Shown here: positions 1 to 64,000 of the stretch, piece after piece
How positions within the stretch are numbered: the stretch's first letter is position 1
How the letters are laid out: each line of letters begins with the position of its first letter
Origin: Nitrospira sp. CR1.1
GTDB taxonomy: Bacteria > Nitrospirota > Nitrospiria > Nitrospirales > Nitrospiraceae
Direction of reading: 5' to 3'
DNA length: 64,000 nt
Assembly: GCA_014055465.1 (NCBI GenBank)
Contig: WIAF01000010.1
Coordinates: 62,001-126,000 of the forward strand
Notes under the pieces: generated by a model
What the model saw: only the letters and a program-made list of their open reading frames with translations
The model's database searches: none
What the model was told of the DNA's origin: nothing
Translations under genes and position numbers: made by a program

Positions 1-128
1 GGATCTCCCTGGTGAAGGTGCGCGAGACAGTCTTTCAGAAATTGCGAGGTGAAGGGATCTCGCAGTAAGGCGGTTTCAACCAGGTGAGGGTCTTCGAGCG
101 CAATGCGACACAGGTGTTCGAGATGCAT
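1..128 (-). CDS. Hypothetical protein, 3' end cut by window edge
   Basis: An open frame starts with ATG at 128 and runs off the left edge; 42 residues are visible, beginning MHLEHLCRIALEDPHLVETA. A GGAG ribosome-binding site lies about 4 bases before the ATG, which supports this start. The visible part is leucine-, histidine- and acid-rich with no membrane segment. I do not recognise the family. A short inverted repeat lies upstream at 147-167. Confidence 0.5.
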   Translation of the reverse strand, partial: MHLEHLCRIALEDPHLVETALLRDPFTSQFLKDCLAHLHQGD

Positions 129-146
129 AGTCTCCGTAATCTACAA

Positions 147-167
147 TCCTGTCTCTGTATTACAGGA
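147..167. promoter_or_regulatory. Short inverted repeat upstream of the edge gene
   Basis: TCCTGT and ACAGGA form 6-bp arms separated by 9 bases, 19 bases upstream of the ATG at 128. The position suits an operator or leader hairpin for that gene, but arms this short can occur by chance. Confidence 0.25.
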
Positions 168-404
168 CAACTATGCATCGATGCGGACACGATGACGCGA
201 GGGCGTGTAGGAGTGTTGCACCCATCGACATGGGATGCGGGGGATTAGCGCGTCGCTTGCGATGGCTGTGTCCGTTGGAAGTGCGTGAGGCGATCCTTCA
301 GCAGGACGCCGAGAAAGAGGCTCCACCCGATGAAGTTGAAGCCAATCAGAACTGCGGTGTCGAGATCACAATGTAGATCCATTGCGTCCTTCCAAATACC
401 ACGC

Positions 405-500
405 GTTGACATCCTCCCCGGCCTGAAAGCCGGAGATTCCCTCGTGCTCTACCGAGTCACCGAGAGTGGTTCGCACTTCGACGCCGGGTGGCTCGTTGTG
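405..500 (-). ncRNA. Predicted omegaRNA (reRNA) scaffold end of the tnpB element
   Basis: TnpB guide RNAs are known to be made from the 3' end of tnpB plus the right end of the element. Here the minus strand shows the terminal hairpin (arms CCGGC and GCCGG around 411-433) and the end at 405. The guide would be the flanking sequence just beyond, reading GCGTGGTATTTGGAAGGACG on the minus strand (404-385). The 5' boundary inside tnpB is a guess. Confidence 0.5.
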
Positions 501-1626
501 GCTGTCCACGTCGAGTTCTTCTCCCAGCTCCATGCGCGGACACGGTCTGCCCGACCGCCAGGATATTCTTCGCTGCATTGACGTCGCGATCATGGCCTGT
601 GCCGCACGCGACACACGTCCATTCTCGAACTGACAGCGAAAGTGTTTCGATGCGCTGCCCACAAGCCGAACAGGTCTTACTGGACGGATAGAATCGATCG
701 ATGTGGACGACCGTCTTTCCGTAGCGCTCGGCCTTGGACTCAATCAAGCGACCGGCTAGGCCGATCGCCGCATCACTCAATGCGCGGGCCAGACGGTGGT
801 TTTTCGTCATGCCGCGGACATTGAGATCTTCCATGTAGATCATATCGAATCGCTTCACGAGATTCGTCGACAACTTGTGCAACGCATCCATGCGTGCGTT
901 CCGAATTCTCTCATGCAGAATGGCGATCCGATGCCTTGCGCGAACGCGCCGGCGGCTGCCTTTCTGTTTTTTGGCCAGTCTACGCTGCAGCATGGAGAGA
1001 CGTTTCTGTTCCTGCTCAGCAAGTCTAATATTCTCGATCTTCTCGCCGGTGCTGAGCGTCGCGAGGTGGACTAGGCCGAAATCGAGGCCAACGGATGCGT
1101 TCGACTTCGGCCATTGAATCGGCTCGACGTCGACGACCATCGACACAAAGTATTTCCCGGTCGTCGTTTTGACGATCCTCACAGATGACGGCATCGGAAT
1201 GTCGTCGCGTGTCCATCTGATTTTCAATGTGCCAATCTTGGCGAACGATAAGATCCTATTCGCTCTATCGAGCGTAAAGGCGTTCTTCGTATAATTCGCC
1301 GACTGCCGCAGCGATTTTTTCTTAAACGCCGGATAGCTCGCACGTTTATCGAAGAAATTTGCGAAGGCCGTTTGGAGATCGCGCAACGACTGTTGCAATG
1401 GTACGCAGCTCACGTCTTGCAGCCAGATGGTCTGTGGCCGTTTCTTGAGCTGCGTCAAGCGCCTATCAGTCTCTGCATAGCCGATTTTCTGCTTATCTAT
1501 AGAAAAGCGCTCACTCTTTAAACGCAAGGCCCAATTCCAAACAAAGCGGACGCAGCCAAATGTCTGGGCTAGCTGAATCGCTTGATCGCCAGTTGGATAC
1601 GCACGAAATGTCAACCGATGCTTCAT
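457..1626 (-). CDS. tnpB: RNA-guided TnpB endonuclease (IS200/IS605 family)
   Basis: The 389-residue protein has the full TnpB layout. An N-terminal helical domain with the FVWNWAL motif comes first. The RuvC-like nuclease follows, with D182 in GLDFG, E266 in YMEDL and an aspartate in HDRDVNAAKNIL (D346 or D348). A zinc ribbon lies between motifs II and III, with CSAC at 319-322 and CVAC at 338-341. All catalytic residues look intact. TnpB cleaves DNA next to a transposon-associated motif under omegaRNA guidance and helps retain the element at its donor site. The C-terminus is unusually basic. The ATG overlaps the stop of a short upstream frame as ATGA, which could couple translation, but that frame is unrecognised. 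Confidence 0.93.
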   Translation of the reverse strand: MKHRLTFRAYPTGDQAIQLAQTFGCVRFVWNWALRLKSERFSIDKQKIGYAETDRRLTQLKKRPQTIWLQDVSCVPLQQSLRDLQTAFANFFDKRASYPAFKKKSLRQSANYTKNAFTLDRANRILSFAKIGTLKIRWTRDDIPMPSSVRIVKTTTGKYFVSMVVDVEPIQWPKSNASVGLDFGLVHLATLSTGEKIENIRLAEQEQKRLSMLQRRLAKKQKGSRRRVRARHRIAILHERIRNARMDALHKLSTNLVKRFDMIYMEDLNVRGMTKNHRLARALSDAAIGLAGRLIESKAERYGKTVVHIDRFYPSSKTCSACGQRIETLSLSVREWTCVACGTGHDRDVNAAKNILAVGQTVSAHGAGRRTRRGQPQRATRRRSANHSR

Positions 1627-2325
1627 GTCTTGCAGGCTAGCTTGACCAACACCTCAGGGAAGATGACCGATACGGCGTAATCTTTTTTCATAGCGCCTCG
1701 TGAGTCGAGGGAACGGCTTGGGTGCGAGACTTCAACTCCGTACGGCTCGCCCCTTTGAGAGCAATCAGGGTGCCGGGATTGGGAAGTTGGGCATTTGCTG
1801 TACAAGTCCAACAGAGGTAGTGCCCGTCCGGAAACCTGCAATGCGGCATGTCGTGAGTTGCCCGCGGCCTCGGCATATAGCTTTGACAGGGGAACCTGGG
1901 ATCCCGCTCACCGGGAACTCCGACAGGGTTCCCTCGGAACTCTGTTTTCCACCGTCGAAACGCAAAGAGACAGAGCCATCTCCAGAACATGGCTTGAAGC
2001 GAAATGGATTCACTGCGGTACTCCAGCATCTCGTTCCGGAAGTGGATCGAGAAAGTGGATGCGCGAGGCATAGGGGTGGTGACCTCTTCCAAAGAGAAGG
2101 TTCATGTAGATGTATTACTGACTGCGAAGGATTGAAATCGGATGGAGGGCGGTAGAGCTTGAGGGAGGTCCCCCTTTTATAATCGCGAGGTGTCTTCGCT
2201 CACGAGCGCGAAGGTCCCAAAAATCCATACGATGTGTCAGAAGATGCAGATGCTGGTGATCGCATCCTTGGGAAAGGAATGAGGGCCTTGGAAACGTGTG
2301 ATGCGAGGGGGCTTGTGGGCGAACG
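1627..2325. other. About 700 bp without a supported gene
   Basis: Only low-quality overlapping frames on both strands are found. The part nearest tnpB (1627-1760) probably contains the element's left end. A minus-strand frame ending at 1623 in ATGA overlap with tnpB has a short protein-like tail (MKKDYAVSVIFPEVLVKL) but no recognisable family. The GC-rich stretch 1850-1960 contains several short complementary segments. I assign no function. Confidence 0.5.
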
Positions 2326-2631
2326 CTAAGCGGGAACAAACGGGGCAATGTTTATTTTCCCCGCATGCTTGCGCATCTCGGTACTATCATGCCAAGCCTG
2401 CATCTGAAGAAGCATCTCCATCTTCAGACGAAAGGCCTTCTCTAGCCGCAATGCCATTTCAGGAGAGAGAGCCGCTTTTTCATGGACGAGATCAGAAAAC
2501 GTGGCCCTGCGTACGCCTAAGATCTCAGCGGCCTTGGTCACACTCAAGCCGAGCTCGTCTAAGACCTCCGTCTTGATGAAGCGTCCTGGGTGGGTCGGTG
2601 TCATGCCAATTTTTATTCCTCTCCGTGCCAT
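2326..2631 (-). CDS. higA: HigA-type antitoxin (XRE helix-turn-helix)
   Basis: The 101-residue protein begins MARRGIKIGMTPTHPGRFIK. Its Xre helix-turn-helix includes LSVTKAAEILGVRRATFSDL, and the segment ALSPEMALRLEKAF is the typical VapI/HigA signature. HigA antitoxins bind and neutralise the HigB RNase and repress their own operon. The start at 2631 shares one base with the higB stop (TAATG), so translation is coupled with toxin first, the usual higBA order. A longer frame upstream exists but would overlap higB. Confidence 0.9.
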   Translation of the reverse strand: MARRGIKIGMTPTHPGRFIKTEVLDELGLSVTKAAEILGVRRATFSDLVHEKAALSPEMALRLEKAFRLKMEMLLQMQAWHDSTEMRKHAGKINIAPFVPA

Positions 2632-2921
2632 TAGTGATAGTCCTCCAAGTCTAACAGGTCGACATAGCCATGCTCTTCTTGGAACGTGATTCGCCAATTG
2701 CCCGAGGTCGAGATGCTCCAGGTGCCCTTTCGGTCTCCCGAAAGTTGATGCACTCGCCAGCCAGGAGGTGCTCCGTCTCGGAACGTACGGAGATTCTCAG
2801 CGACAATCAACGCTGTCAGTATGTTCCGTATCCGGTCCACGAGGTCTGGGCGCAAGCCACTTGGTTGATCACGCTCGACGAAGCGTTTCAATCCACGATG
2901 GCGCACGGATCGAATGATCAT
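2631..2921 (-). CDS. higB: HigB-type mRNA interferase toxin (RelE superfamily)
   Basis: The 96-residue protein has the compact HigB/RelE plan. It starts MIIRSVRHRGLKRFVER, has the central GWRVHQLSGDRKGTWSI strand and the NWRITFQ core, and ends DLEDYH. Family members are ribosome-dependent RNases restrained by the downstream antitoxin. The basic residues in the GDRKGTW region and the arginine in WRI match the family's functional surface, so the toxin looks intact. It overlaps higA by one base. A second, separate higBA pair is at 32795-33393. Confidence 0.9.
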   Translation of the reverse strand: MIIRSVRHRGLKRFVERDQPSGLRPDLVDRIRNILTALIVAENLRTFRDGAPPGWRVHQLSGDRKGTWSISTSGNWRITFQEEHGYVDLLDLEDYH

Positions 2922-3007
2922 TGGTTAGAGTGTACGGTAAAACAGTACATCGTGCAAGCCTTATGCACAGTAGGAGTGTGCATTGCTGGGATCTGTGACG
3001 AGTCGAA

Positions 3008-3547
3008 CTAAGAAAGAATGGGAGACTGCCCCAGAGTGGATCTGGTTATCTGAGGCTTGATCGATGCAGTCCGTCGGCCATTGCGTTTCCGGATGGTGAT
3101 CTGCTTTTGCAGGATCGCCTGTTCCCAGGTGTCCTCTGTGGTATGAACGACAGCCCTCCGAGTTTGTGACAGCGCACTCCAGATGAAATGACAGAAGTCC
3201 CAGCGTCTCGCTTCGTCTGGGAGCTGGGCAATGTGGTCGATGAGGGAGCGTTCCCCTCTCTCATTCTTATCCTCCGCAATGAGCCATCCCTCTCCGCTTC
3301 CGTTAAACCATCGCAGTGCAATTTGCCGATGCTCTGGACGGATGAAAATATCATAGCGGTAGGAGTCGCCAGTCCACTTCGTCTGTTTGCTAAAACTGCA
3401 GGGTCTCCCTGGTCCGAAGCGTGCGGAGCATACGTGTGTCCATTGAGTGGGATCAACTTGGATCGCAACATACCGGTTTCCGTAAGGCGGATGGAGTAGA
3501 TATCCAGATTCTTCAATCCTCATCGTTGGAATGGGAGGTTGGTTCAT
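3008..3547 (-). CDS. Conserved-looking hypothetical protein
   Basis: The frame encodes 179 residues and opens MNQPPIPTMRIEESGYLLHP. A GAGGA ribosome-binding site about 5 bases upstream supports the ATG at 3547. No signal peptide or membrane segment is seen. The protein is rich in Trp, Arg and His, with a basic C-terminal third (KQITIRKRNGRR) that could contact nucleic acid. The family is not recognised. It is followed by open DNA and then the higBA pair, and preceded at 51 bp by the SWIM protein gene on the same strand, so the two may be cotranscribed. Confidence 0.65.
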   Translation of the reverse strand: MNQPPIPTMRIEESGYLLHPPYGNRYVAIQVDPTQWTHVCSARFGPGRPCSFSKQTKWTGDSYRYDIFIRPEHRQIALRWFNGSGEGWLIAEDKNERGERSLIDHIAQLPDEARRWDFCHFIWSALSQTRRAVVHTTEDTWEQAILQKQITIRKRNGRRTASIKPQITRSTLGQSPILS

Positions 3548-3597
3548 ACGTCCTCATGTGTCGATGTTGAAGGGATCCGCTGTTCCTACGTGGGTGA

Positions 3598-4167
3598 TTA
3601 GGGGTGGAGATAGCGTCGGCAGAGATCGAGGGGGTATCCAGTACGCGAGTGATACTCTACCGGCGTTTCTTGGTACCGTGGAATGTCGGGAAGTGGAATG
3701 CCCGAGAGGATCTGGTATTGGTGGCGCGGGAGTGCGGGATTGTCGCTGAACTGATAGACTTTTCTTCCGTGCTGTTCAATGAAAGCCACGCAGGTGTCTC
3801 TGCTGAAACTCCGAGGGAGCCGATACCGTTCGAGAATGCTCGCCCAAAGTACGCCGTGCGCATAGAGATCAAAGCAGAGTGTATAGAGAAAATGCGGGTC
3901 TCCAATTGGCAGGAGGGGGACGTACAACGATCCATCTGGTTGAGGCGTCACTTCTCGGACATGGGCATAGACAATGGGCGGTTCCGGTTTATGTATCGAC
4001 TCTGTTGCGGGGAGAGACTGGGCTGTCCGGATGTGCGCGCATTCGGTTCGTCGGTAGGTCCAATGTGGACAGGTGCATTGCCAGTCATTGGCCTGACTTC
4101 GAGTGACGGTATAGCAAAGTCCCGGCTTGGAATTCGATGCGATGGAGAAGGATTCGACGTGAGGCAT
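3598..4167 (-). CDS. SWIM zinc-finger protein
   Basis: The 189-residue protein has an N-terminal SWIM-type zinc finger: C31-x-C33, nine residues, then C43-x-H45, within WQCTCPHWTYRRTECAHI. SWIM fingers bind DNA or protein and occur in plasmid and phage proteins as well as SWI2/SNF2 and MuDR-type proteins. The rest (FLYTLCFDLYAHGVLWASIL and onward) is not recognised. AGGA lies about 9 bases before the ATG. It shares a strand with the unknown 3008-3547 gene and may form a transcription unit with it. The biochemical role is unknown. Confidence 0.75.
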   Translation of the reverse strand: MPHVESFSIASNSKPGLCYTVTRSQANDWQCTCPHWTYRRTECAHIRTAQSLPATESIHKPEPPIVYAHVREVTPQPDGSLYVPLLPIGDPHFLYTLCFDLYAHGVLWASILERYRLPRSFSRDTCVAFIEQHGRKVYQFSDNPALPRHQYQILSGIPLPDIPRYQETPVEYHSRTGYPLDLCRRYLHP

Positions 4168-4305
4168 ACAGCCATCCTGTGCGACTTGAGCATGAGTAGT
4201 GGGAAGTGAACCAGATTCTTATGGCAACAGGATTTGTGGAGCGGCCGTTGTCTGCGGCATGAGATAGGTTGGTACCGTGATGGGGAAGCCTGTCTGCCGT
4301 GTGAT

Positions 4306-4596
4306 CTAGCGGGTTGCAGCGAAATCAAAGAAGGAAGCGGCATCCGACTCAGCCGGAGCGGGGTTCATCCACCAACTGGGGCCCTCCAATGATGGTGCGT
4401 ATGAGACGGTGGGGGCTATACATCGACCACGGTCTTTGAATTGGTCGAGGATGCCCTCGTCACTCGGAAGATACTCGCTCTCGGGAAGGGTCTCACATTG
4501 AAGATGGGGTACCGGTGGGGCAATCCCAGGAGGAAGCGGGGTAGCCGGGAGATACCCGAGAAGGTAGAGCAGGACCACGGTCGACATGGTCGGCAT
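4306..4596 (-). CDS. Small probable exported protein
   Basis: The frame encodes 96 residues with a hydrophobic N-terminus (MPTMSTVVLLYLLGYLPATP) that could be a signal peptide or anchor, then a proline- and serine-rich region with two cysteines. GAGG 4 bases before the ATG at 4596 supports the start. No family is recognised. It sits among minus-strand genes running from dnaE, and may belong to the same accessory module. Confidence 0.5.
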   Translation of the reverse strand: MPTMSTVVLLYLLGYLPATPLPPGIAPPVPHLQCETLPESEYLPSDEGILDQFKDRGRCIAPTVSYAPSLEGPSWWMNPAPAESDAASFFDFAATR

Positions 4597-4665
4597 AGTG
4601 CCTCATCAACTCGATGGACACCATTCTATCGAACCCTGTGAACGAGGGCAATCAGACCTGCGGGC

Positions 4666-4884
4666 TTACGGATGGAGGTCGTCTTCCAATGGAGAGGCTG
4701 ACAAACTCACGTCGGTGTGAGGCCGTTCACTTTCCTGGACAAGGATCTGCAACATGGCTAGGTCGGCACGTTCTTGTTGTGCACGGCCTTCATCGTTGGT
4801 GAGACGAGATGTGGATGCGCCTCCAAGTAAGTGTCGAATGATGTTCGAGATAATCTGACGAAGGCTACTGGCTAGGGGGCGCAT
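4666..4884 (-). CDS. Small hypothetical protein
   Basis: A 72-residue frame, MRPLASSLRQIISNIIRHLL, with an amphipathic helical N-terminus and an acidic C-terminus. It lies on the same strand between two better-supported genes (gap of 40 bp to the Sel1 gene). No strong ribosome-binding site is visible and no family is recognised, so it could be a chance frame. Confidence 0.3.
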   Translation of the reverse strand: MRPLASSLRQIISNIIRHLLGGASTSRLTNDEGRAQQERADLAMLQILVQESERPHTDVSLSASPLEDDLHP

Positions 4885-4924
4885 ACTGCCACAGTAAGTC
4901 TAGATCGATTTGGTACAGGATAGA

Positions 4925-5590
4925 CTACGAGACGACGCGCCTCCATTTCTTGATGCGGCCATCGATGCGTGCGCGCTCATCATGTGTGAGCTGTGGTCTG
5001 AGCGTATCTGCGAGTTCCTTGGCCGGTTGGAATTGATGCCTGGCCGCAAGCGTCGCCCAGTAGTAGGCTTCAGGCAAATCTTGCCGTTGGTTCGCCCTGC
5101 CTTCCGAATAAATGGATCCGAGCTCGTATTGGGCAAAAGGGAAATCGGCCTGTGCGGCCTTCCGGTACCAGCGCATGGCTTCGTGACTATTGGGAGGACT
5201 CTTGAATCCTACCTCAAGGTCTGCACCGAGGAGCAGCTGTGCGTCCGGGAGTCCGAGATCCGCCGCGCGCCGTAGCCATGCAAGGGATTCCCCCGCGTTG
5301 GGATTTGGAGAAAATGAGAGGCAGAGCGCTGCCAGCGCATCGGTCTGCCCCGCCCGGTGAATCCAGCTCCGGATGAGCGCCTCTCTGTTGGGCTGCGAGG
5401 CTACCTCCATTTGACATCGCGCGACCGCAGGCAAGTCCATAGGTTGAGCTATTACGACTTCCGAACCGAGGAGCGTCATGCCGAGACTGCAGCCGATTGT
5501 TATGAGGCCGTGGCGACTACAGCGTTGTACTGGTGATAGAAATGCACTGATCACTGACAGAGGTAAGCTGGAAGTCAGTGTAGCCGCCAT
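4925..5590 (-). CDS. Sel1-repeat (TPR-like) exported protein
   Basis: Sel1-like repeats are clear in the C-terminal half: ESLAWLRRAADLGLPDAQLL, EAMRWYRKAAQADFPFAQYE and EAYYWATLAARHQ, each with the A-x-x-G/D-x-x-x-A-Q pattern. These alpha-solenoids mediate protein contacts, often in the envelope. A hydrophobic segment (LITIGCSLGMTLLGSEVVIAQ) near residue 30 suggests export. I chose the ATG at 5590 because AAGGAG lies about 11 bases upstream; a GTG at 5653 would add 21 residues. The gene follows dnaE by about 120 bp on the same strand. The partner protein is unknown. Confidence 0.8.
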   Translation of the reverse strand: MAATLTSSLPLSVISAFLSPVQRCSRHGLITIGCSLGMTLLGSEVVIAQPMDLPAVARCQMEVASQPNREALIRSWIHRAGQTDALAALCLSFSPNPNAGESLAWLRRAADLGLPDAQLLLGADLEVGFKSPPNSHEAMRWYRKAAQADFPFAQYELGSIYSEGRANQRQDLPEAYYWATLAARHQFQPAKELADTLRPQLTHDERARIDGRIKKWRRVVS

Positions 5591-5707
5591 TGTGAGAGCA
5601 ACTCCTTTTTGAACGCAACCCATTCTTGATGACACCCATGCTGAGATGACCACGTCCCTGCGTGTGTATTACCGGATGGGCAGTCCTGTACCTGGATTGT
5701 GGGGAGC

Positions 5708-8700
5708 TTAGGCAGCAGGATCGAGGGGGAGGAATCTGGTGGCTTTCACTTTTATCCCCTGGTCATTCTGATCGAGAATCCCTTCGAGCGCGATGACGGT
5801 GCCAGGTTCCAGTTGCCCTGATTCGTGTCGGTAGAGACTCGGAAAAACAACGACTTCGAGTGTGCGATCCTGATCTTCTAGGTGGAGAAAGGCCATGGGT
5901 TGCTGCCTTTTAGTGGTGATGCGTTTGACTCGGGTGATCAATCCCGCGATTCGCACTTCTTTGCCATCTGGGAGGTCAGGTAGCTGAGTTAACGGAACAA
6001 CTTGGAGACGCTTCAGTTGGTGGTCATGGACTCGTACGGGATGGTGACTGACATAGCATCCGAGAGCTTCTCGCTCGTGGTCCAATTGAATAGATGGAGC
6101 CCAGGTTGGTATTTGGGGCAGCACGCGAGTTTCTGACTCCACCGGCAAGAAATGGAGCAGAGTTTGTTGTGTGACGTTCCGGTGAGATCGAGTAGGCTTC
6201 GCTGGCGTCTCATCATCTAGAATTGCGGATAGTTGTGCGCGATGGTCACAGAGCGTGTCGAGGGCGCCAGATTTAATCAATGCATCGAGTACGCGCTTGG
6301 TGACAATGCGGCGGTCGACGCGATCGCAGAGATCAAAGAAGGAAGCGAAGGTGCCTCCGGTTGCACGAGTCCGGATCAATTGTGTGGCGAGATGTTCTCC
6401 TACGTGCTTGATAGCGGCCAGACCATATAGCATGGCCCCGTCCACGATCGTGAATCCGGTCTCACTCCGGTTAATGTCGGGCGGAAGGAGCCTCACGCCC
6501 ATTTCCCGACATTCACTGGCATAGAGAGAGATTTGCTCATGGTCACCGAAATCACTGGTCATCAACGCAGTCATGTAAGCCAGCGGATTGTGAGCTTTCA
6601 GATAAGCCGTCCGATAGGTGAGTAGCGCGTATGCAGCGGCATGGGATTTGTTGAATCCGTAGCCAGCGAACTTGGTGATCATCTGGAAGAGCTGTTCGGC
6701 TGCGTCACGCTCCGTGCCGAGTCCGACGGCACCCTCCACAAACTGTGTATGCAGGGCGCGCATCTCCTCTGGTTTCTTTTTTCCCATAGCCCGGCGGAGA
6801 ATGTCGGCTTGGCTCAGTGAGAATCCTGCCACAGTGTTGGCGATGGCCATGACTTGTTCTTGATAGACGATCACGCCGTAGGTAGTTCTGAGAATCGGTT
6901 CGAGGGCCGCGATGTTCGAGGCGAGGGGACATTGCCTGCGTTTCTGCTGAATAAACTCCGGAATCAGATCGAGGGGCCCCGGACGATAGAGCGCAATAAT
7001 CGCTGTGATATCATCGAACCGATCAGGCTGAAATTCACGAAGGAGCTCCCTCATTCCGTTGCTTTCCAGCTGAAACACTCCTGTGGTACGTCCGCTTGCG
7101 AGGAGGGCGAAGGTTTTGGCGTCGTCGAGCGGAATGTCGTCCAGCGTCAACGGACGGGATCCCGGAGATTGCTGATTGATCAGTGAGATGGTGTGATCGA
7201 TCACGGTGAGGGTCTTTAATCCGAGAAAATCGAACTTCACTAGGCCAATCTGTTCGAGTTCCCCCATCCCAAATTGCGTCACAATGTCGTCGCTCGTCGT
7301 GCGGCATAATGGGACCGTCTTCAGCAGGGGGGTATCGGAGATGACCAGTCCCGCTGCATGGGTGGAGGCGTGTCTGGCGAGCCCTTCAAGGGATCCGGCG
7401 ACCGATAGCAGGTTGCCGACCGAAGGGCGCGAGGCAGATATGGCACTTAATTTCGGTTCTTCGGCGAGTGCCTGTGCGATCGTCATGTTGGGCTGAGACG
7501 GAATCAGCTTGGCAATCGTGTCGACTTCGTCGTAGGGAATTTCGAGAACACGGCCTACATCGCGGATTGCAGCTTTAGCGCCTAGGGTGCCAAAGGTGAT
7601 GATTTGTGCGACATGGTCTCGGCCGTATTTCTCCGTGACATAGTTGATCACCTCCTGCCGTCTCTTCATGCAGAAATCCATATCGATGTCTGGGAGGGAA
7701 ACTCGATCCGGATTGAGGAACCGTTCGAAGAGGAGGTCGTAGGCGAGCGGGTCCAACTCTGTAATCCCGAGCGCGTAGGCCACCAGGCTACCTGCAGCGG
7801 ACCCGCGTCCTGGTCCAACTGGGATGCGCCGGGAGCGGGCAAACTTCATGATGTCCCACACGATCAAGAAATAGCCGGCGAAGCCCATGGAGCAGATGGT
7901 GAGGAGTTCGGTCCGCAGGCGTCGTTCATACTTAGGTTGGTCTAGAGGCCCCGAGTGTTGGGCGAGGCGTGCCGACAACCCTTGCTGGGCGAGGGTTTCA
8001 AGAAAACTGTCGAGGGTGTGCGGGGGAGGCACGTTGTACCGAGGAAGTTGTGTCCGATGCAGAGGAATCTCGAGCGTGCACTGTTCAGCTATCAGATTTG
8101 TGTGTGTGATGGCTTGAGGCAGCTCTCGAAAGGCTTCGGCCATCTCCTCGGAGGATTTGACGTACAGTTGGTCGGTTCCAAAACGGAGTCTGGTTGTATC
8201 AGTGATCGTAGTGCCGGTCTGGATGCAGAGCAATAGATCATGGGCGTCTGCATCGCCTCGTTTGAGATAGTGACAGTCATTCGTGGCGACCAGCGGGATC
8301 CCCAGCTCCCGGTGCACGTGAATCAGGCCTTGATTGACTCTCTGTTGCTGGTGAAGTCCATTGGCTTGGAGCTCGAGATAGAACCGATCAGGACCGAAGA
8401 TGTCGAGAAAGTCTTGGGCGGCCACGGACGCGAAAGCGAACTGTTCTTGGTGGAGGAGGGTGGGGATTTCACCGTCAAGACAGCCAGACAGTGCAATCAA
8501 GCCAGAACTGTGGCTGCGCAGCAAGGACTTGTCTATGCGGGGTTTGTAATAGAAACCCTCCGTGTAGCCGTGACTGACCAGGCGAATGAGGTTTTGGTAT
8601 CCGAGACTGTTCTGGGCTAGCAGGATGAGGTGATAGAAATCACGGGGTCCCTCTGGGGGTTTTTTGTCTAACAGACTGCCCTTGGCCATGTAGACTTCGC

Positions 8701-8899
8701 ACCCAATGATCGGCTTGATGCCTGCCGCTCGGGCCTTGGTGTAGAAGGGGATTGTGCCAAAGAGATTTCCATGATCGGTGATCGCGACGGCTGGTTGCTT
8801 GAGCCATCTGACGTGTTCAATGAGGGGATCTAGAAGAGTGGCGCCATCGAGCAGGCTATAGGTGGTGTGCGTGTGCAGATGGACAAAGGGTGTTGGCAT
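5708..8899 (-). CDS. dnaE: DNA polymerase III alpha subunit (DnaE), accessory copy
   Basis: The 1063-residue replicative polymerase has four recognisable parts. The N-terminal PHP domain has an intact HLHTHTTYSLLDG metal motif at residues 7-19. The Pol3 palm has GPGRGSAAGS and the catalytic PDIDMDF at about 403-409. A helix-hairpin-helix region follows, and a C-terminal OB fold (VRIAGLITRVKRITTKRQQ). GGAG sits 7 bases before the ATG at 8899; an upstream extension to 9034 has no family resemblance. The protein ends shortly after the OB fold, so the tau-binding tail of longer DnaE proteins is reduced or absent. Its place beside a PRTRC cassette suggests an element-encoded polymerase rather than the chromosomal essential one, but that is inference. 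Confidence 0.93.
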   Translation of the reverse strand: MPTPFVHLHTHTTYSLLDGATLLDPLIEHVRWLKQPAVAITDHGNLFGTIPFYTKARAAGIKPIIGCEVYMAKGSLLDKKPPEGPRDFYHLILLAQNSLGYQNLIRLVSHGYTEGFYYKPRIDKSLLRSHSSGLIALSGCLDGEIPTLLHQEQFAFASVAAQDFLDIFGPDRFYLELQANGLHQQQRVNQGLIHVHRELGIPLVATNDCHYLKRGDADAHDLLLCIQTGTTITDTTRLRFGTDQLYVKSSEEMAEAFRELPQAITHTNLIAEQCTLEIPLHRTQLPRYNVPPPHTLDSFLETLAQQGLSARLAQHSGPLDQPKYERRLRTELLTICSMGFAGYFLIVWDIMKFARSRRIPVGPGRGSAAGSLVAYALGITELDPLAYDLLFERFLNPDRVSLPDIDMDFCMKRRQEVINYVTEKYGRDHVAQIITFGTLGAKAAIRDVGRVLEIPYDEVDTIAKLIPSQPNMTIAQALAEEPKLSAISASRPSVGNLLSVAGSLEGLARHASTHAAGLVISDTPLLKTVPLCRTTSDDIVTQFGMGELEQIGLVKFDFLGLKTLTVIDHTISLINQQSPGSRPLTLDDIPLDDAKTFALLASGRTTGVFQLESNGMRELLREFQPDRFDDITAIIALYRPGPLDLIPEFIQQKRRQCPLASNIAALEPILRTTYGVIVYQEQVMAIANTVAGFSLSQADILRRAMGKKKPEEMRALHTQFVEGAVGLGTERDAAEQLFQMITKFAGYGFNKSHAAAYALLTYRTAYLKAHNPLAYMTALMTSDFGDHEQISLYASECREMGVRLLPPDINRSETGFTIVDGAMLYGLAAIKHVGEHLATQLIRTRATGGTFASFFDLCDRVDRRIVTKRVLDALIKSGALDTLCDHRAQLSAILDDETPAKPTRSHRNVTQQTLLHFLPVESETRVLPQIPTWAPSIQLDHEREALGCYVSHHPVRVHDHQLKRLQVVPLTQLPDLPDGKEVRIAGLITRVKRITTKRQQPMAFLHLEDQDRTLEVVVFPSLYRHESGQLEPGTVIALEGILDQNDQGIKVKATRFLPLDPAA

Positions 8900-9036
8900 G
8901 ACACTCCAGATTGATGGGACGAGTTCTCCAGGCGCGGGATGAGAGTAAGCGCTCGTTGGGAGGTGGTGGCGCGGTTGGCCCTGAGCTGGGAAAGAATTGT
9001 GTACGTGTGTGCGTGGGATTCGGAGGAGGCTCAATA

Positions 9037-9252
9037 CTAGTTAGGCCTAAAAGGTAAATTTAAATCTGATAGATAAATACAGTCCTCCTCATCAAAGGAG
9101 CGAGGATCATGACGACGGAACAAAACATCATCAGAATCAAGCTGGGCGTCTTGAAACTGGCGAAGCACCTGGTCAATCGATGAAAGGCTTGTCAAGGTAA
9201 TGGATACAGTCGAGATGGCTTCTATCGATTCAAAGATCTGTAGACGACCCAT
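9037..9252 (-). CDS. Small hypothetical protein upstream of dnaE
   Basis: A 71-residue frame starts MGRLQIFESIEAISTVSITL and ends 138 bp before the dnaE start. It is acidic (FQDAQLDSDDVLFRR) and has no membrane segment. The frame extends upstream to 9402, but that part overlaps the next gene, so I use the internal ATG. No good ribosome-binding site is visible, and no family is recognised. Confidence 0.4.
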   Translation of the reverse strand: MGRLQIFESIEAISTVSITLTSLSSIDQVLRQFQDAQLDSDDVLFRRHDPRSFDEEDCIYLSDLNLPFRPN

Positions 9253-9274
9253 GGGCCCGCTGTGAAATGCAGTG

Positions 9275-9670
9275 TCATAGCTCTGTCTCACTATCCTCAC
9301 AGAGCTTGCCGCATTCCTCACACGCTTCACCCGGCATAAGCCCCGCGATACATGGGCCCGCGCACGTTGTGTGAGATTCTCCCTGTGCTGCAGCGAGAGC
9401 ATCCTGTGCGAATCTGCACGATTCTCCCTGGTCCTCTGCCCAACGGACTAAAAGTTGTAGTTGTTCATACAGTTTCGGAGCTGCAGCGATCAGGTATGCG
9501 TTCGCGAGGACCTCCTTTCTGTTGTTGAAGGGCTCAGTGATCACCGCAATCGTTAGATCCTCATCCTCGTCCTCTCGTGGCGTGACAATAGTTACCGGCC
9601 CATTGTCGCTGAGTTTTATTCGCCATAGTCCTGGCATCCATTGGGGTAGGGGCGCGTCTGCGTCTTTCAT
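9275..9670 (-). CDS. Hypothetical phage- or plasmid-type protein
   Basis: The 131-residue product starts MKDADAPLPQWMPGLWRIKL; AAAGG about 7 bases upstream favours this ATG over one nine codons earlier. The segment ANAYLIAAAPKLYEQLQLLV is a motif I associate with short phage and prophage proteins of unknown function. The C-terminus has clustered cysteines (CAGPC, ACEECGKLC) that could bind zinc. It precedes dnaE on the same strand. Its role is unknown. Confidence 0.6.
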   Translation of the reverse strand: MKDADAPLPQWMPGLWRIKLSDNGPVTIVTPREDEDEDLTIAVITEPFNNRKEVLANAYLIAAAPKLYEQLQLLVRWAEDQGESCRFAQDALAAAQGESHTTCAGPCIAGLMPGEACEECGKLCEDSETEL

Positions 9671-9962
9671 ACTGACGCCTTTCTCTTTAGTGATCATGCA
9701 CCGTCGCTCGATATTGGCGGGCTAGCCCATTCTGTTCGATTGGGCCACGCATTCACGTCAGGCTACACTTGCCGCGTGACAGTGTTCCTAGAGGCTCCTC
9801 CAGTCAGGACGGTGCCGCTCCTTCCGCGAGTGCCGCACGTGTCCGGCGAGAGGCGTTCAGTGTGGAAGATAACGCCATTTTCGCTTCAACAGGGCTCCAC
9901 TGAGAGACTGAAGGCATCAAGAGTTTGCATCGAATGCAGGCAGCGAAAGAGATGGATAGCGA

Positions 9963-10517
9963 TTACTTACGAGATGGGGGAGGGGCGTCGACTCTCTCGG
10001 GAGGGTTGTGTGGGAGGACGACTAGGGTGCCTTGGACTCCAGCTGGTACGATGTACCCCTTCTGATCCTGGCTTTGATATGCCAATGACAGGGGGACCCC
10101 TTGAAAGCCGTCAGTTTCAGAAACCACTGTTCCAGTGAAGACTCTAGTTTCAAATCCTCTAGCAGTACGGCACGTGATGGCATGGCTTCGGATGTGGATC
10201 CGATCTCGACCTGGATCTAGCCGGGCGTCGCCACTAATCGTGCAGTCTTGTACGGGAGCACTAAATAACACCAAGAGTCGTTCGTCCGGCGCCAGCCGCA
10301 GCCGGATCAGTGACCATGGAGAAGGCACGAATTCAATCGATAACGGAATTTTGGCTCCGCTTAAGACTTCAACTGCAAACCATTGATTCATCAGCTCCTG
10401 GGGGAGCGGCTGTGCGGCGTGCGTCAGACTGGCCGTAGAAATCCACAAAATACCGGAGAGGCCCCAGCGTTGAATCCAGGCGCTATAAGCGTACGGCATT
10501 TCCAAGAACGTAAGCAT
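9963..10517 (-). CDS. Probable periplasmic hypothetical protein
   Basis: The frame encodes 184 residues with a hydrophobic stretch at about 18-35 (WGLSGILWISTASLTHAAQP) that looks like a signal peptide with an AxA-type cleavage site. The mature part is beta-rich, with a cysteine pair that could form a disulphide (DCTISGDARL and AITCRTARG). No domain is recognised. It lies between the PRTRC operon (gap of 91 bp from ThiF) and dnaE on the same strand, so it may belong to the element's core genes. Confidence 0.6.
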   Translation of the reverse strand: MLTFLEMPYAYSAWIQRWGLSGILWISTASLTHAAQPLPQELMNQWFAVEVLSGAKIPLSIEFVPSPWSLIRLRLAPDERLLVLFSAPVQDCTISGDARLDPGRDRIHIRSHAITCRTARGFETRVFTGTVVSETDGFQGVPLSLAYQSQDQKGYIVPAGVQGTLVVLPHNPPERVDAPPPSRK

Positions 10518-10608
10518 TCGATGTGGATCGTCGGAGCTTGATCTTCTTTGATCGAAGTATTGTCATCTTGTATTACCGACTTTCTTTAGCGGTGTCGTAG
10601 GTTCATGG

Positions 10609-11535
10609 CTAGGAAGCCCTCCCCATAGACTTGTTTTGGTATAAGCCTAGTGCACGGGAGATTCCCGTCGAAGTAATGGCCAGGGAGCGCGCTGAGCCAG
10701 TATCCATATCGATATATGTTGCAAAACGGCGAAGGTCTTTGGTGATGACGAGTCGAAGCAGGTAGTCCGCCATGTGCGAGGCAATGATGCTATTGATCGT
10801 GAGGGATTGCGGGTCACTTAGTGCAAGTTCAGCACATGACCGCGGTTGAGTGTTGACGGGGCGACGTTCTCGTTTGAGCAATTCTGGGTGCACAAGCGCT
10901 GGCGCGGGGAGTGACTGGCACACAGTGCGCAGCTGAAAGCTCTCGTCTGGGTTAAAGTCTTTGACGACGTTACCAACTAACACTTGCCCGTGGGTGGTGA
11001 GGTTCCCACCATCAATCAGCCATGCTTGGGCATCGTTTCTGGTGTTCAATCGTGCGAGAGCTTGATGGAGGCTACGCCTAGCCCTTGCTGTGTCAACGCA
11101 ACCGAGAAGCATGGTCAGGGTGTCGTACTCAGGCTGTGCCTCTTTCTCCGAGAAATGCCGTGGAAACGCGCGAATGGGAATCCCCCAAGCGGTAGAGATT
11201 CGAAATGCTAAGGCCTCTGCTTTATTGTGTCCGATTTCTGCCTGACAGAAGTTTTGACGACGTAGGTTCTTTTCTTCAATTGTGTCCCCATCATAGAAAG
11301 TGACCTTCACCGTATCAAATAGACGGAAACACTCCCGTGCGAGGCGGGCGACGTGGATACCAAGAAACGCTCCGATGCCCCCACATCCGATTTGGATGAG
11401 ATGGAGGCGTTGGCACTGCTTAGGAAGCACATTCACGGCATGAACATGACTAAGGTCCAGGTGTGTGCTGGTGTTTTGTTCTACGCTGCGATTCCCTGCA
11501 GTGACAACCTGTCGCGATGACATCTCGCCCCTCAT
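10609..11535 (-). CDS. PRTRC system ThiF-family (E1-like) protein
   Basis: The 308-residue adenylating-enzyme homologue has the nucleotide-binding glycine motif IGCGGIGAFLG (49-59), the acidic loop YDGDTIEEKNLRRQNF with its arginine and glutamine (81-96), a lysine at 105, and LLGCVDTARAR after the fold. The late motif PRSCAELALSDPQSLTINS matches the conserved cysteine region of PRTRC ThiF proteins. E1-like enzymes adenylate the C-terminus of a ubiquitin-like partner. It overlaps the protein A stop as ATGA, so it is the last coupled gene of the cassette. The substrate is presumed to be the C protein, which is inference. Confidence 0.88.
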   Translation of the reverse strand: MRGEMSSRQVVTAGNRSVEQNTSTHLDLSHVHAVNVLPKQCQRLHLIQIGCGGIGAFLGIHVARLARECFRLFDTVKVTFYDGDTIEEKNLRRQNFCQAEIGHNKAEALAFRISTAWGIPIRAFPRHFSEKEAQPEYDTLTMLLGCVDTARARRSLHQALARLNTRNDAQAWLIDGGNLTTHGQVLVGNVVKDFNPDESFQLRTVCQSLPAPALVHPELLKRERRPVNTQPRSCAELALSDPQSLTINSIIASHMADYLLRLVITKDLRRFATYIDMDTGSARSLAITSTGISRALGLYQNKSMGRAS

Positions 11536-12149
11536 TGTCTATATGTGTCCTGAAGTGTGGGAGGTAGCTCTGCAACGAACTCCGCTGGGATTGGGATGAA
11601 ATGGCCATACAGCCCGACACGAAATGTAATGGACGGGCGAGTGGTCAACCATCCACACACACCGTATATTCGAAACCCCGTTTCGTCTTCATCGTCCACG
11701 ACAGAAAACCGTGGAGCCATGGTGTGGTGTGAGTGAATCTCGACAATGGCATGCTCGTAAGATGGACAGCGTTCAGGGGTGCTAGGTTGGACTGAGAATG
11801 GCGTACGAATCTGGTCTGGAATAGTCATGGACCAATCTGTGTCGTGTTCAAAATGAAATAGACTTTCTACGGGACCCGCCGGCTCTGCGCAGGCTCCTAG
11901 TGCCTCTTCCATCATCTCTTGGATGAACCGTTGTGGAATTCTCGGAATCGTGAGCGTCAGGCTGCCCGCAATGGGAGGAAGGCCGGCAATTGGATGTTCG
12001 ACAATTGGAAAAAGCACTGACAGTTCTCTACGTTTGCCGCGAATGAAGACCCCGTTGCCAGCCAGAACATAGTCGTAAAGGGTGGAATTGTCGGCGGGAA
12101 GTAGACAACTCGCAATGTGGTGTTTAATAAAAGGAGACGTCCTCGTCAT
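11532..12149 (-). CDS. PRTRC system protein A, JAMM/JAB metallopeptidase
   Basis: The 205-residue protein carries a complete JAMM zinc motif, H139-S-H141, seven residues, S149-x-x-D152, in EIHSHHTMAPRFSVVDDED. JAB-fold peptidases in bacterial ubiquitin-like systems remove or process the ubiquitin-like protein. The N-terminal half (LLPADNSTLYDYVLAGNGVF) fits the PRTRC A family. The gene starts 9 bp after protein B and its stop overlaps ThiF by 4 bases. The intact motif argues for an active enzyme. Confidence 0.88.
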   Translation of the reverse strand: MTRTSPFIKHHIASCLLPADNSTLYDYVLAGNGVFIRGKRRELSVLFPIVEHPIAGLPPIAGSLTLTIPRIPQRFIQEMMEEALGACAEPAGPVESLFHFEHDTDWSMTIPDQIRTPFSVQPSTPERCPSYEHAIVEIHSHHTMAPRFSVVDDEDETGFRIYGVCGWLTTRPSITFRVGLYGHFIPIPAEFVAELPPTLQDTYRQ

Positions 12150-12158
12150 ATGTGATTA

Positions 12159-12836
12159 CTACTTCCCGCTCTCCATCAGTTGACGAATGATGGCGGCAAT
12201 TGAGAGGTGAGCCGGCTCAAGATCATCGAGAGGATAGTCTTGTGCCTCAGTTGAGTGAAGTTTCGCCAGGAAGGGCAAGATATTGTCCGGATGGGTGGCG
12301 GATTTCCCATTTGCGAGATGGTCGGAAAAGTTACTATCCCAGAATAGTCGCCAGTTGTTTGCAATCGTGTTGCCGTGGGCAACCCGTGGATGGACGTTTC
12401 CGAAACAGATCGCGCCATCAGGGTACACGTTTGCAAGCGGTGCCTTGAAGAGTTTTGTTGCCGCGTGCTTCCAAAGCTTGTAGGCCCAGACGTAATAACG
12501 GGTCCCGTACCCCAGAAACAACAACCCCGGCATCGGGACGGCAAGCATTGTGTGTGGGGCCCCTCCTCCGGAAAGTCTAATGGGGTCAGCCAATGGGACC
12601 ACATATCGACCAGGGGGAAATCGGAGGAGCAGCCATGGACCTCCGGGGCCTATGCCATAGCGGCAGACATGTTCTGGGAGCCAGTCGGAATCTATCCCGG
12701 CTGATGAGAACGCATTCCTGGCAGCCTCTGGTGAAATACATTTTCTGACAACCGCTTCACCATCCTTGTATTCAAGAAGCAATTGCCCGCCGATGAAGTG
12801 CAGAGACGCGTCGTGCCACGAGCTTGCATCTCTCAT
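12159..12836 (-). CDS. PRTRC system protein B (E2-like fold)
   Basis: The 225-residue protein matches the PRTRC B plan. A mid-protein PMPGLLFLGYGTRYYVWA precedes the hallmark VYPDGAICFGNVHPR (about 140-154), where the cysteine next to glycine resembles the conserved position of prokaryotic E2 family D. The C-terminus is alpha-helical. If it acts as an E2 it would carry the ubiquitin-like protein from ThiF, but whether its cysteine is catalytic is unproven. Its start overlaps the protein F stop as ATGA and protein A follows 9 bp later. Confidence 0.8.
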   Translation of the reverse strand: MRDASSWHDASLHFIGGQLLLEYKDGEAVVRKCISPEAARNAFSSAGIDSDWLPEHVCRYGIGPGGPWLLLRFPPGRYVVPLADPIRLSGGGAPHTMLAVPMPGLLFLGYGTRYYVWAYKLWKHAATKLFKAPLANVYPDGAICFGNVHPRVAHGNTIANNWRLFWDSNFSDHLANGKSATHPDNILPFLAKLHSTEAQDYPLDDLEPAHLSIAAIIRQLMESGK

Positions 12837-13726
12837 GTTTGCGCCTCATGTGTTGCAGTACAAAGATCGGACCAGCAGCTGAAAATCGTTTCCCATGCGG
12901 ACGGATTGTCGAGTAAGGCTTTAGTCGTGCTATTCATGGCTTCTTGCATGAGTTGCGCCCGTTTCCATTGGCGAGCCAAAGCTTTGAGATCCCGTTTGTT
13001 CCATTGGTACGGGTGATCTGGTGACTCGCAGTCATAGCTAATGTCAAGGAACAGAGATCCGGTGCAGTGGCCGAGGATGTCGATGACCTGGGGAAATCCT
13101 GAAATGGGAAAGCGCCGTCTGGCACAACGTCTCCTGAAGTCAAGAAATTGAACGTTGCACCGGTGTTGAGGATTCAAAAAGCATCGTGGAATTGTAGCGT
13201 GCTCGCTGAGTTCTTCTTGAATATTCGTCCAGGTGGGGGCGTAGGAATAGTGTCCCACCCAGGCCGCTGCGATACAGATTGGAAGCGGTACCTCTTCGAA
13301 TTCCGACTCACAATCATAATTTTCCAAATGTATGGGAATGAATGGGAAGCGGTCTCGAATCCATTCGGTGTCCCAGCTATCGAGCGGGAAGTAGTGTTGC
13401 TCGACTAGTTTAATGAACTCTTCTTGAAGCTGTTCTGCGGCCTCCTTGATGCTTCGATGCGGAAGTGCGGCGGCGGCAGTGCGAAATCTCCGTGGAAAGA
13501 TCTCATGGAACGTGTTGACAATACAAAAGTCGCGCGCTCTCTCCTCCAGATATTCGAGGCATGAGGGGACCGAGATAACCTCTGTGTTTTTGAGGGATGC
13601 GAGAACAAGGTTCAACGGTGTGGAGGGCAGGTTAAAACCCAGGTGGAAGGATGCGGCTGGGCGAGCCAGGAGTGCTTGTGAGTCGCTCCTTAATGGTAGC
13701 TGTTTCTTTGTATTCCTTTTCACCAT
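12833..13726 (-). CDS. PRTRC system protein F
   Basis: The 297-residue product, starting MVKRNTKKQLPLRSDSQALL, has the composition and position of PRTRC F, between C and B. Recognisable features are LPLPICIAAAWVGHYSY-like central residues and an acidic, aromatic second half. No catalytic motif is seen and the family's function is unknown. The ATG at 13726 implies a 95-bp overlap with the C gene, unusually long; a later non-ATG start is possible. Its end is coupled to B by ATGA. Confidence 0.7.
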   Translation of the reverse strand: MVKRNTKKQLPLRSDSQALLARPAASFHLGFNLPSTPLNLVLASLKNTEVISVPSCLEYLEERARDFCIVNTFHEIFPRRFRTAAAALPHRSIKEAAEQLQEEFIKLVEQHYFPLDSWDTEWIRDRFPFIPIHLENYDCESEFEEVPLPICIAAAWVGHYSYAPTWTNIQEELSEHATIPRCFLNPQHRCNVQFLDFRRRCARRRFPISGFPQVIDILGHCTGSLFLDISYDCESPDHPYQWNKRDLKALARQWKRAQLMQEAMNSTTKALLDNPSAWETIFSCWSDLCTATHEAQT

Positions 13727-14069
13727 GCTCAATGGCGAGACGCAGCTTTTGCTGCGTGAGGAGTATGGATTCGACCTTTGTCTGGGTTGGCTGGGACTCA
13801 GCTTGATATGTCTGGTAGAGCGTGAGAGCGGGATTGACGTGGCGGGGGGACTCGATAAGCTGACGGAGGATGACATGGTAATTTCCTTTCGTTCCAGCCT
13901 GTTTCGTGAGCCTAATCGTTGTCATCCCATTCGTGTCAGTGGTTCGCTGAATGGTGGCATGGGCGGCTTGTGGGAAGAGGGGGGCGATCGCTTTGCGAAC
14001 CGCATCGTCGCTGATGGCGATTTCGGGGGGCAATTGAATTTCTTGTCCTTCAAGTTGAAGCGTAACCAT
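13632..14069 (-). CDS. PRTRC system protein C, ubiquitin-like, with C-terminal extension
   Basis: Residues 1-62 match the PRTRC C (Prok_Ub) family. The match starts with MVTLQLEGQEIQLP, continues through DDAVRKAIAPLFPQAAHATI, and ends with the family's terminal AGTKG at 58-62. Family members normally stop near here at about 70 residues. This protein continues for about 83 residues (LRQLIESPRHVNPALTLYQT and a charged, helical tail). A very strong AAAGGAG site 5 bases before the ATG at 14069 fixes the start. In a conjugation model the extension would have to be trimmed, perhaps by protein A; this is speculation. Confidence 0.8.
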   Translation of the reverse strand: MVTLQLEGQEIQLPPEIAISDDAVRKAIAPLFPQAAHATIQRTTDTNGMTTIRLTKQAGTKGNYHVILRQLIESPRHVNPALTLYQTYQAESQPTQTKVESILLTQQKLRLAIEHGEKEYKETATIKERLTSTPGSPSRILPPGF

Positions 14070-14082
14070 AAGGCTCCTTTCG

Positions 14083-14754
14083 CTACTCGAATAAGCCGGC
14101 TTGAGGAAGGGCTGTGTTTGAGGGGGAATCGTGTGAGTGTTGTTCGCGATCCGGTTTGGGTGTTGGGGCCACGGACGTGGTTTTCGCGGCGGTCGGCTTA
14201 GCAACTTTGGCTTTTCTGGCTTGCCGTTCCGCTTCGCGTTTTTTCTCCTGTTCCAGGCTTCTAGTCTGTTGCTCGGCGGCTCTTGCGTCCCGCTGGGTTT
14301 TCCGTGCCTTTAGCGCCGCAGGAAAGGTCTGCTCCCAACGTGTGAGGGCCTGACTCAGAGATTCCGGAAGGGGCAGTAAGTCGTTGAATCGTGCGGTAGT
14401 CAGCTGCGGCGGGAGGTTGTGACTTCGTACGCCGATGAGTGTGAGGCGGCCGTCAGGGTGGCGGTCCGTTGGGAGCAGCGTCATCACGATGGAGATCGTC
14501 GCGCGCTGAAAGTCATTGGAGTCCTGTTCGAGGCTAACAATCGGGTCCTGTTCATCTTCGTCGTCTTCTTCATCGCGTCGTGAGGGCGGAGGATCGGGCA
14601 CCGCCTCGGTTTTCATACCAACTGGCTCGGTGGCTAGCCGGGGCAATACTGGGGAATCATCCCCACTCTGAGACAGATCAGCAGAGGAAATATTGGTAGG
14701 TGTGCTGTTCGTAACCACTTGGGTGTGTGGAAGCAAATCGACTGTGCCAAGCAT
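14083..14754 (-). CDS. PRTRC system protein E
   Basis: The 223-residue protein holds the position directly before protein C. Its core, with VMTLLPTDRHPDGRLTLIGV and FNDLLPLPESLSQALTRWEQ, resembles PRTRC E proteins, in which a similar 'L-x-L-x-G-x-P' and amphipathic helix occur. The N-terminus is disordered and acidic, and the C-terminus is a highly charged helix (EQEKKREAERQARKAKVAKP), probably coiled coil. Its function is unknown. The gap to the C gene is 13 bp, so the two are cotranscribed. Confidence 0.65.
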   Translation of the reverse strand: MLGTVDLLPHTQVVTNSTPTNISSADLSQSGDDSPVLPRLATEPVGMKTEAVPDPPPSRRDEEDDEDEQDPIVSLEQDSNDFQRATISIVMTLLPTDRHPDGRLTLIGVRSHNLPPQLTTARFNDLLPLPESLSQALTRWEQTFPAALKARKTQRDARAAEQQTRSLEQEKKREAERQARKAKVAKPTAAKTTSVAPTPKPDREQHSHDSPSNTALPQAGLFE

Positions 14755-14901
14755 GGGGGCCTCATTATGGTGTGCACAACGCAGGAGGGATCGTGAGGCG
14801 GTGGCTATTGTTTTGGTAGGCGCTGTCTCAAGGACTGGAGTGGGATGGGGAGAAGCTGTTGGTTGAGAAGGTCGGATTATCTTTGCAGGGGGCCGCGTAA
14901 G

Positions 14902-16563
14902 TCAGGCGATCAGGGCATGCATGGATTGTACAAAATGAAGTGTGGTCCGATAGATGGGCGCGGCATGCCGAAGTCGATGAATAAACTCTTGCATGTTGAT
15001 GGGATGTGCGAGCGCTTGTGCTAATGGTGCACTTCTTGTCGTACAGGTAGAAGATCCCTCGGAGCCTGAATGGCCAGGCATCAGTATTGGAGTCAGCACA
15101 ATAGTCCCGGCTTCTCTCGACAGGCGATGTGCAAGCTTGTCGTAAAACTCGGTTCGGTCCCTGCGCCATTGTCGGCGCCGTCTCACTACATCGATTCTTG
15201 TGTCTCTAATTTGCAAGAGTAATTCTCGGATTATGCTTGTAAGGGGACCGCTGTAGGCCTTTTCAACTGCCTGATGAGCAATGCATCGAAGCCTCTTTCT
15301 GCTCAGTGGCACATCGCTGTGAATGGGCTCCTTCACTATATCGGCAAGTGCCTCACCAAATGGAAAATGAACAAATAGTTGTTTGAGGGCGAGGTGCTGA
15401 ACATTGAGGGCTTCCCTGGCTTCGTATGCCGCAATTAGATTTTTTATTATCCGCGCGGGAAAGAAGACGGATTCGTGTTTGCCCGTGTCAGATACCCATT
15501 CTCCCACCCTAACAAGGGGGGTCGCGTCATTTATGAGTCGATGATCAAAATCAAGGGCGATCATCCCGTATTTTTTTGGTTCCGATTGCTGGGTCGGCGG
15601 TACGATTAGCGTGAATTGAAGGTGCCACTGCCATGTCGTGTCGTTCCTGAGACGTGCGTTGGAACTGTCAAAGTTGACGCTCGTCTGTGGTCGCTGTTGT
15701 GAACCAATGAGAGAGACTTGTTTGAGAAGAGCGTCTTTGGGCAGAAGGGGAGTAAGGATGATTTCAAACGGAATTGGGACGTTGCGAACGAAAAGTTCCC
15801 CCTCGGTTCTGCAAGAATCTCGTTGGCCCCGGTCTCGGGGGTCGGTGTCCTCTGCGAGTTGCGAGTCCGGGTTGAGTGTAAGTAGACGATTGGCGGCAAA
15901 TGAGGAGCCCGACTGGGTCATGTCTGCGCGAGTTAATGATTGGATGCGGACTCCTTGCGAACCGAAGTTGTGAGTAAAGAATAACGAGGTCGGCGGACCT
16001 GTTTCCTTGCTGGGTGGAAGATTTCCGAGGGGCACGCGGCGGATGGCTGTTTTCATTCGTTCGAGCACGGCATTGCTGTGTGAACGAGACAGAAGGCTTG
16101 TGCGTGCGAGTTGGTGCAGAGTGTCATTCAGACGTTTGGTGATCTGGGAAAGCTCCTGCTTCATGCTCTCAGGGTAAGGGAGACATCGGTCGATATTGTG
16201 ATGTTGGGAGGCTTCGTACTCAGCCGCAGCTGTGCGATAGGTACGAGAAAGGGCAAGAAGAGTCGCGTCCTCGAGGGAGTCGTTCTGCCCACGCAATTGT
16301 TTGATGCACTCAAGGGGATCGCCAATCGAACGTGTGCCGCCAGCTGCGCGCGTCGTCGTGCGACTCGTTTGAAGGAATTGTTTGTGAAGGCGCTCCTGTT
16401 GGCGATGGGCGACTTCATAAACGTCGACCATCGCATTCCACAGAGATTGCATTTGGTCAGCTTCTTCTCTGACCGCAGCCGGCAAGGCAGCATAGGAAGA
16501 ATATGTGAGATATGCGGGATACGTATAGACCCGTGTTAGCGATGTCCTAATGCCGGCGGGCAT
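14902..16563 (-). CDS. Cas12/TnpB-like protein with degenerate RuvC domain (candidate RNA-guided, nuclease-dead)
   Basis: The 553-residue protein is not a known PRTRC component. AAGGAG 8 bases before the ATG at 16563 fixes the start. Several parts resemble type V effectors. An N-terminal helix holds ADQMQSLWNAMVDVYEV. A 'VPIPFEIILTPLLPKDALLK' segment (262-281) leads into WQWHLQFTLIVPP. A RuvC-I-like GMIALDFDHR follows, with D338, then a long bridging helical region. The pattern WRRDRTEFYDKLAHRLSREA (466-485) sits where RuvC-II would be. There the expected glutamate is threonine (IVLTPILM, T491), and the zinc ribbon and RuvC-III aspartate are missing before the stop. I infer loss of cleavage, as in Cas12m-like or TldR proteins. 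No CRISPR array lies nearby. The similarity is by eye and distant. Confidence 0.55.
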   Translation of the reverse strand: MPAGIRTSLTRVYTYPAYLTYSSYAALPAAVREEADQMQSLWNAMVDVYEVAHRQQERLHKQFLQTSRTTTRAAGGTRSIGDPLECIKQLRGQNDSLEDATLLALSRTYRTAAAEYEASQHHNIDRCLPYPESMKQELSQITKRLNDTLHQLARTSLLSRSHSNAVLERMKTAIRRVPLGNLPPSKETGPPTSLFFTHNFGSQGVRIQSLTRADMTQSGSSFAANRLLTLNPDSQLAEDTDPRDRGQRDSCRTEGELFVRNVPIPFEIILTPLLPKDALLKQVSLIGSQQRPQTSVNFDSSNARLRNDTTWQWHLQFTLIVPPTQQSEPKKYGMIALDFDHRLINDATPLVRVGEWVSDTGKHESVFFPARIIKNLIAAYEAREALNVQHLALKQLFVHFPFGEALADIVKEPIHSDVPLSRKRLRCIAHQAVEKAYSGPLTSIIRELLLQIRDTRIDVVRRRRQWRRDRTEFYDKLAHRLSREAGTIVLTPILMPGHSGSEGSSTCTTRSAPLAQALAHPINMQEFIHRLRHAAPIYRTTLHFVQSMHALIA

Positions 16564-17071
16564 GGTGCAATCTCCTTCCAAGACTATCGGGTGCCAGTGC
16601 GACGCATTGCTCTGCTTCGCGCATGATTGGTTTCAGGTAACTGTAGGCGACAGTGCCCAAGGAGATTTTAAGTGGTTTCCCCATCTGAGCGTAGGAGCAT
16701 TTGCCTTATGTGATTGGGGTTCCCCCTAACGGAACGGCAATGGCCGTATCGGAGTAGGTGAACATTGGAAGGGCGAGGTAGATTCCCGGGGTGCGCTTTT
16801 CAAAGAGATAGGATGCAAGTCTGATTGTGCATCGTGGTGTTTGTGTCGGATTTTTAGCTGGTTGTGTTGGTGTATGGAATGTCCTTCACTCCTCGACGTG
16901 TCTATGGCCATGGTCTTTGCAGTATTGAAGCGTTGATCAAGAGATGCCTGAATTGAAGGGGTTGCGATTGGTGATATAGAGCATTCCCTTTTGCGCCCGA
17001 TTATTCTTACATCAAGCCACGCAGGTAATACAGAAACGGTGGGTTCAATAGAACAGTCATAAGGCGATACC
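16564..17071. other. 508-bp gene-free region upstream of the Cas12-like/PRTRC operon
   Basis: No convincing frame occurs on either strand, and I see no direct repeats or CRISPR-like array. It should hold the promoter of the minus-strand operon and, on the other side, that of the small plus-strand gene at 17072. If the Cas12-like protein uses a guide RNA, this region and 14755-14901 are the nearest places that could encode it. Confidence 0.5.
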
Positions 17072-17314
17072 ATGCGATGGGCTGACCAATACAACGTTAT
17101 GCGGTCGATGTTATTGTCGTCCCCTGCGACTCATTGGTGGGTTCGTGATCTGATTCTCCGCCTGGACGCCAAAGACCCGGTTGACGTGTTGAATGGACTC
17201 GAGGTTGTGGCAAGACTGATGCGGATGCGTCATGAGGCAGTTCGCGCCGGAGAATGGGATCAGTTGGAGTGCCAGAAACCGACCGGGGACGACGGGATAT
17301 CAATGAAAGACTGA
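17072..17314 (+). CDS. Small hypothetical protein
   Basis: The 80-residue product starts MRWADQYNVMRSMLLSSPAT; AAGG about 8 bases upstream supports the ATG. It is helical and basic in the middle (DVLNGLEVVARLMRMRHEAV), with no membrane segment. No family is recognised. It is transcribed away from the Cas12-like/PRTRC operon and precedes the first PilZ gene on the same strand. Confidence 0.55.
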   Translation: MRWADQYNVMRSMLLSSPATHWWVRDLILRLDAKDPVDVLNGLEVVARLMRMRHEAVRAGEWDQLECQKPTGDDGISMKD

Positions 17315-17448
17315 AACAAAGGCCCCTAGTCGTGAAGAGAGGACCTCAGATGACCAGGGCTTTTAGACCGTGATGCACGGGCGAGCGATTCTTGGTCCCG
17401 TCGAAAGAGGAATATGACTGAGTCGGGAGCCTGAGTACACTTTGATTT

Positions 17449-17787
17449 ATGTCCATTGCCGAACTGCCAAATAGCCTTTTCGAAGAGGCGCCTCTGTCCT
17501 GTGTGTTCCATTCAGCACAAGACAATCTATACGACGTGGGCAAAATTGTTGGGCTCTCAATGCACCATTGCCATGTCGAGAGTCAGGCCGAAGTGACGCC
17601 GGGGATGACGCTGTCCTTATTCGTTGTCCTACCAACAAAGCGTCGTGCTCTCGTGTTGGATGAGGCTTTGGTGACGTGGGTACGGACGGAAGAATTCGGA
17701 GTACGTTTGAAAACGATTCCAGGTGAAGATGCCGTCTACTTGGAGTCCTACCTCGCCGGGAATAAGGTGGACGCTGGCTTGTGCTGA
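17449..17787 (+). CDS. PilZ-like domain protein
   Basis: The 112-residue protein fits a single PilZ barrel: GLSMHHCHVESQAEVTPGMT aligns with the D/N-x-S-x-x-G strand region of PilZ, followed by LVLDEALVTWVRTEEFGVRL. The N-terminal RxxxR motif that binds cyclic di-GMP in canonical PilZ proteins is not visible, so ligand binding is uncertain. It resembles the intact PilZ at 20521-20844. Its C-terminal residues differ, and its stop overlaps the remnant of an AP2-domain gene, consistent with a deletion joining the two. Confidence 0.75.
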   Translation: MSIAELPNSLFEEAPLSCVFHSAQDNLYDVGKIVGLSMHHCHVESQAEVTPGMTLSLFVVLPTKRRALVLDEALVTWVRTEEFGVRLKTIPGEDAVYLESYLAGNKVDAGLC

Positions 17788-18148
17788 GCAGGCGTTGGTT
17801 GCAGCCACGACCTACCGGGAGGCACTGATCAGGTCCAATCCTCCGCTGAGCAAGCCAGTCTACTGTGCCTCTCTCAAGAAGACGAACCGCTCTGGCGTTT
17901 CAGGGCTGAGCCGTATCGACCGACGGGAATTCTCCAAGGGGAGCCGCGTCCATCGGCTCTACTGGGACGTCCAATGGCCGATCGAGAACTGTCAATCTCG
18001 GCACAAGAAGTTCTCCATCCTCAAGTATGGAGAAGATGGGGCGTATCGACGGGCCCTCAAGGCCAGGGCGGCCGCTCTCAAGGCGATCTCGTCACAGACG
18101 TTTTCCCCATTCGCGTCGAGAGGCGCGGGAAACAATGCAGCTGCATAG
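17723..18148 (+). pseudogene. AP2-domain protein, 5'-truncated copy
   Basis: From about 17792 the frame (ALVAATTYREAL) parallels the intact protein at 20849-21271, including NRSGVSG and the AP2-like core YWDVQWPIENC through FSILKYGEDGAYRRAL. The first 42 residues of the intact copy are missing; the frame instead runs back into the PilZ gene in another reading frame. No good start codon or ribosome-binding site precedes the homologous part. AP2 domains are three-stranded DNA-binding folds also found in mobile elements. A short product from an alternative start remains possible. Confidence 0.6.
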
Positions 18149-18177
18149 GAGTTGTGGGTCTAGATTGCCCTTCAGCG

Positions 18178-19086
18178 TTAGGTTTGTAGGCGGTCGATAA
18201 GCGCCTGAATCGTCAATGGCGCATTGCCTTCAGCACGGTTATTGACTAGCACATGGGTCGTCCGACCTTCGGTTGTCGCTTGGCGTATCAAGGTGACCGT
18301 GTCCCGCCGCATCTCCGGCAATTCACCGATAAGCTTGTCATACGGCTCCGCCCGCTTCTTGGCCGCCTCATAGGTCATCTTGAGCGGAGTCAGCAGGCGT
18401 AACACGGTGAACGGCGCAGTGAAGGTCCCTAGGCGCTGGTGCTGCTCGGCGAGCGGGGGCATGTAGGACCAATGATTGTAGACATGGGCGACACCGTGCG
18501 CCTGCAGCATGTCGTGGTAGCGGGGCCCAAGCAGGCCCGCATTCCGGATCTCCACGGCGTAGCGAAAATCCGTCGGCACCCGTGAAAAAAATTCGTCGAG
18601 CTTTCCAATAAACTCCTCCGCGGCCATCCCGTGACGCTGGAACTCAAACAGAAACGGGCCGGTATGCGAACCGAACTGCGCGTCCCGATAGGGTTGCAGT
18701 ACGAGCTTGGTGAAGGCCTCGGCGTTCAGAAAGTTGGGGTTGGGCTGTCCCGCGCGTGGGCCGTAGCGGGCATGTTTCGCATAGGTGGGGATCGTGAGCT
18801 CTTCCCACACCTTGAAGCACATCTGGAACTCTTCGGGGATCTGCGTCAGATACCGTGTGAGCTGGTTGACGGATGGCGGCCGATAGAACGTCGCATCATT
18901 ACCCACCGTGCGAAAGAGTGGCTGTCCCTCGTAGAGATACTGGCAGTATTCGCCAAGGCATTCCCGGGCAAAGGCCGTTTTTGCATACTTCCGCAGATAG
19001 ACCTGTCCTTGCCAGCCTTCATAGGTCCAGGTCGAGGTGCCGAAGCGGACAAGCGGAGAAAGGCCAGCGTCAGTCATCGTCATCAT
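18178..19086 (-). CDS. DUF72 family protein (TIM-barrel fold)
   Basis: The 302-residue product starts with clustered ATG codons (MMTMTDAGLSPLVRFGTSTW). DUF72 hallmarks are RFGTSTWTYEGWQGQVY near the N-terminus, FKVWEELTIP, a central PFLFEFQRHG and FRYAVEIRNAGLL, and a closing VLVNNRAEGNAP, the family's YFNNT/N-like position. The biochemical function of DUF72 is not settled. Its start overlaps the end of the upstream 107-residue gene, so the two are translated together. It stands opposite to the PilZ-AP2 pairs. Confidence 0.9.
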   Translation of the reverse strand: MMTMTDAGLSPLVRFGTSTWTYEGWQGQVYLRKYAKTAFARECLGEYCQYLYEGQPLFRTVGNDATFYRPPSVNQLTRYLTQIPEEFQMCFKVWEELTIPTYAKHARYGPRAGQPNPNFLNAEAFTKLVLQPYRDAQFGSHTGPFLFEFQRHGMAAEEFIGKLDEFFSRVPTDFRYAVEIRNAGLLGPRYHDMLQAHGVAHVYNHWSYMPPLAEQHQRLGTFTAPFTVLRLLTPLKMTYEAAKKRAEPYDKLIGELPEMRRDTVTLIRQATTEGRTTHVLVNNRAEGNAPLTIQALIDRLQT

Positions 19087-19393
19087 CCGCCGTAAAGGGC
19101 AGCGCAATTTGTACAGGCCGTGGGGGAGGCGCCAGTCGGACGTCTTCTCGAGCAGCCAGCGGAGTCGCGTCTCCTGTCGCAAGGTGAAAGGTATTCAGGT
19201 CCTCTTCCCCCATTCTCAGGCTGTGCTGCGAGCGTGTGCGGATCCCTGTCAGCCATTCGACCGTGAACCACCATTGTCCACCGATGGCATGGTGTCCGGT
19301 TTCTGTCACCCTGGCTAGAGTTCCTGGTGGTCGGTCCCATCGCGGGCCGATCACTGTGACCATCACGCCAATATGCACGTCGTCACGAGTCAT
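19070..19393 (-). CDS. Hypothetical protein upstream of DUF72
   Basis: The 107-residue product starts MTRDDVHIGVMVTVIGPRWD. The N-terminal 'VHIGVMVTVIGPRWDRPPGT' followed by QWWFTVEWL reads like a small SH3/KOW-type beta barrel. The C-terminus is proline-rich and ends in five aspartates. The stop overlaps the DUF72 start region, indicating translational coupling. The family is not recognised. Confidence 0.6.
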   Translation of the reverse strand: MTRDDVHIGVMVTVIGPRWDRPPGTLARVTETGHHAIGGQWWFTVEWLTGIRTRSQHSLRMGEEDLNTFHLATGDATPLAAREDVRLAPPPRPVQIALPFTADDDDD

Positions 19394-19658
19394 AGATCAG
19401 TTGGGAGCCAGCCCGGCCTGCTCGGGGCAGCCACTGCGTTCACTATGCCCTGACAGTCACCCAGAAGCCAACAGTCCGATTGGCGGACGGCCTATCAATC
19501 GCCGTCTCACTCTACAAGTCTGAGAGCGACTCGCTGGGATACGTCCTGCCCCCTCGTTTGGACAGCTCAGTCCCCACCTTGTGCAATTGTCGTCGCGACG
19601 CAGTCCGGGTAGTCTGCCTGCACACTGCAACGACAGCCTCAAGGACAAGAAAGCCCGA

Positions 19659-20402
19659 ATGATACACGAGCCGTCCGTCGTCAACTCCCCACAGTCACCA
19701 GATCAGCAATCGCGCACATCCCCCACAGCGCAGTTGTCTTCGGGGGGCGTACTTTCACGCCTAGTCGCCCTGTTCGTGAATCCCTCACAGTTCTTTGCCT
19801 CGTTTCACGAGCTCGCCCGTCCCCCCCTCCTGCTCTTGGCGACGCTCTGTCTCGGGATCGCCTCCATGGTGGATCGCATTGAGCAGCACTTGCTTCGGGC
19901 GGAGATGGGGGAGGCCGTCTCCGGATGGGCTGAGCTCAGTCCCTGGCTGCTGCATTCCTGGAGCACGCTCTGGGTGGTGCTCGTGGTGCTAGGGGCGGTC
20001 AACGTGCCCTTGTTCTGGTACCTCGGTGGTTGGTGGTATCGTCTCCGCCTCAAGTGGTCTGGTGCCACGGCGCTGGATCCCCTCCGGCCACGACTCCTCT
20101 TCGTCTATTCCTCCCTCGTGTATGCCCTCCCGGTGGTTCTGGTCATGCTGGGTGAGACCCTCCTCTTTCCCAATTACCGCCTAGCGAGAGACGCGGAGGG
20201 GAGTTGGACGCTCATCTTCGTGGTGCTGTCCTTCTGGTCCGTGGTGGTGAGTTACTGGGGCGCAACCCGTACTTTCACCCTCGCGCGGCGCAAGGCGCTG
20301 ATCTGGTTCCTGCTCCTCCCGTGGACGCTGTATGCGGTGGAATTGGGCCTCTGGATGTGGTTATTCGAGGCCTTCAATGCCGCCGTCACAGAAACGGTGT
20401 GA
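19659..20402 (+). CDS. YIP1-family integral membrane protein
   Basis: The 247-residue protein begins MIHEPSVVNSPQSPDQQSRT. A short cytoplasmic N-terminus leads into 'LVALFVNPSQFFASFHELAR', the typical entry of bacterial Yip1-domain proteins, then about five membrane spans (PPLLLLATLCLGIASM, LWVVLVVLGAVNVPLFWYLG, LLFVYSSLVYALPVVLVMLG, LIFVVLSFWSVVVSYWG, LIWFLLLPWTLYAVELGL). The function of bacterial members is unknown. The ATG at 19659 is chosen because the upstream 26 codons have no family resemblance. A PilZ gene follows on the same strand. Confidence 0.8.
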   Translation: MIHEPSVVNSPQSPDQQSRTSPTAQLSSGGVLSRLVALFVNPSQFFASFHELARPPLLLLATLCLGIASMVDRIEQHLLRAEMGEAVSGWAELSPWLLHSWSTLWVVLVVLGAVNVPLFWYLGGWWYRLRLKWSGATALDPLRPRLLFVYSSLVYALPVVLVMLGETLLFPNYRLARDAEGSWTLIFVVLSFWSVVVSYWGATRTFTLARRKALIWFLLLPWTLYAVELGLWMWLFEAFNAAVTETV

Positions 20403-20520
20403 GTGAAAGGATACGGAGTTGGCCGGCAACCGGTTACAGGGTCTTAATCGCGCGTTGTCTTCACCCCTTCATCCGAATAGGGGATCGTCAGAAGCGGCCA
20501 AGTTCGCTAGACTGCCCTCT

Positions 20521-20844
20521 ATGGCTACTCCACAACACTTCCGTCCCCGTATCTCTCGCCGTGTTCCGATTCATGGAACCGCCTTCTTTCTGAACCACGA
20601 CACCCGCGGCCGTGGCTTTGTCTGGAACCTGTCGCCGAAGGGCTGCCGCGTCGATGCCGAGAAAACGGTTCCGGCAGGCACTGAACTGACCATCACGTTG
20701 CATCTCGACAAGGCCGAGGACAAGATCCACGTTCACCGCGCGGTGGTCGCTTGGAGCCGCGGGCAAGAGTTGGGGCTTCAAATCCGTGACATTGAGCTCC
20801 CTGAGGAGCGCCGCCTGAGTCGGTACCTTCGTCGCGCGCGATAA
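20521..20844 (+). CDS. PilZ domain protein
   Basis: The 107-residue single-domain PilZ protein has the arginine motif RPRISRRVPIHG near residue 8 and NLSPKGCRVDAE in the position of D/N-x-S-x-x-G, the two elements that bind cyclic di-GMP. The last strand reads VVAWSRGQELGLQI. It is therefore likely a cyclic di-GMP receptor. It ends 4 bp before the AP2-domain gene at 20849; the same PilZ-AP2 pairing occurs, damaged, at 17449-18148. Confidence 0.88.
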   Translation: MATPQHFRPRISRRVPIHGTAFFLNHDTRGRGFVWNLSPKGCRVDAEKTVPAGTELTITLHLDKAEDKIHVHRAVVAWSRGQELGLQIRDIELPEERRLSRYLRRAR

Positions 20845-20848
20845 CCCC

Positions 20849-21271
20849 ATGCGTCAGATCAGCCGAATCGAGGACGACCAGACTCACACGTATGCTTGGC
20901 TCGTGCGCGTGCAACGCCGCAACCAAGTCCATCACCGTTACTTCAGCGACCGTGTGTATAGCGGGACGCGCCAGGCCCTGGTCGCTGCCACGGCGTACCG
21001 AGAGACGCTCCTGCAGACCCTGCCTGGACTGACACGGCAAGAAATCTGCCGAATCAGGAAGAAAAAGAATCGATCAGGAGTGTCAGGCGTGAGTCGGCAC
21101 GAAGCCCCAGGCCGCACACCGACCAGCCCGCGCATGGCCTACTGGCTCGCGCAGTGGCCGATCGGCGAGGGACGCGCCACGAGGCGCAAGTTCGGCGTGA
21201 AAAAGTATGGAGAGGACGGCGCGTATCGTCGGGCACTTCAGGCACGGCAGCAGGCGCTAGGAACGCTCTGA
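20849..21271 (+). CDS. AP2-domain protein (DNA-binding type)
   Basis: The 140-residue protein starts MRQISRIEDDQTHTYAWLVR. The N-terminal strand-rich segment WLVRVQRRNQVHHRYFSDRV resembles the Arm-type DNA-binding fold. The C-terminal NRSGVSGVSRHE, YWLAQWPIGEGRATRRKF and KYGEDGAYRRALQAR form an AP2-like domain. Both are DNA-contacting folds found in integrases and homing enzymes, but no catalytic domain is attached. Translation is probably coupled to the PilZ gene 4 bp upstream, suggesting a second-messenger sensor with a DNA-binding partner; this is inference. Confidence 0.75.
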   Translation: MRQISRIEDDQTHTYAWLVRVQRRNQVHHRYFSDRVYSGTRQALVAATAYRETLLQTLPGLTRQEICRIRKKKNRSGVSGVSRHEAPGRTPTSPRMAYWLAQWPIGEGRATRRKFGVKKYGEDGAYRRALQARQQALGTL

Positions 21272-21483
21272 CCACCATCTTCTCGCAGGTGTGCTGTGAC
21301 CTAGTGTGTTCAACGCGAGCGATCCTTCGCGTCGTACTCCTTCTGGTACGGCCTCATGATCCTTGCCCAGTTTCTTGCTTCTGTCACTTGTAGGGTCGTC
21401 CGTTGAGATGTAGACCAGTCACTCACTTGAGACGGATTCACGCCGCTGAGTGCGTCAGGTGATCGTCGAGGAGCGTCCTGCCG

Positions 21484-22598
21484 CTAGTCCTTCCACTGCA
21501 GCTGGTTCAACAGATCCGCGAGCCGCACTGCGGCTTTGGTGAGCTGGATATCCGCATTTACCTTGTGCTCTTGTAGATAGGCTCCCTTTGTCGCGGGAGC
21601 CACCACTCGACTCTGAACATGAACCGGCGGGTGGGGCCGTTTGGCGTCGAGAATCACACAACCGGAGTCGAGTTCAGAGGGAAAGACTCCCGCCGCGGCC
21701 ACATGCACGGAATCGGTGGCCCATTGTTCAGGCCAGTGGTGGTAGTCGCCCTGCAGCCGAAACGCCTGGGAGGCAGGGTCTTGCATGCGCGCCTTCAGAT
21801 GGTCCGCGACTCTCGCTACTGTTTTGTCGGTAGTCTTGCTCACACAGCCTTTGGCTCCCCCCACGACATCCACCAGGCAGTCATCCCAAATGGCGTGCAG
21901 GTTTTCATGCGTCGGTTTCGTTGGGCAGGTGGGGTTCGCGAGAAACAGCAATACATTCCCTCCGCGATCGTTCTTGCCATGTTGTTTGGTGACCTCGGTG
22001 GGTCCGTCAGCATGGTGGGATGAGAGAGCGTGTCGGCCGCCGTTGAGTAATAGCCGGAGGCCACATGCAGGGGCTGATGGATATCTTCGCTCAGGTGCAG
22101 CAGCCAACTAAGGGCTTGAAGCTTTGTGAAGGTGGCTGATTCGGTGCGGCCTTCGAGGATGTCCACACTCTGGTGGATCATGTGCACGACATCCGTTGTA
22201 CTGGTAAACGGCAGGGCGGGGTCCGCGGGATCCGGATGAGCCAGGTCTGGGTAGTGCGCAGCCCCCGGCGGTAGATCCACGAAGTGCCAATTCGTATTGT
22301 CCGGATGGGCCGCGACGAACTGCCGCGCTTCCTCCATTTCAGCCGTTGAAAATCCTGGAATCGTGGCATGCGGGTTCTTCGTCAGCGCACGAATCTGGTC
22401 TGGCCAGACGGACAGACGCGCCAGGGTCCCCGGTGGAAGGTCGTTTCCCGTTTCTACAATCTTCGCGATAGATTTTGCCGTCGATGCGGTGAGGTGTCCT
22501 TGTACAGCTTCGGCAATCCCTCGGTGGCCCTCTTCTCCCCAGGCACCGACCTCTGAAGTCGTCACAATCACGTACAAGAGTGCGAAGAGTATTATCAT
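21484..22598 (-). pseudogene. S1/P1-type nuclease, frameshifted
   Basis: The first frame (22598 to about 22020) has a signal peptide (MIILFALLYVIVTTSEVGAW) whose mature end begins with the zinc-binding tryptophan, then GEEGHRGIAEAV, VVHMIHQSVDILEGR and LLHLSEDIHQPLHV. These are the trinuclear-zinc ligands of S1/P1 nucleases. Homology continues in a second frame (DGPTEVTKQHGKNDRGGNVL, NLHAIWDDCLVDVV) ending at 21484. The shift lies near 22010-22030, by the CCC in TCATCCCACC. The family degrades single-stranded DNA and RNA in the periplasm. A sequencing error or slippage could also explain the shift. Confidence 0.8.
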
Positions 22599-22794
22599 GG
22601 CTGTTCCTCACGATGAATAAGGGGAATCATGGGTCATGTCCCACGATCTACTGAACGGTGAATCTTCTGCGCGGATCAACACGTTAGAAATTCAGTGTAT
22701 TATGAAAAACTATGAGTGACGAGTGTATCTCAATCGATACAATGGTGCTGAGTCATCCCAGCTTGGAGAGGTATCCGATCGCTGAGCAGGAAAT

Positions 22795-22827
22795 GCCGCC
22801 ATCTAGCATTAAAGACTAGATGGCGGC
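22795..22827 (-). terminator. Hairpin downstream of the HU gene
   Basis: GCCGCCATCTAG and CTAGATGGCGGC are perfectly complementary 12-base arms with a 9-base loop, 58 bp after the HU stop on its strand. Only a short T run follows, so it may act as a transcription terminator or RNA-stabilising hairpin. Confidence 0.6.
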
Positions 22828-22884
22828 CCAGGTGAGTCGGAGAACAATGTTCGAGGTGCTCTATGCGAATGAGGGATCGCGAAG

Positions 22885-23172
22885 TTATTTTTTCCCGAGA
22901 ATGGCATCCTTCGCGGCTTTCGCGATTCGGAACTTCAGGACACGCTTGGCAGGAATCTTGATGGCGTCGCCCGTCTGGGGATTGCGCCCCATTCTGGCCT
23001 TCCGATTCTTGAGAACCAGCATGCCTAAGCCCGGTAGCTTAAACCCGTTCTTACTTTCTTTATAGGCCAGCGCGGCCAAGTCATCGAGAATCTGCGTGGC
23101 GGCTTTTTTTGTTAGGTGAGATTTCTCCGCGAGGTACTCCGCAATTCCGGCCTTCGTCATCGCCTTTGCCAT
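22885..23172 (-). CDS. hup: HU-family DNA-binding protein
   Basis: The 95-residue histone-like protein has the HU plan: an N-terminal helical dimerisation part (MTKAGIAEYLAEKSHLTKKA), then LPGLGMLVLKNRKARMGRNP, where the GRNPQTG turn is the DNA-bending arm motif, then IKIPAKRVLKFRIAKAAKDA. HU dimers bend and compact DNA and assist replication and recombination. It stands alone, with the 22795-22827 hairpin downstream. Whether it belongs to the mobile DNA or the host is not evident. Confidence 0.93.
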   Translation of the reverse strand: MAKAMTKAGIAEYLAEKSHLTKKAATQILDDLAALAYKESKNGFKLPGLGMLVLKNRKARMGRNPQTGDAIKIPAKRVLKFRIAKAAKDAILGKK

Positions 23173-23370
23173 GCTGTTATCCTCTCAGTGATGGAAGTTT
23201 CGCTTTTCTACTGCGTGGCCGAAAACAAGTCAAGAAGTAACGATTTTGGCATTGGAATAGGTGTTCATCCTCAATAGGATTCGAGACAGGCTTTTGTGCG
23301 ACTGTGCGAGAGGGCCTAATTCGGCGGACAAACCATAGTCCCGTATGTCGATACTTTCATTTGCCGAGTA

Positions 23371-24537
23371 CTATTCATCTTGAACCATTTCCGGAAAGCT
23401 CGCCATAAACGAATTCCCTAGGAGAAAAGGGATTGCTTTTCGATCAGAGGGAGTCTGAACCTCAACGGCTCTCCATTCCTCGGTCAAATCCCCAGTCATT
23501 TTCTTCTGAAGAATCACAACGAAACGTCGCTTTCTTGTTTTGACAGCAATCCCGACGGTTGGACTTCTCTCATTCATCACAAGGAACTCGACCGTTCCAC
23601 CACCGTTAATAGCCGTGCAGAATGCACGCCCCAGTGTGCTGGTGTCTGGATGCGAAGAATTCACCGGTTCGTCACGAAGGTGTGACGGAAAATGTTCCTT
23701 GTGCAGTTTATTCTCACAATCGGTGTCGAATTTGTTCAGTTTGGAAATGCGTGCGATCTGTTTTTTGATTTCTGTCGTCTTGTCGGTTAGGTTGCCCTGA
23801 AGTCTGGAGACCTCAAATTCCTCCCCCAACTCCTGTTTATACTTTTGCAGTTGATCAGCAAAGGCCTCGAGTTTCTCTAAATCTGCTGCGTTGTCTTTCA
23901 TGGTGTGAATAGACAGGCCAATATGAGCAAGGTCTTTGCAGATGTTGTAAGCACGCACCTTCGCGTGTTGCTCTTCTACGAGTGATTCGCGGCTGGGGTA
24001 TGAAATCGTTGCTGTGGCATCCAGCCATCTCGTACTAATGTCGGATGGAAATGCTGAAAATGGAGCCGCTTGCTCTACTGCGCCCTTAGCGGAGAGGTCG
24101 TACGGATCGGGGATTTTATTGGTAGGACTTGACGTCCTCTCTAGCCTCACATCAGATAATTCGCCTCGTGCATGAACTCTGAAGCTAATAACCACCTGTT
24201 TGTCTTTCCCATCGTACGAACGCCTGGTCAAGGCAGGAGATGCAGCAATCTTTGTTGTCATGTCGTTGAGGTATCGAAGTACTGCAGAGTTGTCCACATC
24301 ACTCGGTTCGTCTGGCGCAATGGCAACGCTAGATATGGGCTTCAGCTTCTGAACTAGGTCGGTCGTTATCGATTGCACACAGCTATTATTGGGGGCAATA
24401 GTGTCCCCTCGCTCGCTTGTCTCGTTGACATGTGTGGTCGTTGAGTCGTTGGCTTCGACAGCAATGGGCCCTTGAAGCAGGGCGGCACCAACCGTCAGAG
24501 TGAGAAACAGCACAAACGCCTGGATGTTAAGATTCAT
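23371..24537 (-). CDS. Exported protein with TonB-C-like domain
   Basis: The 388-residue product has a signal peptide (MNLNIQAFVLFLTLTVGAAL). A TonB C-terminal-like segment follows (KQVVISFRVHARGELSDVRL then a Pro-Phe-rich AVEQAAPFSAFP), of the kind found in energy-transducer and envelope proteins. A long coiled-coil-like helix comes next (about 220-275), then a C-terminal domain without recognised family. It lacks a transmembrane energy-transducing anchor other than the signal, so it is probably a periplasmic protein. I placed the start at 24537; the frame upstream to 24843 lacks family-like sequence. Confidence 0.6.
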   Translation of the reverse strand: MNLNIQAFVLFLTLTVGAALLQGPIAVEANDSTTTHVNETSERGDTIAPNNSCVQSITTDLVQKLKPISSVAIAPDEPSDVDNSAVLRYLNDMTTKIAASPALTRRSYDGKDKQVVISFRVHARGELSDVRLERTSSPTNKIPDPYDLSAKGAVEQAAPFSAFPSDISTRWLDATATISYPSRESLVEEQHAKVRAYNICKDLAHIGLSIHTMKDNAADLEKLEAFADQLQKYKQELGEEFEVSRLQGNLTDKTTEIKKQIARISKLNKFDTDCENKLHKEHFPSHLRDEPVNSSHPDTSTLGRAFCTAINGGGTVEFLVMNERSPTVGIAVKTRKRRFVVILQKKMTGDLTEEWRAVEVQTPSDRKAIPFLLGNSFMASFPEMVQDE

Positions 24538-25039
24538 GGCTTTTCCAATGCATAATGACTGAGGTTGGTGGCTGTTCACTAGCTCTCGGACGCTCACTGT
24601 GCCGCAACAAATGTTGACGTCTGCGCTACTGTTTGTAAAGTGAGATTTCGTCTTCCGTCCGATTGACGCCCTCGTAGTTACAAGGAAGGGCAATCGAGAC
24701 GTTGATGTTTCCCATGCCTTGTCTTGAATTGAGGTTCGCGCGTCATGGTTCTGCTTCTTTGTCCAATAATCCTGCAAGCCCCAACCAAGTAGATATCGCG
24801 AAGGAAGAGCTTCTGGTCTCAGACCAGGGCTGATACACGGCAAACAGTAGGACGTTTAGCTACTTGGCGGCATGAGAGTTTGCTGTCAGAATCTCTGCTC
24901 GACTCCAAACACTGTGCCAGTACCACGATGCTCTTCAAGCCATTTGAGATAAATGCGCGACCTTCATTGCGGTGCGTAACATGCGCGTCGATTCTGCGAC
25001 AGCCCCAGCTGTGCACTGGTTGATCAAATTGGATAGAAC
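24538..25039. other. 502-bp gene-free region between divergent genes
   Basis: Neither strand has a convincing frame. The genes on the two sides are divergent, so the region should contain both promoters. I saw no repeats or strong hairpins. Confidence 0.4.
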
Positions 25040-25987
25040 ATGAAGAAATACATCGCTGTCTTTGATGAAACCGGAACCAGCAATCGCCCACAGTCAACCG
25101 AGGAATCTGGCTTTGGAGTGGGAGCAGTTCTGTTTCCATTGGAACAGGCTCCAGAATTAGCCCGGATTTCGAAACACCTCGGCTCAATTGTTGGTAAAGA
25201 GGATTATAAATACAAGGATGTGCTCCAAAACGAGGCAGCCAGGGAGCTGTTCATCCAGACGCTGAATCGTACAAGTCTCTCCATACATCTGTTCGCGTTC
25301 TATGCTCATGGCGCCTGCATGATTCATGAGGGCAGACGAACAAAAGACGCGGCCTTGGCTTATGGGAGGGAGTATAAAGAACGGTCCTCTCCAAGAGGCG
25401 AACGATTTGTTCCCTTCGATTCGTTCATCGCCTACATGGCCTCCTGTATCGCAGCCCATGCGGCGACGAATGAGTATGCCGTAGACATCTATTGGGATCG
25501 TCGCACAGATCTGGATCAAATCAAGGCATCGTTTGATGAACACATCGCCCGCCAATCTGACACACAAAGATATCGAAATGTGGCTGAGCTTGTGTCGTTT
25601 AATGGGCGGGCAAAAAATGACTTGGCGTTGATTACACGTCTGGCCGGGGTCCTTGCCGGCGATGTGTGGAGATACTTTGAGTCCCACGGCACCAAAATAT
25701 GGACGGCCCTCGACGTCACAGGTTTGCCGGGGGAATATGATCCGCACATGACCGTGGATGATCCCGACGTGACAGGGCCTCCTTGTGTTGCCGTCTTCAT
25801 GGAACGACTCATTAAGGTAGAGCCCGTGCGGACCTCGGCCACGAGTATGTTGCAGGGGTATTACAAGCGATTCCTAAAAAATGAGAACAAGGAGAACCTA
25901 ATTTCGTTCGGTGATCCTCATGGACGCCTCGGAATCATCGGGATAGTCAATGGCCACCACTGGAAGATCTATCAATTGCCAGACTAA
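25040..25987 (+). CDS. DUF3800 domain protein
   Basis: The 315-residue protein starts MKKYIAVFDETGTSNRPQST. The 'hhhDETG' N-terminus and a later acidic VDIYWDRRTDLDQIK, followed by LVSFNGRAKNDLALITRLAG, match DUF3800, a family related to RNase H-like folds and common in defence islands and mobile DNA. Its function is unproven. The conserved aspartates are in place. It stands alone between divergent genes and ahead of an integrase, which agrees with a mobile or defence role. Confidence 0.75.
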   Translation: MKKYIAVFDETGTSNRPQSTEESGFGVGAVLFPLEQAPELARISKHLGSIVGKEDYKYKDVLQNEAARELFIQTLNRTSLSIHLFAFYAHGACMIHEGRRTKDAALAYGREYKERSSPRGERFVPFDSFIAYMASCIAAHAATNEYAVDIYWDRRTDLDQIKASFDEHIARQSDTQRYRNVAELVSFNGRAKNDLALITRLAGVLAGDVWRYFESHGTKIWTALDVTGLPGEYDPHMTVDDPDVTGPPCVAVFMERLIKVEPVRTSATSMLQGYYKRFLKNENKENLISFGDPHGRLGIIGIVNGHHWKIYQLPD

Positions 25988-26121
25988 GAACGCGGCTTCT
26001 TTCGCGTGGCACGTGCAGTGCTCATAAGACGTGATAGGATAGACTATCACGAACTACGAATAGGGCTGCCGGCCGTGCATCGAGAGTGACACCGGTCGCA
26101 GTGAATAGGCTGGGGGTGAGG

Positions 26122-27024
26122 ATGACTCTGATGGATGATCGGTGGACTCGAATCTGTGACCAGGTTGTCCTGACCTGTGCTTCGCCGCATTCGCAACGCG
26201 CATACCGTTCGGCTGCAGCGGCCTACCGCACATGGGTGTCTCGTACGAAGCAGACGCAGTTTTCGAAGACGACGATCCTGAAGTATCGGGACTACCTCAG
26301 TCTGCAGAAGAAGCTCGCACCGAAATCGATCAATCTTCATCTGACGGTGCTGCGTCGCCTGGCTCAGGAAGCGATGGACGAGGGAGTCATTGATTCCGCG
26401 ACTGCGACCGGCATTCTCCGGATTCCGATGGTTCCCAATCGTGGGGTGCGCGCGGGCGTGTGGTTGCCGCGTGAACAGGCGCTACGCATTCTGGCCCGGC
26501 CGAACATACGCACGGCCGTGGGGAAGCGGGATTATCTCGTGTTGATGCTGATCCTGCGCTGTGGGCTTCGGCGGGCCGAAATTGCTCACTTGGATGTGAA
26601 GGTGGTGCGAGAACACGACGGCCGTTGGGTGCTGGCGAATCTGCGAGGCAAAGGGAAACGGCTTCGCACCCTTCCCCTCCCTGGCGTCGTGAAGAATGCC
26701 TGGGATCGGTGGGTCGAGGCGGCCGGGATTGACTTCGGCCGGGTGATTCGGGCGATCAATCGCCATGGGCGTGTGTGGGGCACGGGTGTGACGGAGGATA
26801 CGATCTGGCGAATTGTCGGACGGTACGCACAGCTGGCCTTGGGGAAACATGTGGCGCCGCATGACCTGCGCCGTACCTTCGGCCGGCTGTGTTATGCGCT
26901 TACCAAAGATATGCGGGAGATCCAGCAGCTTTACGGCCACAGTTCCGTGATGACCACCGAGAAGTATCTAGGCGTCGAGCATCACCTCGTGGATTCCGTG
27001 ACTGATCGCTTGGGGTTGTCGTGA
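26122..27024 (+). CDS. Tyrosine recombinase/integrase
   Basis: The 300-residue recombinase has a SAM-like N-terminal core-binding domain (SQRAYRSAAAAYRTWVSR) and a catalytic domain with the full residue set. These are the arginine in LRCGLRRAEIAHL, HDLRRTFGRL for H-x-x-R, H in LYGHSSVMTTEKY and the tyrosine in EKYLG. It should cut and rejoin DNA through a 3'-phosphotyrosine. GGTGAGG directly before the ATG at 26122 sets the start; a GTG at 26086 would add 12 residues. No flanking attachment-site repeats were found. Confidence 0.9.
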   Translation: MTLMDDRWTRICDQVVLTCASPHSQRAYRSAAAAYRTWVSRTKQTQFSKTTILKYRDYLSLQKKLAPKSINLHLTVLRRLAQEAMDEGVIDSATATGILRIPMVPNRGVRAGVWLPREQALRILARPNIRTAVGKRDYLVLMLILRCGLRRAEIAHLDVKVVREHDGRWVLANLRGKGKRLRTLPLPGVVKNAWDRWVEAAGIDFGRVIRAINRHGRVWGTGVTEDTIWRIVGRYAQLALGKHVAPHDLRRTFGRLCYALTKDMREIQQLYGHSSVMTTEKYLGVEHHLVDSVTDRLGLS

Positions 27025-27171
27025 GTTCATCTGAAGTTGAGCCAGGGAGGGGGAGGCGAAGCCGGATACCGGATTATTCGATCACATCAGCGAATCCGCA
27101 ATCCGCTTCAACCACACGGACCCGCCTGAATGCTCCGCCGTGAACGTCTAAGGCGTGGCAACCGCAGATGT

Positions 27172-27519
27172 TTATTTTCTATGGATACAAAATAGGGTAA
27201 CCGGCATGCCCCCTCGATTCCGCCGCGCTCGCTTGTGGGAGGGCTCCAATTCTACTCGTACGTGCTGCCCGAGCGCCGCCGCGATCTTCACCAGCGCATC
27301 CAGGGAGAACCGCGACACCCGTCCGCGGAGGAGATCATTCATCCGCGGCTGCGTGACCCCACATTTGGTGACCGCTTCCACCTGTGTTCACTCGTTCACC
27401 TCAATGATCTCCGTGATCTGCTGCATGAGACCGGATCGCGCACGCAAATGTGCCGCCTGCTCGGGCGTATCGGCCAATGCATCCCACACACTCTCGAAGC
27501 TCTGGACTGCCTTACCCAT
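27172..27519 (-). pseudogene. XRE-type antitoxin with internal stop codon
   Basis: From ATG at 27519 the frame reads MGKAVQSFESVWDALADTPE then LRARSGLMQQITEIIEVNE, and stops at TGA (27390-27388). The same frame continues TQVEAVTKCGVTQPRMNDLL and FSLDALVKIAAALGQHVRVE, a complete HigA-like helix-turn-helix. In relatives the stop position is tryptophan (NxWTQ), so a single TGG to TGA change explains the break. The toxin gene upstream overlaps it by 8 bases and is itself broken. Confidence 0.8.
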
Positions 27520-27840
27520 AGCTCCCTCCTATCAATTCAGCGTACCCTTTCCTTGCCTCCTCGACATCGTGCGGGCTTGCCGCCCGCGTTTTCTTCTGGA
27601 ACGCATGCAGCACGTATACCGCCTCCGCAAACCGGGCCACATAGATCACACAATAGGTGCCGGACTCGTCCCACACTCGAAGCTCTTCGACTCCCCTCCC
27701 CACCGATGGCATTGCCTTGAAATCCGTTAGTTGCTGGCCGTGCTGCACCACTCCAGTTGATAGCCGGTGTCATGTCGAGCATGCTCGGAAAACTGCCGGA
27801 TACATTTCAGCGAATCCCCGAAAAAGCGCCGTGGTTGCAC
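27512..27840 (-). pseudogene. HigB-like (Gp49-type) toxin, frameshifted
   Basis: One frame from a GTG at 27840 gives VQPRRFFGDSLKCIRQFSEH and ARHDTGYQLE, the usual N-terminus of Gp49/HigB-like toxins ('GDSL..IR.F...AR...GYQL'). The rest is in another frame: VQHGQQLTDFKAMPSVGRGV, EELRVWDESGTYCVIYVARF, to GGSYG. The shift lies near 27754 (CTGGAGTGGTGC). The full protein would be an RNase toxin. With its antitoxin also interrupted, the pair is dead. Confidence 0.75.
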
Positions 27841-28081
27841 GGAGGTATTGTACCCATTTGGATATACTTCGGCGACGCCCACGAAGCCCGATTACGTCCA
27901 GATAATCGAAAACCCACGTGAAGAATCCTGGACCACCATATCAATGGTTGAGCGCATCCGTTCCACATCCTGCCGTCTATGGGACACCTCAAGAACGTCG
28001 ACGAGGTGCCTGCGCCCCTTCTCACTGGATCACGTGTTGGTTCCACTTGCAAATTCACCACAAACAGGTGAATATCTCTCC

Positions 28082-29311
28082 ATGATCAAGAGAAATATTG
28101 AGCAAGCGATCCACTCGGCCATTGCAGACACGCCGGTCGTGCTGCTCAACGGCGCTCGGCAAACTGGGAAGACCACGCTGGCCAGAGCGATGGCCGAGAA
28201 GACCGGCGCGGAGTACTTCACGCTGGATGATGCGGCCACGCTCGCACTGGCAGCGAGTGATCCGGTCGGCTTCATCCGCAACCTGCATGGCCCAGTCGTA
28301 CTCGACGAAATCCAGAAGGCCCCGGATCTCTTCCCTGCGATCAAAGTCTCCGTTGACAAGAACCGCCGGGCCGGTCGCTTTCTGCTGACCGGATCGGCCA
28401 ACGTGCTCACACTGCCGCGGTTATCCGAATCGCTGGCCGGACGGATGGAGGTCATTCCCCTCTTCCCGTTTTCAACGGGTGAACTCGCTGGCACGCGCGA
28501 GCGATTGGTGACACGTCTGTTTGACGGCACCATCGCCAAAACGAAGCTCACGGCGACCACACAGGATCTTGCGGCCAGATTGACTCGCGGCGGGTACCCG
28601 GAGGCCATACAGCGCAACGCAGAGGATCGCCGGTCGGCGTGGTTTGCGTCCTACATCTCCACCATTCTGCAACGGGACGTGCGCGATCTGGCGCGGGTGG
28701 ATGCGCTGCACCAGCTGCCCAACCTTCTCAAATTGCTCGCCACCCGCACGGCCGGTTTGGCGAATCTCGCCGACGTCGGCAGGGACGCCGGACTGCCGCA
28801 CACGACCTTGACCCGCTATCTGGCCCTGCTGGAAACGGTGTTTCTCGTTCATCGCCTGCCGGCCTGGTCGCCACACATGGGGAAGCGCCTGGTCAAAGCA
28901 CCCAAGCTGCATCTGGTCGACACCGGCCTGGCATGCCATCTGATCGGTGCGGACGCCCGACGGCTCAGCGAAGATCGTGCGTTGTTGGGACGGATGCTGG
29001 AAACCTTCGTCGTGGGCGAACTTCGCAAACAGCTGTCATGGGCTGCTCCGCACGCATCGCTCTACCATTTTCGCACCGCTGGTGGTTCGGAAGTGGATGT
29101 TGTGCTGGAACACGCCGACGGCTCGGTGGCTGGAGTCGAAGTCAAAGTGAGCGCGACCGTGGCGGCCTCTGACTTCGTGGCATTGCAAGCCCTGCGCGAT
29201 CAACTGGGGAAACGGTTCCGCTCCGGCATCGTGCTCTATGGGGGTGATCATCTCATCCCATTCGGCGAGAAACTCTGGCTCGTACCGGTCCAGGCCCTGT
29301 GGGCGCCCTAA
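28082..29311 (+). CDS. AAA ATPase with DUF4143 C-terminal domain
   Basis: The 409-residue protein begins MIKRNIEQAIHSAIADTPVV. The AAA_14 domain has the Walker A NGARQTGKTTLA at about 24-35 and Walker B GPVVLDEIQ at about 71-79, then the sensor LLTGSAN. The DUF4143 part (LHLVDTGLACHLIG, ETFVVGELRKQ, then YHFRTAGGSEVDVVLE and GVEVKVSATV) has a PD-(D/E)xK nuclease-like signature (D..E.K). These proteins are widespread; their role is unknown, though the nuclease-like core suggests DNA metabolism. It follows the dead toxin gene divergently. Confidence 0.88.
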   Translation: MIKRNIEQAIHSAIADTPVVLLNGARQTGKTTLARAMAEKTGAEYFTLDDAATLALAASDPVGFIRNLHGPVVLDEIQKAPDLFPAIKVSVDKNRRAGRFLLTGSANVLTLPRLSESLAGRMEVIPLFPFSTGELAGTRERLVTRLFDGTIAKTKLTATTQDLAARLTRGGYPEAIQRNAEDRRSAWFASYISTILQRDVRDLARVDALHQLPNLLKLLATRTAGLANLADVGRDAGLPHTTLTRYLALLETVFLVHRLPAWSPHMGKRLVKAPKLHLVDTGLACHLIGADARRLSEDRALLGRMLETFVVGELRKQLSWAAPHASLYHFRTAGGSEVDVVLEHADGSVAGVEVKVSATVAASDFVALQALRDQLGKRFRSGIVLYGGDHLIPFGEKLWLVPVQALWAP

Positions 29312-29333
29312 CCTGCATGATTGGCGTCCTCAC

Positions 29334-29577
29334 CTAAATCTGTGTCACCGCCTCCTCCGCCCCCTCCAACAGCTTCTGCATTTCCTCCACATAAATTTCG
29401 GTTGTGGCATAGTGCTTGTGCCGCATCAGCTTCTGGCCCCTGGTCGGATTCGGGTCATTGAGCAACGCAAAGGTGGGCGTCGAATGCCGCAAACTCTGCA
29501 TCATAATCCCCGGCTTCTTCACCCCGGCCAAGAGGAGTCCCTCCGTAACGATCCGGTTGATCGCCCGCGTACTCAGC
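29334..29577 (-). pseudogene. Tyrosine recombinase C-terminal fragment cut by IS1380
   Basis: The minus frame ending at 29334 reads LSTRAINRIVTEGLLLAGVK, SLRHSTPTFALLNDPNPTRG, LMRHKHYATTEIYVEEM, the C-terminal catalytic end of a phage-type integrase with H-x-x-R, H and Y. Its upstream part ends at the left inverted repeat of the IS1380 element. I could not find the N-terminal part on the other side of the element, so more than a simple insertion has happened. Confidence 0.75.
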
Positions 29578-31138
29578 CCGGATTCCGCAGTTGATCAGTC
29601 TTGATGGAGAATCAGCGGCCAAATTCTCTTGTCGGCACAGGAGGGTTGGCATGCGAACTCGTCGCCCTGTCGCGTCACCGCTCTACCCGAAGATCAGCTT
29701 CGCGTGTACCGAGCATCCCATCACGGTGTGGGCCGGTGCGATTCTGCTCCGGCTGTACGTCGAACTGATTGGACTGCGTGCCGCGCTGGCCCCGCTGCTG
29801 GTCTCCTTTGCGAAAACCTCCAACAATCAGATTCCCGCCGTGGACGTGCTCCTGGCCTGGTGGTACGGGCTGGCACTGGGCGCCGAGCGGTTCGAGCATT
29901 TCACGCGCTACCGCCGCGATCCGCTGCTCCCGCGCTTGCTGGGGCTGCCGCGATTCCCATCGCCCGATACCCTGCGACGCTTCTTCCAGGGCTTCACGTA
30001 TCGGCACACCACCGAAGTATCGGAGGCCCTGATCCGCTTCTCCTTGCACGCCATGCGGCCGATTTTGCTGGGCCATACGCTGGATCTGGATTCGACGGTC
30101 TTCTGTCGGTACGGCGACCAAGCCGGCAGTCTGAAGGGGCACAATCCGGTCATGCGTGGCCGGCCCTCGCATCATCCGTTGGTGGCCTGGCTGAGCGAAC
30201 GGCGCCGCCTGTTGTGGGCCACCTTGCGGGCCGGGCATGCCGGGACAGCCAACGGCGCACGGGAGTGTCTGGCGCAAGCCCTCACGATGCTGCCTGCTGG
30301 GTACCGGATCGGGTTGGTGCGGGCCGATGCCGGCTTCTTCGTGACCGCGTTCCTGGCGGCGTTGGAGGCCCGCGACGTGCCCTACATCATTGTGGCCCGG
30401 CTGACGCCCCTCCTGCGCAAGGTGGTGATCTATCGGATGTCGGAGACCGAGTGGCGGCCGGTCGCCCGTGGCATCGCGGTGGCCGAGGCGAGGGCCACAT
30501 TGCCGGTCTGGCGGGGCCGGACGCGCCGGTTTGTGTGCCTGCGCCAGACGCTGGCGGAGCGCCCCGAGGCCAGCGGGCGTCGGATGCTGGCCTGTCCGGG
30601 TTATACGTACCGGGTCTTCGTCACCACCGTGCCCTATGCCGCGGAGTTGGTCACACGGATGTACGCGGGCCGAGCGGACAGTGAGAACCGGATCAAGGAG
30701 TTGAAAGAGGACCTGAGCCTCGACACGTGCTGTCTCCAGTCGTTCGACGCCACCGATGCGGCCTTTCGAACCGGCTGTGTCCTCTACAACCTCTTGATGG
30801 GGTTCCGCGAGACCGTGCTCCCGTCCTGCTGGTTTGAGCGGCGGCTGCGGGCCGTCCGGGACCTGATCTTTCTGGTGGGGGCCGATCTGATCCCCGAAGC
30901 TCGACGCCTCCGGGTGCGGTTCGCCGTCCCTCGCGAGGAGCGGGCCGACTTTCTCACCCGGTTGCGGACTCTGTTCCACGGCCTCCCGATTGCGGCGCAG
31001 TTGGACTGGAACCTGGCCGAGGCCACTGACGCCAGTCAGCCCCCAGCTGGACCTGCCGACCTCACCGTGCCAGCGCTCCGATTCACCCCTCACGCCCACG
31101 GCGCCTCCCCATGATCGTCATTCAACTGCGGAATCCGG
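29578..31138 (+). mobile_element. IS1380-family insertion sequence
   Basis: Perfect 17-bp terminal inverted repeats CCGGATTCCGCAGTTGA lie at 29578-29594 and, inverted, at 31122-31138, enclosing one transposase gene. The length of about 1.56 kb is slightly short but normal for the family. No target-site duplication is visible (flanks ACTCAG and AATAAT). Confidence 0.9.
29651..31114 (+). CDS. IS1380-family transposase (DDE)
   Basis: The 487-residue transposase has a DDE core: LDLDSTVFCRYG for the first aspartate, VRADAGFFVTAF for the second, and RADSENRIKELKEDL for the glutamate with the family's E-x-x-I-K-E-L pattern. AGGAGG 6 bases before the ATG at 29651 sets the start. It fills the element between perfect inverted repeats and appears intact, so the element may still be active. 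The long frame on the opposite strand is a GC-rich shadow. Confidence 0.93.
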   Translation: MRTRRPVASPLYPKISFACTEHPITVWAGAILLRLYVELIGLRAALAPLLVSFAKTSNNQIPAVDVLLAWWYGLALGAERFEHFTRYRRDPLLPRLLGLPRFPSPDTLRRFFQGFTYRHTTEVSEALIRFSLHAMRPILLGHTLDLDSTVFCRYGDQAGSLKGHNPVMRGRPSHHPLVAWLSERRRLLWATLRAGHAGTANGARECLAQALTMLPAGYRIGLVRADAGFFVTAFLAALEARDVPYIIVARLTPLLRKVVIYRMSETEWRPVARGIAVAEARATLPVWRGRTRRFVCLRQTLAERPEASGRRMLACPGYTYRVFVTTVPYAAELVTRMYAGRADSENRIKELKEDLSLDTCCLQSFDATDAAFRTGCVLYNLLMGFRETVLPSCWFERRLRAVRDLIFLVGADLIPEARRLRVRFAVPREERADFLTRLRTLFHGLPIAAQLDWNLAEATDASQPPAGPADLTVPALRFTPHAHGASP

Positions 31139-31572
31139 AATAATGTCCTACGAGGCGTCCGGCTAGCGCATGGAGCCCCCACCCCGTCACATTCATGTCC
31201 GCCACCGTGTTGGCGAGATCCAGTTGGGCGAGCTGCCGGGCAAGCCGATGAGAGGCGAGTCTGTGGTTGCCCCATGGCTGAATTTCTTCATCGATCATGC
31301 CGTTGACCGGTGGATCAATGGACTGAAGGCTGGCTGTGCCTCCTCGGAGACTTCACCCCGGGATTCTAGGAGACCCAACCGATCAGAACCCGCGAGACCT
31401 TGTTCGAGTGTCCCCCGAGCGTTCAACCTCATTCTCGGACGTGCAGTACCTGGTATACCGTAAGCTACCACCCATCCCCCTCCGGACGCCTCTACTTTTC
31501 CGCCCATTTCTTTCCGAAAGCGCGCGCGAAGAAGGGTTGCAAAGCGGGTACGCCGCTGGTATACCAGGTACT
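31139..31572. other. 434-bp region between IS1380 and the degenerate recombinase gene
   Basis: No supported gene. It contains the left half of a 15-bp inverted repeat (31445-31459); the other half overlaps the start of the recombinase gene. The segment beside the IS shows no continuation of the interrupted integrase. Confidence 0.45.
31445..31572 (+). promoter_or_regulatory. Paired 15-bp inverted repeats upstream of the recombinase gene
   Basis: AGTACCTGGTATACC (31445-31459) and its exact reverse complement GGTATACCAGGTACT (31558-31572) are 98 bp apart. The right copy ends directly at the ATG (31573), covers the ribosome-binding region and contains the perfect palindrome CTGGTATACCAG. A paired operator for autoregulation or recombinase binding sites are both possible. 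Confidence 0.6.
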
Positions 31573-32589
31573 ATGTCTACCGCTCAGCCGTCCATCACCT
31601 GCGAACGGGCCCCCTCACTGATTGCCTTGTTTCTTGGGGAGCGGGCCGGAGCGATTGCCGCGAGCACCGTCGCGACCTATGCACGAAAATTAACCGTGTT
31701 TCATCACTGGTGGCAGGGCCACGAATCATCCACTCCCCTCTCCGAGACGCTCGGGAAGCGGTACGCGCACTGGCTTGCGACGGACATTCTGAGGCCAGCT
31801 TCCGCGGAGCCCACACGACTATCGACACGTGAGACCGGGGGGTCGCGGCTCGCAGTGGGAGGGACTCGGAGTAAGCCCTCACAGGGACTCCATCTTTCAG
31901 CCGTCCGGCAATGGTGCCTGTGGTTGGTGTCCGCCGGCCACCTGTCCGAGAATCCCTTTGCGGCCGTGGCCGGGCCGCCTCGTGCCCGGTGGTTACGCCA
32001 TCGCTTACTGACGCGAACGGACCTCCAAGGGTTGCTGAAGGAGTTTGATCAAGACACAACGATCGGCCTGCGGAATTATCTCCTCGCGGCCTTGATGATT
32101 CGGACCGGCGCCCGCGAATCCGAACTCGCGGCAGCCAATATCGGCGATCTGACGGAGTATGGAGAGGAAGGAAGCCTGCTGTTTCTCCACAGCAAAGGAA
32201 AGGCGAAACAGGAGCCGGTGATTGTGCGACCGGATCTCAGTCCGAAGCTCTGGGGATACCTCCACCATCGATATCCTGACGGTCGTTTTCCACCGTCTGA
32301 TCCGCTCTTCACGAATCACGATGTGAACCACCGAGGCGAGCGAATGACGACGCGAGGGATGCGGAAACAGCTGAAGGAGGCCTTTACTCAGGCCGGCCTT
32401 GCCCGGCCCCATGTGACCGCGCTCTCCCTGCGTTTGTCAGGTGGTGCGCTGGCCTATCGCAAAGGCGCCAGCCCGTCGGAGGTCAAGCAGACGATGCGGC
32501 ATGAATCCATCCGTACGACCCAGGTGCTCATCGATCAGGTCAATCGCATCCGCTTTGGGGCGGAACGCTACCTCGACGATATTCAATAG
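31573..32589 (+). CDS. Tyrosine-recombinase-like protein lacking catalytic tyrosine
   Basis: The 338-residue protein has a normal core-binding domain (SLIALFLGERAGAIAASTVA) and catalytic fold, including the first arginine in RTGARESELA. In the C-terminal block TALSLRLSGGALAYRKG the arginine is kept but both histidines of H-x-x-R-H are leucine. After MRHESIRTTQ the tyrosine position is VLIDQ, without Y; the only nearby tyrosine is in ERYLDDI, 20 residues on. Cleavage is therefore doubtful and a DNA-binding or regulatory role is possible. The start is fixed by the inverted repeat ending at the ATG. No frameshift is evident. Confidence 0.75.
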   Translation: MSTAQPSITCERAPSLIALFLGERAGAIAASTVATYARKLTVFHHWWQGHESSTPLSETLGKRYAHWLATDILRPASAEPTRLSTRETGGSRLAVGGTRSKPSQGLHLSAVRQWCLWLVSAGHLSENPFAAVAGPPRARWLRHRLLTRTDLQGLLKEFDQDTTIGLRNYLLAALMIRTGARESELAAANIGDLTEYGEEGSLLFLHSKGKAKQEPVIVRPDLSPKLWGYLHHRYPDGRFPPSDPLFTNHDVNHRGERMTTRGMRKQLKEAFTQAGLARPHVTALSLRLSGGALAYRKGASPSEVKQTMRHESIRTTQVLIDQVNRIRFGAERYLDDIQ

Positions 32590-32637
32590 CTACCCGCGCC
32601 TCCCGCTTCACTTCATTCTGGCAGCCAATCAGCCCTA

Positions 32638-32717
32638 CCCCCGGTTAAATTCCAACAGAGGTACGTGAAGTCCCACAGCGTCTTCGACAAGTCCCAGTCA
32701 CTCAAGGAGAGAAGACG
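32638..32717 (+). repeat. 80-bp transposon-end repeat, outer copy
   Basis: This segment (CCCCCGGTTAAATTCCAACA to GAGAGAAGACG) is identical to 34408-34487 except for one base (CAACAG versus CAATAG). Its first 36 bp from GGTTAAATTCC match the inverted copy at 37798-37833. Confidence 0.9.
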
Positions 32718-32794
32718 TTGGTGTGCCATCCCATGCTCACAGCTTCTCCAAACCCGACAGGGTTACAACGTACCTCTCTGCCGCTTCACCCTCC

Positions 32795-33100
32795 TCACGC
32801 ATGAACCGCATCCGCAAAAGTCTTCACTTTGATTTTCTTGGCCCGTTCTGCCACCTGGGCGGCATCATACTGGAACTGCAACCGCATCCATCCCTCTGGC
32901 GTGCTGCCAAACGCCTTCGCCAGGCGAATAGCCATATCCCAAGACAGGTCCGCGCTCTCGTTCACCAGATGACTCAACGCAGACCGCGACACACCCAGCA
33001 CCTTCGCCCCGTCGGTCACGCTCAACCCATGCGGCTCCAGACAGTCCACGCGCACCGAGAATCCCGGATGCGGGGGGGTCTTCATTTTTAAAGCCTTCAT
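32795..33100 (-). CDS. higA: HigA-type antitoxin (second pair)
   Basis: The 101-residue product starts MKALKMKTPPHPGFSVRVDC. The helix-turn-helix is LSVTDGAKVLGVSRSALSHL, followed by the HigA signature DLSWDMAIRLAKAFGSTPEG. It would neutralise the toxin encoded directly upstream and repress the operon. I chose the ATG at 33100 rather than 33118 to avoid overlap with higB. The pair lies between the two direct copies of the Tn3 end, so it is a transposon passenger, a common arrangement in Tn3 elements. Confidence 0.9.
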   Translation of the reverse strand: MKALKMKTPPHPGFSVRVDCLEPHGLSVTDGAKVLGVSRSALSHLVNESADLSWDMAIRLAKAFGSTPEGWMRLQFQYDAAQVAERAKKIKVKTFADAVHA

Positions 33101-33114
33101 AACACTCTCCCTTT

Positions 33115-33393
33115 TCAATGGTAGTCCTCAAAATTCACATCGAGCGCATAGCCATCCTCAAACCGAAAGGTGATACGCCAGTTGGCCCTCACCGTTACGC
33201 CCCACTCCCCTTTCCGGCTGCCTTTCAGCGGGTGAAGCCTGTAGGAATGGACGTTCATCTCCTCGATCACCTCCGCCTGGTGCAACCGCGCCAGAATTGC
33301 CTTAATCCGGTCCACCATGTCAGCCGGCAGCTTCCGCGGATTGTCCTCCTCGAAAAACCTTTTAAGCCCCCGGTGCCTGAAACTTCCTATCAT
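33115..33393 (-). CDS. higB: HigB-type toxin (second pair)
   Basis: The 92-residue RelE-fold toxin starts MIGSFRHRGLKRFFEEDNPR, has YRLHPLKGSRKGEWGVTV and NWRITFRFEDGYALDV, and ends NFEDYH. It resembles the 2631-2921 toxin in plan (HRGLKRF at the N-terminus, WRITF, EDYH end) but differs in many positions, so the two pairs are paralogues rather than a recent duplicate. It is probably a ribosome-dependent RNase. higA follows 14 bp later. Confidence 0.9.
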   Translation of the reverse strand: MIGSFRHRGLKRFFEEDNPRKLPADMVDRIKAILARLHQAEVIEEMNVHSYRLHPLKGSRKGEWGVTVRANWRITFRFEDGYALDVNFEDYH

Positions 33394-33840
33394 ATTTCAA
33401 CTGTAGCGTGTAGCGCATCACTCGTCAACAGATTCTTTCGGCCACTCGTTTCCCCCTATCCGTCCATCGCACCCGCACCCGATCGCCGCTCCTATGGCAA
33501 TTGTGTGAGCCGTTTTACCCGCCCTTTGCCTGAAAACCCGCTTTTCCGCTCTTCCGGTTCCCCTGCCATTGCTCTGAACACGACCCGATAACAGGCAGCC
33601 GGCAGACTTTTCTTTCCGATGTCCGTTTCCCGTTCTTGTCACCTCTCCCCTTGAAGCCGTTTGTATTCTCCCTCCGTGCATCCTTGCCCCCTGCCACGCG
33701 CGGGCGCTTGTCGCGTCAACAGGAAGCCTCGGTTCCCCCTGAAGGTCTCCCCCAATTTTCCTGTGTGACGCTGCGCCCTGGCGCATGGCTTTAATGGAGG
33801 CATGCCCGCAAGGGAAAACACAAACCAAGGAGAGAACACT
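33394..33840. other. 447-bp gene-free region inside the transposon
   Basis: A pyrimidine-rich, CCCG-rich stretch between the higB start and the next plus-strand gene. Frames on both strands look like shadows (Arg/Ser/Pro-rich, no family). It should contain the divergent promoters of higBA and of the 33841 gene. Confidence 0.45.
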
Positions 33841-34119
33841 ATGACAAACGAAAAACCAAAAACCACCGCAAAGAAGGCCCCGGCCTTCGTGATCTACGAA
33901 GTCGTCAACCGCAACGGCAAGAAGTACTGGAACCGCGTCGGCGCAGCTTTCAAGCACGGCAAGGGCGACGGCCTCAACCTGGTCTACAACAACGGCGCGC
34001 GCCAGGTGCTCATGCCCCCGAGCGACCAGACGGTCACGGAAACACTTCCGACCGCAGAGGAAATCCTCCGCGAGGAAGCGATCCAGGGAGCAACACTCGC
34101 CGAAGGGGAGGCCGCGTAA
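33841..34119 (+). CDS. Small mobile-element-associated hypothetical protein
   Basis: The 92-residue product begins MTNEKPKTTAKKAPAFVIYE; AAGGAG about 8 bases upstream supports the start. The core VVNRNGKKYWNRVGAAFKHG then DGLNLVYNNGARQVLMPP is of a type I associate with plasmids and integrative elements, function unknown. It is a small beta-rich domain with an acidic tail. It lies between the Tn3-end repeats as a passenger. Confidence 0.75.
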   Translation: MTNEKPKTTAKKAPAFVIYEVVNRNGKKYWNRVGAAFKHGKGDGLNLVYNNGARQVLMPPSDQTVTETLPTAEEILREEAIQGATLAEGEAA

Positions 34120-34154
34120 GCGGTCTCCTCCTTTTTTTCACAAGGAGAAACATC

Positions 34155-34418
34155 ATGGAAAAACGCTACGAAGTACAGACCTGGACGCTCTGCGACGGCT
34201 GGATCAATACCTGGTCCGTCAGCGAAGAGACCGCAGACAACATCTTCACGGAAGTCCCCGAAACCTTCACAACCCGCAAAGAGGCGCAGCAGGCGCTCGA
34301 TGAATTCCTGGCCGACATTCAGGACGAAATCGACGCCGGCCAGCGCGACCCCGAGGACGGCTATGCCCGCGTGGACTTCAGGATTGCAGAAGTCCCGCTC
34401 GCCCTCCCCCCCGGTTAA
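34155..34418 (+). CDS. Small mobile-element-associated hypothetical protein
   Basis: The 87-residue product begins MEKRYEVQTWTLCDGWINTW, with AAGGAG 7 bases before the ATG. It is acidic and helical (TTRKEAQQALDEFLADIQDE) and ends in a second short strand (YARVDFRIAEV). The stop lies inside the second copy of the Tn3-end repeat (34408-34487), so the repeat may have replaced the original 3' end. It forms a unit with 33841-34119 at 35 bp spacing. Not otherwise recognised. Confidence 0.7.
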   Translation: MEKRYEVQTWTLCDGWINTWSVSEETADNIFTEVPETFTTRKEAQQALDEFLADIQDEIDAGQRDPEDGYARVDFRIAEVPLALPPG

Positions 34419-34487
34419 ATTCCAATAGAGGTACGTGAAGTCCCACAGCGTCTTCGACAAGTCCCAGTCACTCAAGGAGAGAAGACG
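34408..34487 (+). repeat. 80-bp transposon-end repeat, inner copy
   Basis: A direct repeat of 32638-32717 with one mismatch. It lies directly downstream of the tnpA stop (34472 overlaps its distal part) and is the immediate left end of the tnpA unit. The 36-bp core is repeated in inverted orientation at 37798-37833. Confidence 0.9.
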
Positions 34488-37400
34488 ATTGGCTCGCCCC
34501 CAAATTTGGGACCTGTTGAGGAGGTCAATTTTGGGAGCCGGATTCCAACGCTATCCCGTAGCTGTTCGTCAGAAAAATCATATTCGCCCAGCAGGTTCAG
34601 GTGCCGCCAGACCGCTGCCGAGCCGTGGGCTACCGCATCGAGCAAGGCTTCGCGGTCGGCGGGCTCTGTGGTCTCCTCCAGCTTTTGGGACAGATAGAGA
34701 TAATTCCAGCAGATGATACAGTTCTTGATGAGCCGTTTGCACGCTTCCTCCAGCTCCTGGTCTTCTTCCTCCGCCTGGAGAAACTCTCGCGGGTTGCCGA
34801 CCGAGATAGCCCGCGTGAAGCGGTGCACGTGTTCGATCCGGTCCAGCTGCTTTTCGATCGCTTGTCTCAACACGGGATTGTCGATGACCTGGAGAATAAC
34901 CAGTGATTTCGGGACTTGTCCAAAGGCCTTCAGTGCCCGATACAGCGCGTGCTGTTTCGAGTACGAGTTGAGCCGGCGGAACAGATCCGAAGCCGTCACT
35001 TCCTTCAACTTAATGGTGGCAATCAGGCGCAGGATCTCGTCCCAGTGCTGAATCACCATCGCGTCATCGGCGTAACCAGCGGGTTTGATCGTCCAGGAGG
35101 AACGATCGGGCCTCTTGGTCCTAAAGATGTAGCGCCGCTGGCGTTTGAGGTTTTTGAAGCGAGGCGCGTAGGAAAAGCCGAGCAAATGGCTCACGGCGAA
35201 GACCATCTCGCTGAACCCGAAGGCGTCGGTCGAATGAATATCACTGTGGACGACCTCGTTGTGCATCAGTCCATCGATCACGTAGGCACTTTCCCGCTCG
35301 GCCGCGCTGAAGACGGTGGAGTACCACAGCACGTCTCGCTCGTCGCGGAAGGTGTAGGCGGCCACGCCTTGTTCTTTGCCGAAGTATTTGAACGAGTAGT
35401 TGGCGTGCAGCGACTCGACGCGCACCTCGAATTGCTGCCCATCACTGGAGGTATGGAGACGATCCGGCACGCGGCGCATCAGGTTCGGTAATTCCAATTG
35501 GTCCATCAGGCGTACGACGCGATCACTGGCCGCCTGCAGACCATCCAGGGTGAAATGCCAGTTCACCGTATGCTCCAATTCGTCTTCATTAATCCCGCGG
35601 GAGATGCGCATCATACGGCGCAGGCCAATCGCGCAGCCGATGCCGATGATCCCCGCATAGATGGTGGCGTCCGAGGGCTTACCACGGTGGTACCGCTGCT
35701 GCGGGGGTTGCAATTCGTCCAGGTAGTGAGCGAAGCGGTTCGCCGTGGCGAGCACTTCCACCAATGGCACGACGTGGTGCTCGGGAAAGTAGTGCTGTAA
35801 GGGCTCTGCATCGTGCTCTTCTTGCTTGGGTGTGGCGAGGCTGAAGTCGCCGGTCTTCCTGACGGTGATGTAGGGATTCTTCCCCTCGGCAATCTTCTGA
35901 TTGGTGGTGAGATATTGCTGGTATAAGGCCTCGTCGAGTGCCGTGAGCACCTTGCGGGGCTCGACGAAGCCCTCCAACCCTGCCCGTTCGATCAGCTGCG
36001 GTTTCTCGCGCCGCCAGCGGGCGCGGTCGATCAGGTAGTCATCCAGAGGCCGGTATTTGTAGGAATGTTCCAGGTTCAGCGCACCGGATTTGATTCCGCT
36101 CTGCACGTGCTGGAAGAGCAGCGCCTTGTAGAGAGAGACGCGGAACTTGCCGTCTTTGTTGACGGCGGCCCGCTCCTTCGGATCCACGAATCCGGTCGGT
36201 GCCGATTGATCCACCGCCCCGTCCTGGTCTTTGAACTGCTCAATGGCCTCCACTAATTTCCGGGCGCCGGGCTCACCCTGAAAGGTCAGTGCCCTCAGGA
36301 CCGGGCTCACGCGATTCTGGATCCAGACCGACTTCGCCTCCAGGATTGTATAATAATCGTCCTCGCCCAACTCACTGACCAGCGACGCCTTGAGTTCGGC
36401 CACGGGATCGTCCTCGAGTAGGCGGCGGGTATCGTGCGCGGCGAGCAAGGCCCGGATGCGGGTCACTTTTTCCGCATCGCTAAGTGCCCGATCCTCGGCA
36501 ATACTGCCAATGGTGGTGAGAGTTCCGACGACCCCGTGTTCCAGGCTTGCGAGGAGAATCCTCAGTGTGTCGTGCTGTTGCTGATGGCGGGCGTAACACT
36601 GCTCCTTGTGCGCACGGCGGGCGCCGTTCTGAAAGCTCCGCAGACTGGCGAGCAGCCCATCGACCAAATTGTCGTGAAGCCTGTAGTACTGATGCGCGAT
36701 GAAGGCCACCACGTGCAGATAGCGATCCGGATCATCCCGACGCGTGATCTGAAAGATTTCCGCCCGGATCACCGTGTGAGCGTAATACAGGATCCCGCGG
36801 GGTTTGAGCGCGAGGGTGTGAAGCACCCGGCTCAGTTGATGGTACAGGTCTCGAACCAGGCTACAATCGGTCACACGCTCTTTGACCTTCGAGGGGTTGG
36901 TCGACTGCGAGAGCTTCTTCATTAAGGTGAGCTTGTAGGCACTGGTTTTGCCGGGAACGGTCTCCTCCGCGCGCGGTTCCTGCGTCAGCAGGTCGTCCAA
37001 GACGGATCGCGTCGCCGGGTCCAGCGTCCGTTCAATGGTACCTGCCAGCGTTTGACTCTGGGTCTTGATTGCACGCAGGGTATGAGCGGCTAAGGGGAAA
37101 TAGCCGGGGACTTCAATTTTCTCGCGAATCAGCACCTCGACACACCGCCAGAAGATGACCTTGGGCTTGAGCTGGGACCGTACCAGACGCGCGATTTCTT
37201 CAGCAAGGACAGGACGGCCGTGCGGGTGGAAGGGCTTGAAGCCGTAGACGCTTAGGATACATGTCCGGTGCCGTGATGAGGTCTCCTTGGGATAGCGCAC
37301 GAGGTGGGTCCCGCCCAGCCGCAGGCCTGTCCGCCTGGCAACGTAGTCAACATCCCGCCGATGAAATGTCCGCGACGGGAAGAAGCGCTTGCTCGCTTTG

Positions 37401-37567
37401 AAGTACCCGCAACTCAGGAGAAAGCACAGTTGATTGGCAGGCGTGCGCAGGCTCGCGGCCGCCTGCTGGATGGTGTGAGGGAAATCAAAATAGTGCTGGC
37501 GCTGAAAACTATTGAACATCGGGGCTGACTCGAAGGCTTCTCGCTCAACAGTGTGCAGAATATTCAT
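34472..37567 (-). CDS. tnpA: Tn3-family transposase TnpA
   Basis: The 1031-residue transposase contains the Tn3 catalytic region. It includes GIGCAIGLRRMMRIS with EDELEHTVNWHF, then the second-aspartate motif DIHSTDAFGFSEMVFAVSHL with FSYAPRFKNL. The closing block WRHLNLLGEYDFSDEQLRDS is highly typical. I start at the ATG at 37567 (MNILHTVEREAFESAPMFNS); the upstream 44 codons look unrelated. TnpA makes a replicative cointegrate between 38-bp-class inverted ends. The gene is intact. No resolvase gene is near, so resolution would depend on another recombinase. Confidence 0.93.
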   Translation of the reverse strand: MNILHTVEREAFESAPMFNSFQRQHYFDFPHTIQQAAASLRTPANQLCFLLSCGYFKASKRFFPSRTFHRRDVDYVARRTGLRLGGTHLVRYPKETSSRHRTCILSVYGFKPFHPHGRPVLAEEIARLVRSQLKPKVIFWRCVEVLIREKIEVPGYFPLAAHTLRAIKTQSQTLAGTIERTLDPATRSVLDDLLTQEPRAEETVPGKTSAYKLTLMKKLSQSTNPSKVKERVTDCSLVRDLYHQLSRVLHTLALKPRGILYYAHTVIRAEIFQITRRDDPDRYLHVVAFIAHQYYRLHDNLVDGLLASLRSFQNGARRAHKEQCYARHQQQHDTLRILLASLEHGVVGTLTTIGSIAEDRALSDAEKVTRIRALLAAHDTRRLLEDDPVAELKASLVSELGEDDYYTILEAKSVWIQNRVSPVLRALTFQGEPGARKLVEAIEQFKDQDGAVDQSAPTGFVDPKERAAVNKDGKFRVSLYKALLFQHVQSGIKSGALNLEHSYKYRPLDDYLIDRARWRREKPQLIERAGLEGFVEPRKVLTALDEALYQQYLTTNQKIAEGKNPYITVRKTGDFSLATPKQEEHDAEPLQHYFPEHHVVPLVEVLATANRFAHYLDELQPPQQRYHRGKPSDATIYAGIIGIGCAIGLRRMMRISRGINEDELEHTVNWHFTLDGLQAASDRVVRLMDQLELPNLMRRVPDRLHTSSDGQQFEVRVESLHANYSFKYFGKEQGVAAYTFRDERDVLWYSTVFSAAERESAYVIDGLMHNEVVHSDIHSTDAFGFSEMVFAVSHLLGFSYAPRFKNLKRQRRYIFRTKRPDRSSWTIKPAGYADDAMVIQHWDEILRLIATIKLKEVTASDLFRRLNSYSKQHALYRALKAFGQVPKSLVILQVIDNPVLRQAIEKQLDRIEHVHRFTRAISVGNPREFLQAEEEDQELEEACKRLIKNCIICWNYLYLSQKLEETTEPADREALLDAVAHGSAAVWRHLNLLGEYDFSDEQLRDSVGIRLPKLTSSTGPKFGGEPIVFSP

Positions 37568-37797
37568 TCGCGGCACGGCAAGCCTCCCGTCACGTTCGTG
37601 CCGGGCTATGAACGGCCGAACGAGCGCCTCTCCAGCACGAACGAGTCTACAAAGCGCCGTCGCATAGTAGCGCAGATGGTACGGGAGCCTGGATGACAAA
37701 GATATGATGCCGTGTCAAAACGTGTTGGGGCAGGGCTCGCGGTGGGCTCACGCCCACCTATATTGCATAGCGATGGGTCGGCGTTGGAGGGGGTTTT

Positions 37798-37833
37798 CTG
37801 TGGGACTTTACGTACTTCTGTTGGAATTTAGCC
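37798..37833 (-). repeat. Right terminal inverted repeat of the Tn3 element
   Basis: CTGTGGGACTTTACGTACTT and onward to GGAATTTAGCC is the reverse complement of the 36-bp core at 34411-34446 with about six mismatches. It lies beyond the tnpA start, as expected for the other transposon end. Confidence 0.8.
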
Positions 37834-37865
37834 ATGCCGGGGTTTTGCCTCACGTCCCAATTCCG

Positions 37866-39530
37866 CTACCCAGCGCAACAGGACAGCTTGCTCACATCCT
37901 TCTTGAACGTCAGCGCAGCCAGTTTGAGCCCTTCGACCATCGTCAGGTATGGATGAAACGTGTCAGCCACGTCCTGCACAGCCAGCCCAAATCGGATGGC
38001 GAGGGTAGCCTCCTGAATCACCTCACCTGCTTCGGCTGCGAGAACGTGTGCGCCCACCAATCGCCCGGTTTCTTCCTCAGCGACCAGCTTAATAAGGCCT
38101 TTGGTATTCCGGGACGCCAGCGCCCTCGGGACATGCTCAAGCGGTAGCAGCGAGGTTTGCACGCGAAGCCCTTTCTCCCTCGCTTGTCGCTCGGTCAGGC
38201 CGACGCTCGCGATCTGAGGGTCGGTGAAGGTGACGTGCGGCAACGCCGTGAGATCGAACACCTTGCCCACGCCGCTGAGCGCGTTCTCGGCCGCAAGACC
38301 GCCTGCATAGGCGGCCACATACACGTACATCGGATCGCCAAGGCAGTCACCGGCTGCGTAGATATCGGGATTGGCTGTCTGCAAGTGCTCGTTCACTGTG
38401 ATCTCGCCTTTTGACCCTAATGCGACTCCGGCGTCTTCCAATCCGAACCCGCTCGTGTTCGGGCGGCGCCCAGTCGCAACCAGCAAGCAATCAGCCCGGC
38501 AGACCTCCGGCTTTCCGTCGGTCTGGGTGTGCACGAGGTAGCCTCCATCTCGACGCTCGACCTGACTGATTGTGACGTTCGTGCAGATCCGAACCTTCTC
38601 CTCTTCGAGGTAACGAACGAGTGCTTGCCCGATCTCCGGTTCCTCCGCTCTCGCCACATGTGGTCCGCTTTCCAGCACCATGACTTGGACACCGAATCGG
38701 GCAAAGAGCTGCGCAAACTCCAGCCCAATGCTGCCTCCCCCGATGATGATCAGTGACGCAGGAAGCGCCTCCAGGTTGAGCGCCTGCTCGCTAGTGAGAA
38801 AGCCGGCTTCGTGAAGTCCCGGTATCGGCGGCGCCCAAGGCGAAGAGCCTGTCGCGACCACGATCTTCTCCGGCTCATAGACAGTGCCATTGACGCGCAC
38901 CTGGCGCCCGCCCAGAAGCGTGGCGTCTCCTTTCAGAATGGTGATGGTGGGATACACAGCCGCCACGTCCACATACTTGCCTTGACGTAACGCGGCCACG
39001 AGCTCGTCCTTTTGCTGCACCACTCGTTGCCAGTTCGAGGGAGACGGACAAGCGGTCAGCCCTTCGAATTGCGGATAAGCGGAGTGATAACAGAGCTCAG
39101 CGGCCTTGATGAGCGTCTTTGATGGCACACAGCCGATGTTCACGCAGGTGCCACCAATGGTGTCTTTTTCGACGATCGCGACCGTGACGCCCAGCTCGGC
39201 AGCTTTGATCGCCGCGGCAAAGGCCGCTGAGCCGCCGCCGATCGTCATTAGATCGTAGTCCCGATGTTTCGATGACGGAACAGTGCGAGTCGGTTCCAAT
39301 TCGCGCCGCTCAACGACCACCCCGTGGTAGCCGGAACGCTGCACAGCCTCCAGGAGCGCGCGATCCGTCACGTCTGGTCCTGCCACGACTGTGGCCAGCC
39401 CTACACGCCAGGCGCCGATTTGGACGTCTTCCACTCCAGGAACGGCCTTCAGCGCCTGCGTGACGTGGCACGCGCAGCGTTCGCAGGTCATGCCTTCCAC
39501 GCGCAATGTCAGAAAGGATCGGTTGCTCAT
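37866..39530 (-). CDS. merA: Mercuric reductase MerA with N-terminal metal-binding domain
   Basis: The 554-residue flavoenzyme reduces Hg(II) to volatile Hg(0) with NADPH in the cytoplasm. The N-terminal HMA domain has GMTCERC (C16, C19). The FAD domain has MTIGGGSAAFAAAIKA and the redox motif GGTCVNIGCVPSK (C129, C134), and the C-terminus is KLSCCAG, the vicinal pair that hands mercury to the active site. All key residues are present. GGAGG precedes the ATG. It is the last gene of the mer operon and ends 33 bp from the Tn3 inverted repeat. Confidence 0.97.
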   Translation of the reverse strand: MSNRSFLTLRVEGMTCERCACHVTQALKAVPGVEDVQIGAWRVGLATVVAGPDVTDRALLEAVQRSGYHGVVVERRELEPTRTVPSSKHRDYDLMTIGGGSAAFAAAIKAAELGVTVAIVEKDTIGGTCVNIGCVPSKTLIKAAELCYHSAYPQFEGLTACPSPSNWQRVVQQKDELVAALRQGKYVDVAAVYPTITILKGDATLLGGRQVRVNGTVYEPEKIVVATGSSPWAPPIPGLHEAGFLTSEQALNLEALPASLIIIGGGSIGLEFAQLFARFGVQVMVLESGPHVARAEEPEIGQALVRYLEEEKVRICTNVTISQVERRDGGYLVHTQTDGKPEVCRADCLLVATGRRPNTSGFGLEDAGVALGSKGEITVNEHLQTANPDIYAAGDCLGDPMYVYVAAYAGGLAAENALSGVGKVFDLTALPHVTFTDPQIASVGLTERQAREKGLRVQTSLLPLEHVPRALASRNTKGLIKLVAEEETGRLVGAHVLAAEAGEVIQEATLAIRFGLAVQDVADTFHPYLTMVEGLKLAALTFKKDVSKLSCCAG

Positions 39531-39578
39531 ACGATACCTCCGTTGTCCGTGAGGGGAAATGGAAGTTGAGGCGAACCC

Positions 39579-39845
39579 TTAATGAGGCCGACTGAATTCC
39601 ACGTTCACCTCTTTGCTCAAATAATTGACCAGCACACCCTGCTTCTCATAAGCGAGCACGGCCCCCATGACGTTTTCGTCTCCCACCGCTTCCTTGCCGA
39701 GGATTTTATGGTGATGTCCGCGCGGATCGCCCTGGGCGTCGAGCGCAGGCTCTGAAGGCAGAACCAAAATGTGGCCATCGTGAAGCCACAGCACCACGAG
39801 GAAAAGCGCGGCGAGTGTGCTCGCAAGAGACCTCTTGCACCACAT
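39579..39845 (-). CDS. Small exported protein in the mer operon
   Basis: The 88-residue product starts MWCKRSLASTLAALFLVVLW, a likely signal peptide, followed by a short mature part containing DPRGHHHKILGKEAVGDENV, a histidine-rich stretch that could bind metal, and LAYEKQGVLVNYLSKEVNVE. No mer family is recognised. It lies between merP and merA on the same strand with a 38-bp gap to merP. There is no clear ribosome-binding site for the chosen ATG. Confidence 0.5.
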   Translation of the reverse strand: MWCKRSLASTLAALFLVVLWLHDGHILVLPSEPALDAQGDPRGHHHKILGKEAVGDENVMGAVLAYEKQGVLVNYLSKEVNVEFSRPH

Positions 39846-39883
39846 GGTCGCGCCCACGTTGAAGCCTCCGGTCACCGGAGCCT

Positions 39884-40294
39884 CTACTTCAAGAAGTGCC
39901 CGAACCAATTCCACCCCCCACTCTGTTCGCCAGCCTTGGCCGTGAGAGTGCCGTTCGGAACCACGCTGGCCCGATAGGAAGATAGGATGCTGCCTGCACT
40001 CGCGACGGCTTGGACCAATTGATCGCGGGTGACTCGACCGGGCTCGATTCCGACGATCGCTCCGCCGCGGGCATAGCTCACCTCTGCTCGGTTCACGCCC
40101 GGCACGGCGAGCAGCGCACGGCGAATGTCCTTTTCGCAACTGGCGCAGGTCCAACCCTCAATCTTCAGGGTCATCACTTCTCCGGCCTGGCTTGCAGACG
40201 CGCCGGCCTTTTGAGGAGAGGCCTCTGCCCCAGTTCCGCCCCAGAACATACTCCCCATCACGATCCAGCTTACGAGAAACATGGTCGTCTTCAT
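39884..40294 (-). CDS. merP: MerP-like periplasmic mercury-binding protein
   Basis: The 136-residue product has a signal peptide (MKTTMFLVSWIVMGSMFWGG). One HMA domain follows, KIEGWTCASCEKDIRRALLA, with the metal site GWTCASC, where canonical MerP has GMTCxxC. A C-terminal extension of about 40 residues goes beyond the usual 91-residue MerP. It would deliver Hg(II) to the MerT part of the fusion protein. GAGGTG 6 bases before the ATG at 40294 supports that start over a GTG three codons earlier. Confidence 0.88.
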   Translation of the reverse strand: MKTTMFLVSWIVMGSMFWGGTGAEASPQKAGASASQAGEVMTLKIEGWTCASCEKDIRRALLAVPGVNRAEVSYARGGAIVGIEPGRVTRDQLVQAVASAGSILSSYRASVVPNGTLTAKAGEQSGGWNWFGHFLK

Positions 40295-40332
40295 CAGGTT
40301 CACCTCTTTCTATGTGGCAGCGTTCTGCCTGC

Positions 40333-41463
40333 TCATGATCCTGTTGCAAGCTCCAACCAATAGGGTGCGAGTATCAACGCGACCGCAAGGCCGGCGATGA
40401 TCCAGAGCAGCCATCGATTCGGACGAAAACCTGACACCGGCACACAGGCCTGACAAGATGCCTCACCGAGCGTCGGCTTTCGGTACGCCAAATAGAAACC
40501 GACGCCCAGAAGCACCGCTGTCAATCCTATGAATAGTGGTCGGTACGGCAACAGCGCTTTGAGGCCCCCAGCCGTGTTGGCCAGAAACCCGGTGGCCCCC
40601 ACACCCACGCCCAGGGCGGCAAAGACGACTGGTCCGATGCAGCAGATTGACGCGAGGAAGGCGGCCAGCAGCCCTCCGGTTGTGCTGACCGTCATCGCGG
40701 CGTGTGGCGTCTCAGGTGGAGACCCCGTTGTGCCAAAGGACGACACCGCACCAGGTCGCGGCCTCAGGAGATCCTCAAAGATCCCCTTGCCCAGGTAGAG
40801 GGCTTCCCCCACACTCAGCACGTGACCATCCTCCTGTGGTCGTGCCTCCCGCCAGGCGGTCGCATGCCCCGGTGAACAGAAAAAATCTAGTGTGGGGCAG
40901 ATCGACGCCGCCGCGTGCCCGCGGTACTCGGTTCCGACCCAGACCACCGTCTCAGCCGGGATGCAGGACTCGATGCGCCGGTCTCGCACCTTGGTGGCCA
41001 CCGGCATCTCGCAATACGCACAGGACGACTCGATCATGAACGAGATGCCCAGCGCATCCACAGCACAGGGAGCGTAGATCGGCTTTTCCGAAGGCCGGTC
41101 CAGAAACTGCACAAGATGTTTTGTCGGAATCGTGGAAAAGGGGTATGCGAGACGAATCTCACGAGAGTCGGAGTCCAGATAGAGCAGATCCTTTTCATGC
41201 AATCGTTCTAGGATGGCCGACACGTCACCCGGCTCGTTCAAGCCAAGCGCCTTCGCGATTTCATGACAGCCAAGCGCACGCCCCAGCAAGGGATACTGCG
41301 TGAGGATATACTGCCTGACCGCCTCTTCTCGCGGGCTGAGCCCTGCTCGACGAAGCCTCCATCCCAGCATGGACTCAGTCCTGCTGAGGAGTCGCGTGGT
41401 CGTCTCGGTCGCAACCGGCCCGGTGGCCCCTCTGTGTTCTACACTCTCTACAGGCAGTTGCAT
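40333..41463 (-). CDS. merB: MerB-MerT fusion: organomercurial lyase joined to mercuric transporter
   Basis: One 376-residue frame holds two mer proteins. Residues 1-235 are MerB: a helical N-terminus, then APCAVDALGI with C133 and D136, and LDFFCSPGHATAW with C196, the three residues that cleave the carbon-mercury bond. Residues about 258-375 are MerT: LLAAFLASICCIGPVVFAAL with the C274-C275 pair in the first membrane helix, a second helix, a cytoplasmic SCQAC pair (C337, C340) and a third helix WLLWIIAGLAVALILAPYWL. A linker of about 22 residues (PRPGAVSSFGTTGSPPETPH) joins them. MerB normally works in the cytoplasm and MerT in the inner membrane, so the lyase would be tethered to the importer. 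The start at 41463 is 16 bp after the previous stop. Confidence 0.92.
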   Translation of the reverse strand: MQLPVESVEHRGATGPVATETTTRLLSRTESMLGWRLRRAGLSPREEAVRQYILTQYPLLGRALGCHEIAKALGLNEPGDVSAILERLHEKDLLYLDSDSREIRLAYPFSTIPTKHLVQFLDRPSEKPIYAPCAVDALGISFMIESSCAYCEMPVATKVRDRRIESCIPAETVVWVGTEYRGHAAASICPTLDFFCSPGHATAWREARPQEDGHVLSVGEALYLGKGIFEDLLRPRPGAVSSFGTTGSPPETPHAAMTVSTTGGLLAAFLASICCIGPVVFAALGVGVGATGFLANTAGGLKALLPYRPLFIGLTAVLLGVGFYLAYRKPTLGEASCQACVPVSGFRPNRWLLWIIAGLAVALILAPYWLELATGS

Positions 41464-41479
41464 CCTCGATTTCCTTTTC

Positions 41480-41977
41480 TTACGAACGTGCGACGGCTTG
41501 ATCGCCGCTTGTGCGCTCGGCAGCCGCCTGTTTCTCCGCCTGGCGTACCTCCCCCAAACAGCATCGACCCGACGGATTCTCCACCTCACAGCGGCAGTTC
41601 CCCGCCTTAATCTCGGCTCGAATGCGGGGCGAGGCCGAGGACCCTCCGGTCCGCTGAATTTCTTCGCGGATCATGCGCTCCGTCACGCCGAAGCAATAAC
41701 AGATCGGGACCGGATCCTCCGTCTCCTTCAGCCCAACCCGCACCCGGACTTGCGCCTTCCGGAGCTGCGTTCCATCAGCGGCGGAGTACACGACCGGGCA
41801 GTGCGGAGTCTCACAGAACACATACTGGCAGCCATTCACCATACCCAGTGCCTCGGGTTTGAGCAGGGCCTGAACAGTGGTCCGATCGACTGGTTGGCCT
41901 TCGCGGCCGCATTGAGGACACAGCAATCGAGCTCCTGGTTTCGTTGGCTCCGCAGGCGTCTTGCAGCAGTCCGTCAT
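41480..41977 (-). CDS. CopZ/BFD-like iron-sulphur or metal-binding protein in the mer operon
   Basis: The 165-residue protein is cysteine-rich. The N-terminal MTDCCKTPAEP and ARLLCPQCGREGQ form a zinc-ribbon-like start. The middle has VNGCQYVFCETPHCPVVYSA. The C-terminal PICYCFGVTERMIREEI and GNCRCEVENPSGRCCLGEV match the BFD-like [2Fe-2S] fold of the CopZ N-terminal domain. Its role in mercury handling is unknown; it could buffer or shuttle metal or electrons. It overlaps the merF stop as ATGA, so it is translated with merF. Confidence 0.8.
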   Translation of the reverse strand: MTDCCKTPAEPTKPGARLLCPQCGREGQPVDRTTVQALLKPEALGMVNGCQYVFCETPHCPVVYSAADGTQLRKAQVRVRVGLKETEDPVPICYCFGVTERMIREEIQRTGGSSASPRIRAEIKAGNCRCEVENPSGRCCLGEVRQAEKQAAAERTSGDQAVARS

Positions 41978-42261
41978 CCGTTTTTCCTTCTCCCCAAACC
42001 TCGTCGCTCCCGACTCTCGGATTCATGGGGCATGTAGCAGGCACTACCCGTGTCTTGCTGCTGACGGGTTCCTGCATACACGGCAAGACTCAGGAATACG
42101 GCTAGAGCCGGAAGGAGCACGTAGTCCAGATAGCCGGTGATGGCCCCCAGTCCAACCACTCCCAACAACACCACTAAGATCGGCGTCAAGCAGCACAGGG
42201 CGACGAGGCCGGAGCCGATCAATCCTATCCACAGCAGCCGCTTACGCTGGGTCTCTTCCAT
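41974..42261 (-). CDS. merF: MerF mercuric ion transporter
   Basis: The 95-residue inner-membrane protein has two hydrophobic helices: IGLIGSGLVALCCLTPILVV with the vicinal cysteine pair that receives Hg(II), and GYLDYVLLPALAVFLSLAVY. This is the standard MerF plan, followed by a short tail with another cysteine (GSACYMPHE). AAAGGGGG lies upstream of the ATG at 42261. Its stop overlaps the CopZ-like gene. With the MerT part of the fusion, the operon encodes two separate importers. Confidence 0.92.
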   Translation of the reverse strand: MEETQRKRLLWIGLIGSGLVALCCLTPILVVLLGVVGLGAITGYLDYVLLPALAVFLSLAVYAGTRQQQDTGSACYMPHESESRERRGLGRRKNG

Positions 42262-42272
42262 CCGACCCCCTT

Positions 42273-42551
42273 TTATGATTGACCGATGCCCGCCGCCCTC
42301 AAGGTGTGAGCCGAGAGTGGCTCCCGTCGGCAACAGTCCAGTAGCACGCCATCGACTGCAATAGCCGGGACCGCGGTAATACCATAGCGGCTGCCTTTCT
42401 CCCGGCATTCGTTCTCGTCGCAGCCCTCTCGTAAGTCATGTATCTGCACGTCACAACTGGGGCAGGCCAGCGACTGCACCAAGTCGACGGCGTCATTACA
42501 AAGCGGGCAGCCAGCCGTGAATACCTCCACACGGCGTTTTGTAGTTGTCAT
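42273..42551 (-). CDS. Thioredoxin-like (glutaredoxin-type) protein of the mer operon
   Basis: The 92-residue thioredoxin-fold protein has FTAGCPLCNDAVDLV, a CPxC redox motif near residue 15, then SCDVQIHDL and YGITAVPAIAVDGVLLDCC with the cis-proline. Such small proteins recur next to merR in mer operons; a role in reducing or carrying mercury-thiol species is plausible but unproven. AAGGAGG before the ATG at 42551 is an excellent ribosome-binding site. It is the second gene of the operon. Confidence 0.85.
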   Translation of the reverse strand: MTTTKRRVEVFTAGCPLCNDAVDLVQSLACPSCDVQIHDLREGCDENECREKGSRYGITAVPAIAVDGVLLDCCRREPLSAHTLRAAGIGQS

Positions 42552-42714
42552 GGTCCTCCTTCTTCTCTCCTCAACGGGTGATGAGATCCCGTGCTTCCCC
42601 GGCGGGTCGGATAAGCGACAGTCAATGGACTCCATTCCAACCACGCCCACGGCGGGTTCAGCATGACGCAAAGACAAGACGTCCACTCCTTCCCAGATGA
42701 TGGACATACAATGC

Positions 42715-43155
42715 TCACTTCTGCCTTTGGGCGGATCTTGATGTTCGCGTGACGCTCGCCTGCAGGCTCTTGAGAATCGGACAACGATCCGTCGGCTGCC
42801 CGGCCCGGCAGTCTCGAATCAGGCTCCGAAGCGCCCGGGCGAGCGCTTGCAGATCCCGCACTTTCGCCTCCACGTGCGTCAGCTTGGCTTGCGCTCGTCG
42901 TTGTACATCACCGCAGCGCGCGGTCGACGTGACGCTGAGCTTGAACAGTTCGGCGATTTCTTGCAGGGTGAAGCCCAGTGCTTGAGCGTTCTTGATGAAC
43001 CGAAGCCGCTGTTCTTCGTCTTCGCCATAGATCCGGTATCCCGACGGTCGGCGCGCAGACGGACCAAGCAGCCTGCGCCGTTCGTAGTACCGCACGGTCT
43101 GGATATTGACGCCAACCGCCTTTGCGAGTTGCCCGATGGTGCAGCCAACTGTCAT
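42715..43155 (-). CDS. merR: MerR mercury-responsive transcription regulator
   Basis: The 146-residue MerR protein has the winged helix-turn-helix (TIGQLAKAVGVNIQTVRYYE), the dimerisation helix, and the three mercury ligands C81, C116 and C125, equivalent to C82, C117 and C126 of Tn501 MerR, the last two in IRDCRAGQPTDRC. It would twist the spaced promoter at 43174-43205 when Hg(II) binds. It is the first gene of the operon and is transcribed with it rather than divergently, unlike Tn501 and Tn21. Confidence 0.97.
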   Translation of the reverse strand: MTVGCTIGQLAKAVGVNIQTVRYYERRRLLGPSARRPSGYRIYGEDEEQRLRFIKNAQALGFTLQEIAELFKLSVTSTARCGDVQRRAQAKLTHVEAKVRDLQALARALRSLIRDCRAGQPTDRCPILKSLQASVTRTSRSAQRQK

Positions 43156-43173
43156 CTTCTCACCTCCGATGAG

Positions 43174-43205
43174 ACTCTACACCCTGTACCACGGTACTGA
43201 GTCAA
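43174..43205 (-). promoter_or_regulatory. MerR-type mer promoter and operator
   Basis: On the minus strand TTGACT (-35, 43205-43200) and TAGAGT (-10, 43179-43174) are separated by 20 bases instead of 17, the diagnostic long spacer of MerR promoters. The dyad GTACC-GT-GGTAC lies in the spacer. It precedes the merR ribosome-binding site GGAGGTGAG, so MerR controls its own gene and the whole operon from here. Confidence 0.88.
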
Positions 43206-43417
43206 GAGGGCACGCGTTCTTTTTTTCATTCTTCCTCCCGTAAGCCTTCTCTTGCACAAGCGTCTCTTCTCTACCGCTTCGACGGCAAAGCGATCGGGCG
43301 CGTCAACATTGTAAGCCAGCTTACAGAAGCCGCGTGTCTCTCGCTGTATGCTCCTATCGAGATATCCACCTATTACAAGAGCACGTTCGATCGTGAATAG
43401 GAATGGTTGATACATAG

Positions 43418-44595
43418 GGAACGTCTGATTAATTCGCGTTTGCGCTGAGCAATCCATTCCTCGGGTGGTCAACCAGGGCTACTGGTATGGGACTGCGCTG
43501 GTCCGGGAGCGTCGGTGCGGGGTTCGCCCACCGTCAGGTCGCCCGCAACCCCGTTCGCACAGACGCTCGCTAGGCCTCCGCCAACAGGCGCCGGCGAGCC
43601 ACGTACAGATTCGCCAAGCCGCAGCTGATGAACAGCCAGTGGGTATTCTTCGCCAACCCACGGTACCGGACTGTGGCCCATCCAAAGATCCGCTTGATCA
43701 CCAAGCACACATGCTCGACTTTGGCGCGGACCTTCGACTTCGTGCGATTGCGGGCACGCTCGGCCTCGCTCAAGGGCCGATGGCGATGGGCTTTCGTCGG
43801 GATGAAGCTCTGGGCATCGGGGGCGTGGTGCCGGATCACGTCGCGTTGCCCGCTGTAGGCGGCATCGCCCCACACCCGTGTCTCCTGCCCATGCAGCAGG
43901 TCCGGCAACACCTGGCTGTCATGCACATTCGCCGCCGTGGCCGCGACCGAATGGATCAGTTTGGTCCGACTATCCACGCCGATATGGGCCTTCATGCCGA
44001 TATACCACTGGTTCCCCTTCTTGGTCTGATGCATCTCGGGATCCCGCTCCTTCGTGCGATGCTTCGTCGAACTGGGGGCCGCAATAATGGTGGCATCCAC
44101 GATGGTCCCTCGGCTCACCTGCAAGCCTTGCGTGACCAACTGCTCTCGGATTCGCACAAAGAGTTGTTCGCCCAGCTGGTGGGCTTCCAGCAGGTGGCGA
44201 AACTTGCCGATCGTCGTCTCATCCGACACCGGTTCGCGGCCCAGATCAATGCCGACGAATTGCCGCATGGCCCGTGAGTCATACAGCGCCTCCTCCACCG
44301 CTGGATCCGACAGGTTGAACCACTGTTGCAGACAATGGAGGCGCAGCATGCGGTCGACGCCCACCGGCGGACGCCCAGGGCCCTCGGCCTTGGGATAGAC
44401 CGGCTCGATTACGGCCACCAATTCCGCCCACGGCACCACGCGGTTCATCTCGTCGAGAAACCGCTCCCGGCGGGTGGGCTTGCGATACTGCTCAAACGAG
44501 ACCTCGGCAAACGTCGATTGCTGCATGGGGGCGCCTCCTCAATCGTGTTGCGCTCCCGTTAGCACATCGCGAGCGGAGAATAAATCAGACCTTCC
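43418..44595 (-). mobile_element. IS5-family insertion sequence (IS5-like group)
   Basis: The ends GGAACGTCTGATTAATTC (43418) and, inverted, GGAAGGTCTGATTTATTC (ending 44595) match at 16 of 18 positions and enclose one transposase gene. The flanks read ATAG and TTAG, target-like but not identical. The right end is almost fused to the next element. Confidence 0.85.
43570..44526 (-). CDS. IS5-family transposase
   Basis: The 318-residue transposase has the IS5 plan. An N-terminal DUF772-type domain (RPPVGVDRMLRLHCLQQWFN, VSDETTIGKFRHLLE) precedes the DDE core: IVDATIIAAPSSTK for the first aspartate, WGDAAYSGQ for the second, and AKVEHVCLVIKRIFGW for the glutamate. The frame is intact. Opposite-strand frames across it are shadows. 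It lies between the mer operator and a second IS5-family element. Confidence 0.93.
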   Translation of the reverse strand: MQQSTFAEVSFEQYRKPTRRERFLDEMNRVVPWAELVAVIEPVYPKAEGPGRPPVGVDRMLRLHCLQQWFNLSDPAVEEALYDSRAMRQFVGIDLGREPVSDETTIGKFRHLLEAHQLGEQLFVRIREQLVTQGLQVSRGTIVDATIIAAPSSTKHRTKERDPEMHQTKKGNQWYIGMKAHIGVDSRTKLIHSVAATAANVHDSQVLPDLLHGQETRVWGDAAYSGQRDVIRHHAPDAQSFIPTKAHRHRPLSEAERARNRTKSKVRAKVEHVCLVIKRIFGWATVRYRGLAKNTHWLFISCGLANLYVARRRLLAEA

Positions 44596-44608
44596 TTAGA
44601 TAGTGTCG

Positions 44609-45094
44609 TCACGAGATGTTGAGCCAGAGGACGAGGCATCTGATTTGGATGGCGGCGAGGAAGGACTTGCTGTTTTTGGCGTATCTTGTTGCAATGCCGC
44701 GCCATCTTTTGAGCATCAGGAACGCATTTTCGATGAGGTGGCGCAATTTGTAAAGGTCTTCGTCGTAGAGCCTTTGATGGATGCGGTTTTTCTTTGGTGG
44801 AATGACGGCGTTCATGCCCTGGGCAGCGGCCTGTTCAATGATCGCATCGGTATCATAACCTTTATCGGCGATGAGATACTCGGCATCAATGCCTTCGATC
44901 AGCTTTGAAGCCTGCGTGCAATCAGCGGCGGTACCGTGCGTAATAATAACTCTGACCGGCATACCAAACGCATCCACGGCCAGATGCAGTTTGGTGTTAA
45001 GCCCCCTTTTGTGCGGCTCATGTCCTGATTGCCGCCTCTGGCGCCTGCGGCATGAGGGTGAACCTTGCAATGGCTGGCGTCGATCATCAGCCAT
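44609..45094 (-). CDS. IS427-type transposase, second frame (OrfB)
   Basis: The C-terminal half of the DDE transposase is readable from about 45010 as HKRGLNTKLHLAVDAFGMPV, then IADKGYDTDAII for the second aspartate and LIENAFLMLKRWRGIATRY for the glutamate. It is not a separate protein by design: a slippery AAAAGGGGG (around 45003-45011) sits at the crossing point with the first frame, so a programmed shift is expected to make the full enzyme. The first part of this frame before the crossing is noncoding-like. Confidence 0.85.
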   Translation of the reverse strand: MADDRRQPLQGSPSCRRRQRRQSGHEPHKRGLNTKLHLAVDAFGMPVRVIITHGTAADCTQASKLIEGIDAEYLIADKGYDTDAIIEQAAAQGMNAVIPPKKNRIHQRLYDEDLYKLRHLIENAFLMLKRWRGIATRYAKNSKSFLAAIQIRCLVLWLNIS

Positions 45095-45381
45095 TCGTAA
45101 TCAGGCGCATCGATCAGCACTTCAAGCAGCCCTTCCCAGATGCCCTTGTCCCGCCAGCGGATGAAACGGCGGTGTGTGTTGCTCCACCCACCGTATTCCG
45201 GCGGCAGATCGCGCCACGGCGCGCCCGTTCTCAAAATCCAGAAGACCGCATTGATAAACAGGCGGTTGTCCTGGGCAATGCCTCCCCAGACGCCCTTGCG
45301 CCCTGGCAGATGCGGCTCCAAAAGCGCCCATGTTTCATCGGATATATCGTGACGGCGATAGGCGGGATGTGAGTGCTTCAT
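44899..45381 (-). CDS. IS427-type transposase, first frame (OrfA)
   Basis: The frame starts MKHSHPAYRRHDISDETWAL and contains the DUF4096-type N-terminal domain (NRLFINAVFWILRTGAPWRD) and the first catalytic aspartate in WLMIDASHCKVH. Real homology ends near NQDMSRTKGG (about 45005), where the frame shifts to OrfB; the residues after it are out-of-frame read-through. Together the two frames encode one transposase of about 250 residues. Confidence 0.85.
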   Translation of the reverse strand: MKHSHPAYRRHDISDETWALLEPHLPGRKGVWGGIAQDNRLFINAVFWILRTGAPWRDLPPEYGGWSNTHRRFIRWRDKGIWEGLLEVLIDAPDYEWLMIDASHCKVHPHAAGARGGNQDMSRTKGGLTPNCIWPWMRLVCRSELLLRTVPPLIARRLQS

Positions 45382-45427
45382 GCGGCCTCCTTCTCTGACC
45401 CCATGATTCTCTCATATCCCGAATCTC

Positions 45428-46051
45428 GTGACTACACTATCTAGTGACCGCAAGCGAGGGGACAGCCGACTCGTGTTCCAGCCTCAACCGATCATCGGGG
45501 CCTTGAACAATACCCAATTGGAGTTGAGTAGCGATGTGTCGACGGACCCGAGGTCGGTCGTGGGGGATGATAAATCTGGCAACCTCACGGTCGGCGCGCT
45601 GTATAACTTCAATACCGAGACCCTGAACCTGCTGGCCTTTGCAGCCCGCGTGCAACTGGGGTTTCCCACCGGTGTGAATGCGAAGGGTGTCGATACGGCG
45701 GTGACCGGGGTCATGACGCGCTCGTTCGGGCGATGGCGGACGCACCTCAATGTGGGGTATACGTTTCTCGGATCACCGCAGGGCCAGGAACGGACTGGAA
45801 CGTACCGGGTCGTGGCAGCGGTGAGTTATCCCCTCGGGTATCCCACCAGCTTTCGCGATACCATCATTGCCAACGTCTTCACCCGTCAATCTGATCTGGT
45901 GGGCCAACGGAATCCGACCGGAATCGGGATCGGCCTTCGGCATCAGGTCAGTTCGCGAGTCGTCGCCGATATTGGGATCGGGAGTGAGTTATTCGGACCG
46001 GCGGATCGATCCGTCTTTTTCAGCACCCTTGGGCTGTCGGTGGGATTCTGA
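45428..46051 (+). CDS. Outer-membrane transporter-like protein, 5'-truncated by the IS
   Basis: The 207-residue remnant shows alternating beta-strand sequence ending in phenylalanine (FFSTLGLSVGF), as in outer-membrane barrels. Features are VGDDKSGNLTVGALYNFNTE, VQLGFPTGVNAKGVDTAV and FLGSPQGQERTGTYRVVAAV. It resembles MetA-pathway/phenol-degradation-type outer-membrane proteins; the call is tentative. The frame begins inside the right inverted repeat of the IS, so the signal peptide and first strands are missing and the protein is probably not exported. Confidence 0.65.
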   Translation: MTTLSSDRKRGDSRLVFQPQPIIGALNNTQLELSSDVSTDPRSVVGDDKSGNLTVGALYNFNTETLNLLAFAARVQLGFPTGVNAKGVDTAVTGVMTRSFGRWRTHLNVGYTFLGSPQGQERTGTYRVVAAVSYPLGYPTSFRDTIIANVFTRQSDLVGQRNPTGIGIGLRHQVSSRVVADIGIGSELFGPADRSVFFSTLGLSVGF

Positions 46052-46494
46052 GAGTGGAAAAGCTTCCGGCACTCACACATTTTCGAGCTCTGAGTTTCCC
46101 TCGTGGCAGTGGCCCTGCTGGACAGCGAGGGCCGTCGGTCCTCGTCAAACAACAACAGACGGTGCTATTTGCATCGGTCGTCTAACTGCATGGTGTTTCG
46201 CTCCACCGCGCGGAGAGAGGAGAAACCTCGGGTAGTCATAGGCCTCAAGGCAAGTCATCATCACTACTGTGTCTGAGCCACAGCGTTTCAGGTGGAAGTG
46301 GGTCGGATCGCCGCTCCAATGCCGGTGGGATGGTCAATATAACGGCGTCCACTCTGCGTAATCCCGTCGGATATGTCGTCACGCGACGCTCAGAGCTTCG
46401 CCGGTTGATAGAATACGGGGTGCAGCAATGATAGGCCCCTGTAAGGATGGCGTTGATTGATGAGGGCAGAGAACTGTGCTACGCTAAGTACTCA
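46052..46494. other. 443-bp region before the metal-efflux block
   Basis: No supported gene. It should contain the promoter of the downstream histidine-rich protein and czc genes. I found no MerR-type spaced promoter or long repeat here. Confidence 0.4.
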
Positions 46495-46965
46495 ATGCGA
46501 TTAAAACATGGCAACGCATCATGGTTTCGCCTCGCGGTGCTCATGTGGGCGTCCTTATGGGTGCTTGCCGTGCCGTTGGTCCATATTCATCCCGAGGCCG
46601 ATCATCGCCATGGGGCCTCGGATCACGTGCATGGCGGCACGGTTCACACGGTTTTCTCCACGGACTTGGTGTGTGAGTTCTCCGGCCATGATCATGCCTC
46701 GGTCGCAGGCGGCGAAACCCGCTGTCCGCTTCATGTAATTACGCTCCTACCTCACGGGCCGGAGCACTTTGCAATTGAGCTGGTTCTCGCTTTCTCCGGC
46801 GAGCCGCAAGTCGGCAAAGGCACCGCGCTGGAGGTGGCCGCACGTTCCTTCCACGCGAACCCGCCCGCGCCACCTCAGGCCGTGTGGCAGCCGCAACCCA
46901 GTCCTTCGCCAACCACTGTGCTCTTGGTGACCACCTTTTCCTCTCGCCCTCCCCCGACTGTTTGA
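46495..46965 (+). CDS. Histidine-rich exported protein ahead of the efflux operon
   Basis: The 156-residue product starts MRLKHGNASWFRLAVLMWAS, with a signal-like segment LAVLMWASLWVLAVPLVHIH. The next region is crowded with histidines (HIHPEADHRHGASDHVHGG, HDHAS), a likely zinc, cobalt or nickel-binding surface. The C-terminus is proline-rich. Such proteins often precede czc or cus operons and buffer periplasmic metal. An ATG at 46447 would add 16 residues but gives a poorer signal peptide. Confidence 0.7.
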   Translation: MRLKHGNASWFRLAVLMWASLWVLAVPLVHIHPEADHRHGASDHVHGGTVHTVFSTDLVCEFSGHDHASVAGGETRCPLHVITLLPHGPEHFAIELVLAFSGEPQVGKGTALEVAARSFHANPPAPPQAVWQPQPSPSPTTVLLVTTFSSRPPPTV

Positions 46966-47082
46966 CCCACGCTTATTTCCAGCTCTTCACGTTTCAACAT
47001 AGTTATAGGCGCTCAGCACGGCACGTCCGTGACTGCGTGTAACGGAAGTCGCTCGCCAAGGCGCCGATGGGGGAGAACCAGC

Positions 47083-48342
47083 ATGAGGCCTGCACTCGTT
47101 TGGAGAATCGTCGCCGCGCTCGGATGCGCGATGATATTTGAGTCATATCCGACGGGCTATGCCACAGAACCGAGCCCGGGCGGATACACGCTGAGCCAAA
47201 TCGTACAACTCGCGCTCCGACACAACCCAATGATGAACGGCGCGGAAGCAGTGCTGGAACAGAGTCAAAGTCAGCGCGTCACGGCCGGTGCCTATTTGAA
47301 TCCCACCATCACGGGGTCGGCCGGCCGCGGGTCGATTCGGGACCCCAATACCGGTGTTTCGATCACCGAACGGACGATCACCGTGGAGCAGCCGCTGGAG
47401 TGGCTGGGCAAACGCACAGCCCGACAACGCGCCGCCGACGCGGGGGTGGCCGGCGCTCTCGCCGGCGTGGACGAAACAAAAGTGCTGGTCATGACCGAAG
47501 TAAAAGGGGCGTTTTTCCAGTTGCTCCTGGCGCAACAGGATGCACAGCTCGCGAGGGAGAACCTGAAGACGGTCGAAGATCTCGTGAAATTGGTGAGTGC
47601 GCGGGTCAGCACGCGAGAAGCGCCGAAATTCGAGTTGGTCAAGGCAACCGTTGAACTCCAAAAAACACGGAAGGATCTGGCGAGGGCGGACAACGCGCTC
47701 CTGGTGGCTCGTGCCAAACTCAATACGGTCACAGGCAAGGCCCTCGGAGAATCATTTGCCATCCAGGGGGAGTTTGAAACAGTGAGGTCGGGACTGGATC
47801 TACGTGTACTGACAGATCAAGCACTCGACCGACATCCCGCACTTCGCCGACAACAGAAAGCGGTCGAGCAAGCCGAATTTACGATCGAACAGGAACGCGC
47901 CTCGCGCATGCCGAACGTGGCCGTGATCGGCCAGTATCATCGAGAAGCCGGTGACGAATCCATCACGGCGGGGCTGAGCGTGCCGCTGCCCCTGTGGTAT
48001 CGCCGACAGGGAGAGATCGGGACGGCGATGGGAGCTCATCGACGAGCGCAAGCCGAACGGGCTCGCGTGCAGCAGGAACTGGAGCAGACCATCACGCAGC
48101 ATTTTCAGGAGGTGCGGACTGCTCAAGAACAGATGCAGGTCTTCGAGCAAGGACTCCTCTATCAAGCCAAAGAAGCGTTCGACATCGCCCAGTTCAGTTT
48201 TCGCCATGGAGTGGCGAGTTTGCTCGAAGTCATCGACGCGCAGCGTGTCTACCGCCAGACGCTCCTCGAATATGCCCAGGCACGAGCCGATCATTCCATC
48301 GCGCTGACCCGATTGGAGCGGGCGGTGGGAGGGTTGCCATGA
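47083..48342 (+). CDS. czcC: CzcC-like outer-membrane efflux protein
   Basis: The 419-residue TolC-fold protein has a signal peptide (MRPALVWRIVAALGCAMIFE) and two OEP repeats with long helices: YTLSQIVQLALRHNPMMNGA, LEWLGKRTARQRAADAGVAG, then VLTDQALDRHPALRRQQKAV and SLLEVIDAQRVYRQTLLEYA. It forms the outer-membrane channel for the RND pump. GGGGGAGA before the ATG supports the start. Its stop overlaps the czcB start (ATGA), so the three pump genes are translationally coupled. Confidence 0.92.
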   Translation: MRPALVWRIVAALGCAMIFESYPTGYATEPSPGGYTLSQIVQLALRHNPMMNGAEAVLEQSQSQRVTAGAYLNPTITGSAGRGSIRDPNTGVSITERTITVEQPLEWLGKRTARQRAADAGVAGALAGVDETKVLVMTEVKGAFFQLLLAQQDAQLARENLKTVEDLVKLVSARVSTREAPKFELVKATVELQKTRKDLARADNALLVARAKLNTVTGKALGESFAIQGEFETVRSGLDLRVLTDQALDRHPALRRQQKAVEQAEFTIEQERASRMPNVAVIGQYHREAGDESITAGLSVPLPLWYRRQGEIGTAMGAHRRAQAERARVQQELEQTITQHFQEVRTAQEQMQVFEQGLLYQAKEAFDIAQFSFRHGVASLLEVIDAQRVYRQTLLEYAQARADHSIALTRLERAVGGLP

Positions 48343-49559
48343 ACGTTCACATCGTGAGGCGTTCATCACCGGTTTATCGAACGATCGGCCTGTTCCTGTT
48401 GGTCGCCATAGTGAATACGTCGTGTCAGTCAAAGCAAGAGGATGCGCCGAAACCGCCTGCCCAGGCGGCCACGGCGTTGAATGAACCCGGTATCATCGAA
48501 CTGCCTGATGGGAGTCCGACTCTCACCCACCTACAGACCGATCGAGCAGCGCTCCGGCCGATCCGCACGGCCCTCAAGGCCCAGGCGGGGAAGATTTTGG
48601 TCAATGAGAATCGACTAGCGCATCTGAGCGCGCGAGTTCCCGGCCGTATCGTGGCTGTGTATACCAACCTCGGCGACCGAGTCCGGGAAGGGGACCGGCT
48701 GCTGTTACTCGACAGCCCCGCCTTTGGAGGGGCCCAGTTGGAGTATCGGAAAGCGAGGACCACAGTGGGTGTGACGGAACAAGCGCTGGAGCGGGCCAAA
48801 GCCCTAATCGATCGCGGTGCGATCGGCGCGGGGGAATATCAACGGCGCGAGGCGGACCATGAGAATGCTCGTGCCGATCTCCACGAAGCGGAGGAAAAGC
48901 TGCATTTACTCGGCATGACGGAGCAGGAGATCGAGCGGTTGGCCGCCAAGACCTTGCCCCATGCGGAGGTCGCGCAAGTCTCCTTACGAGCCCCCTTTAC
49001 CGGTGACGTGATCGAGCGGAACGCGACCATTGGCGAAGTCATCGATCCCAATAAGACGCTCTTCACAGTGGCAGACCTCTCGACTGTCTGGGTGCGTGCC
49101 GATTTCCCGGAGCAACAGGCTGGTCGACTGAAGACCGGCCTCACCATCGAGCTGCGAGTGTCGGCCTATCCGGAGACGGTGTTTCGAGGTGCCATTACCT
49201 ATGTTGGCGCGGTGATCGATCCCACGACGCGGACCGTGACGGCACGGGCGGATGTATCCAACCCTGACGGCCGATTACGACCCGAAATGTTCGCCGACGT
49301 CACATTGATGACGGACGAGCAATCCGTCTTGAGTGTCCCGCGCGCCGCCGTGCAGCAGGTTGGCAGCCGGACGGTCGCGTTCATTGTGCAAGGACCGCGT
49401 CGGTTCGAATCCCGTGAGGTGACCGTCGCCCAAGCGTCGGGCGACTACATCCAGGTTGTGGCCGGGCTCACGGCAGGAGAGGAAGTGGTCACGCAGGGCA
49501 GTTACGCCCTCAAGTCTGAGTTGCTCCGCGAGCACATGCCGTCGGAGGGCGCGCCATGA
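48339..49559 (+). CDS. czcB: CzcB-like periplasmic adaptor (membrane-fusion lipoprotein)
   Basis: The 406-residue adaptor has a lipoprotein signal with cysteine 29 (LVAIVNTSCQ). It then shows the lipoyl/barrel-sandwich halves (LAHLSARVPGRIVAVYTNLG, and APFTGDVIERNATIGEVIDP), a helical hairpin between them, and the beta-barrel and membrane-proximal domains (LSTVWVRADFPEQQAGRLKT, VLSVPRAAVQQVGSRTVAFI). It links the inner-membrane pump to CzcC and may hand metal on. It overlaps czcC and czcA by 4 bases each. Confidence 0.92.
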   Translation: MNVHIVRRSSPVYRTIGLFLLVAIVNTSCQSKQEDAPKPPAQAATALNEPGIIELPDGSPTLTHLQTDRAALRPIRTALKAQAGKILVNENRLAHLSARVPGRIVAVYTNLGDRVREGDRLLLLDSPAFGGAQLEYRKARTTVGVTEQALERAKALIDRGAIGAGEYQRREADHENARADLHEAEEKLHLLGMTEQEIERLAAKTLPHAEVAQVSLRAPFTGDVIERNATIGEVIDPNKTLFTVADLSTVWVRADFPEQQAGRLKTGLTIELRVSAYPETVFRGAITYVGAVIDPTTRTVTARADVSNPDGRLRPEMFADVTLMTDEQSVLSVPRAAVQQVGSRTVAFIVQGPRRFESREVTVAQASGDYIQVVAGLTAGEEVVTQGSYALKSELLREHMPSEGAP

Positions 49560-52500
49560 TCGAACGGCTGATCCGCGGCGCGCTGGAACAACGACTCATC
49601 GTGCTGCTGCTTATGCTCGGGCTCATCGTGAGCGGCGTGGCCGCGTTCCGCCACCTCCCGATTGATGCCTTTCCCGATGTCACTCCGGTCCAGGTTCAAG
49701 TCATCACCCGGGCGCCCTCTCTGGCGCCTTCAGAAATCGAACGCCTCGTGACCTTTCCCCTGGAGATCGAGTTGACGAACCTCCCGAGGAAAACGGAACT
49801 GCGGTCGGTGTCGCGATTCGGACTCTCGGTGATAACGGTCGTCTTTGAGGACAGGATGGATATCTATTTCGCCAGACAACTCGTCTTGGAACGGGTGCTC
49901 CAGGCGCGATCCCGGCTTCCAGCAAGCGCCGAGCCCGTACTCGGACCGGTCAGTACGGGATTGAGCGAAGTCTTCATGTATCTCGTCGAGGGCTCGACGC
50001 AGAGCCTCATCGACTTACGGACCCTTCAAGACTGGGTCATCCGCCCGATGCTGCGCGCCGTCCCAGGCCTCGCGGATGTGGACACGTTGGGTGGCTTGGC
50101 CAAACAGTATGAAGTCCTCGTCGATCCTAATCGATTGACGAGCTTTGGGCTCACGCTGCGCCAAGTCCACGCGGCGGTCGCAGGGAATAATCAAAATGCC
50201 GGGGGCAGTTACATTGAGCAGGGCGGAGATAAGTTGGTCGTCCACGGGGTGGGGCTGGCCCGCTCTGTGGGAGACCTTGAACAGATCGTGGTGGCTGCGC
50301 ACAAGGGCACACCAATCTATCTTCGGGACGTGGCCCAAGTTCGCCAAGGGACCGCGATTCGGTTAGGGGGCGTCACGCGCGACGGCACGGGCGAGGTACT
50401 CGAAGGCATTGCCGTCATGCTCCGCGGCGGCAATAGCCGGGAGATCGTTGCGGGGGTAAAAGACAAGGTCGAGTTGATCAACCGGGTGCTGCCGGCCGGC
50501 GTGAAGATGGTGCCGTTCCATGACCGCATCGAATTGGTGGCGCGGGCACTCGATACCGTCGAGCGTGCCCTGCTGGAGGGTGCCGCGGTCGTCATCCTCG
50601 TCCTCTATCTCTTTCTCCGGAATCTCCGCGGCGCGCTCGTCGTCGCGCTGACATTGCCGCTGGCCACGTTGGCTACATTTCTGATTATGCAACAGGTTGG
50701 CCTGTCTGCGAATCTGATGTCACTGGGCGGCTTGGCCATCTCGCTGGGAATGATTGTCGATGCGGCCATCGTGCAGGTGGAGAATGTCGAGCGCCATCTG
50801 GGCGAGCAAACCACGGGCCGAGCCCTCTCGGTTACCGACCGTTTGCCAGTCGTCTTACGCGCCGTCCTGGAAGTGCGGCGGCCGAGCCTGTTCGGGGAAT
50901 TGATCATTGCGTTGACCTTTGTTCCGCTCCTGACACTCCAAGGAATGGAAGGCAAGATGTTTATCCCGCTGGCCCTGACGGTGGTGATCGCCCTCCTGAG
51001 CTCCTTGGTGCTTTCCATGACGGTGGTTCCGGTGCTGGCGGCGGTGCTCATGAAGCCGCGTGTCGCGGAGGAGGGCGGGCACCTGTTGGAGAGGGGGCGA
51101 CGGCTCTATCGCCAGTTGTTGGAGGGGGCCATCCACAAAACTCGTCTGGTCGTCCTTGCGGCGGCCGGTGTACTTGTCGGCGGAGCGGCCCTGGTCCCGT
51201 TCATCGGTCGGGAATTCGTCCCGATCATGGACGAAGGCACGATCGTCGTGAATGTGATGCGGCTCCCGAGCATCAGCCTCAGCGAATCACTGAAAATTTC
51301 GGGGGAGGTCGAACGACTCTTGCTGGAGATACCGGACGTGCGCTCCGTGGTTTCGCGCACGGGCGCCAACGAACTCGGAACGGATCCGATGGGGATGGAA
51401 CTCAGCGACATGTACGTCTTACTCAAGTCCGAGTCCGAGTGGCAGGCGCAGTCCAAGGCCGACATCGAGGAGCAGATCCGTCGGCGGCTGGCGCAAGTGC
51501 CTGGCATCGCCTTTGGCTTGTCCCAGCCGATCGCCATGCGCGTCGATGAATTGGTATCGGGGGTCCGGTCCCAGGTCGCGGTCAAACTGTTCGGCGACGA
51601 ACTTGAGACGTTGCGGATCAAGGCAGAGGAGATCGCCAGGGTGCTGCGGCAGGTGCGCGGCCTGTCCGATCTCCGGGTCGAGCAGGTGTCGGGCCTGTAC
51701 TATCTGAAGATCGACATCGACCGTGCCAGGATCGCGCGATACGGGATCAATGTGGCCGAGATCACGGAGGTGATTGAAGCCGTCGGTGGCGGCATTGCCG
51801 CCGGCGAGGTCTTCGAAGGACAGTGGCGTTTTCCGATCATGGTGCGATTTCCGGATGATCGGCGTGCCGATGTCGAGACGATTGCGGCGTTGTGGGTGAC
51901 GGCCCCGGACGGCTCCCGGATTCCGCTCCGGGATCTGGCCGAGATTCGGATTGTGGACGGGCCGGCCCAGATCAGCCGTGAGCATGCGAGCCGCCGGATT
52001 GTGATCGAAGCCAATGTGGTCGGACGCGACCTGGTCGGCGCGGTGGAAGAGGCCCAAGCAGCAGTGGGTCGTCTGGTGCAGCTCCCGCCGGGCTATTATG
52101 TGACCTGGGGTGGCCAATTCGAAAACCAACAGCAGGCGATGGCACGGCTGGCCGTGGTCGTTCCACTGGTCATTGGACTGATCTTTCTGCTGCTCTTTTT
52201 CACGTTCGGGAATTTGAGGCAGGCCGCGCTCATTCTCCTCGCGATTCCGTTTGCGATGGTCGGCGGCCTGCTGGCGCTGATGCTGGGCGGGCTATATCTC
52301 TCGGTTCCGGCCTCCGTCGGCTTTATTGCCTTGTTCGGCGTGGCGGTACTCAATGGGGTCGTGAAGATCGCCTACATCAACCAACTGCGGGAACAGGGCA
52401 TGGCATTGGATGAAGCAGTGCTGACCGGGATGGTTCTCCGATTGCGTCCGGTTCTGATGACGGCAGTTGTTGCGATGATGGCGCTCCTTCCTCTGCTGCT

Positions 52501-52693
52501 GGCCACCGGACCCGGTTCCGAAATCCAACGGCCACTCGCAACAGTGGTGATCGGGGGGTTGTTTTCATCGACCGCCTTAACCTTAGTCGTGCTTCCCGTG
52601 CTCTATCGGTGGGTCGAGCAACGAATGGCGCGACGGCGCGCCTCGGAGGAAGCCGTACTTACCACGGCTTCTGACAGAGAGGTGACAACATGA
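49556..52693 (+). CDS. czcA: CzcA-like heavy-metal RND efflux pump
   Basis: The 1045-residue inner-membrane proton antiporter has the RND plan: N-terminal helix (LIVLLLMLGLIVSGVAAFRH), two large periplasmic domains and 12 helices. HME-family sequence is seen in LPIDAFPDVTPVQVQVITRA and RFGLSVITVVFEDRMDIYFA. In helix IV the sequence is ISLGMIVDAAIVQVENVERH, with the D-A-A-x-V-x-V-E-N pattern but without the DFG element of zinc/cobalt/cadmium CzcA, so the metal exported cannot be assigned. It is the third gene of the coupled cba operon. Confidence 0.93.
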   Translation: MIERLIRGALEQRLIVLLLMLGLIVSGVAAFRHLPIDAFPDVTPVQVQVITRAPSLAPSEIERLVTFPLEIELTNLPRKTELRSVSRFGLSVITVVFEDRMDIYFARQLVLERVLQARSRLPASAEPVLGPVSTGLSEVFMYLVEGSTQSLIDLRTLQDWVIRPMLRAVPGLADVDTLGGLAKQYEVLVDPNRLTSFGLTLRQVHAAVAGNNQNAGGSYIEQGGDKLVVHGVGLARSVGDLEQIVVAAHKGTPIYLRDVAQVRQGTAIRLGGVTRDGTGEVLEGIAVMLRGGNSREIVAGVKDKVELINRVLPAGVKMVPFHDRIELVARALDTVERALLEGAAVVILVLYLFLRNLRGALVVALTLPLATLATFLIMQQVGLSANLMSLGGLAISLGMIVDAAIVQVENVERHLGEQTTGRALSVTDRLPVVLRAVLEVRRPSLFGELIIALTFVPLLTLQGMEGKMFIPLALTVVIALLSSLVLSMTVVPVLAAVLMKPRVAEEGGHLLERGRRLYRQLLEGAIHKTRLVVLAAAGVLVGGAALVPFIGREFVPIMDEGTIVVNVMRLPSISLSESLKISGEVERLLLEIPDVRSVVSRTGANELGTDPMGMELSDMYVLLKSESEWQAQSKADIEEQIRRRLAQVPGIAFGLSQPIAMRVDELVSGVRSQVAVKLFGDELETLRIKAEEIARVLRQVRGLSDLRVEQVSGLYYLKIDIDRARIARYGINVAEITEVIEAVGGGIAAGEVFEGQWRFPIMVRFPDDRRADVETIAALWVTAPDGSRIPLRDLAEIRIVDGPAQISREHASRRIVIEANVVGRDLVGAVEEAQAAVGRLVQLPPGYYVTWGGQFENQQQAMARLAVVVPLVIGLIFLLLFFTFGNLRQAALILLAIPFAMVGGLLALMLGGLYLSVPASVGFIALFGVAVLNGVVKIAYINQLREQGMALDEAVLTGMVLRLRPVLMTAVVAMMALLPLLLATGPGSEIQRPLATVVIGGLFSSTALTLVVLPVLYRWVEQRMARRRASEEAVLTTASDREVTT

Positions 52694-53100
52694 TGCGCAC
52701 TTGTCGTGACGATCGTTGCTGGCTCTTGATCGTGATGCTGGCGATTCTCTCTCCTGCCATGCTCAGCGGCTGCGGCGAGACACCTTCCTCTCGCCACGTC
52801 ACTGCCAAGCAAGCGCTCCTCGGCAAATCCGAAGCGGAGGTCCTGGCCTGCGCTGGGGCACCACAGGCGGTCTCGTCCCAGGATAGCCTGAGAGTCTTGA
52901 GCTACTACAAGGAGGGCGGATTGCTCGAACAGTCTTTCCCTGGAAACAAGAGTAGCCGCCCGGAAGGCGTGCGGCACGCCTGTACGGCCATCGTGAAGGT
53001 GGAGAACGATCGGGTCACCCAGGTGCAGTACCAGATGATGCCGGAATCAACGGCCACGCATGAGCATTGTGAAGAGATCTTTCAGCGCTGTGGGCCGTAG
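52690..53100 (+). CDS. Small lipoprotein after the efflux pump (copy 1)
   Basis: The 136-residue lipoprotein has a signal ending LAILSPAMLSGCGE (lipobox cysteine about 28), then ATAKQALLGKSEAEVLACAG, 'GAPQAVSSQDSLRVLSYYKE', LLEQSFPGNKS and a cysteine-containing end HEHCEEIFQRCGP. It resembles small outer-membrane lipoproteins of the SmpA/OmlA kind only in general form. Its start overlaps the czcA stop, so it is part of the operon. A close paralogue is at 58426-58836. The function is unknown. Confidence 0.8.
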   Translation: MMRTCRDDRCWLLIVMLAILSPAMLSGCGETPSSRHVTAKQALLGKSEAEVLACAGAPQAVSSQDSLRVLSYYKEGGLLEQSFPGNKSSRPEGVRHACTAIVKVENDRVTQVQYQMMPESTATHEHCEEIFQRCGP

Positions 53101-53145
53101 GCCCCAGTCTATTCATGAAATCGGACGGCGCAAGGGAAAGAAACG

Positions 53146-54066
53146 ATGACGGCCGAAGCGAACAAAATGAGGGGCGCGGCGTCCGGAGCCACTAAGAGCG
53201 TGTGCGCTAGGCGCCGCCTCCTCCCCGCGTTTACCCTGATCCTTCTCTGCCTAAGCGGCGGATGCGCTGGCTGGTGGTCCAAGACGCTGCCGCCGCCAGA
53301 GCCCCCGCTGAAGATTGTGGTGGCGCAGATGGCGCTGGAGGCACCCATCACAAAGAGTACACAAATGCAGACGTTCGAGGAGACACCGTCTCCAGAGATC
53401 GAACCGGTCATCCGGACTCAGCTTATCGAGGAGGTAGAACTCAGAGTGCAGCGGCTGTTGACGGAACAGTTGGCGGCGCAACCGGGATTCCAGGTCATGC
53501 CATTCAGCGAGACCAGGCGTCTGGCCGGCAATCTTGGTGTTCGGCGGGAACCACTCAGTGACGCGCAACTCCGTGCCCTGGCCGACGAGAGCGGGGCCGA
53601 TATTATTATCACGGGACGCATCCCGGATTATGGGGCCGTGCGCTGGCAGTACTGGGTGGGAGGTTGGGCCATGACGGCGACCGCTCATCTCATGACCGTC
53701 GGGTTCGCCTCAGGCTGGAACCCGGCCATCGTGGGCGGCTTCATGGCGCTCGATCTGTCCACAGATCTGCCCTTTTGGTGGGGCGGGGCATATGCTTTTG
53801 GTTGGGGACTTCGACCCGTGCGGGTCCAGGTCGAGGCCGTGCAAACAGGGCGCTGCGGCGGACCGCTTTGGGATACGCAGACGGTCATGGTCCTGATTCC
53901 CGGGAAAACGCTTGCCGTCTTCCCTCCTGAAGAGCGACGGCGGAAAGAGGTCCAACTCGGGGTCAATCTGGAACGCGCCATCCGAGACATTGCGGATGCA
54001 GCGGGCCGGTCGCTCCGGCTGAAGCCCTGTGGGCCAGAACCGGAATCCGAACAGGCGCCACAATGA
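53146..54066 (+). CDS. Probable lipoprotein, unknown function
   Basis: The 306-residue product has a signal with lipobox LCLSGGCAGW (cysteine about 40). The mature protein shows LIEEVELRVQRLLTEQLAAQ, PGFQVMPFSETRRLAGNLGV, then SGADIIITGRIPDYG, an arrangement seen in periplasmic proteins built from CsgG- or LpoB-like folds. Two hydrophobic stretches near 180-225 (WAMTATAHLMTVGFASG, GGFMALDLSTDLPFWWGGAY) follow. A specific family is not recognised. It follows the small lipoprotein by 45 bp in the same operon. Confidence 0.6.
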   Translation: MTAEANKMRGAASGATKSVCARRRLLPAFTLILLCLSGGCAGWWSKTLPPPEPPLKIVVAQMALEAPITKSTQMQTFEETPSPEIEPVIRTQLIEEVELRVQRLLTEQLAAQPGFQVMPFSETRRLAGNLGVRREPLSDAQLRALADESGADIIITGRIPDYGAVRWQYWVGGWAMTATAHLMTVGFASGWNPAIVGGFMALDLSTDLPFWWGGAYAFGWGLRPVRVQVEAVQTGRCGGPLWDTQTVMVLIPGKTLAVFPPEERRRKEVQLGVNLERAIRDIADAAGRSLRLKPCGPEPESEQAPQ

Positions 54067-54097
54067 GGCGTTGGTTGAAAAGCTACAGGAGACCAGC

Positions 54098-54331
54098 ATG
54101 CACGAACCGATGATGGGACTTTGGGGTTTGGTTGGTTATGTGCTCATGGTTGCTTTTTTGGCAGTGGGGATAGTCGCACTCTTACTGTGGCTAAAGTCAT
54201 GGTTAGAACAAGGACGACTTGGCTCAGCATCACGAGAACCGGAATCAGCTTTGGAAATTCTGAAAAAACGCTATGCCCGTGGGGAGATCAGCAAAGAGGA
54301 ATTCGAAGAGAAGCGCAAGGATCTTCTTTAA
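54098..54331 (+). CDS. SHOCT-domain small membrane protein
   Basis: The 77-residue protein has one membrane helix (LVGYVLMVAFLAVGIVALLL) and a C-terminal SHOCT motif, SALEILKKRYARGEISKEEF and EEKRKDLL, found in many short bacterial membrane proteins of unknown function. The ATG at 54098 gives a normal N-terminus (MHEPMMGLWG). It lies between the lipoprotein gene and the P-type ATPase on the same strand. Confidence 0.8.
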   Translation: MHEPMMGLWGLVGYVLMVAFLAVGIVALLLWLKSWLEQGRLGSASREPESALEILKKRYARGEISKEEFEEKRKDLL

Positions 54332-54422
54332 AAATCCGAAAGGGACAGAAGTCGAATCACGGCTCTGCGAGTGGCACGCTCGTGATAGCAGTTCAACCCT
54401 GATGGAGGCCCAGAAGAAGGTG

Positions 54423-56342
54423 ATGGATAAAGACCACGACCGAGGCTTTGCAGGCCCATGGTGGCAATACCCGGTCCTGCGCAATGCGCTGATGGCCGGC
54501 CTGCTGGCGGGCGCGGGATTTGCGCTGGCTCATCTGGGTCTGGTCTCTGAGCAGACCGAGGCCCTGTTCTATTTTGTAGCGATTCCGCTGGGCGGCTACC
54601 ACTGGGGCTGGGAAGCCCTGGAGGCGCTGATCCACGAGCGGGTCATCGGGATCGACTTCCTCATGCTGGCGGCCACCGTCGGGTCCGGCATCCTGGGGCT
54701 GTGGGATGAAGCCGCCTTCCTCGTGTTCCTGTATGGGTCCGCTGAAGGCTTGGAGGAGTACACGTATGCGCGGACGCGGTCGGCGATTCGGGCTTTACTG
54801 GATCTTGCGCCGAAGGAAGCCCACGTTCTGCGCAACGGGGAGGAGCTGAACATCCCGGCTGAACAGCTGCAGGTGGGCGAGCACTTTCTCATTCGCCCCG
54901 GCGAGACGCTCCCCACCGATGGAATCATCCGATCAGGAACCTCGAGCCTCGATGAATCCGCAATAACGGGAGAGTCGATTCCGGTGGACAAAGGGCCTGG
55001 GCTTAAAGTCTTTGCCGGTTCGCTCAACCGACAGGGCCTCTTAGAAGTCGAAGCGACTGCAACGTTTCAGGACAATACGCTCGCCAAGATCATTCACTTG
55101 GTCGAGGCCGCACAGGAACGAAAGGGCGAGGCCCAGCAATGGATCGAACGGTTTGGGCGGCGCTATAGCCCAACGGTCCTACTGGTGGCGCTTGGTTTTC
55201 TCGTGGTGCCATTTCTCTTGGACTTGCCGCCGTCCGACTGGGCAATGCGAGCCGTGGTCCTGCTTGTCGCAGCGGCCCCGTGCGCGCTGGTGATGTCCAC
55301 GCCGGTGGCGACCGCCGCCGCGATCGGCTGGGCGGGCAAGCATGGCATCCTCATAAAGGGGGGCGTCCACCTAGAACATCTCGGCCGGATTTGCGCCGTC
55401 GCGTTCGACAAGACCGGGACGCTCACCTCCGGGAAACCAGAGGTGACGGATCTCGCCCCGTTCACCGGGTCGGAAGACGACCTGCTCGCCTTGGCTGCCG
55501 GTATCGAATATGGCTCGGAGCACCCACTAGCGAAGGCCATTGTTGACCGAGCGCGGATTTCCAAGACCGTTCTGGTTGAGGCGCGAGCGTTTCAAGGGCT
55601 TACGGGTGCGGGAGCGACCGCGGTCGTGGGAGACCAGAGCTGGTACGTGGGAAGTCCCGATCTGTTCCAACAGTTCGGCATTGATTTGACGACGATCGAG
55701 GACCATGTGCGGGCGCTTCAGGCAGATGGAAAGACCGTGGTGCTGGTGGGCAATCAACAGACTCTGCGAGGCCTGCTCGCGCTGCAGGACCGTATCCGTG
55801 AGGGCGCGCGCGAGGTCATCGCTGGCCTGCATACCATGGGCGTCCGCGTCGTCATGCTGACAGGGGACAATGCACGAACGGCGCGGAGCGTCGCCCAGGC
55901 GTTGGGAATCGACTCCTACCTGGCGGATCTCAAGCCGGAAGACAAAGTCCGAGCGGTGCACGACCTGGAAGCCCGCTATGGCGCTGTGGTGATGGTGGGG
56001 GACGGGATCAATGATGCGCCGGCCTTAGCCGCCGCCACCTGCGGGGTGGCAATGGGGGCTGCGGGGACCGATGCCGCCATCGAAGCCGCCGATGTGGCCC
56101 TGATGGCCGATGATCTCTCGAAGGTGGGTGAGGCGCTACGGCTGGGAGCCAAAGTGAGGCGGATCAGCACGGAGAACATTGCCTTCTCCCTCTTGCTGCT
56201 CGCGGTCCTGATTCCCTTGGCGGTCGGCGGCTTCCTCAGCGTCGCCGTTGCGGTCCTTGTCCATGAGGTGAGTGAACTTCTGGCCGTGGCGAATGGGCTC
56301 CGGGTTGGCTGGCCAGCAGCCCGCGTCTCAATCTCGGAGTAG
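54423..56342 (+). CDS. Heavy-metal P1B-type ATPase with APC motif
   Basis: The 639-residue pump has all P-type elements: the TGES actuator loop in AITGESIPVDKG, the phosphorylation motif AFDKTGTLTSGKP, the nucleotide-binding SEHPLAKAIV, and MVGDGINDAPALA. The intramembrane metal motif reads AAPCALVMSTP, with APC where most heavy-metal ATPases have CPC or SPC, so copper is unlikely; zinc, cadmium or cobalt is more plausible. There is no N-terminal HMA domain. An earlier ATG at 54402 is possible. It lies in the efflux gene block. Confidence 0.92.
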   Translation: MDKDHDRGFAGPWWQYPVLRNALMAGLLAGAGFALAHLGLVSEQTEALFYFVAIPLGGYHWGWEALEALIHERVIGIDFLMLAATVGSGILGLWDEAAFLVFLYGSAEGLEEYTYARTRSAIRALLDLAPKEAHVLRNGEELNIPAEQLQVGEHFLIRPGETLPTDGIIRSGTSSLDESAITGESIPVDKGPGLKVFAGSLNRQGLLEVEATATFQDNTLAKIIHLVEAAQERKGEAQQWIERFGRRYSPTVLLVALGFLVVPFLLDLPPSDWAMRAVVLLVAAAPCALVMSTPVATAAAIGWAGKHGILIKGGVHLEHLGRICAVAFDKTGTLTSGKPEVTDLAPFTGSEDDLLALAAGIEYGSEHPLAKAIVDRARISKTVLVEARAFQGLTGAGATAVVGDQSWYVGSPDLFQQFGIDLTTIEDHVRALQADGKTVVLVGNQQTLRGLLALQDRIREGAREVIAGLHTMGVRVVMLTGDNARTARSVAQALGIDSYLADLKPEDKVRAVHDLEARYGAVVMVGDGINDAPALAAATCGVAMGAAGTDAAIEAADVALMADDLSKVGEALRLGAKVRRISTENIAFSLLLLAVLIPLAVGGFLSVAVAVLVHEVSELLAVANGLRVGWPAARVSISE

Positions 56343-56361
56343 CCGATCGAAGGAGGAATCG

Positions 56362-56766
56362 ATGCTGCGCAAGACGGTGGTTGTTGCGATCGTGTTAATT
56401 GTGGAGAGCGGATGTCAGTCGGCATCCCCATCTACGTTGTTGTCCGCGCCGACAAGTGTAAGCGCAACGGCAGCACGGCATCATGAAGAAGGGATCCTAG
56501 CGTACAAGCGCAACCAGTGGGCGCAAGCGAAGCAACACTTCGAAGCTGCGATCACAGCCACGCCAAGCTTGGCAGAGGCGCATTACAATCTCGGTATGGT
56601 TTTGTACCGGCTCGGAGCAGTGCGGGAAGGAGACGCACATTTTATGAAGGCTGCCGACTTGGCCCCAGGGAACACCGTCATTTGGGATTCACCGCCGCTC
56701 CGCAACGTGACGGTTCCGGACAAAGCATCGACAGTCCCAGGGTTGTCTGATGGCCATGGCCATTAG
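56362..56766 (+). CDS. TPR-containing lipoprotein
   Basis: The 134-residue product has a lipoprotein signal with cysteine about 18 (VLIVESGCQS). One and a half tetratricopeptide repeats follow (HHEEGILAYKRNQWAQAKQH, ATPSLAEAHYNLGMVLYRLG), and the protein ends in HGHGH. AGGAGG before the ATG supports the start. It probably mediates contacts in the envelope. It lies 19 bp after the P-type ATPase, so the two are cotranscribed. Confidence 0.8.
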   Translation: MLRKTVVVAIVLIVESGCQSASPSTLLSAPTSVSATAARHHEEGILAYKRNQWAQAKQHFEAAITATPSLAEAHYNLGMVLYRLGAVREGDAHFMKAADLAPGNTVIWDSPPLRNVTVPDKASTVPGLSDGHGH

Positions 56767-56855
56767 AATTCGCAAGTCCTGGTGCGATCCCGCGATGCGC
56801 TGCAGAGTAAGCCGCGCTTTGAAGAAGACTGGTGGGCCACAACGAAGGAGCTCTC

Positions 56856-57764
56856 GTGCATAGCAACTCAGAAAGCAGATCTGTGCAGCAAAAGAATCTG
56901 CGACGCGTCTTGCTGCTCACCGGGGTGTTTATGGTCGTCGAAGTGATCGCCGGCCTCTTCACGGGAAGTTTGGCGTTGTTGGCCGACGCCGGTCACATGC
57001 TGACGGATGTGGCGGCGTTGAGCCTGAGTGCATTTGCCATGTGGATGGCTGGGAAACCATCGACTCCTGAAAATACCTATGGCTACCATCGCGCGGAGAT
57101 TCTCGCTGCAGTTGTCAATGCCGTGGTGCTGCTGCTCCTTGCGACGTGGATTCTATACGAGGCCTATGACCGCTTCGGAGCGCCAATTCAGGTCCTTGGC
57201 ATTCCAATGTTACTGGTTGGACTGATTGGGTTAGTGGTGAATCTTGCCAGTCTGAAGCTGCTCGACGGCCATGCTGACGAGAGTGTGAACGTGCGCAGCG
57301 CCTATCTTGAAGTGATGAGTGATGCGATCAGTTCCCTCGGCGTCATTCTCGGTGGCGCGATTATTTGGACGACCGGATGGGTGCTCATCGATCCACTCCT
57401 CAGTGTGGGGATCAGTGCGTTCGTCATCTGGCGCACATGGGCGCTCCTTTCCCAAGCCGTCCACATCCTCATGGAAGGAGTCCCAACCGGTGTGGATGCA
57501 CGGGAGATCGGGCGGGCAATGGCCGGCGTCCCGGGCGTGAAGGGGGTACACGACCTCCACATCTGGACGATTACGACCGGCATGGATGCACTCAGTTCCC
57601 ATGTTGTCGTCCCGGTTGGGGAGGATCGAGCTGCTGTGCTACAATGCCTGCAACAGCTGCTGGCAGAACGGTTTGGGATTGAACATGTCACGTTGCAGAT
57701 TGTGGAGGAAGGTTCGGATCGCATTCGTATCGATTCGCAGCCTTCTCGCAATGTGATCGAATGA
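56856..57764 (+). CDS. czcD: Cation diffusion facilitator (CzcD-like)
   Basis: The 302-residue CDF has six membrane helices and a C-terminal cytoplasmic ferredoxin-like domain (VPGVKGVHDLHIWTITTGMD). The helix II site is normal, ADAGHMLTD (H47, D51), but the helix V site is YLEVMSDA (E152, D156), with glutamate where zinc CDF proteins have histidine. This may alter metal choice. AAGGAG 5 bases before the GTG at 56856 sets the start rather than a GTG at 56832. It would move divalent metal from cytoplasm to periplasm, feeding the RND pump. Confidence 0.9.
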   Translation: MHSNSESRSVQQKNLRRVLLLTGVFMVVEVIAGLFTGSLALLADAGHMLTDVAALSLSAFAMWMAGKPSTPENTYGYHRAEILAAVVNAVVLLLLATWILYEAYDRFGAPIQVLGIPMLLVGLIGLVVNLASLKLLDGHADESVNVRSAYLEVMSDAISSLGVILGGAIIWTTGWVLIDPLLSVGISAFVIWRTWALLSQAVHILMEGVPTGVDAREIGRAMAGVPGVKGVHDLHIWTITTGMDALSSHVVVPVGEDRAAVLQCLQQLLAERFGIEHVTLQIVEEGSDRIRIDSQPSRNVIE

Positions 57765-57865
57765 ATCCAACTCTCAAGCATGGCCGGGACGACGCGGACA
57801 ACTCGTCATTGTTCTGAGACCTTCCAGCCTCCTCAACCTGTGACAATCATTCCAACTATGAGGAC

Positions 57866-58201
57866 ATGGGGATGTCTCTGCTCTCTTCGATAGGACTGTT
57901 CATCCTGGCTGGGCTTTGTGAAATTGGCGGCGGTTATCTGGTGTGGCTATGGCTCCGTGAGGGGAAGCCGATCGGCTATGCACTCGCCGGTGCTCTTATC
58001 TTAGTCCTCTATGCCATCATTCCAACATTGCAGACCGCCCACTTTGGTCGAGTCTATGCAGCCTATGGGGGAATGTTCATCGTATTGTCGCTGCTCTGGG
58101 GCTGGGGCTTCGATGGCACAAGGCCAGACCGGCTCGATGCGGTCGGAGCGATGATTTGCCTGGTTGGCATGGGAGTGATCATGTACGGGCCACGTTGGTG
58201 A
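57866..58201 (+). CDS. YnfA-family (UPF0060) membrane protein
   Basis: The 111-residue protein has four membrane helices and the YnfA pattern: [81 protein letters not shown]0060 proteins are related to small multidrug transporters. Their substrate is not known for certain. An ATG at 57872 is an alternative start. It follows the CDF gene by about 100 bp. Confidence 0.92.
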
Positions 58202-58425
58202 ACGACGACGTTGCTGTGTCGTAAAAGAATCGGTGACGAGTACGGGCTGGCCTCCGCTGGGTCGGCGTCTCGCAATGACAGCAGCCGCCCGTACTCACGC
58301 CAACCGCTCTCGGTGCTTGGTTGACGGTCGGGTGAGGCGCTCATCCGCGAACGAGTTGGCATTGAACAGACGCAGTTCCAAGAGATCGCAGCCTCGAAAC
58401 CGACTTCTATCAGTGAGGTGACAAA

Positions 58426-58836
58426 ATGAGGGGCAATTGTCGTGATGTTCCTGCATTGGTCATGGTCACGCTGCTGATGGCCCTCGTTTCTACCGCGATC
58501 AGTGGCTGCATCAAGACACCTTCGTCTCGCCTCGCCACTGCCAAGCAGGCGCTACTTGGCAAGCCGGAGTCAGCGATCCTGGCCTGCGCTGGCGCACCGC
58601 GGATGGTCTCATCGCAGCATGGTCTGAGAGCGTTGAGCTACTACAAGGGGGTAGGAGTGCTCGAACAGTCCTTCCCTGGAAGCAAAAGCGGTCGTCCGGA
58701 AGGCGTGCGGCACGCCTGTTTGGCGATCGTGACGATGGAGAACGATCGGGTTACAGAGGTGGAGTACCAGATCACGTCGGAGTCAACGGCCGGCCATGAG
58801 CATTGCGAAGAGCTGTTTCAGCACTGCAGGCCCTAA
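58426..58836 (+). CDS. Small lipoprotein (copy 2)
   Basis: The 136-residue lipoprotein is the paralogue of 52690-53100. It has the signal with cysteine (ALVSTAISGCIKT), ATAKQALLGKPESAILACAG, 'GAPRMVSSQHGLRALSYYKG', LEQSFPGSKSGRPEGVRHAC and the end HEHCEELFQHCRP, of the same length. Even the upstream sequence (GAGGTGACAA before the start) is shared with copy 1. The two copies bracket the P-type ATPase/CDF block, so a duplication has occurred. Function unknown. Confidence 0.85.
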   Translation: MRGNCRDVPALVMVTLLMALVSTAISGCIKTPSSRLATAKQALLGKPESAILACAGAPRMVSSQHGLRALSYYKGVGVLEQSFPGSKSGRPEGVRHACLAIVTMENDRVTEVEYQITSESTAGHEHCEELFQHCRP

Positions 58837-58861
58837 CCCCAAGCCTATCCACGACCACACG

Positions 58862-59080
58862 TCATTTCATCAAATCTTCGACACGCTGCCGGAGCATACA
58901 AAAAGCCTCGTCAAACGCCGCGTCGATTTCGGCGTCAGATCCGATCGCTTTGGCCGGATCTGGCGTACTCCAATGCAACTTCGCTGGTTTCCCGGGGAAC
59001 AGGGGACAACTTTCACCAGCGGCCTGATCGCACACCGTAATCACGAGATCAAAGGATTGATTCGCAAACCGTCGAGGTAG
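58862..59080 (-). pseudogene. Arsenate reductase (ArsC, low-MW phosphatase type) C-terminal remnant
   Basis: The minus frame reads LPRRFANQSFDLVITVCDQA then CPLFPGKPAKLHWSTPDPAK and AAFDEAFCMLRQRVEDLM, the C-terminal half of thioredoxin-coupled ArsC including the VITVCD motif. The N-terminal CxxxxxR catalytic loop is missing: a stop codon interrupts the frame near 59085 and no match continues upstream. No other ars gene is near, so it is a decayed remnant. Confidence 0.75.
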
Positions 59081-59311
59081 GTGATTTTATTGTCTACGCT
59101 CGATGTGAGCGCCTGAAGGTCGGCGAGAAACCCTACCCACCATTCAAGCTAGCTGAAATTGTGGGGGCAAACGAGCGAACCGATGCGAGGATGGGGTTTC
59201 TCAACGAGGCGTGGGAGAAGCTGTTTCGCATCCAGCCTGACCGGTGTGAGGGCCGTTGACCAACTCCCGCCCTCAGGTGACAATACCCACCAGATCTCTA
59301 GGAGGTCGCGA

Positions 59312-59476
59312 ATGAACGCTGAATACGAGAGCTGGGCCGAAACGCTGGATACTCTAGCCGACCCGGAGGAGATGGAGGCGATTCTTGAGGGTGAAGCCGA
59401 TGTCCGCGCCGGGAATGTCGTGTCGTTCGCGGAAGTGTTTGGAGAGCCGCAGGGCAACGCCCCTATTCCTTCCTAA
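59312..59476 (+). CDS. Small antitoxin-like protein
   Basis: The 54-residue product begins MNAEYESWAETLDTLADPEE, with AGGAGG 6 bases upstream. The 'ADPEEMEAILEGEADVRAGN' and 'VVSFAEVFG' segments resemble Phd/YefM-type antitoxin tails ('G.v.s..ev.'). No toxin gene follows on this strand; the next gene is convergent and overlaps by 14 bases. The call is tentative. Confidence 0.55.
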   Translation: MNAEYESWAETLDTLADPEEMEAILEGEADVRAGNVVSFAEVFGEPQGNAPIPS

Positions 59477-59669
59477 CGAGCGGTTTATTGCTTACAAACG
59501 GCTCGTCGTAGAACCCCAGCTCCTGCGATAATTCCACTAGCTTATCGAGCGTTCGCATTCGCGCCGCTTTCAACTCCTCGTCTAACATCTGATCCGTCGG
59601 CTTCTCGCTCGGAGCCTCGGCCATGAGCTCGTCGAGCCGGGCGGCATCGTCGCGGTCTGGTTTGGGCAT
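59463..59669 (-). CDS. Tiny gene cluster member 1 (MPKP/PFVSN family)
   Basis: The 68-residue product starts MPKPDRDDAARLDELMAEAP and ends FYDEPFVSNKPLVRKE. The middle LDEELKAARMRTLDKLVELSQ is helical. A ribosome-binding site AAAGGTGG precedes it, inside the end of the upstream gene. It is paralogous to 60605-60793. The shared start and end peptides link it to 59906-60061 as well. The role is unknown; small DNA-binding antitoxin-like proteins are one possibility. Confidence 0.65.
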   Translation of the reverse strand: MPKPDRDDAARLDELMAEAPSEKPTDQMLDEELKAARMRTLDKLVELSQELGFYDEPFVSNKPLVRKE

Positions 59670-59670
59670 T

Positions 59671-59880
59671 TCAGAATCCACCTTTAGGATCGTAGTGGCA
59701 CATACGATCTCCATCTTTCTTCCTCCACTCCTCAACCTTAGCCATCCTCTCATTCGACGCATCACACAGCGCAATCGTCCGGTCGATGGACTTCTCGGCT
59801 CGTTGCGTGGCCTCTTTGACCGCGGCCAGGAGGGCGTCCCAGTCGGCTTCGCTGTGGGGTTGGTTGTGGGGTTTGGGCAT
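59671..59880 (-). CDS. Tiny gene cluster member 2
   Basis: The 69-residue product starts MPKPHNQPHSEADWDALLAA and is a charged helix (VKEATQRAEKSIDRTIALCD, ERMAKVEEWRKKDGDRMC). It ends 1 base before the next gene's start at 59669. Its own promoter-like TAATAT lies 9 bases before the ATG, giving a nearly leaderless transcript like 60061 and 60976. Family not recognised. Confidence 0.6.
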   Translation of the reverse strand: MPKPHNQPHSEADWDALLAAVKEATQRAEKSIDRTIALCDASNERMAKVEEWRKKDGDRMCHYDPKGGF

Positions 59881-59889
59881 GGTGGTGAT

Positions 59890-59895
59890 ATATTA
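59890..59895 (-). promoter_or_regulatory. -10-like element close to the ATG at 59880
   Basis: TAATAT on the minus strand is 9 bases before the ATG at 59880, the same spacing as at 60071-60076 and 60986-60991. It would give a leader of only a few bases. Confidence 0.45.
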
Positions 59896-59905
59896 CAGCG
59901 ATCAG

Positions 59906-60061
59906 CTAGTTGCTCACGAACGGCTTCTTGCGCTTGGCACGCAGGCGAGCCACCACATCACCCACCGGCTTGACCCGGCCCGCCGCCACATCCCTGTTGC
60001 CGAGCGCCAGGATCTTGAGCAATGCAAGCGTTTCCTGGTCTGGATTGGGAGGTGTGGGCAT
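59906..60061 (-). CDS. Tiny gene cluster member 3
   Basis: The 51-residue product starts MPTPPNPDQETLALLKILAL and ends RLRAKRKKPFVSN. The basic C-terminus (VARLRAKRKK) and length fit a small antitoxin or DNA-binding protein. The start lies 9 bases after a perfect TATAAT. The MPTPPN start is shared with the 60797-60976 gene and the PFVSN end with members 1 and 4. Confidence 0.6.
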   Translation of the reverse strand: MPTPPNPDQETLALLKILALGNRDVAAGRVKPVGDVVARLRAKRKKPFVSN

Positions 60062-60070
60062 GATTGGGAT

Positions 60071-60076
60071 ATTATA
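60071..60076 (-). promoter_or_regulatory. Shared promoter -10 TATAAT (copy 1)
   Basis: TGCCGGCGTATAATA on the minus strand lies 9 bases before the ATG at 60061. The same 15-bp block recurs before the ATG at 60976, each preceded by CTTTCCC and CCTC. Transcription would begin almost at the ATG. Confidence 0.7.
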
Positions 60077-60113
60077 CGCCGGCATCTGAGGGGGGAAAGT
60101 GTGGGGTGTAGGC

Positions 60114-60425
60114 GTGGCTAAAAAATTGATCAGCGCGAAACGCCAGCAAATTGAAAGTGTCAGGCTCACCATGGAGTATTGGGAGGACGGGGATTGGTAC
60201 GTGGGGCAGATACTGGAGGTGCCAGGCGTGATGAGTCAGGGGGCGACACTGCGTGAGCTTGAGCAAAATATTTGGGACGCCTATTGGCTCATAAATCCTA
60301 AGACTGTCGGCATACACGAGGCAAAGGCGCGCCTCTCTGCACTCCTCGCGCAAGTCGCCGCCGGTCAGCAGTTTACCATTACGAAGCGCGGACAGCCCGT
60401 TGCGCAGTTGATTCCGGTTGAATGA
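60114..60425 (+). CDS. HicB-like/Phd fusion antitoxin, shortened by an in-frame stop
   Basis: The product joins two antitoxin domains. The first half, VRLTMEYWEDGDWYVGQILE and GATLRELEQNIWDAYWLI, is a HicB-like fold. The second half, KTVGIHEAKARLSALLAQVA and FTITKRGQPVAQLIPVE, is a Phd/YefM antitoxin. It stops at TGA (60423-60425), yet the same frame continues RKPLRRPGLLKGRIQIARDF, the usual toxin-binding tail of Phd proteins, so the stop looks like a recent mutation. No toxin gene follows. The GTG start at 60114 is uncertain; an ATG at 60171 is possible. Confidence 0.7.
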   Translation: MAKKLISAKRQQIESVRLTMEYWEDGDWYVGQILEVPGVMSQGATLRELEQNIWDAYWLINPKTVGIHEAKARLSALLAQVAAGQQFTITKRGQPVAQLIPVE

Positions 60426-60539
60426 CGGAAACCTCTACGACGCCCCGGGCTCCTGAAAGGGCGGATCCAAATCGCTCGCGACTTTGATGCACCGATGAGC
60501 TTGATACTCCACTCCTCAACCCCCGTCACTAAAGAAACC

Positions 60540-60564
60540 AAAGGCCCGGAAGATCCGAGCCTTT
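60540..60564. terminator. Hairpin after the fusion antitoxin gene
   Basis: AAAGGCCCGGAAGATCCGAGCCTTT folds with arms AAAGGC and GCCTTT and an inner CGG/CCG. There is no T run after it, so terminator activity is uncertain. Confidence 0.4.
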
Positions 60565-60604
60565 GATCCGGCTTGCAGCTTTGCGCAACCCCCGGGCAAC
60601 GCCC

Positions 60605-60793
60605 CTATGCCTTCCTGGTGAGCGGATTGTCGCTCACGAACGGCTCATCGTACATTCCCAGCTCCTGCGATAATTTGACGATCTCATCGAGCACACGCAT
60701 CCGCGCCTCTTTCAGCTCCTCGTCTGTCATCTGATCAGTCGCCTTCTGACTGAGGTCGTTGTCGAGGTCTGGACTCGGATTGCAGTAGCACAC
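60605..60793 (-). CDS. Tiny gene cluster member 4 (paralogue of member 1)
   Basis: The 62-residue frame from GTG (60793) contains ATDQMTDEELKEARMRVLDE and ends MYDEPFVSDNPLTRKA, closely matching member 1 (TDQMLDEELKAARMRTLDKL, DEPFVSNKPLVRKE). At the position of member 1's ATG this copy has ATC (CTGCAATCCG versus CTGAAATGCC), so the original start is lost and only a GTG further upstream remains. It may be poorly translated. Confidence 0.5.
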   Translation of the reverse strand: MCYCNPSPDLDNDLSQKATDQMTDEELKEARMRVLDEIVKLSQELGMYDEPFVSDNPLTRKA

Positions 60794-60796
60794 ATG

Positions 60797-60976
60797 TCAT
60801 CCCCCATGGCCTTCGTAAGCAAGTTCGCGCACTCTGTCCCATCCCTTCCCTGAGGCATCAGGGTGCAAGCCTTGTCCCTTGAAGGTGACCTTTCTGAGCC
60901 GAAATGGCATGTGCAGCCTGCTATCGGTCGAGACGTGGTCTGCATCGTCGTGGCCTGAATTGGGAGGTGTGGGCAT
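60797..60976 (-). CDS. Tiny gene cluster member 5 (59 residues)
   Basis: An ATG at 60976 opens a 59-residue frame starting MPTPPNSGHDDADHVSTDSR, then FRLRKVTFKGQGLHPDASGK. It stops at TGA (60799-60797) directly ahead of, and in frame with, member 4. The ATG is 9 bases after the shared TATAAT. The start peptide equals that of member 3. Family not recognised. Confidence 0.5.
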   Translation of the reverse strand: MPTPPNSGHDDADHVSTDSRLHMPFRLRKVTFKGQGLHPDASGKGWDRVRELAYEGHGG

Positions 60977-60985
60977 TATGGGGGT

Positions 60986-60991
60986 ATTATA
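60986..60991 (-). promoter_or_regulatory. Shared promoter -10 TATAAT (copy 2)
   Basis: The minus-strand block TGCCGGCGTATAATA is repeated from 60071-60076, again 9 bases before an ATG (60976). Upstream CTTTCCC is also shared. Confidence 0.7.
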
Positions 60992-60999
60992 CGCCGGCA

Positions 61000-61511
61000 G
61001 GAGAGGGTGGGAAAGCGGGTTAGGCTGCTAATTCAATATGATGGAGGTCCGCATCTGTGTATCTGCGCCCAGGCTTCTCAAGGAGAATTGGCGTGTGATA
61101 CGTGATGCCGTTTGTGGGGTGCGTGATGAACAGTGCCTGCTTCGGGTCGTCGTGACAGGCGGAACACCACCGAGTCTGAGGCGCGAGCCGAAATTTTCTT
61201 GCGTCGGGCGGGGCTGAGCTTACTCATGATGTCACCGCGGTTCGCTTCACAGTCTTCAACTGAACACTCCGTAGTCGATGCGGCCGACTCCCACGCGATC
61301 GACCAGGCGTGGACGACCGAGGGCGCGAATACATGGCATAGCATCACGGTGTACGTGCTTGCGCTCCTGACGATCCGCTCGCAGCGGCTCATCATCACAT
61401 GCTCTCCATCTCGAGGGTTGGAAGGCCCAGATGAATGATTGGGAGGGTCTGGGGAACGCGCCGTGGGTGGCAGCCATGCGTCGGACGTGCGAGGATCATC
61501 GTGCTCGCCGG
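61000..61511. other. About 500 bp of decayed sequence before the integrase gene
   Basis: No intact gene is supported. A minus-strand frame at 61227-61078 begins MSKLSPARRKKISARASDS, like the N-terminus of XRE antitoxins (LSPxRRKKIxARA), then loses resemblance. Another minus frame near 61150-61022 has a protein-like end (ILLEKPGRRYTDADLHH). Both look like remnants. Confidence 0.4.
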
Positions 61512-62723
61512 TTAATACCGCGTGATCGCAAATTCCGCCCCCTCCTCCAGTCGATCGATCGCGTGAAAATACTTTTGCGTCGTCCGGATGTCCTTATGAT
61601 CCAGCATAGCTTGGACTTTGAATGGCGATTCGGTGCGCGCCGCCTCCGTCGCAGCCGTATGGCGGAGACTATGCGGCGTCACCCGTCGTTGCCGGCGCCG
61701 GCGACTCATCGGCGGTGAGGCCTCGTCCGGCCGAGCGGCGTCCCGCAGCCCGCAACGGGTCATGGCCTCCGTAATCCGCAGCTGAATGGCACGGGTCGTG
61801 AGCCGCAACCGCTCGTCCGGCGCCATCGGCTGCCCCTCCCCTGCGCCCTGCTTCGACCGTGCCTGCTCCAGATGCGCGGTGAGCTTGTCATGATGCCGGG
61901 CAAACAGCGGCTGGCGCGGCGACACCGGCCCGCGGGCATGGAGATACCGCTGCAGCCGGGCGTAGACCTCGGGCATCAGGTTCACAAAACTCTCTTTCGT
62001 CTGCTGCCCCTTGCCCTGTGTCCGCAAGATCCATTGCTCCCGCATGGCCGTCGAGCCCCTGCGCGCCCCTTCCCGATCGGCCCCCTGCGCCACCTGAACC
62101 TGCAGGCACTCGAGATCCCCACAATCCGCCCGTTGGACCTGGATCGCGCGCAGGCCGGTTTTCGCCATGAGATAGGTCATGGCGGCATCGCGTCGACCGA
62201 TCAGGGAATCATTGAAGCGCTCGATCAACGTGGTGACTTGCGCGGGGCTCAGTGGCAACCGCTGATAGGTCTTGTTATCGACCCGCTCATCCGGGATCTC
62301 CCGGCCGGGATCCCAATTCATCGCATGACGGGCTTTGATCCACCGACACAATGCCCGGACCGCGGCGAGATAGTTATTGATCGACCGCGCCTGCAACCGT
62401 TCATGCCCCTGATCGCGGGTCTCGCAGAGCCAAATCTTGTAGGCATGGAGCAGCGTGGGACCCAGCGTCTCGTAGGGTCGTTCCTGGCTCCACCAGCGGT
62501 AGAAGGCCCAGAGGGTGGACCGGTAGATCCGGTGCGTGCTCGCCGCTTTGTTCGCCTGGCAGAACAGCAGGTAGTGATAGAACGTCGCTTGGAGATGAAT
62601 CCGATCATCGTCGTGAGCCGGCTGGAGGGTCAGGGGATGCTTGATCCGCTCCCCTGCCCCAGCCTGGGAAACCGCCATCGGGGACAGGCCATCAGTCGGT
62701 TGGTCGCATTCGTCCGCCGTCAC
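61512..62723 (-). CDS. Tyrosine recombinase/integrase
   Basis: The 403-residue recombinase has a SAM-like domain (THRIYRSTLWAFYRWWSQER) and a catalytic domain with the first arginine in KTGLRAIQVQRA, H-x-x-R-H in TPHSLRHTAATEAA, histidine in LDHKDIRTTQ and tyrosine in KYFHAID. All catalytic residues are present. An insertion of about 60 charged residues lies between motifs. It is divergent from the rep gene and may be the resolution or integration enzyme of the replicon. Confidence 0.9.
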   Translation of the reverse strand: MTADECDQPTDGLSPMAVSQAGAGERIKHPLTLQPAHDDDRIHLQATFYHYLLFCQANKAASTHRIYRSTLWAFYRWWSQERPYETLGPTLLHAYKIWLCETRDQGHERLQARSINNYLAAVRALCRWIKARHAMNWDPGREIPDERVDNKTYQRLPLSPAQVTTLIERFNDSLIGRRDAAMTYLMAKTGLRAIQVQRADCGDLECLQVQVAQGADREGARRGSTAMREQWILRTQGKGQQTKESFVNLMPEVYARLQRYLHARGPVSPRQPLFARHHDKLTAHLEQARSKQGAGEGQPMAPDERLRLTTRAIQLRITEAMTRCGLRDAARPDEASPPMSRRRRQRRVTPHSLRHTAATEAARTESPFKVQAMLDHKDIRTTQKYFHAIDRLEEGAEFAITRY

Positions 62724-62815
62724 GATTTCTCCTCTTCACGTCCATGACGCGCACAGCATAACCCATTCCTAGGACTTCGTCAAAGGCGCTCTTTTATGAA
62801 GTAGTAGTCCAGCAC

Positions 62816-62864
62816 TTGACATTTGTCCATAAGACGACTATACACATTTTTATATGGACAAATG
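62816..62864 (+). promoter_or_regulatory. rep promoter with overlapping palindromic operator
   Basis: A near-consensus sigma-70 promoter TTGACA (62816-62821), 17 bases, TATACA (62839-62844) points to the rep gene. The 12-bp arms CATTTGTCCATA (62820-62831) and TATGGACAAATG (62853-62864) are exact inverted repeats that cover the spacer and start region, an arrangement suited to autorepression by Rep. Confidence 0.85.
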
Positions 62865-62912
62865 ACAAGCTAACGCAAAACCGCTAATCGCACTTAGACA
62901 TCAATGGCTTAG

Positions 62913-63611
62913 ATGAATATTCCTGAGCACAATCCTACCCCTGAAGGCACTGAATCCGCCCCTCTTCCAGCTGCCCTTCTTAGCGAGTCCGTCTGGTCAC
63001 CCCTCGCCTACACCGGCCTACTCCACTTTCTCTTGGATGGTGGGATGACGGCCCTGTCAGCGCCTACCCAACTCGTCTACTTACAACTTGTCCGAGAAGC
63101 ATTCGGTCGCCGCCGCAATCCCGTGGCGATGACACTGGATCGTATGCAAGCTCGCACGGGATTGAGTCGCTCCACCATTCACCAGGCGCTCCAACGGCTG
63201 GCACATCCGGATGTGGATATCGTGAATGTCGTTCATCCAGGAGGGGGAAAACGCGCCGGTCTGTACGAGCTCAGACCATGTTCCTATCAAAAACTCGTAC
63301 ACCAGCAGGCGAAGCCATTGCGGACGCGTCGCCGGCCAAAGCTGGTAGATGCATCAGATGTGCGGTCGATTGAGAACTTGCTCGCACATTTGAGCGAGGA
63401 AGATCGGGCTGATTTGCAGATCGTCTACGAGTCGCTGCAGGCCTCTGAGCGGAAATCTCTTGAGGAGGAAGTCCGCGCTCGGTTTCATGACATCGGCCAG
63501 AATCCTGATAAAACGACGTTTCAGCAAGGCCTGCTTTTTTATTTGCTGAAGCAGCGAATGTACGGACGGCTCAGATCAAAGTACCCCACCCTATCTTCGC
63601 CATCCCAATAA
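62913..63611 (+). CDS. Probable plasmid replication initiator (winged-helix type)
   Basis: The 232-residue protein starts MNIPEHNPTPEGTESAPLPA. A winged-helix-like segment, LVREAFGRRRNPVAMTLDRM then QARTGLSRSTIHQALQRLAH and VNVVHPGGGKRAGLYELRP, resembles DnaD/RepA-type initiators of plasmids. The C-terminus is helical and basic. It is placed between a strong promoter with operator and AT-rich palindromic DNA, the usual rep-origin order. A specific Rep family is not recognised, and a plain regulator is an alternative. Confidence 0.65.
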   Translation: MNIPEHNPTPEGTESAPLPAALLSESVWSPLAYTGLLHFLLDGGMTALSAPTQLVYLQLVREAFGRRRNPVAMTLDRMQARTGLSRSTIHQALQRLAHPDVDIVNVVHPGGGKRAGLYELRPCSYQKLVHQQAKPLRTRRRPKLVDASDVRSIENLLAHLSEEDRADLQIVYESLQASERKSLEEEVRARFHDIGQNPDKTTFQQGLLFYLLKQRMYGRLRSKYPTLSSPSQ

Positions 63612-63629
63612 GATCCCTATCCAACTCGA

Positions 63630-63647
63630 AGTTGCGCGGGCGCAACT
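63630..63647. repeat. 18-bp palindrome, copy 1
   Basis: AGTTGCGC-GG-GCGCAACT, identical to 63849-63866. Both are followed within a few bases by AAATATT or AAAATATT. Confidence 0.85.
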
Positions 63648-63848
63648 CTCAAATATTCTATTCGCGTCATTTAGAGCATTACGTGGAATATGAACATTTT
63701 CACATTCCACGCTGGCTCATAGAAACATACTTAAACCATATCGATATCAATATAACGGCAAGATAATGTTTATAGTTATATTTCACGCACAATTAAAAGT
63801 ATTGAATCGAACGCTGCTGCCATATCCAGCTCGCATCGCATCTCCTTG

Positions 63849-63866
63849 AGTTGCGCGGGCGCAACT
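63849..63866. repeat. 18-bp palindrome, copy 2
   Basis: AGTTGCGC-GG-GCGCAACT, an exact copy of 63630-63647, 219 bp away in the AT-rich region behind the rep gene. Confidence 0.85.
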
Positions 63867-64000
63867 GCAAAATATTTGTGCTTTGAGCTGATTGAATATA
63901 GTTATTATATAAAGTAGTTGACAGACTGCACCGTCAGGCGTAAGGAAACATCTAATTGCTGCCCCATGTCCACAAGCTAATCCTGTGCATGTTAGACAAA

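Follow-up and report, generated by a model that had tools for sequence, protein, structure and literature searches.

A gene joining the organomercurial lyase MerB to the mercury importer MerT in Nitrospiraceae mer operons

Natural fusions of MerB to MerA have been reported in rhizobia, e.g., on the S. meliloti plasmid pSmeAK21b, and a faster hand-off has been proposed for these MerBA proteins (PMC11227200). MerT is likewise found in natural fusions, with MerP at the C-terminal end in MerTP (NF033556), and a MerT-like domain is part of the MerT/CopZ fusion-like selenoprotein (NF045683). The window analyzed here, a stretch of 64,000 nucleotides from Nitrospira sp. CR1.1, carries a gene, merBT, that encodes MerB and MerT in one protein. 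As in MerBA, an N-terminal MerB is followed by a linker and a second mer protein, but the partner is the membrane importer MerT and not the soluble reductase MerA, which is encoded by a separate gene. The arrangement also differs from MerTP, as MerB is attached to the other end of MerT and MerP is a protein of its own, and from NF045683, which lacks a lyase and which merBT matches with 46 bits against a cut-off of 375. A preliminary description of this DNA had regarded the fusion as foreign to the standard mer components, which agrees with the absence of MerB-MerT as a named architecture among the matching entries of Pfam and NCBIfam (both incomplete libraries) and with the lack of any description in the literature searched. 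The term “MerBT” in nitrification and ecology papers, judged by their titles, is apparently unrelated and probably an author surname. The halves are familiar; their combination was not found described.

merBT belongs to a mer operon located entirely on the minus strand, with the order merR, thioredoxin-like gene, merF, CopZ-like gene, merBT, merP and merA:

43174..43205 (-), mer-type promoter/operator upstream of merR (TTGACT, dyad, -10-like TAGAGT)
42715..43155 (-), merR, MerR-family regulator
42273..42551 (-), thioredoxin/glutaredoxin-like small protein
41974..42267 (-), merF, second mercury importer (NF033565, above cut-off)
41480..41977 (-), CopZ-like iron-sulfur metallochaperone (NF047645, above cut-off)
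40333..41463 (-), merBT, MerB-MerT fusion gene (376 aa plus stop)
39884..40303 (-), merP-like HMA protein (Pfam HMA)
37866..39530 (-), merA, mercuric reductase with an N-terminal HMA domain (TIGR02053, 581 bits, above cut-off)

MerR scores 132 bits, little below the NCBIfam MerR cut-off of 151, and the merR gene together with a long-spacer promoter bearing an operator dyad (GTAC-CGTG-GTAC at 43197-43186) identifies a MerR-controlled mer operon. A GTAC-N4-GTAC dyad, which we take to be the form of mer operators, precedes merR at the seven fusion loci examined. Both in the window and in genome G341, merA lies downstream of the fusion, and strong merA matches are found about 1 kb from the fusion in G021 and UBA2083, while no MerA above the family cut-off was identified in genomes G016, where the fusion is intact, and G210, where it is frameshifted. 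The G016 locus (L004/L072) has an intact merBT with merP. In the window, a remnant of a cupredoxin-like gene lies between merP and merA (39579-39826, minus strand); this gene is intact in N. moscoviensis (188 aa, L014 6568-7134).

A Tn3-type transposase and two transposase-like genes, recognized by eye, flank the operon (34472-37699, 43570-44526 and 44609-45381); one short IS5 match was obtained. At 47029-57764, genes for a cation diffusion facilitator, a P-type metal ATPase and RND-type metal efflux can be recognized by eye, which would suggest a wider metal-resistance island. In G021, a bin of another Nitrospira species, a whole 34.6-kb contig is 100% identical to window positions 27049-61613, and no match to window positions 1-6000 was found in that genome. 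This shared block may be a recently transferred metal-resistance island, or a contig shared between the bins or mis-binned.

The fusion gene is a single unbroken frame on the minus strand (41463..40333), starting with an ATG that lies 16 bases past the stop of the upstream gene, behind AAGAAAAGGAAATCGAGG. Its layout is as follows:

41140..41463 (-), N-terminal region of the MerB part, residues 1-108
40777..41139 (-), MerB (alkylmercury lyase) domain, residues 109-229 (PF03243; alignment to 3f2g and 5c17)
41032..41037 (-), deletion junction M143/I144, where six residues (18 bp, in frame) are absent
40696..40761 (-), linker, residues 235-256, 22 aa, Pro/Gly/Ser-rich
40693..40695 (-), M257, in-frame ATG, probable relict merT start
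40348..40686 (-), MerT domain, residues 260-372 (PF02411; hydropathy and charge)

Both Pfam domains exceed their cut-offs within this uninterrupted frame, i.e., MerB at residues 109-229 (E 4.1e-23, 82.2 bits, cut-off 27) and MerT at residues 260-372 (E 2.7e-14, 53.6 bits, cut-off 32.9), and the linker between them, PRPGAVSSFGTTGSPPETPHAA, is rich in P, G, S, T and A; the preliminary description of a lyase and an importer in one frame, separated by 22 residues of Pro/Gly/Ser character, thus holds. Residues 1-108 align with the N-terminal part of MerB2, from about residue 59. The MerT half displays three hydrophobic segments by hydropathy, with C274-C275 in TM1 and C337/C340 in the TM2-TM3 loop, and the protein ends after TM3, where no HMA domain follows. 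In the host genome, merBT is the sole MerB match and also the sole MerT match.

A search across 175 Nitrospiraceae genomes identified the intact fusion in eight (G000, G021, G010, where it is cut by a contig end, G294, G297, G290, G016 and G341), whereas in G210 the MerB part is frameshifted. G294 is the closed chromosome of Nitrospira moscoviensis (NZ_CP011801.1) and has two divergent copies, at L068 4345-5448 and L014 5001-6146, sharing 49% identity in MerB and 69% in MerT, and a merA is located no more than about 15 kb from each copy. The chance that an assembly or sequencing artefact joined two genes is negligible given independent assemblies that include this closed isolate chromosome with its two divergent copies, and the intact fusions in eight genomes dispose of the missed stop that had been raised as a concern. 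When the host genome, G021 and G010 are counted as one allele (G021 being 100% and G010 99.8% identical to the window), seven distinct fusion proteins remain, with 48-90% identity in MerB and 57-94% in MerT. merBT is a genuine, inherited two-domain mer protein that is lineage-specific. No fusion was found in viral contigs or on plasmids, where no record covers 80% of the query at one place and the best match, from Jiella, has separate genes; in a phylum-level check MerB was present in 14 of 246 genomes, with all inspected MerB frames outside Nitrospiraceae being unfused. The scan of all genome contigs relied on short exact peptide patterns, which would miss divergent fusions, with other phyla sampled at limited depth.

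Comparison of the window allele with N. moscoviensis gives dN/dS values of about 0.32 for the MerB core and 0.20 for MerT, and of about 1.5 for the linker, which exceeds 1 in window-versus-homologue comparisons. These values indicate that both domains are under purifying selection and that the linker sequence is free to evolve. The distance from the IFE motif of MerB to the CC motif of MerT is nevertheless exactly 43 residues in all seven distinct fusions.

In the lyase half, alignment to the solved MerB 3f2g places C133, D136 and C189 at C96, D99 and C159, respectively, identifying these three as the catalytic residues by homology. Of the residues named earlier for the lyase, C133 and D136 are therefore borne out, but C196 is not, as it is C189 that aligns with C159; C196 is conserved within this MerB subgroup only. 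A CxxC (C148/C151) is conserved in most members of the subgroup to which merBT belongs, and both subgroup extras lie near the active site (C148/C151 at 41011-41022 and C196 at 40876-40878, minus strand); of these two conserved elements, canonical MerB has the first only. Together, the CxxC and C196 possibly form an additional metal site. The MerB half scores 48.3 bits against the NCBIfam MerB equivalog (cut-off 193) and the N. moscoviensis copy 74.9 bits, and by these sequence comparisons the lyase half is a divergent MerB subgroup outside this equivalog. Its best NCBIfam match, at 60 bits, is the SaoL MerB-like organometallic lyase (NF040728), for which merBT is below the cut-off of 140 and lacks an in-frame TGA; it also differs from SaoL in being located in a merA-containing mer operon. 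In the second N. moscoviensis copy and in G341, TGA occurs as the terminal stop only.

In the window protein, M143 is followed by a gap of six residues, which are present in all other homologues; the gap lies between the catalytic helix and the conserved CxxC. As the 18-bp deletion is in frame and is also found in G010, it is real and not a sequencing slip. That all homologues keep these residues, and that the deletion allele recurs in G010 at 99.8% DNA identity, could mean that the lyase half of this allele has lost or changed its activity and now does no more than bind Hg in the cytoplasm as an adaptor for MerT. We consider this unlikely, as C133, D136, C148, C151, C189 and C196 are all intact and the MerB core, with its dN/dS of about 0.32, is not accelerated: a relative-rate comparison of the window allele and N. 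moscoviensis, made with two outgroups, gave 2 versus 2 changes and thus no sign that the lyase half is decaying.

The importer half has its cysteines, C274-C275 and C337/C340, at all the positions first assigned to them, and they match the pairs described for MerT, Cys24-Cys25 and Cys76/Cys82 (PMC5715351). The half scores 45.7 bits against the NCBIfam MerT equivalog (cut-off 150) and belongs to a Nitrospiraceae MerT clade. The TM2-TM3 loop bearing the second cysteine pair contains 4-5 Lys/Arg in all seven fusions, and these positive charges would place the loop in the cytoplasm; by the positive-inside rule, the N-terminal MerB should then be cytoplasmic and the C-terminus periplasmic. This predicted topology fits the proposal that lyase and importer are tethered at the membrane.

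The linker had been described as devoid of start codon context. No Shine-Dalgarno sequence is indeed found there, but an in-frame ATG, M257, lies 17 residues ahead of the CC motif. The codon at this position varies among the seven fusions (ATG, ATG, TTG, GTG, GTG, GCG and ACA), and because of this variation and the missing Shine-Dalgarno sequence, M257 is probably the relict start codon of an ancestral merT, with regular internal initiation being unlikely. A frame with two products, i.e., the full-length fusion and a stand-alone MerT initiated at M257, would agree with an ATG sitting exactly at a MerT start position, with ATG, TTG or GTG in five of the seven fusions and with a stand-alone MerT in G361 that can start at the equivalent position; we nonetheless hold it to be quite improbable, since the upstream Shine-Dalgarno sequence is absent, two fusions have GCG and ACA, and a relict start accounts equally well for M257. 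In several Nitrospiraceae mer loci, stand-alone MerT proteins open with MAMCPYEE-like starts, and CPY.EWLGFCP-like short peptides follow merR (L019, L006 and L061-L067).

Separate merB and merT genes in close relatives had been proposed as a sign that the fusion is an artefact. Such genes do exist, and they carry no such implication, because the fusion is conserved across divergent species. A stand-alone MerB is encoded in G285 (Nitrospiraceae) in the order merR-merF-merB-cupredoxin-CMD and is 53-58% identical to the fused MerBs over the compared region, while stand-alone MerT is found in many relatives, G015 among them. A Jiella pelagia plasmid has adjacent merB-merT-merP in the same gene order, with a MerB of about 37% identity that also has the extra CxxC, but there the genes are separate, with a 59-bp gap. 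In G028 (L005 1501-1971), a CopZ-like metallochaperone continues at its C-terminal end directly and in frame into MerT; merB is absent and the frame continues to the contig end.

Grouping of the fused MerB halves as one clade is not rejected (AU p 0.215), but that of the fused MerT halves is (AU p 0.0004), so that the fusion must have arisen repeatedly, or else MerB was lost or MerT exchanged at a later time. In view of the constant spacing, the best fit is one ancient fusion with subsequent loss of MerB or exchange of MerT, with repeated fusion being a possible alternative origin.

The relay established for mercury leads from MerP through the TM1 cysteines of MerT and the cysteines at its cytoplasmic face to MerA (PMC5715351). 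Transposed to merBT, this suggests, in our view rather probably, a tethered lyase-importer fusion in which MerB is anchored next to the exit of MerT, on the cytoplasmic side of the membrane. In the mechanism that we infer, from the topology in the membrane to transport, cleavage by the lyase and a direct hand-off, a flexible linker would join the lyase to the cytoplasmic N-terminus of MerT; Hg(II) or an aryl-mercury cation would pass from MerP to C274-C275 in TM1 and then, in the cytoplasmic loop, to the pair C337/C340; from there, organic mercury would be passed on to C133/C189 of the tethered MerB, where protonation by D136 would cleave the C-Hg bond; and the released Hg(II) would move to the N-terminal domain of MerA and be reduced to Hg(0). 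MerT has been summarized as a carrier of inorganic and aryl mercury and not of methylmercury (PMC3466566), so phenylmercury is the expected coupled substrate. The cutting of organomercury at entry, as first proposed, may thus be limited to aryl mercurials, and methylmercury may enter by other routes. Besides this substrate range, the six-residue deletion of the window allele, the NCBIfam scores of both halves below the equivalog cut-offs, the lack of a MerA above cut-off in G016 and G210 and the relatives with MerB or MerT as separate proteins weigh against the tethered reading.

The fusion might secure no more than equal dosage and membrane anchoring of two otherwise independent proteins, with transport and cleavage uncoupled, which would agree with the neutral linker sequence, with a MerB standing alone in the similar operon of G285 and with MerT also alone in relatives. 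The spacing of 43 residues kept in seven divergent proteins suggests a constraint on geometry and speaks against this alternative, although the argument is weak for a short stretch without indels; overall, we regard the uncoupled arrangement as a serious rival, if somewhat less than probable. At the other extreme, a vectorial import-and-cleave device, in which organic mercury reaches the tethered lyase without release and the length of the linker is tuned for hand-off, appears doubtful to us. Within the favored tethered arrangement, the tether may act chiefly through a raised local concentration and an equal dosage, and less through strict channelling. AlphaFold models built from a three-sequence input had a mean pLDDT of 38 for the window protein and 43 for the N. 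moscoviensis copy, too poor to show a domain interface.

The coupling of MerB to MerA has already been discussed, and that of uptake to cleavage is an open point in broad-spectrum mercury resistance. A natural tethered pair in N. moscoviensis, a cultured nitrite oxidizer, makes this coupling directly testable by splitting the protein. Since merB and merT are here one gene, gene-level annotation can miscount them. Organomercury-resistance genes are thus present in Nitrospira, which abound in wastewater and drinking-water systems and which, if vectorial import-and-cleave were true, would be able to detoxify mercury in aryl, and possibly in alkyl, form at the membrane.
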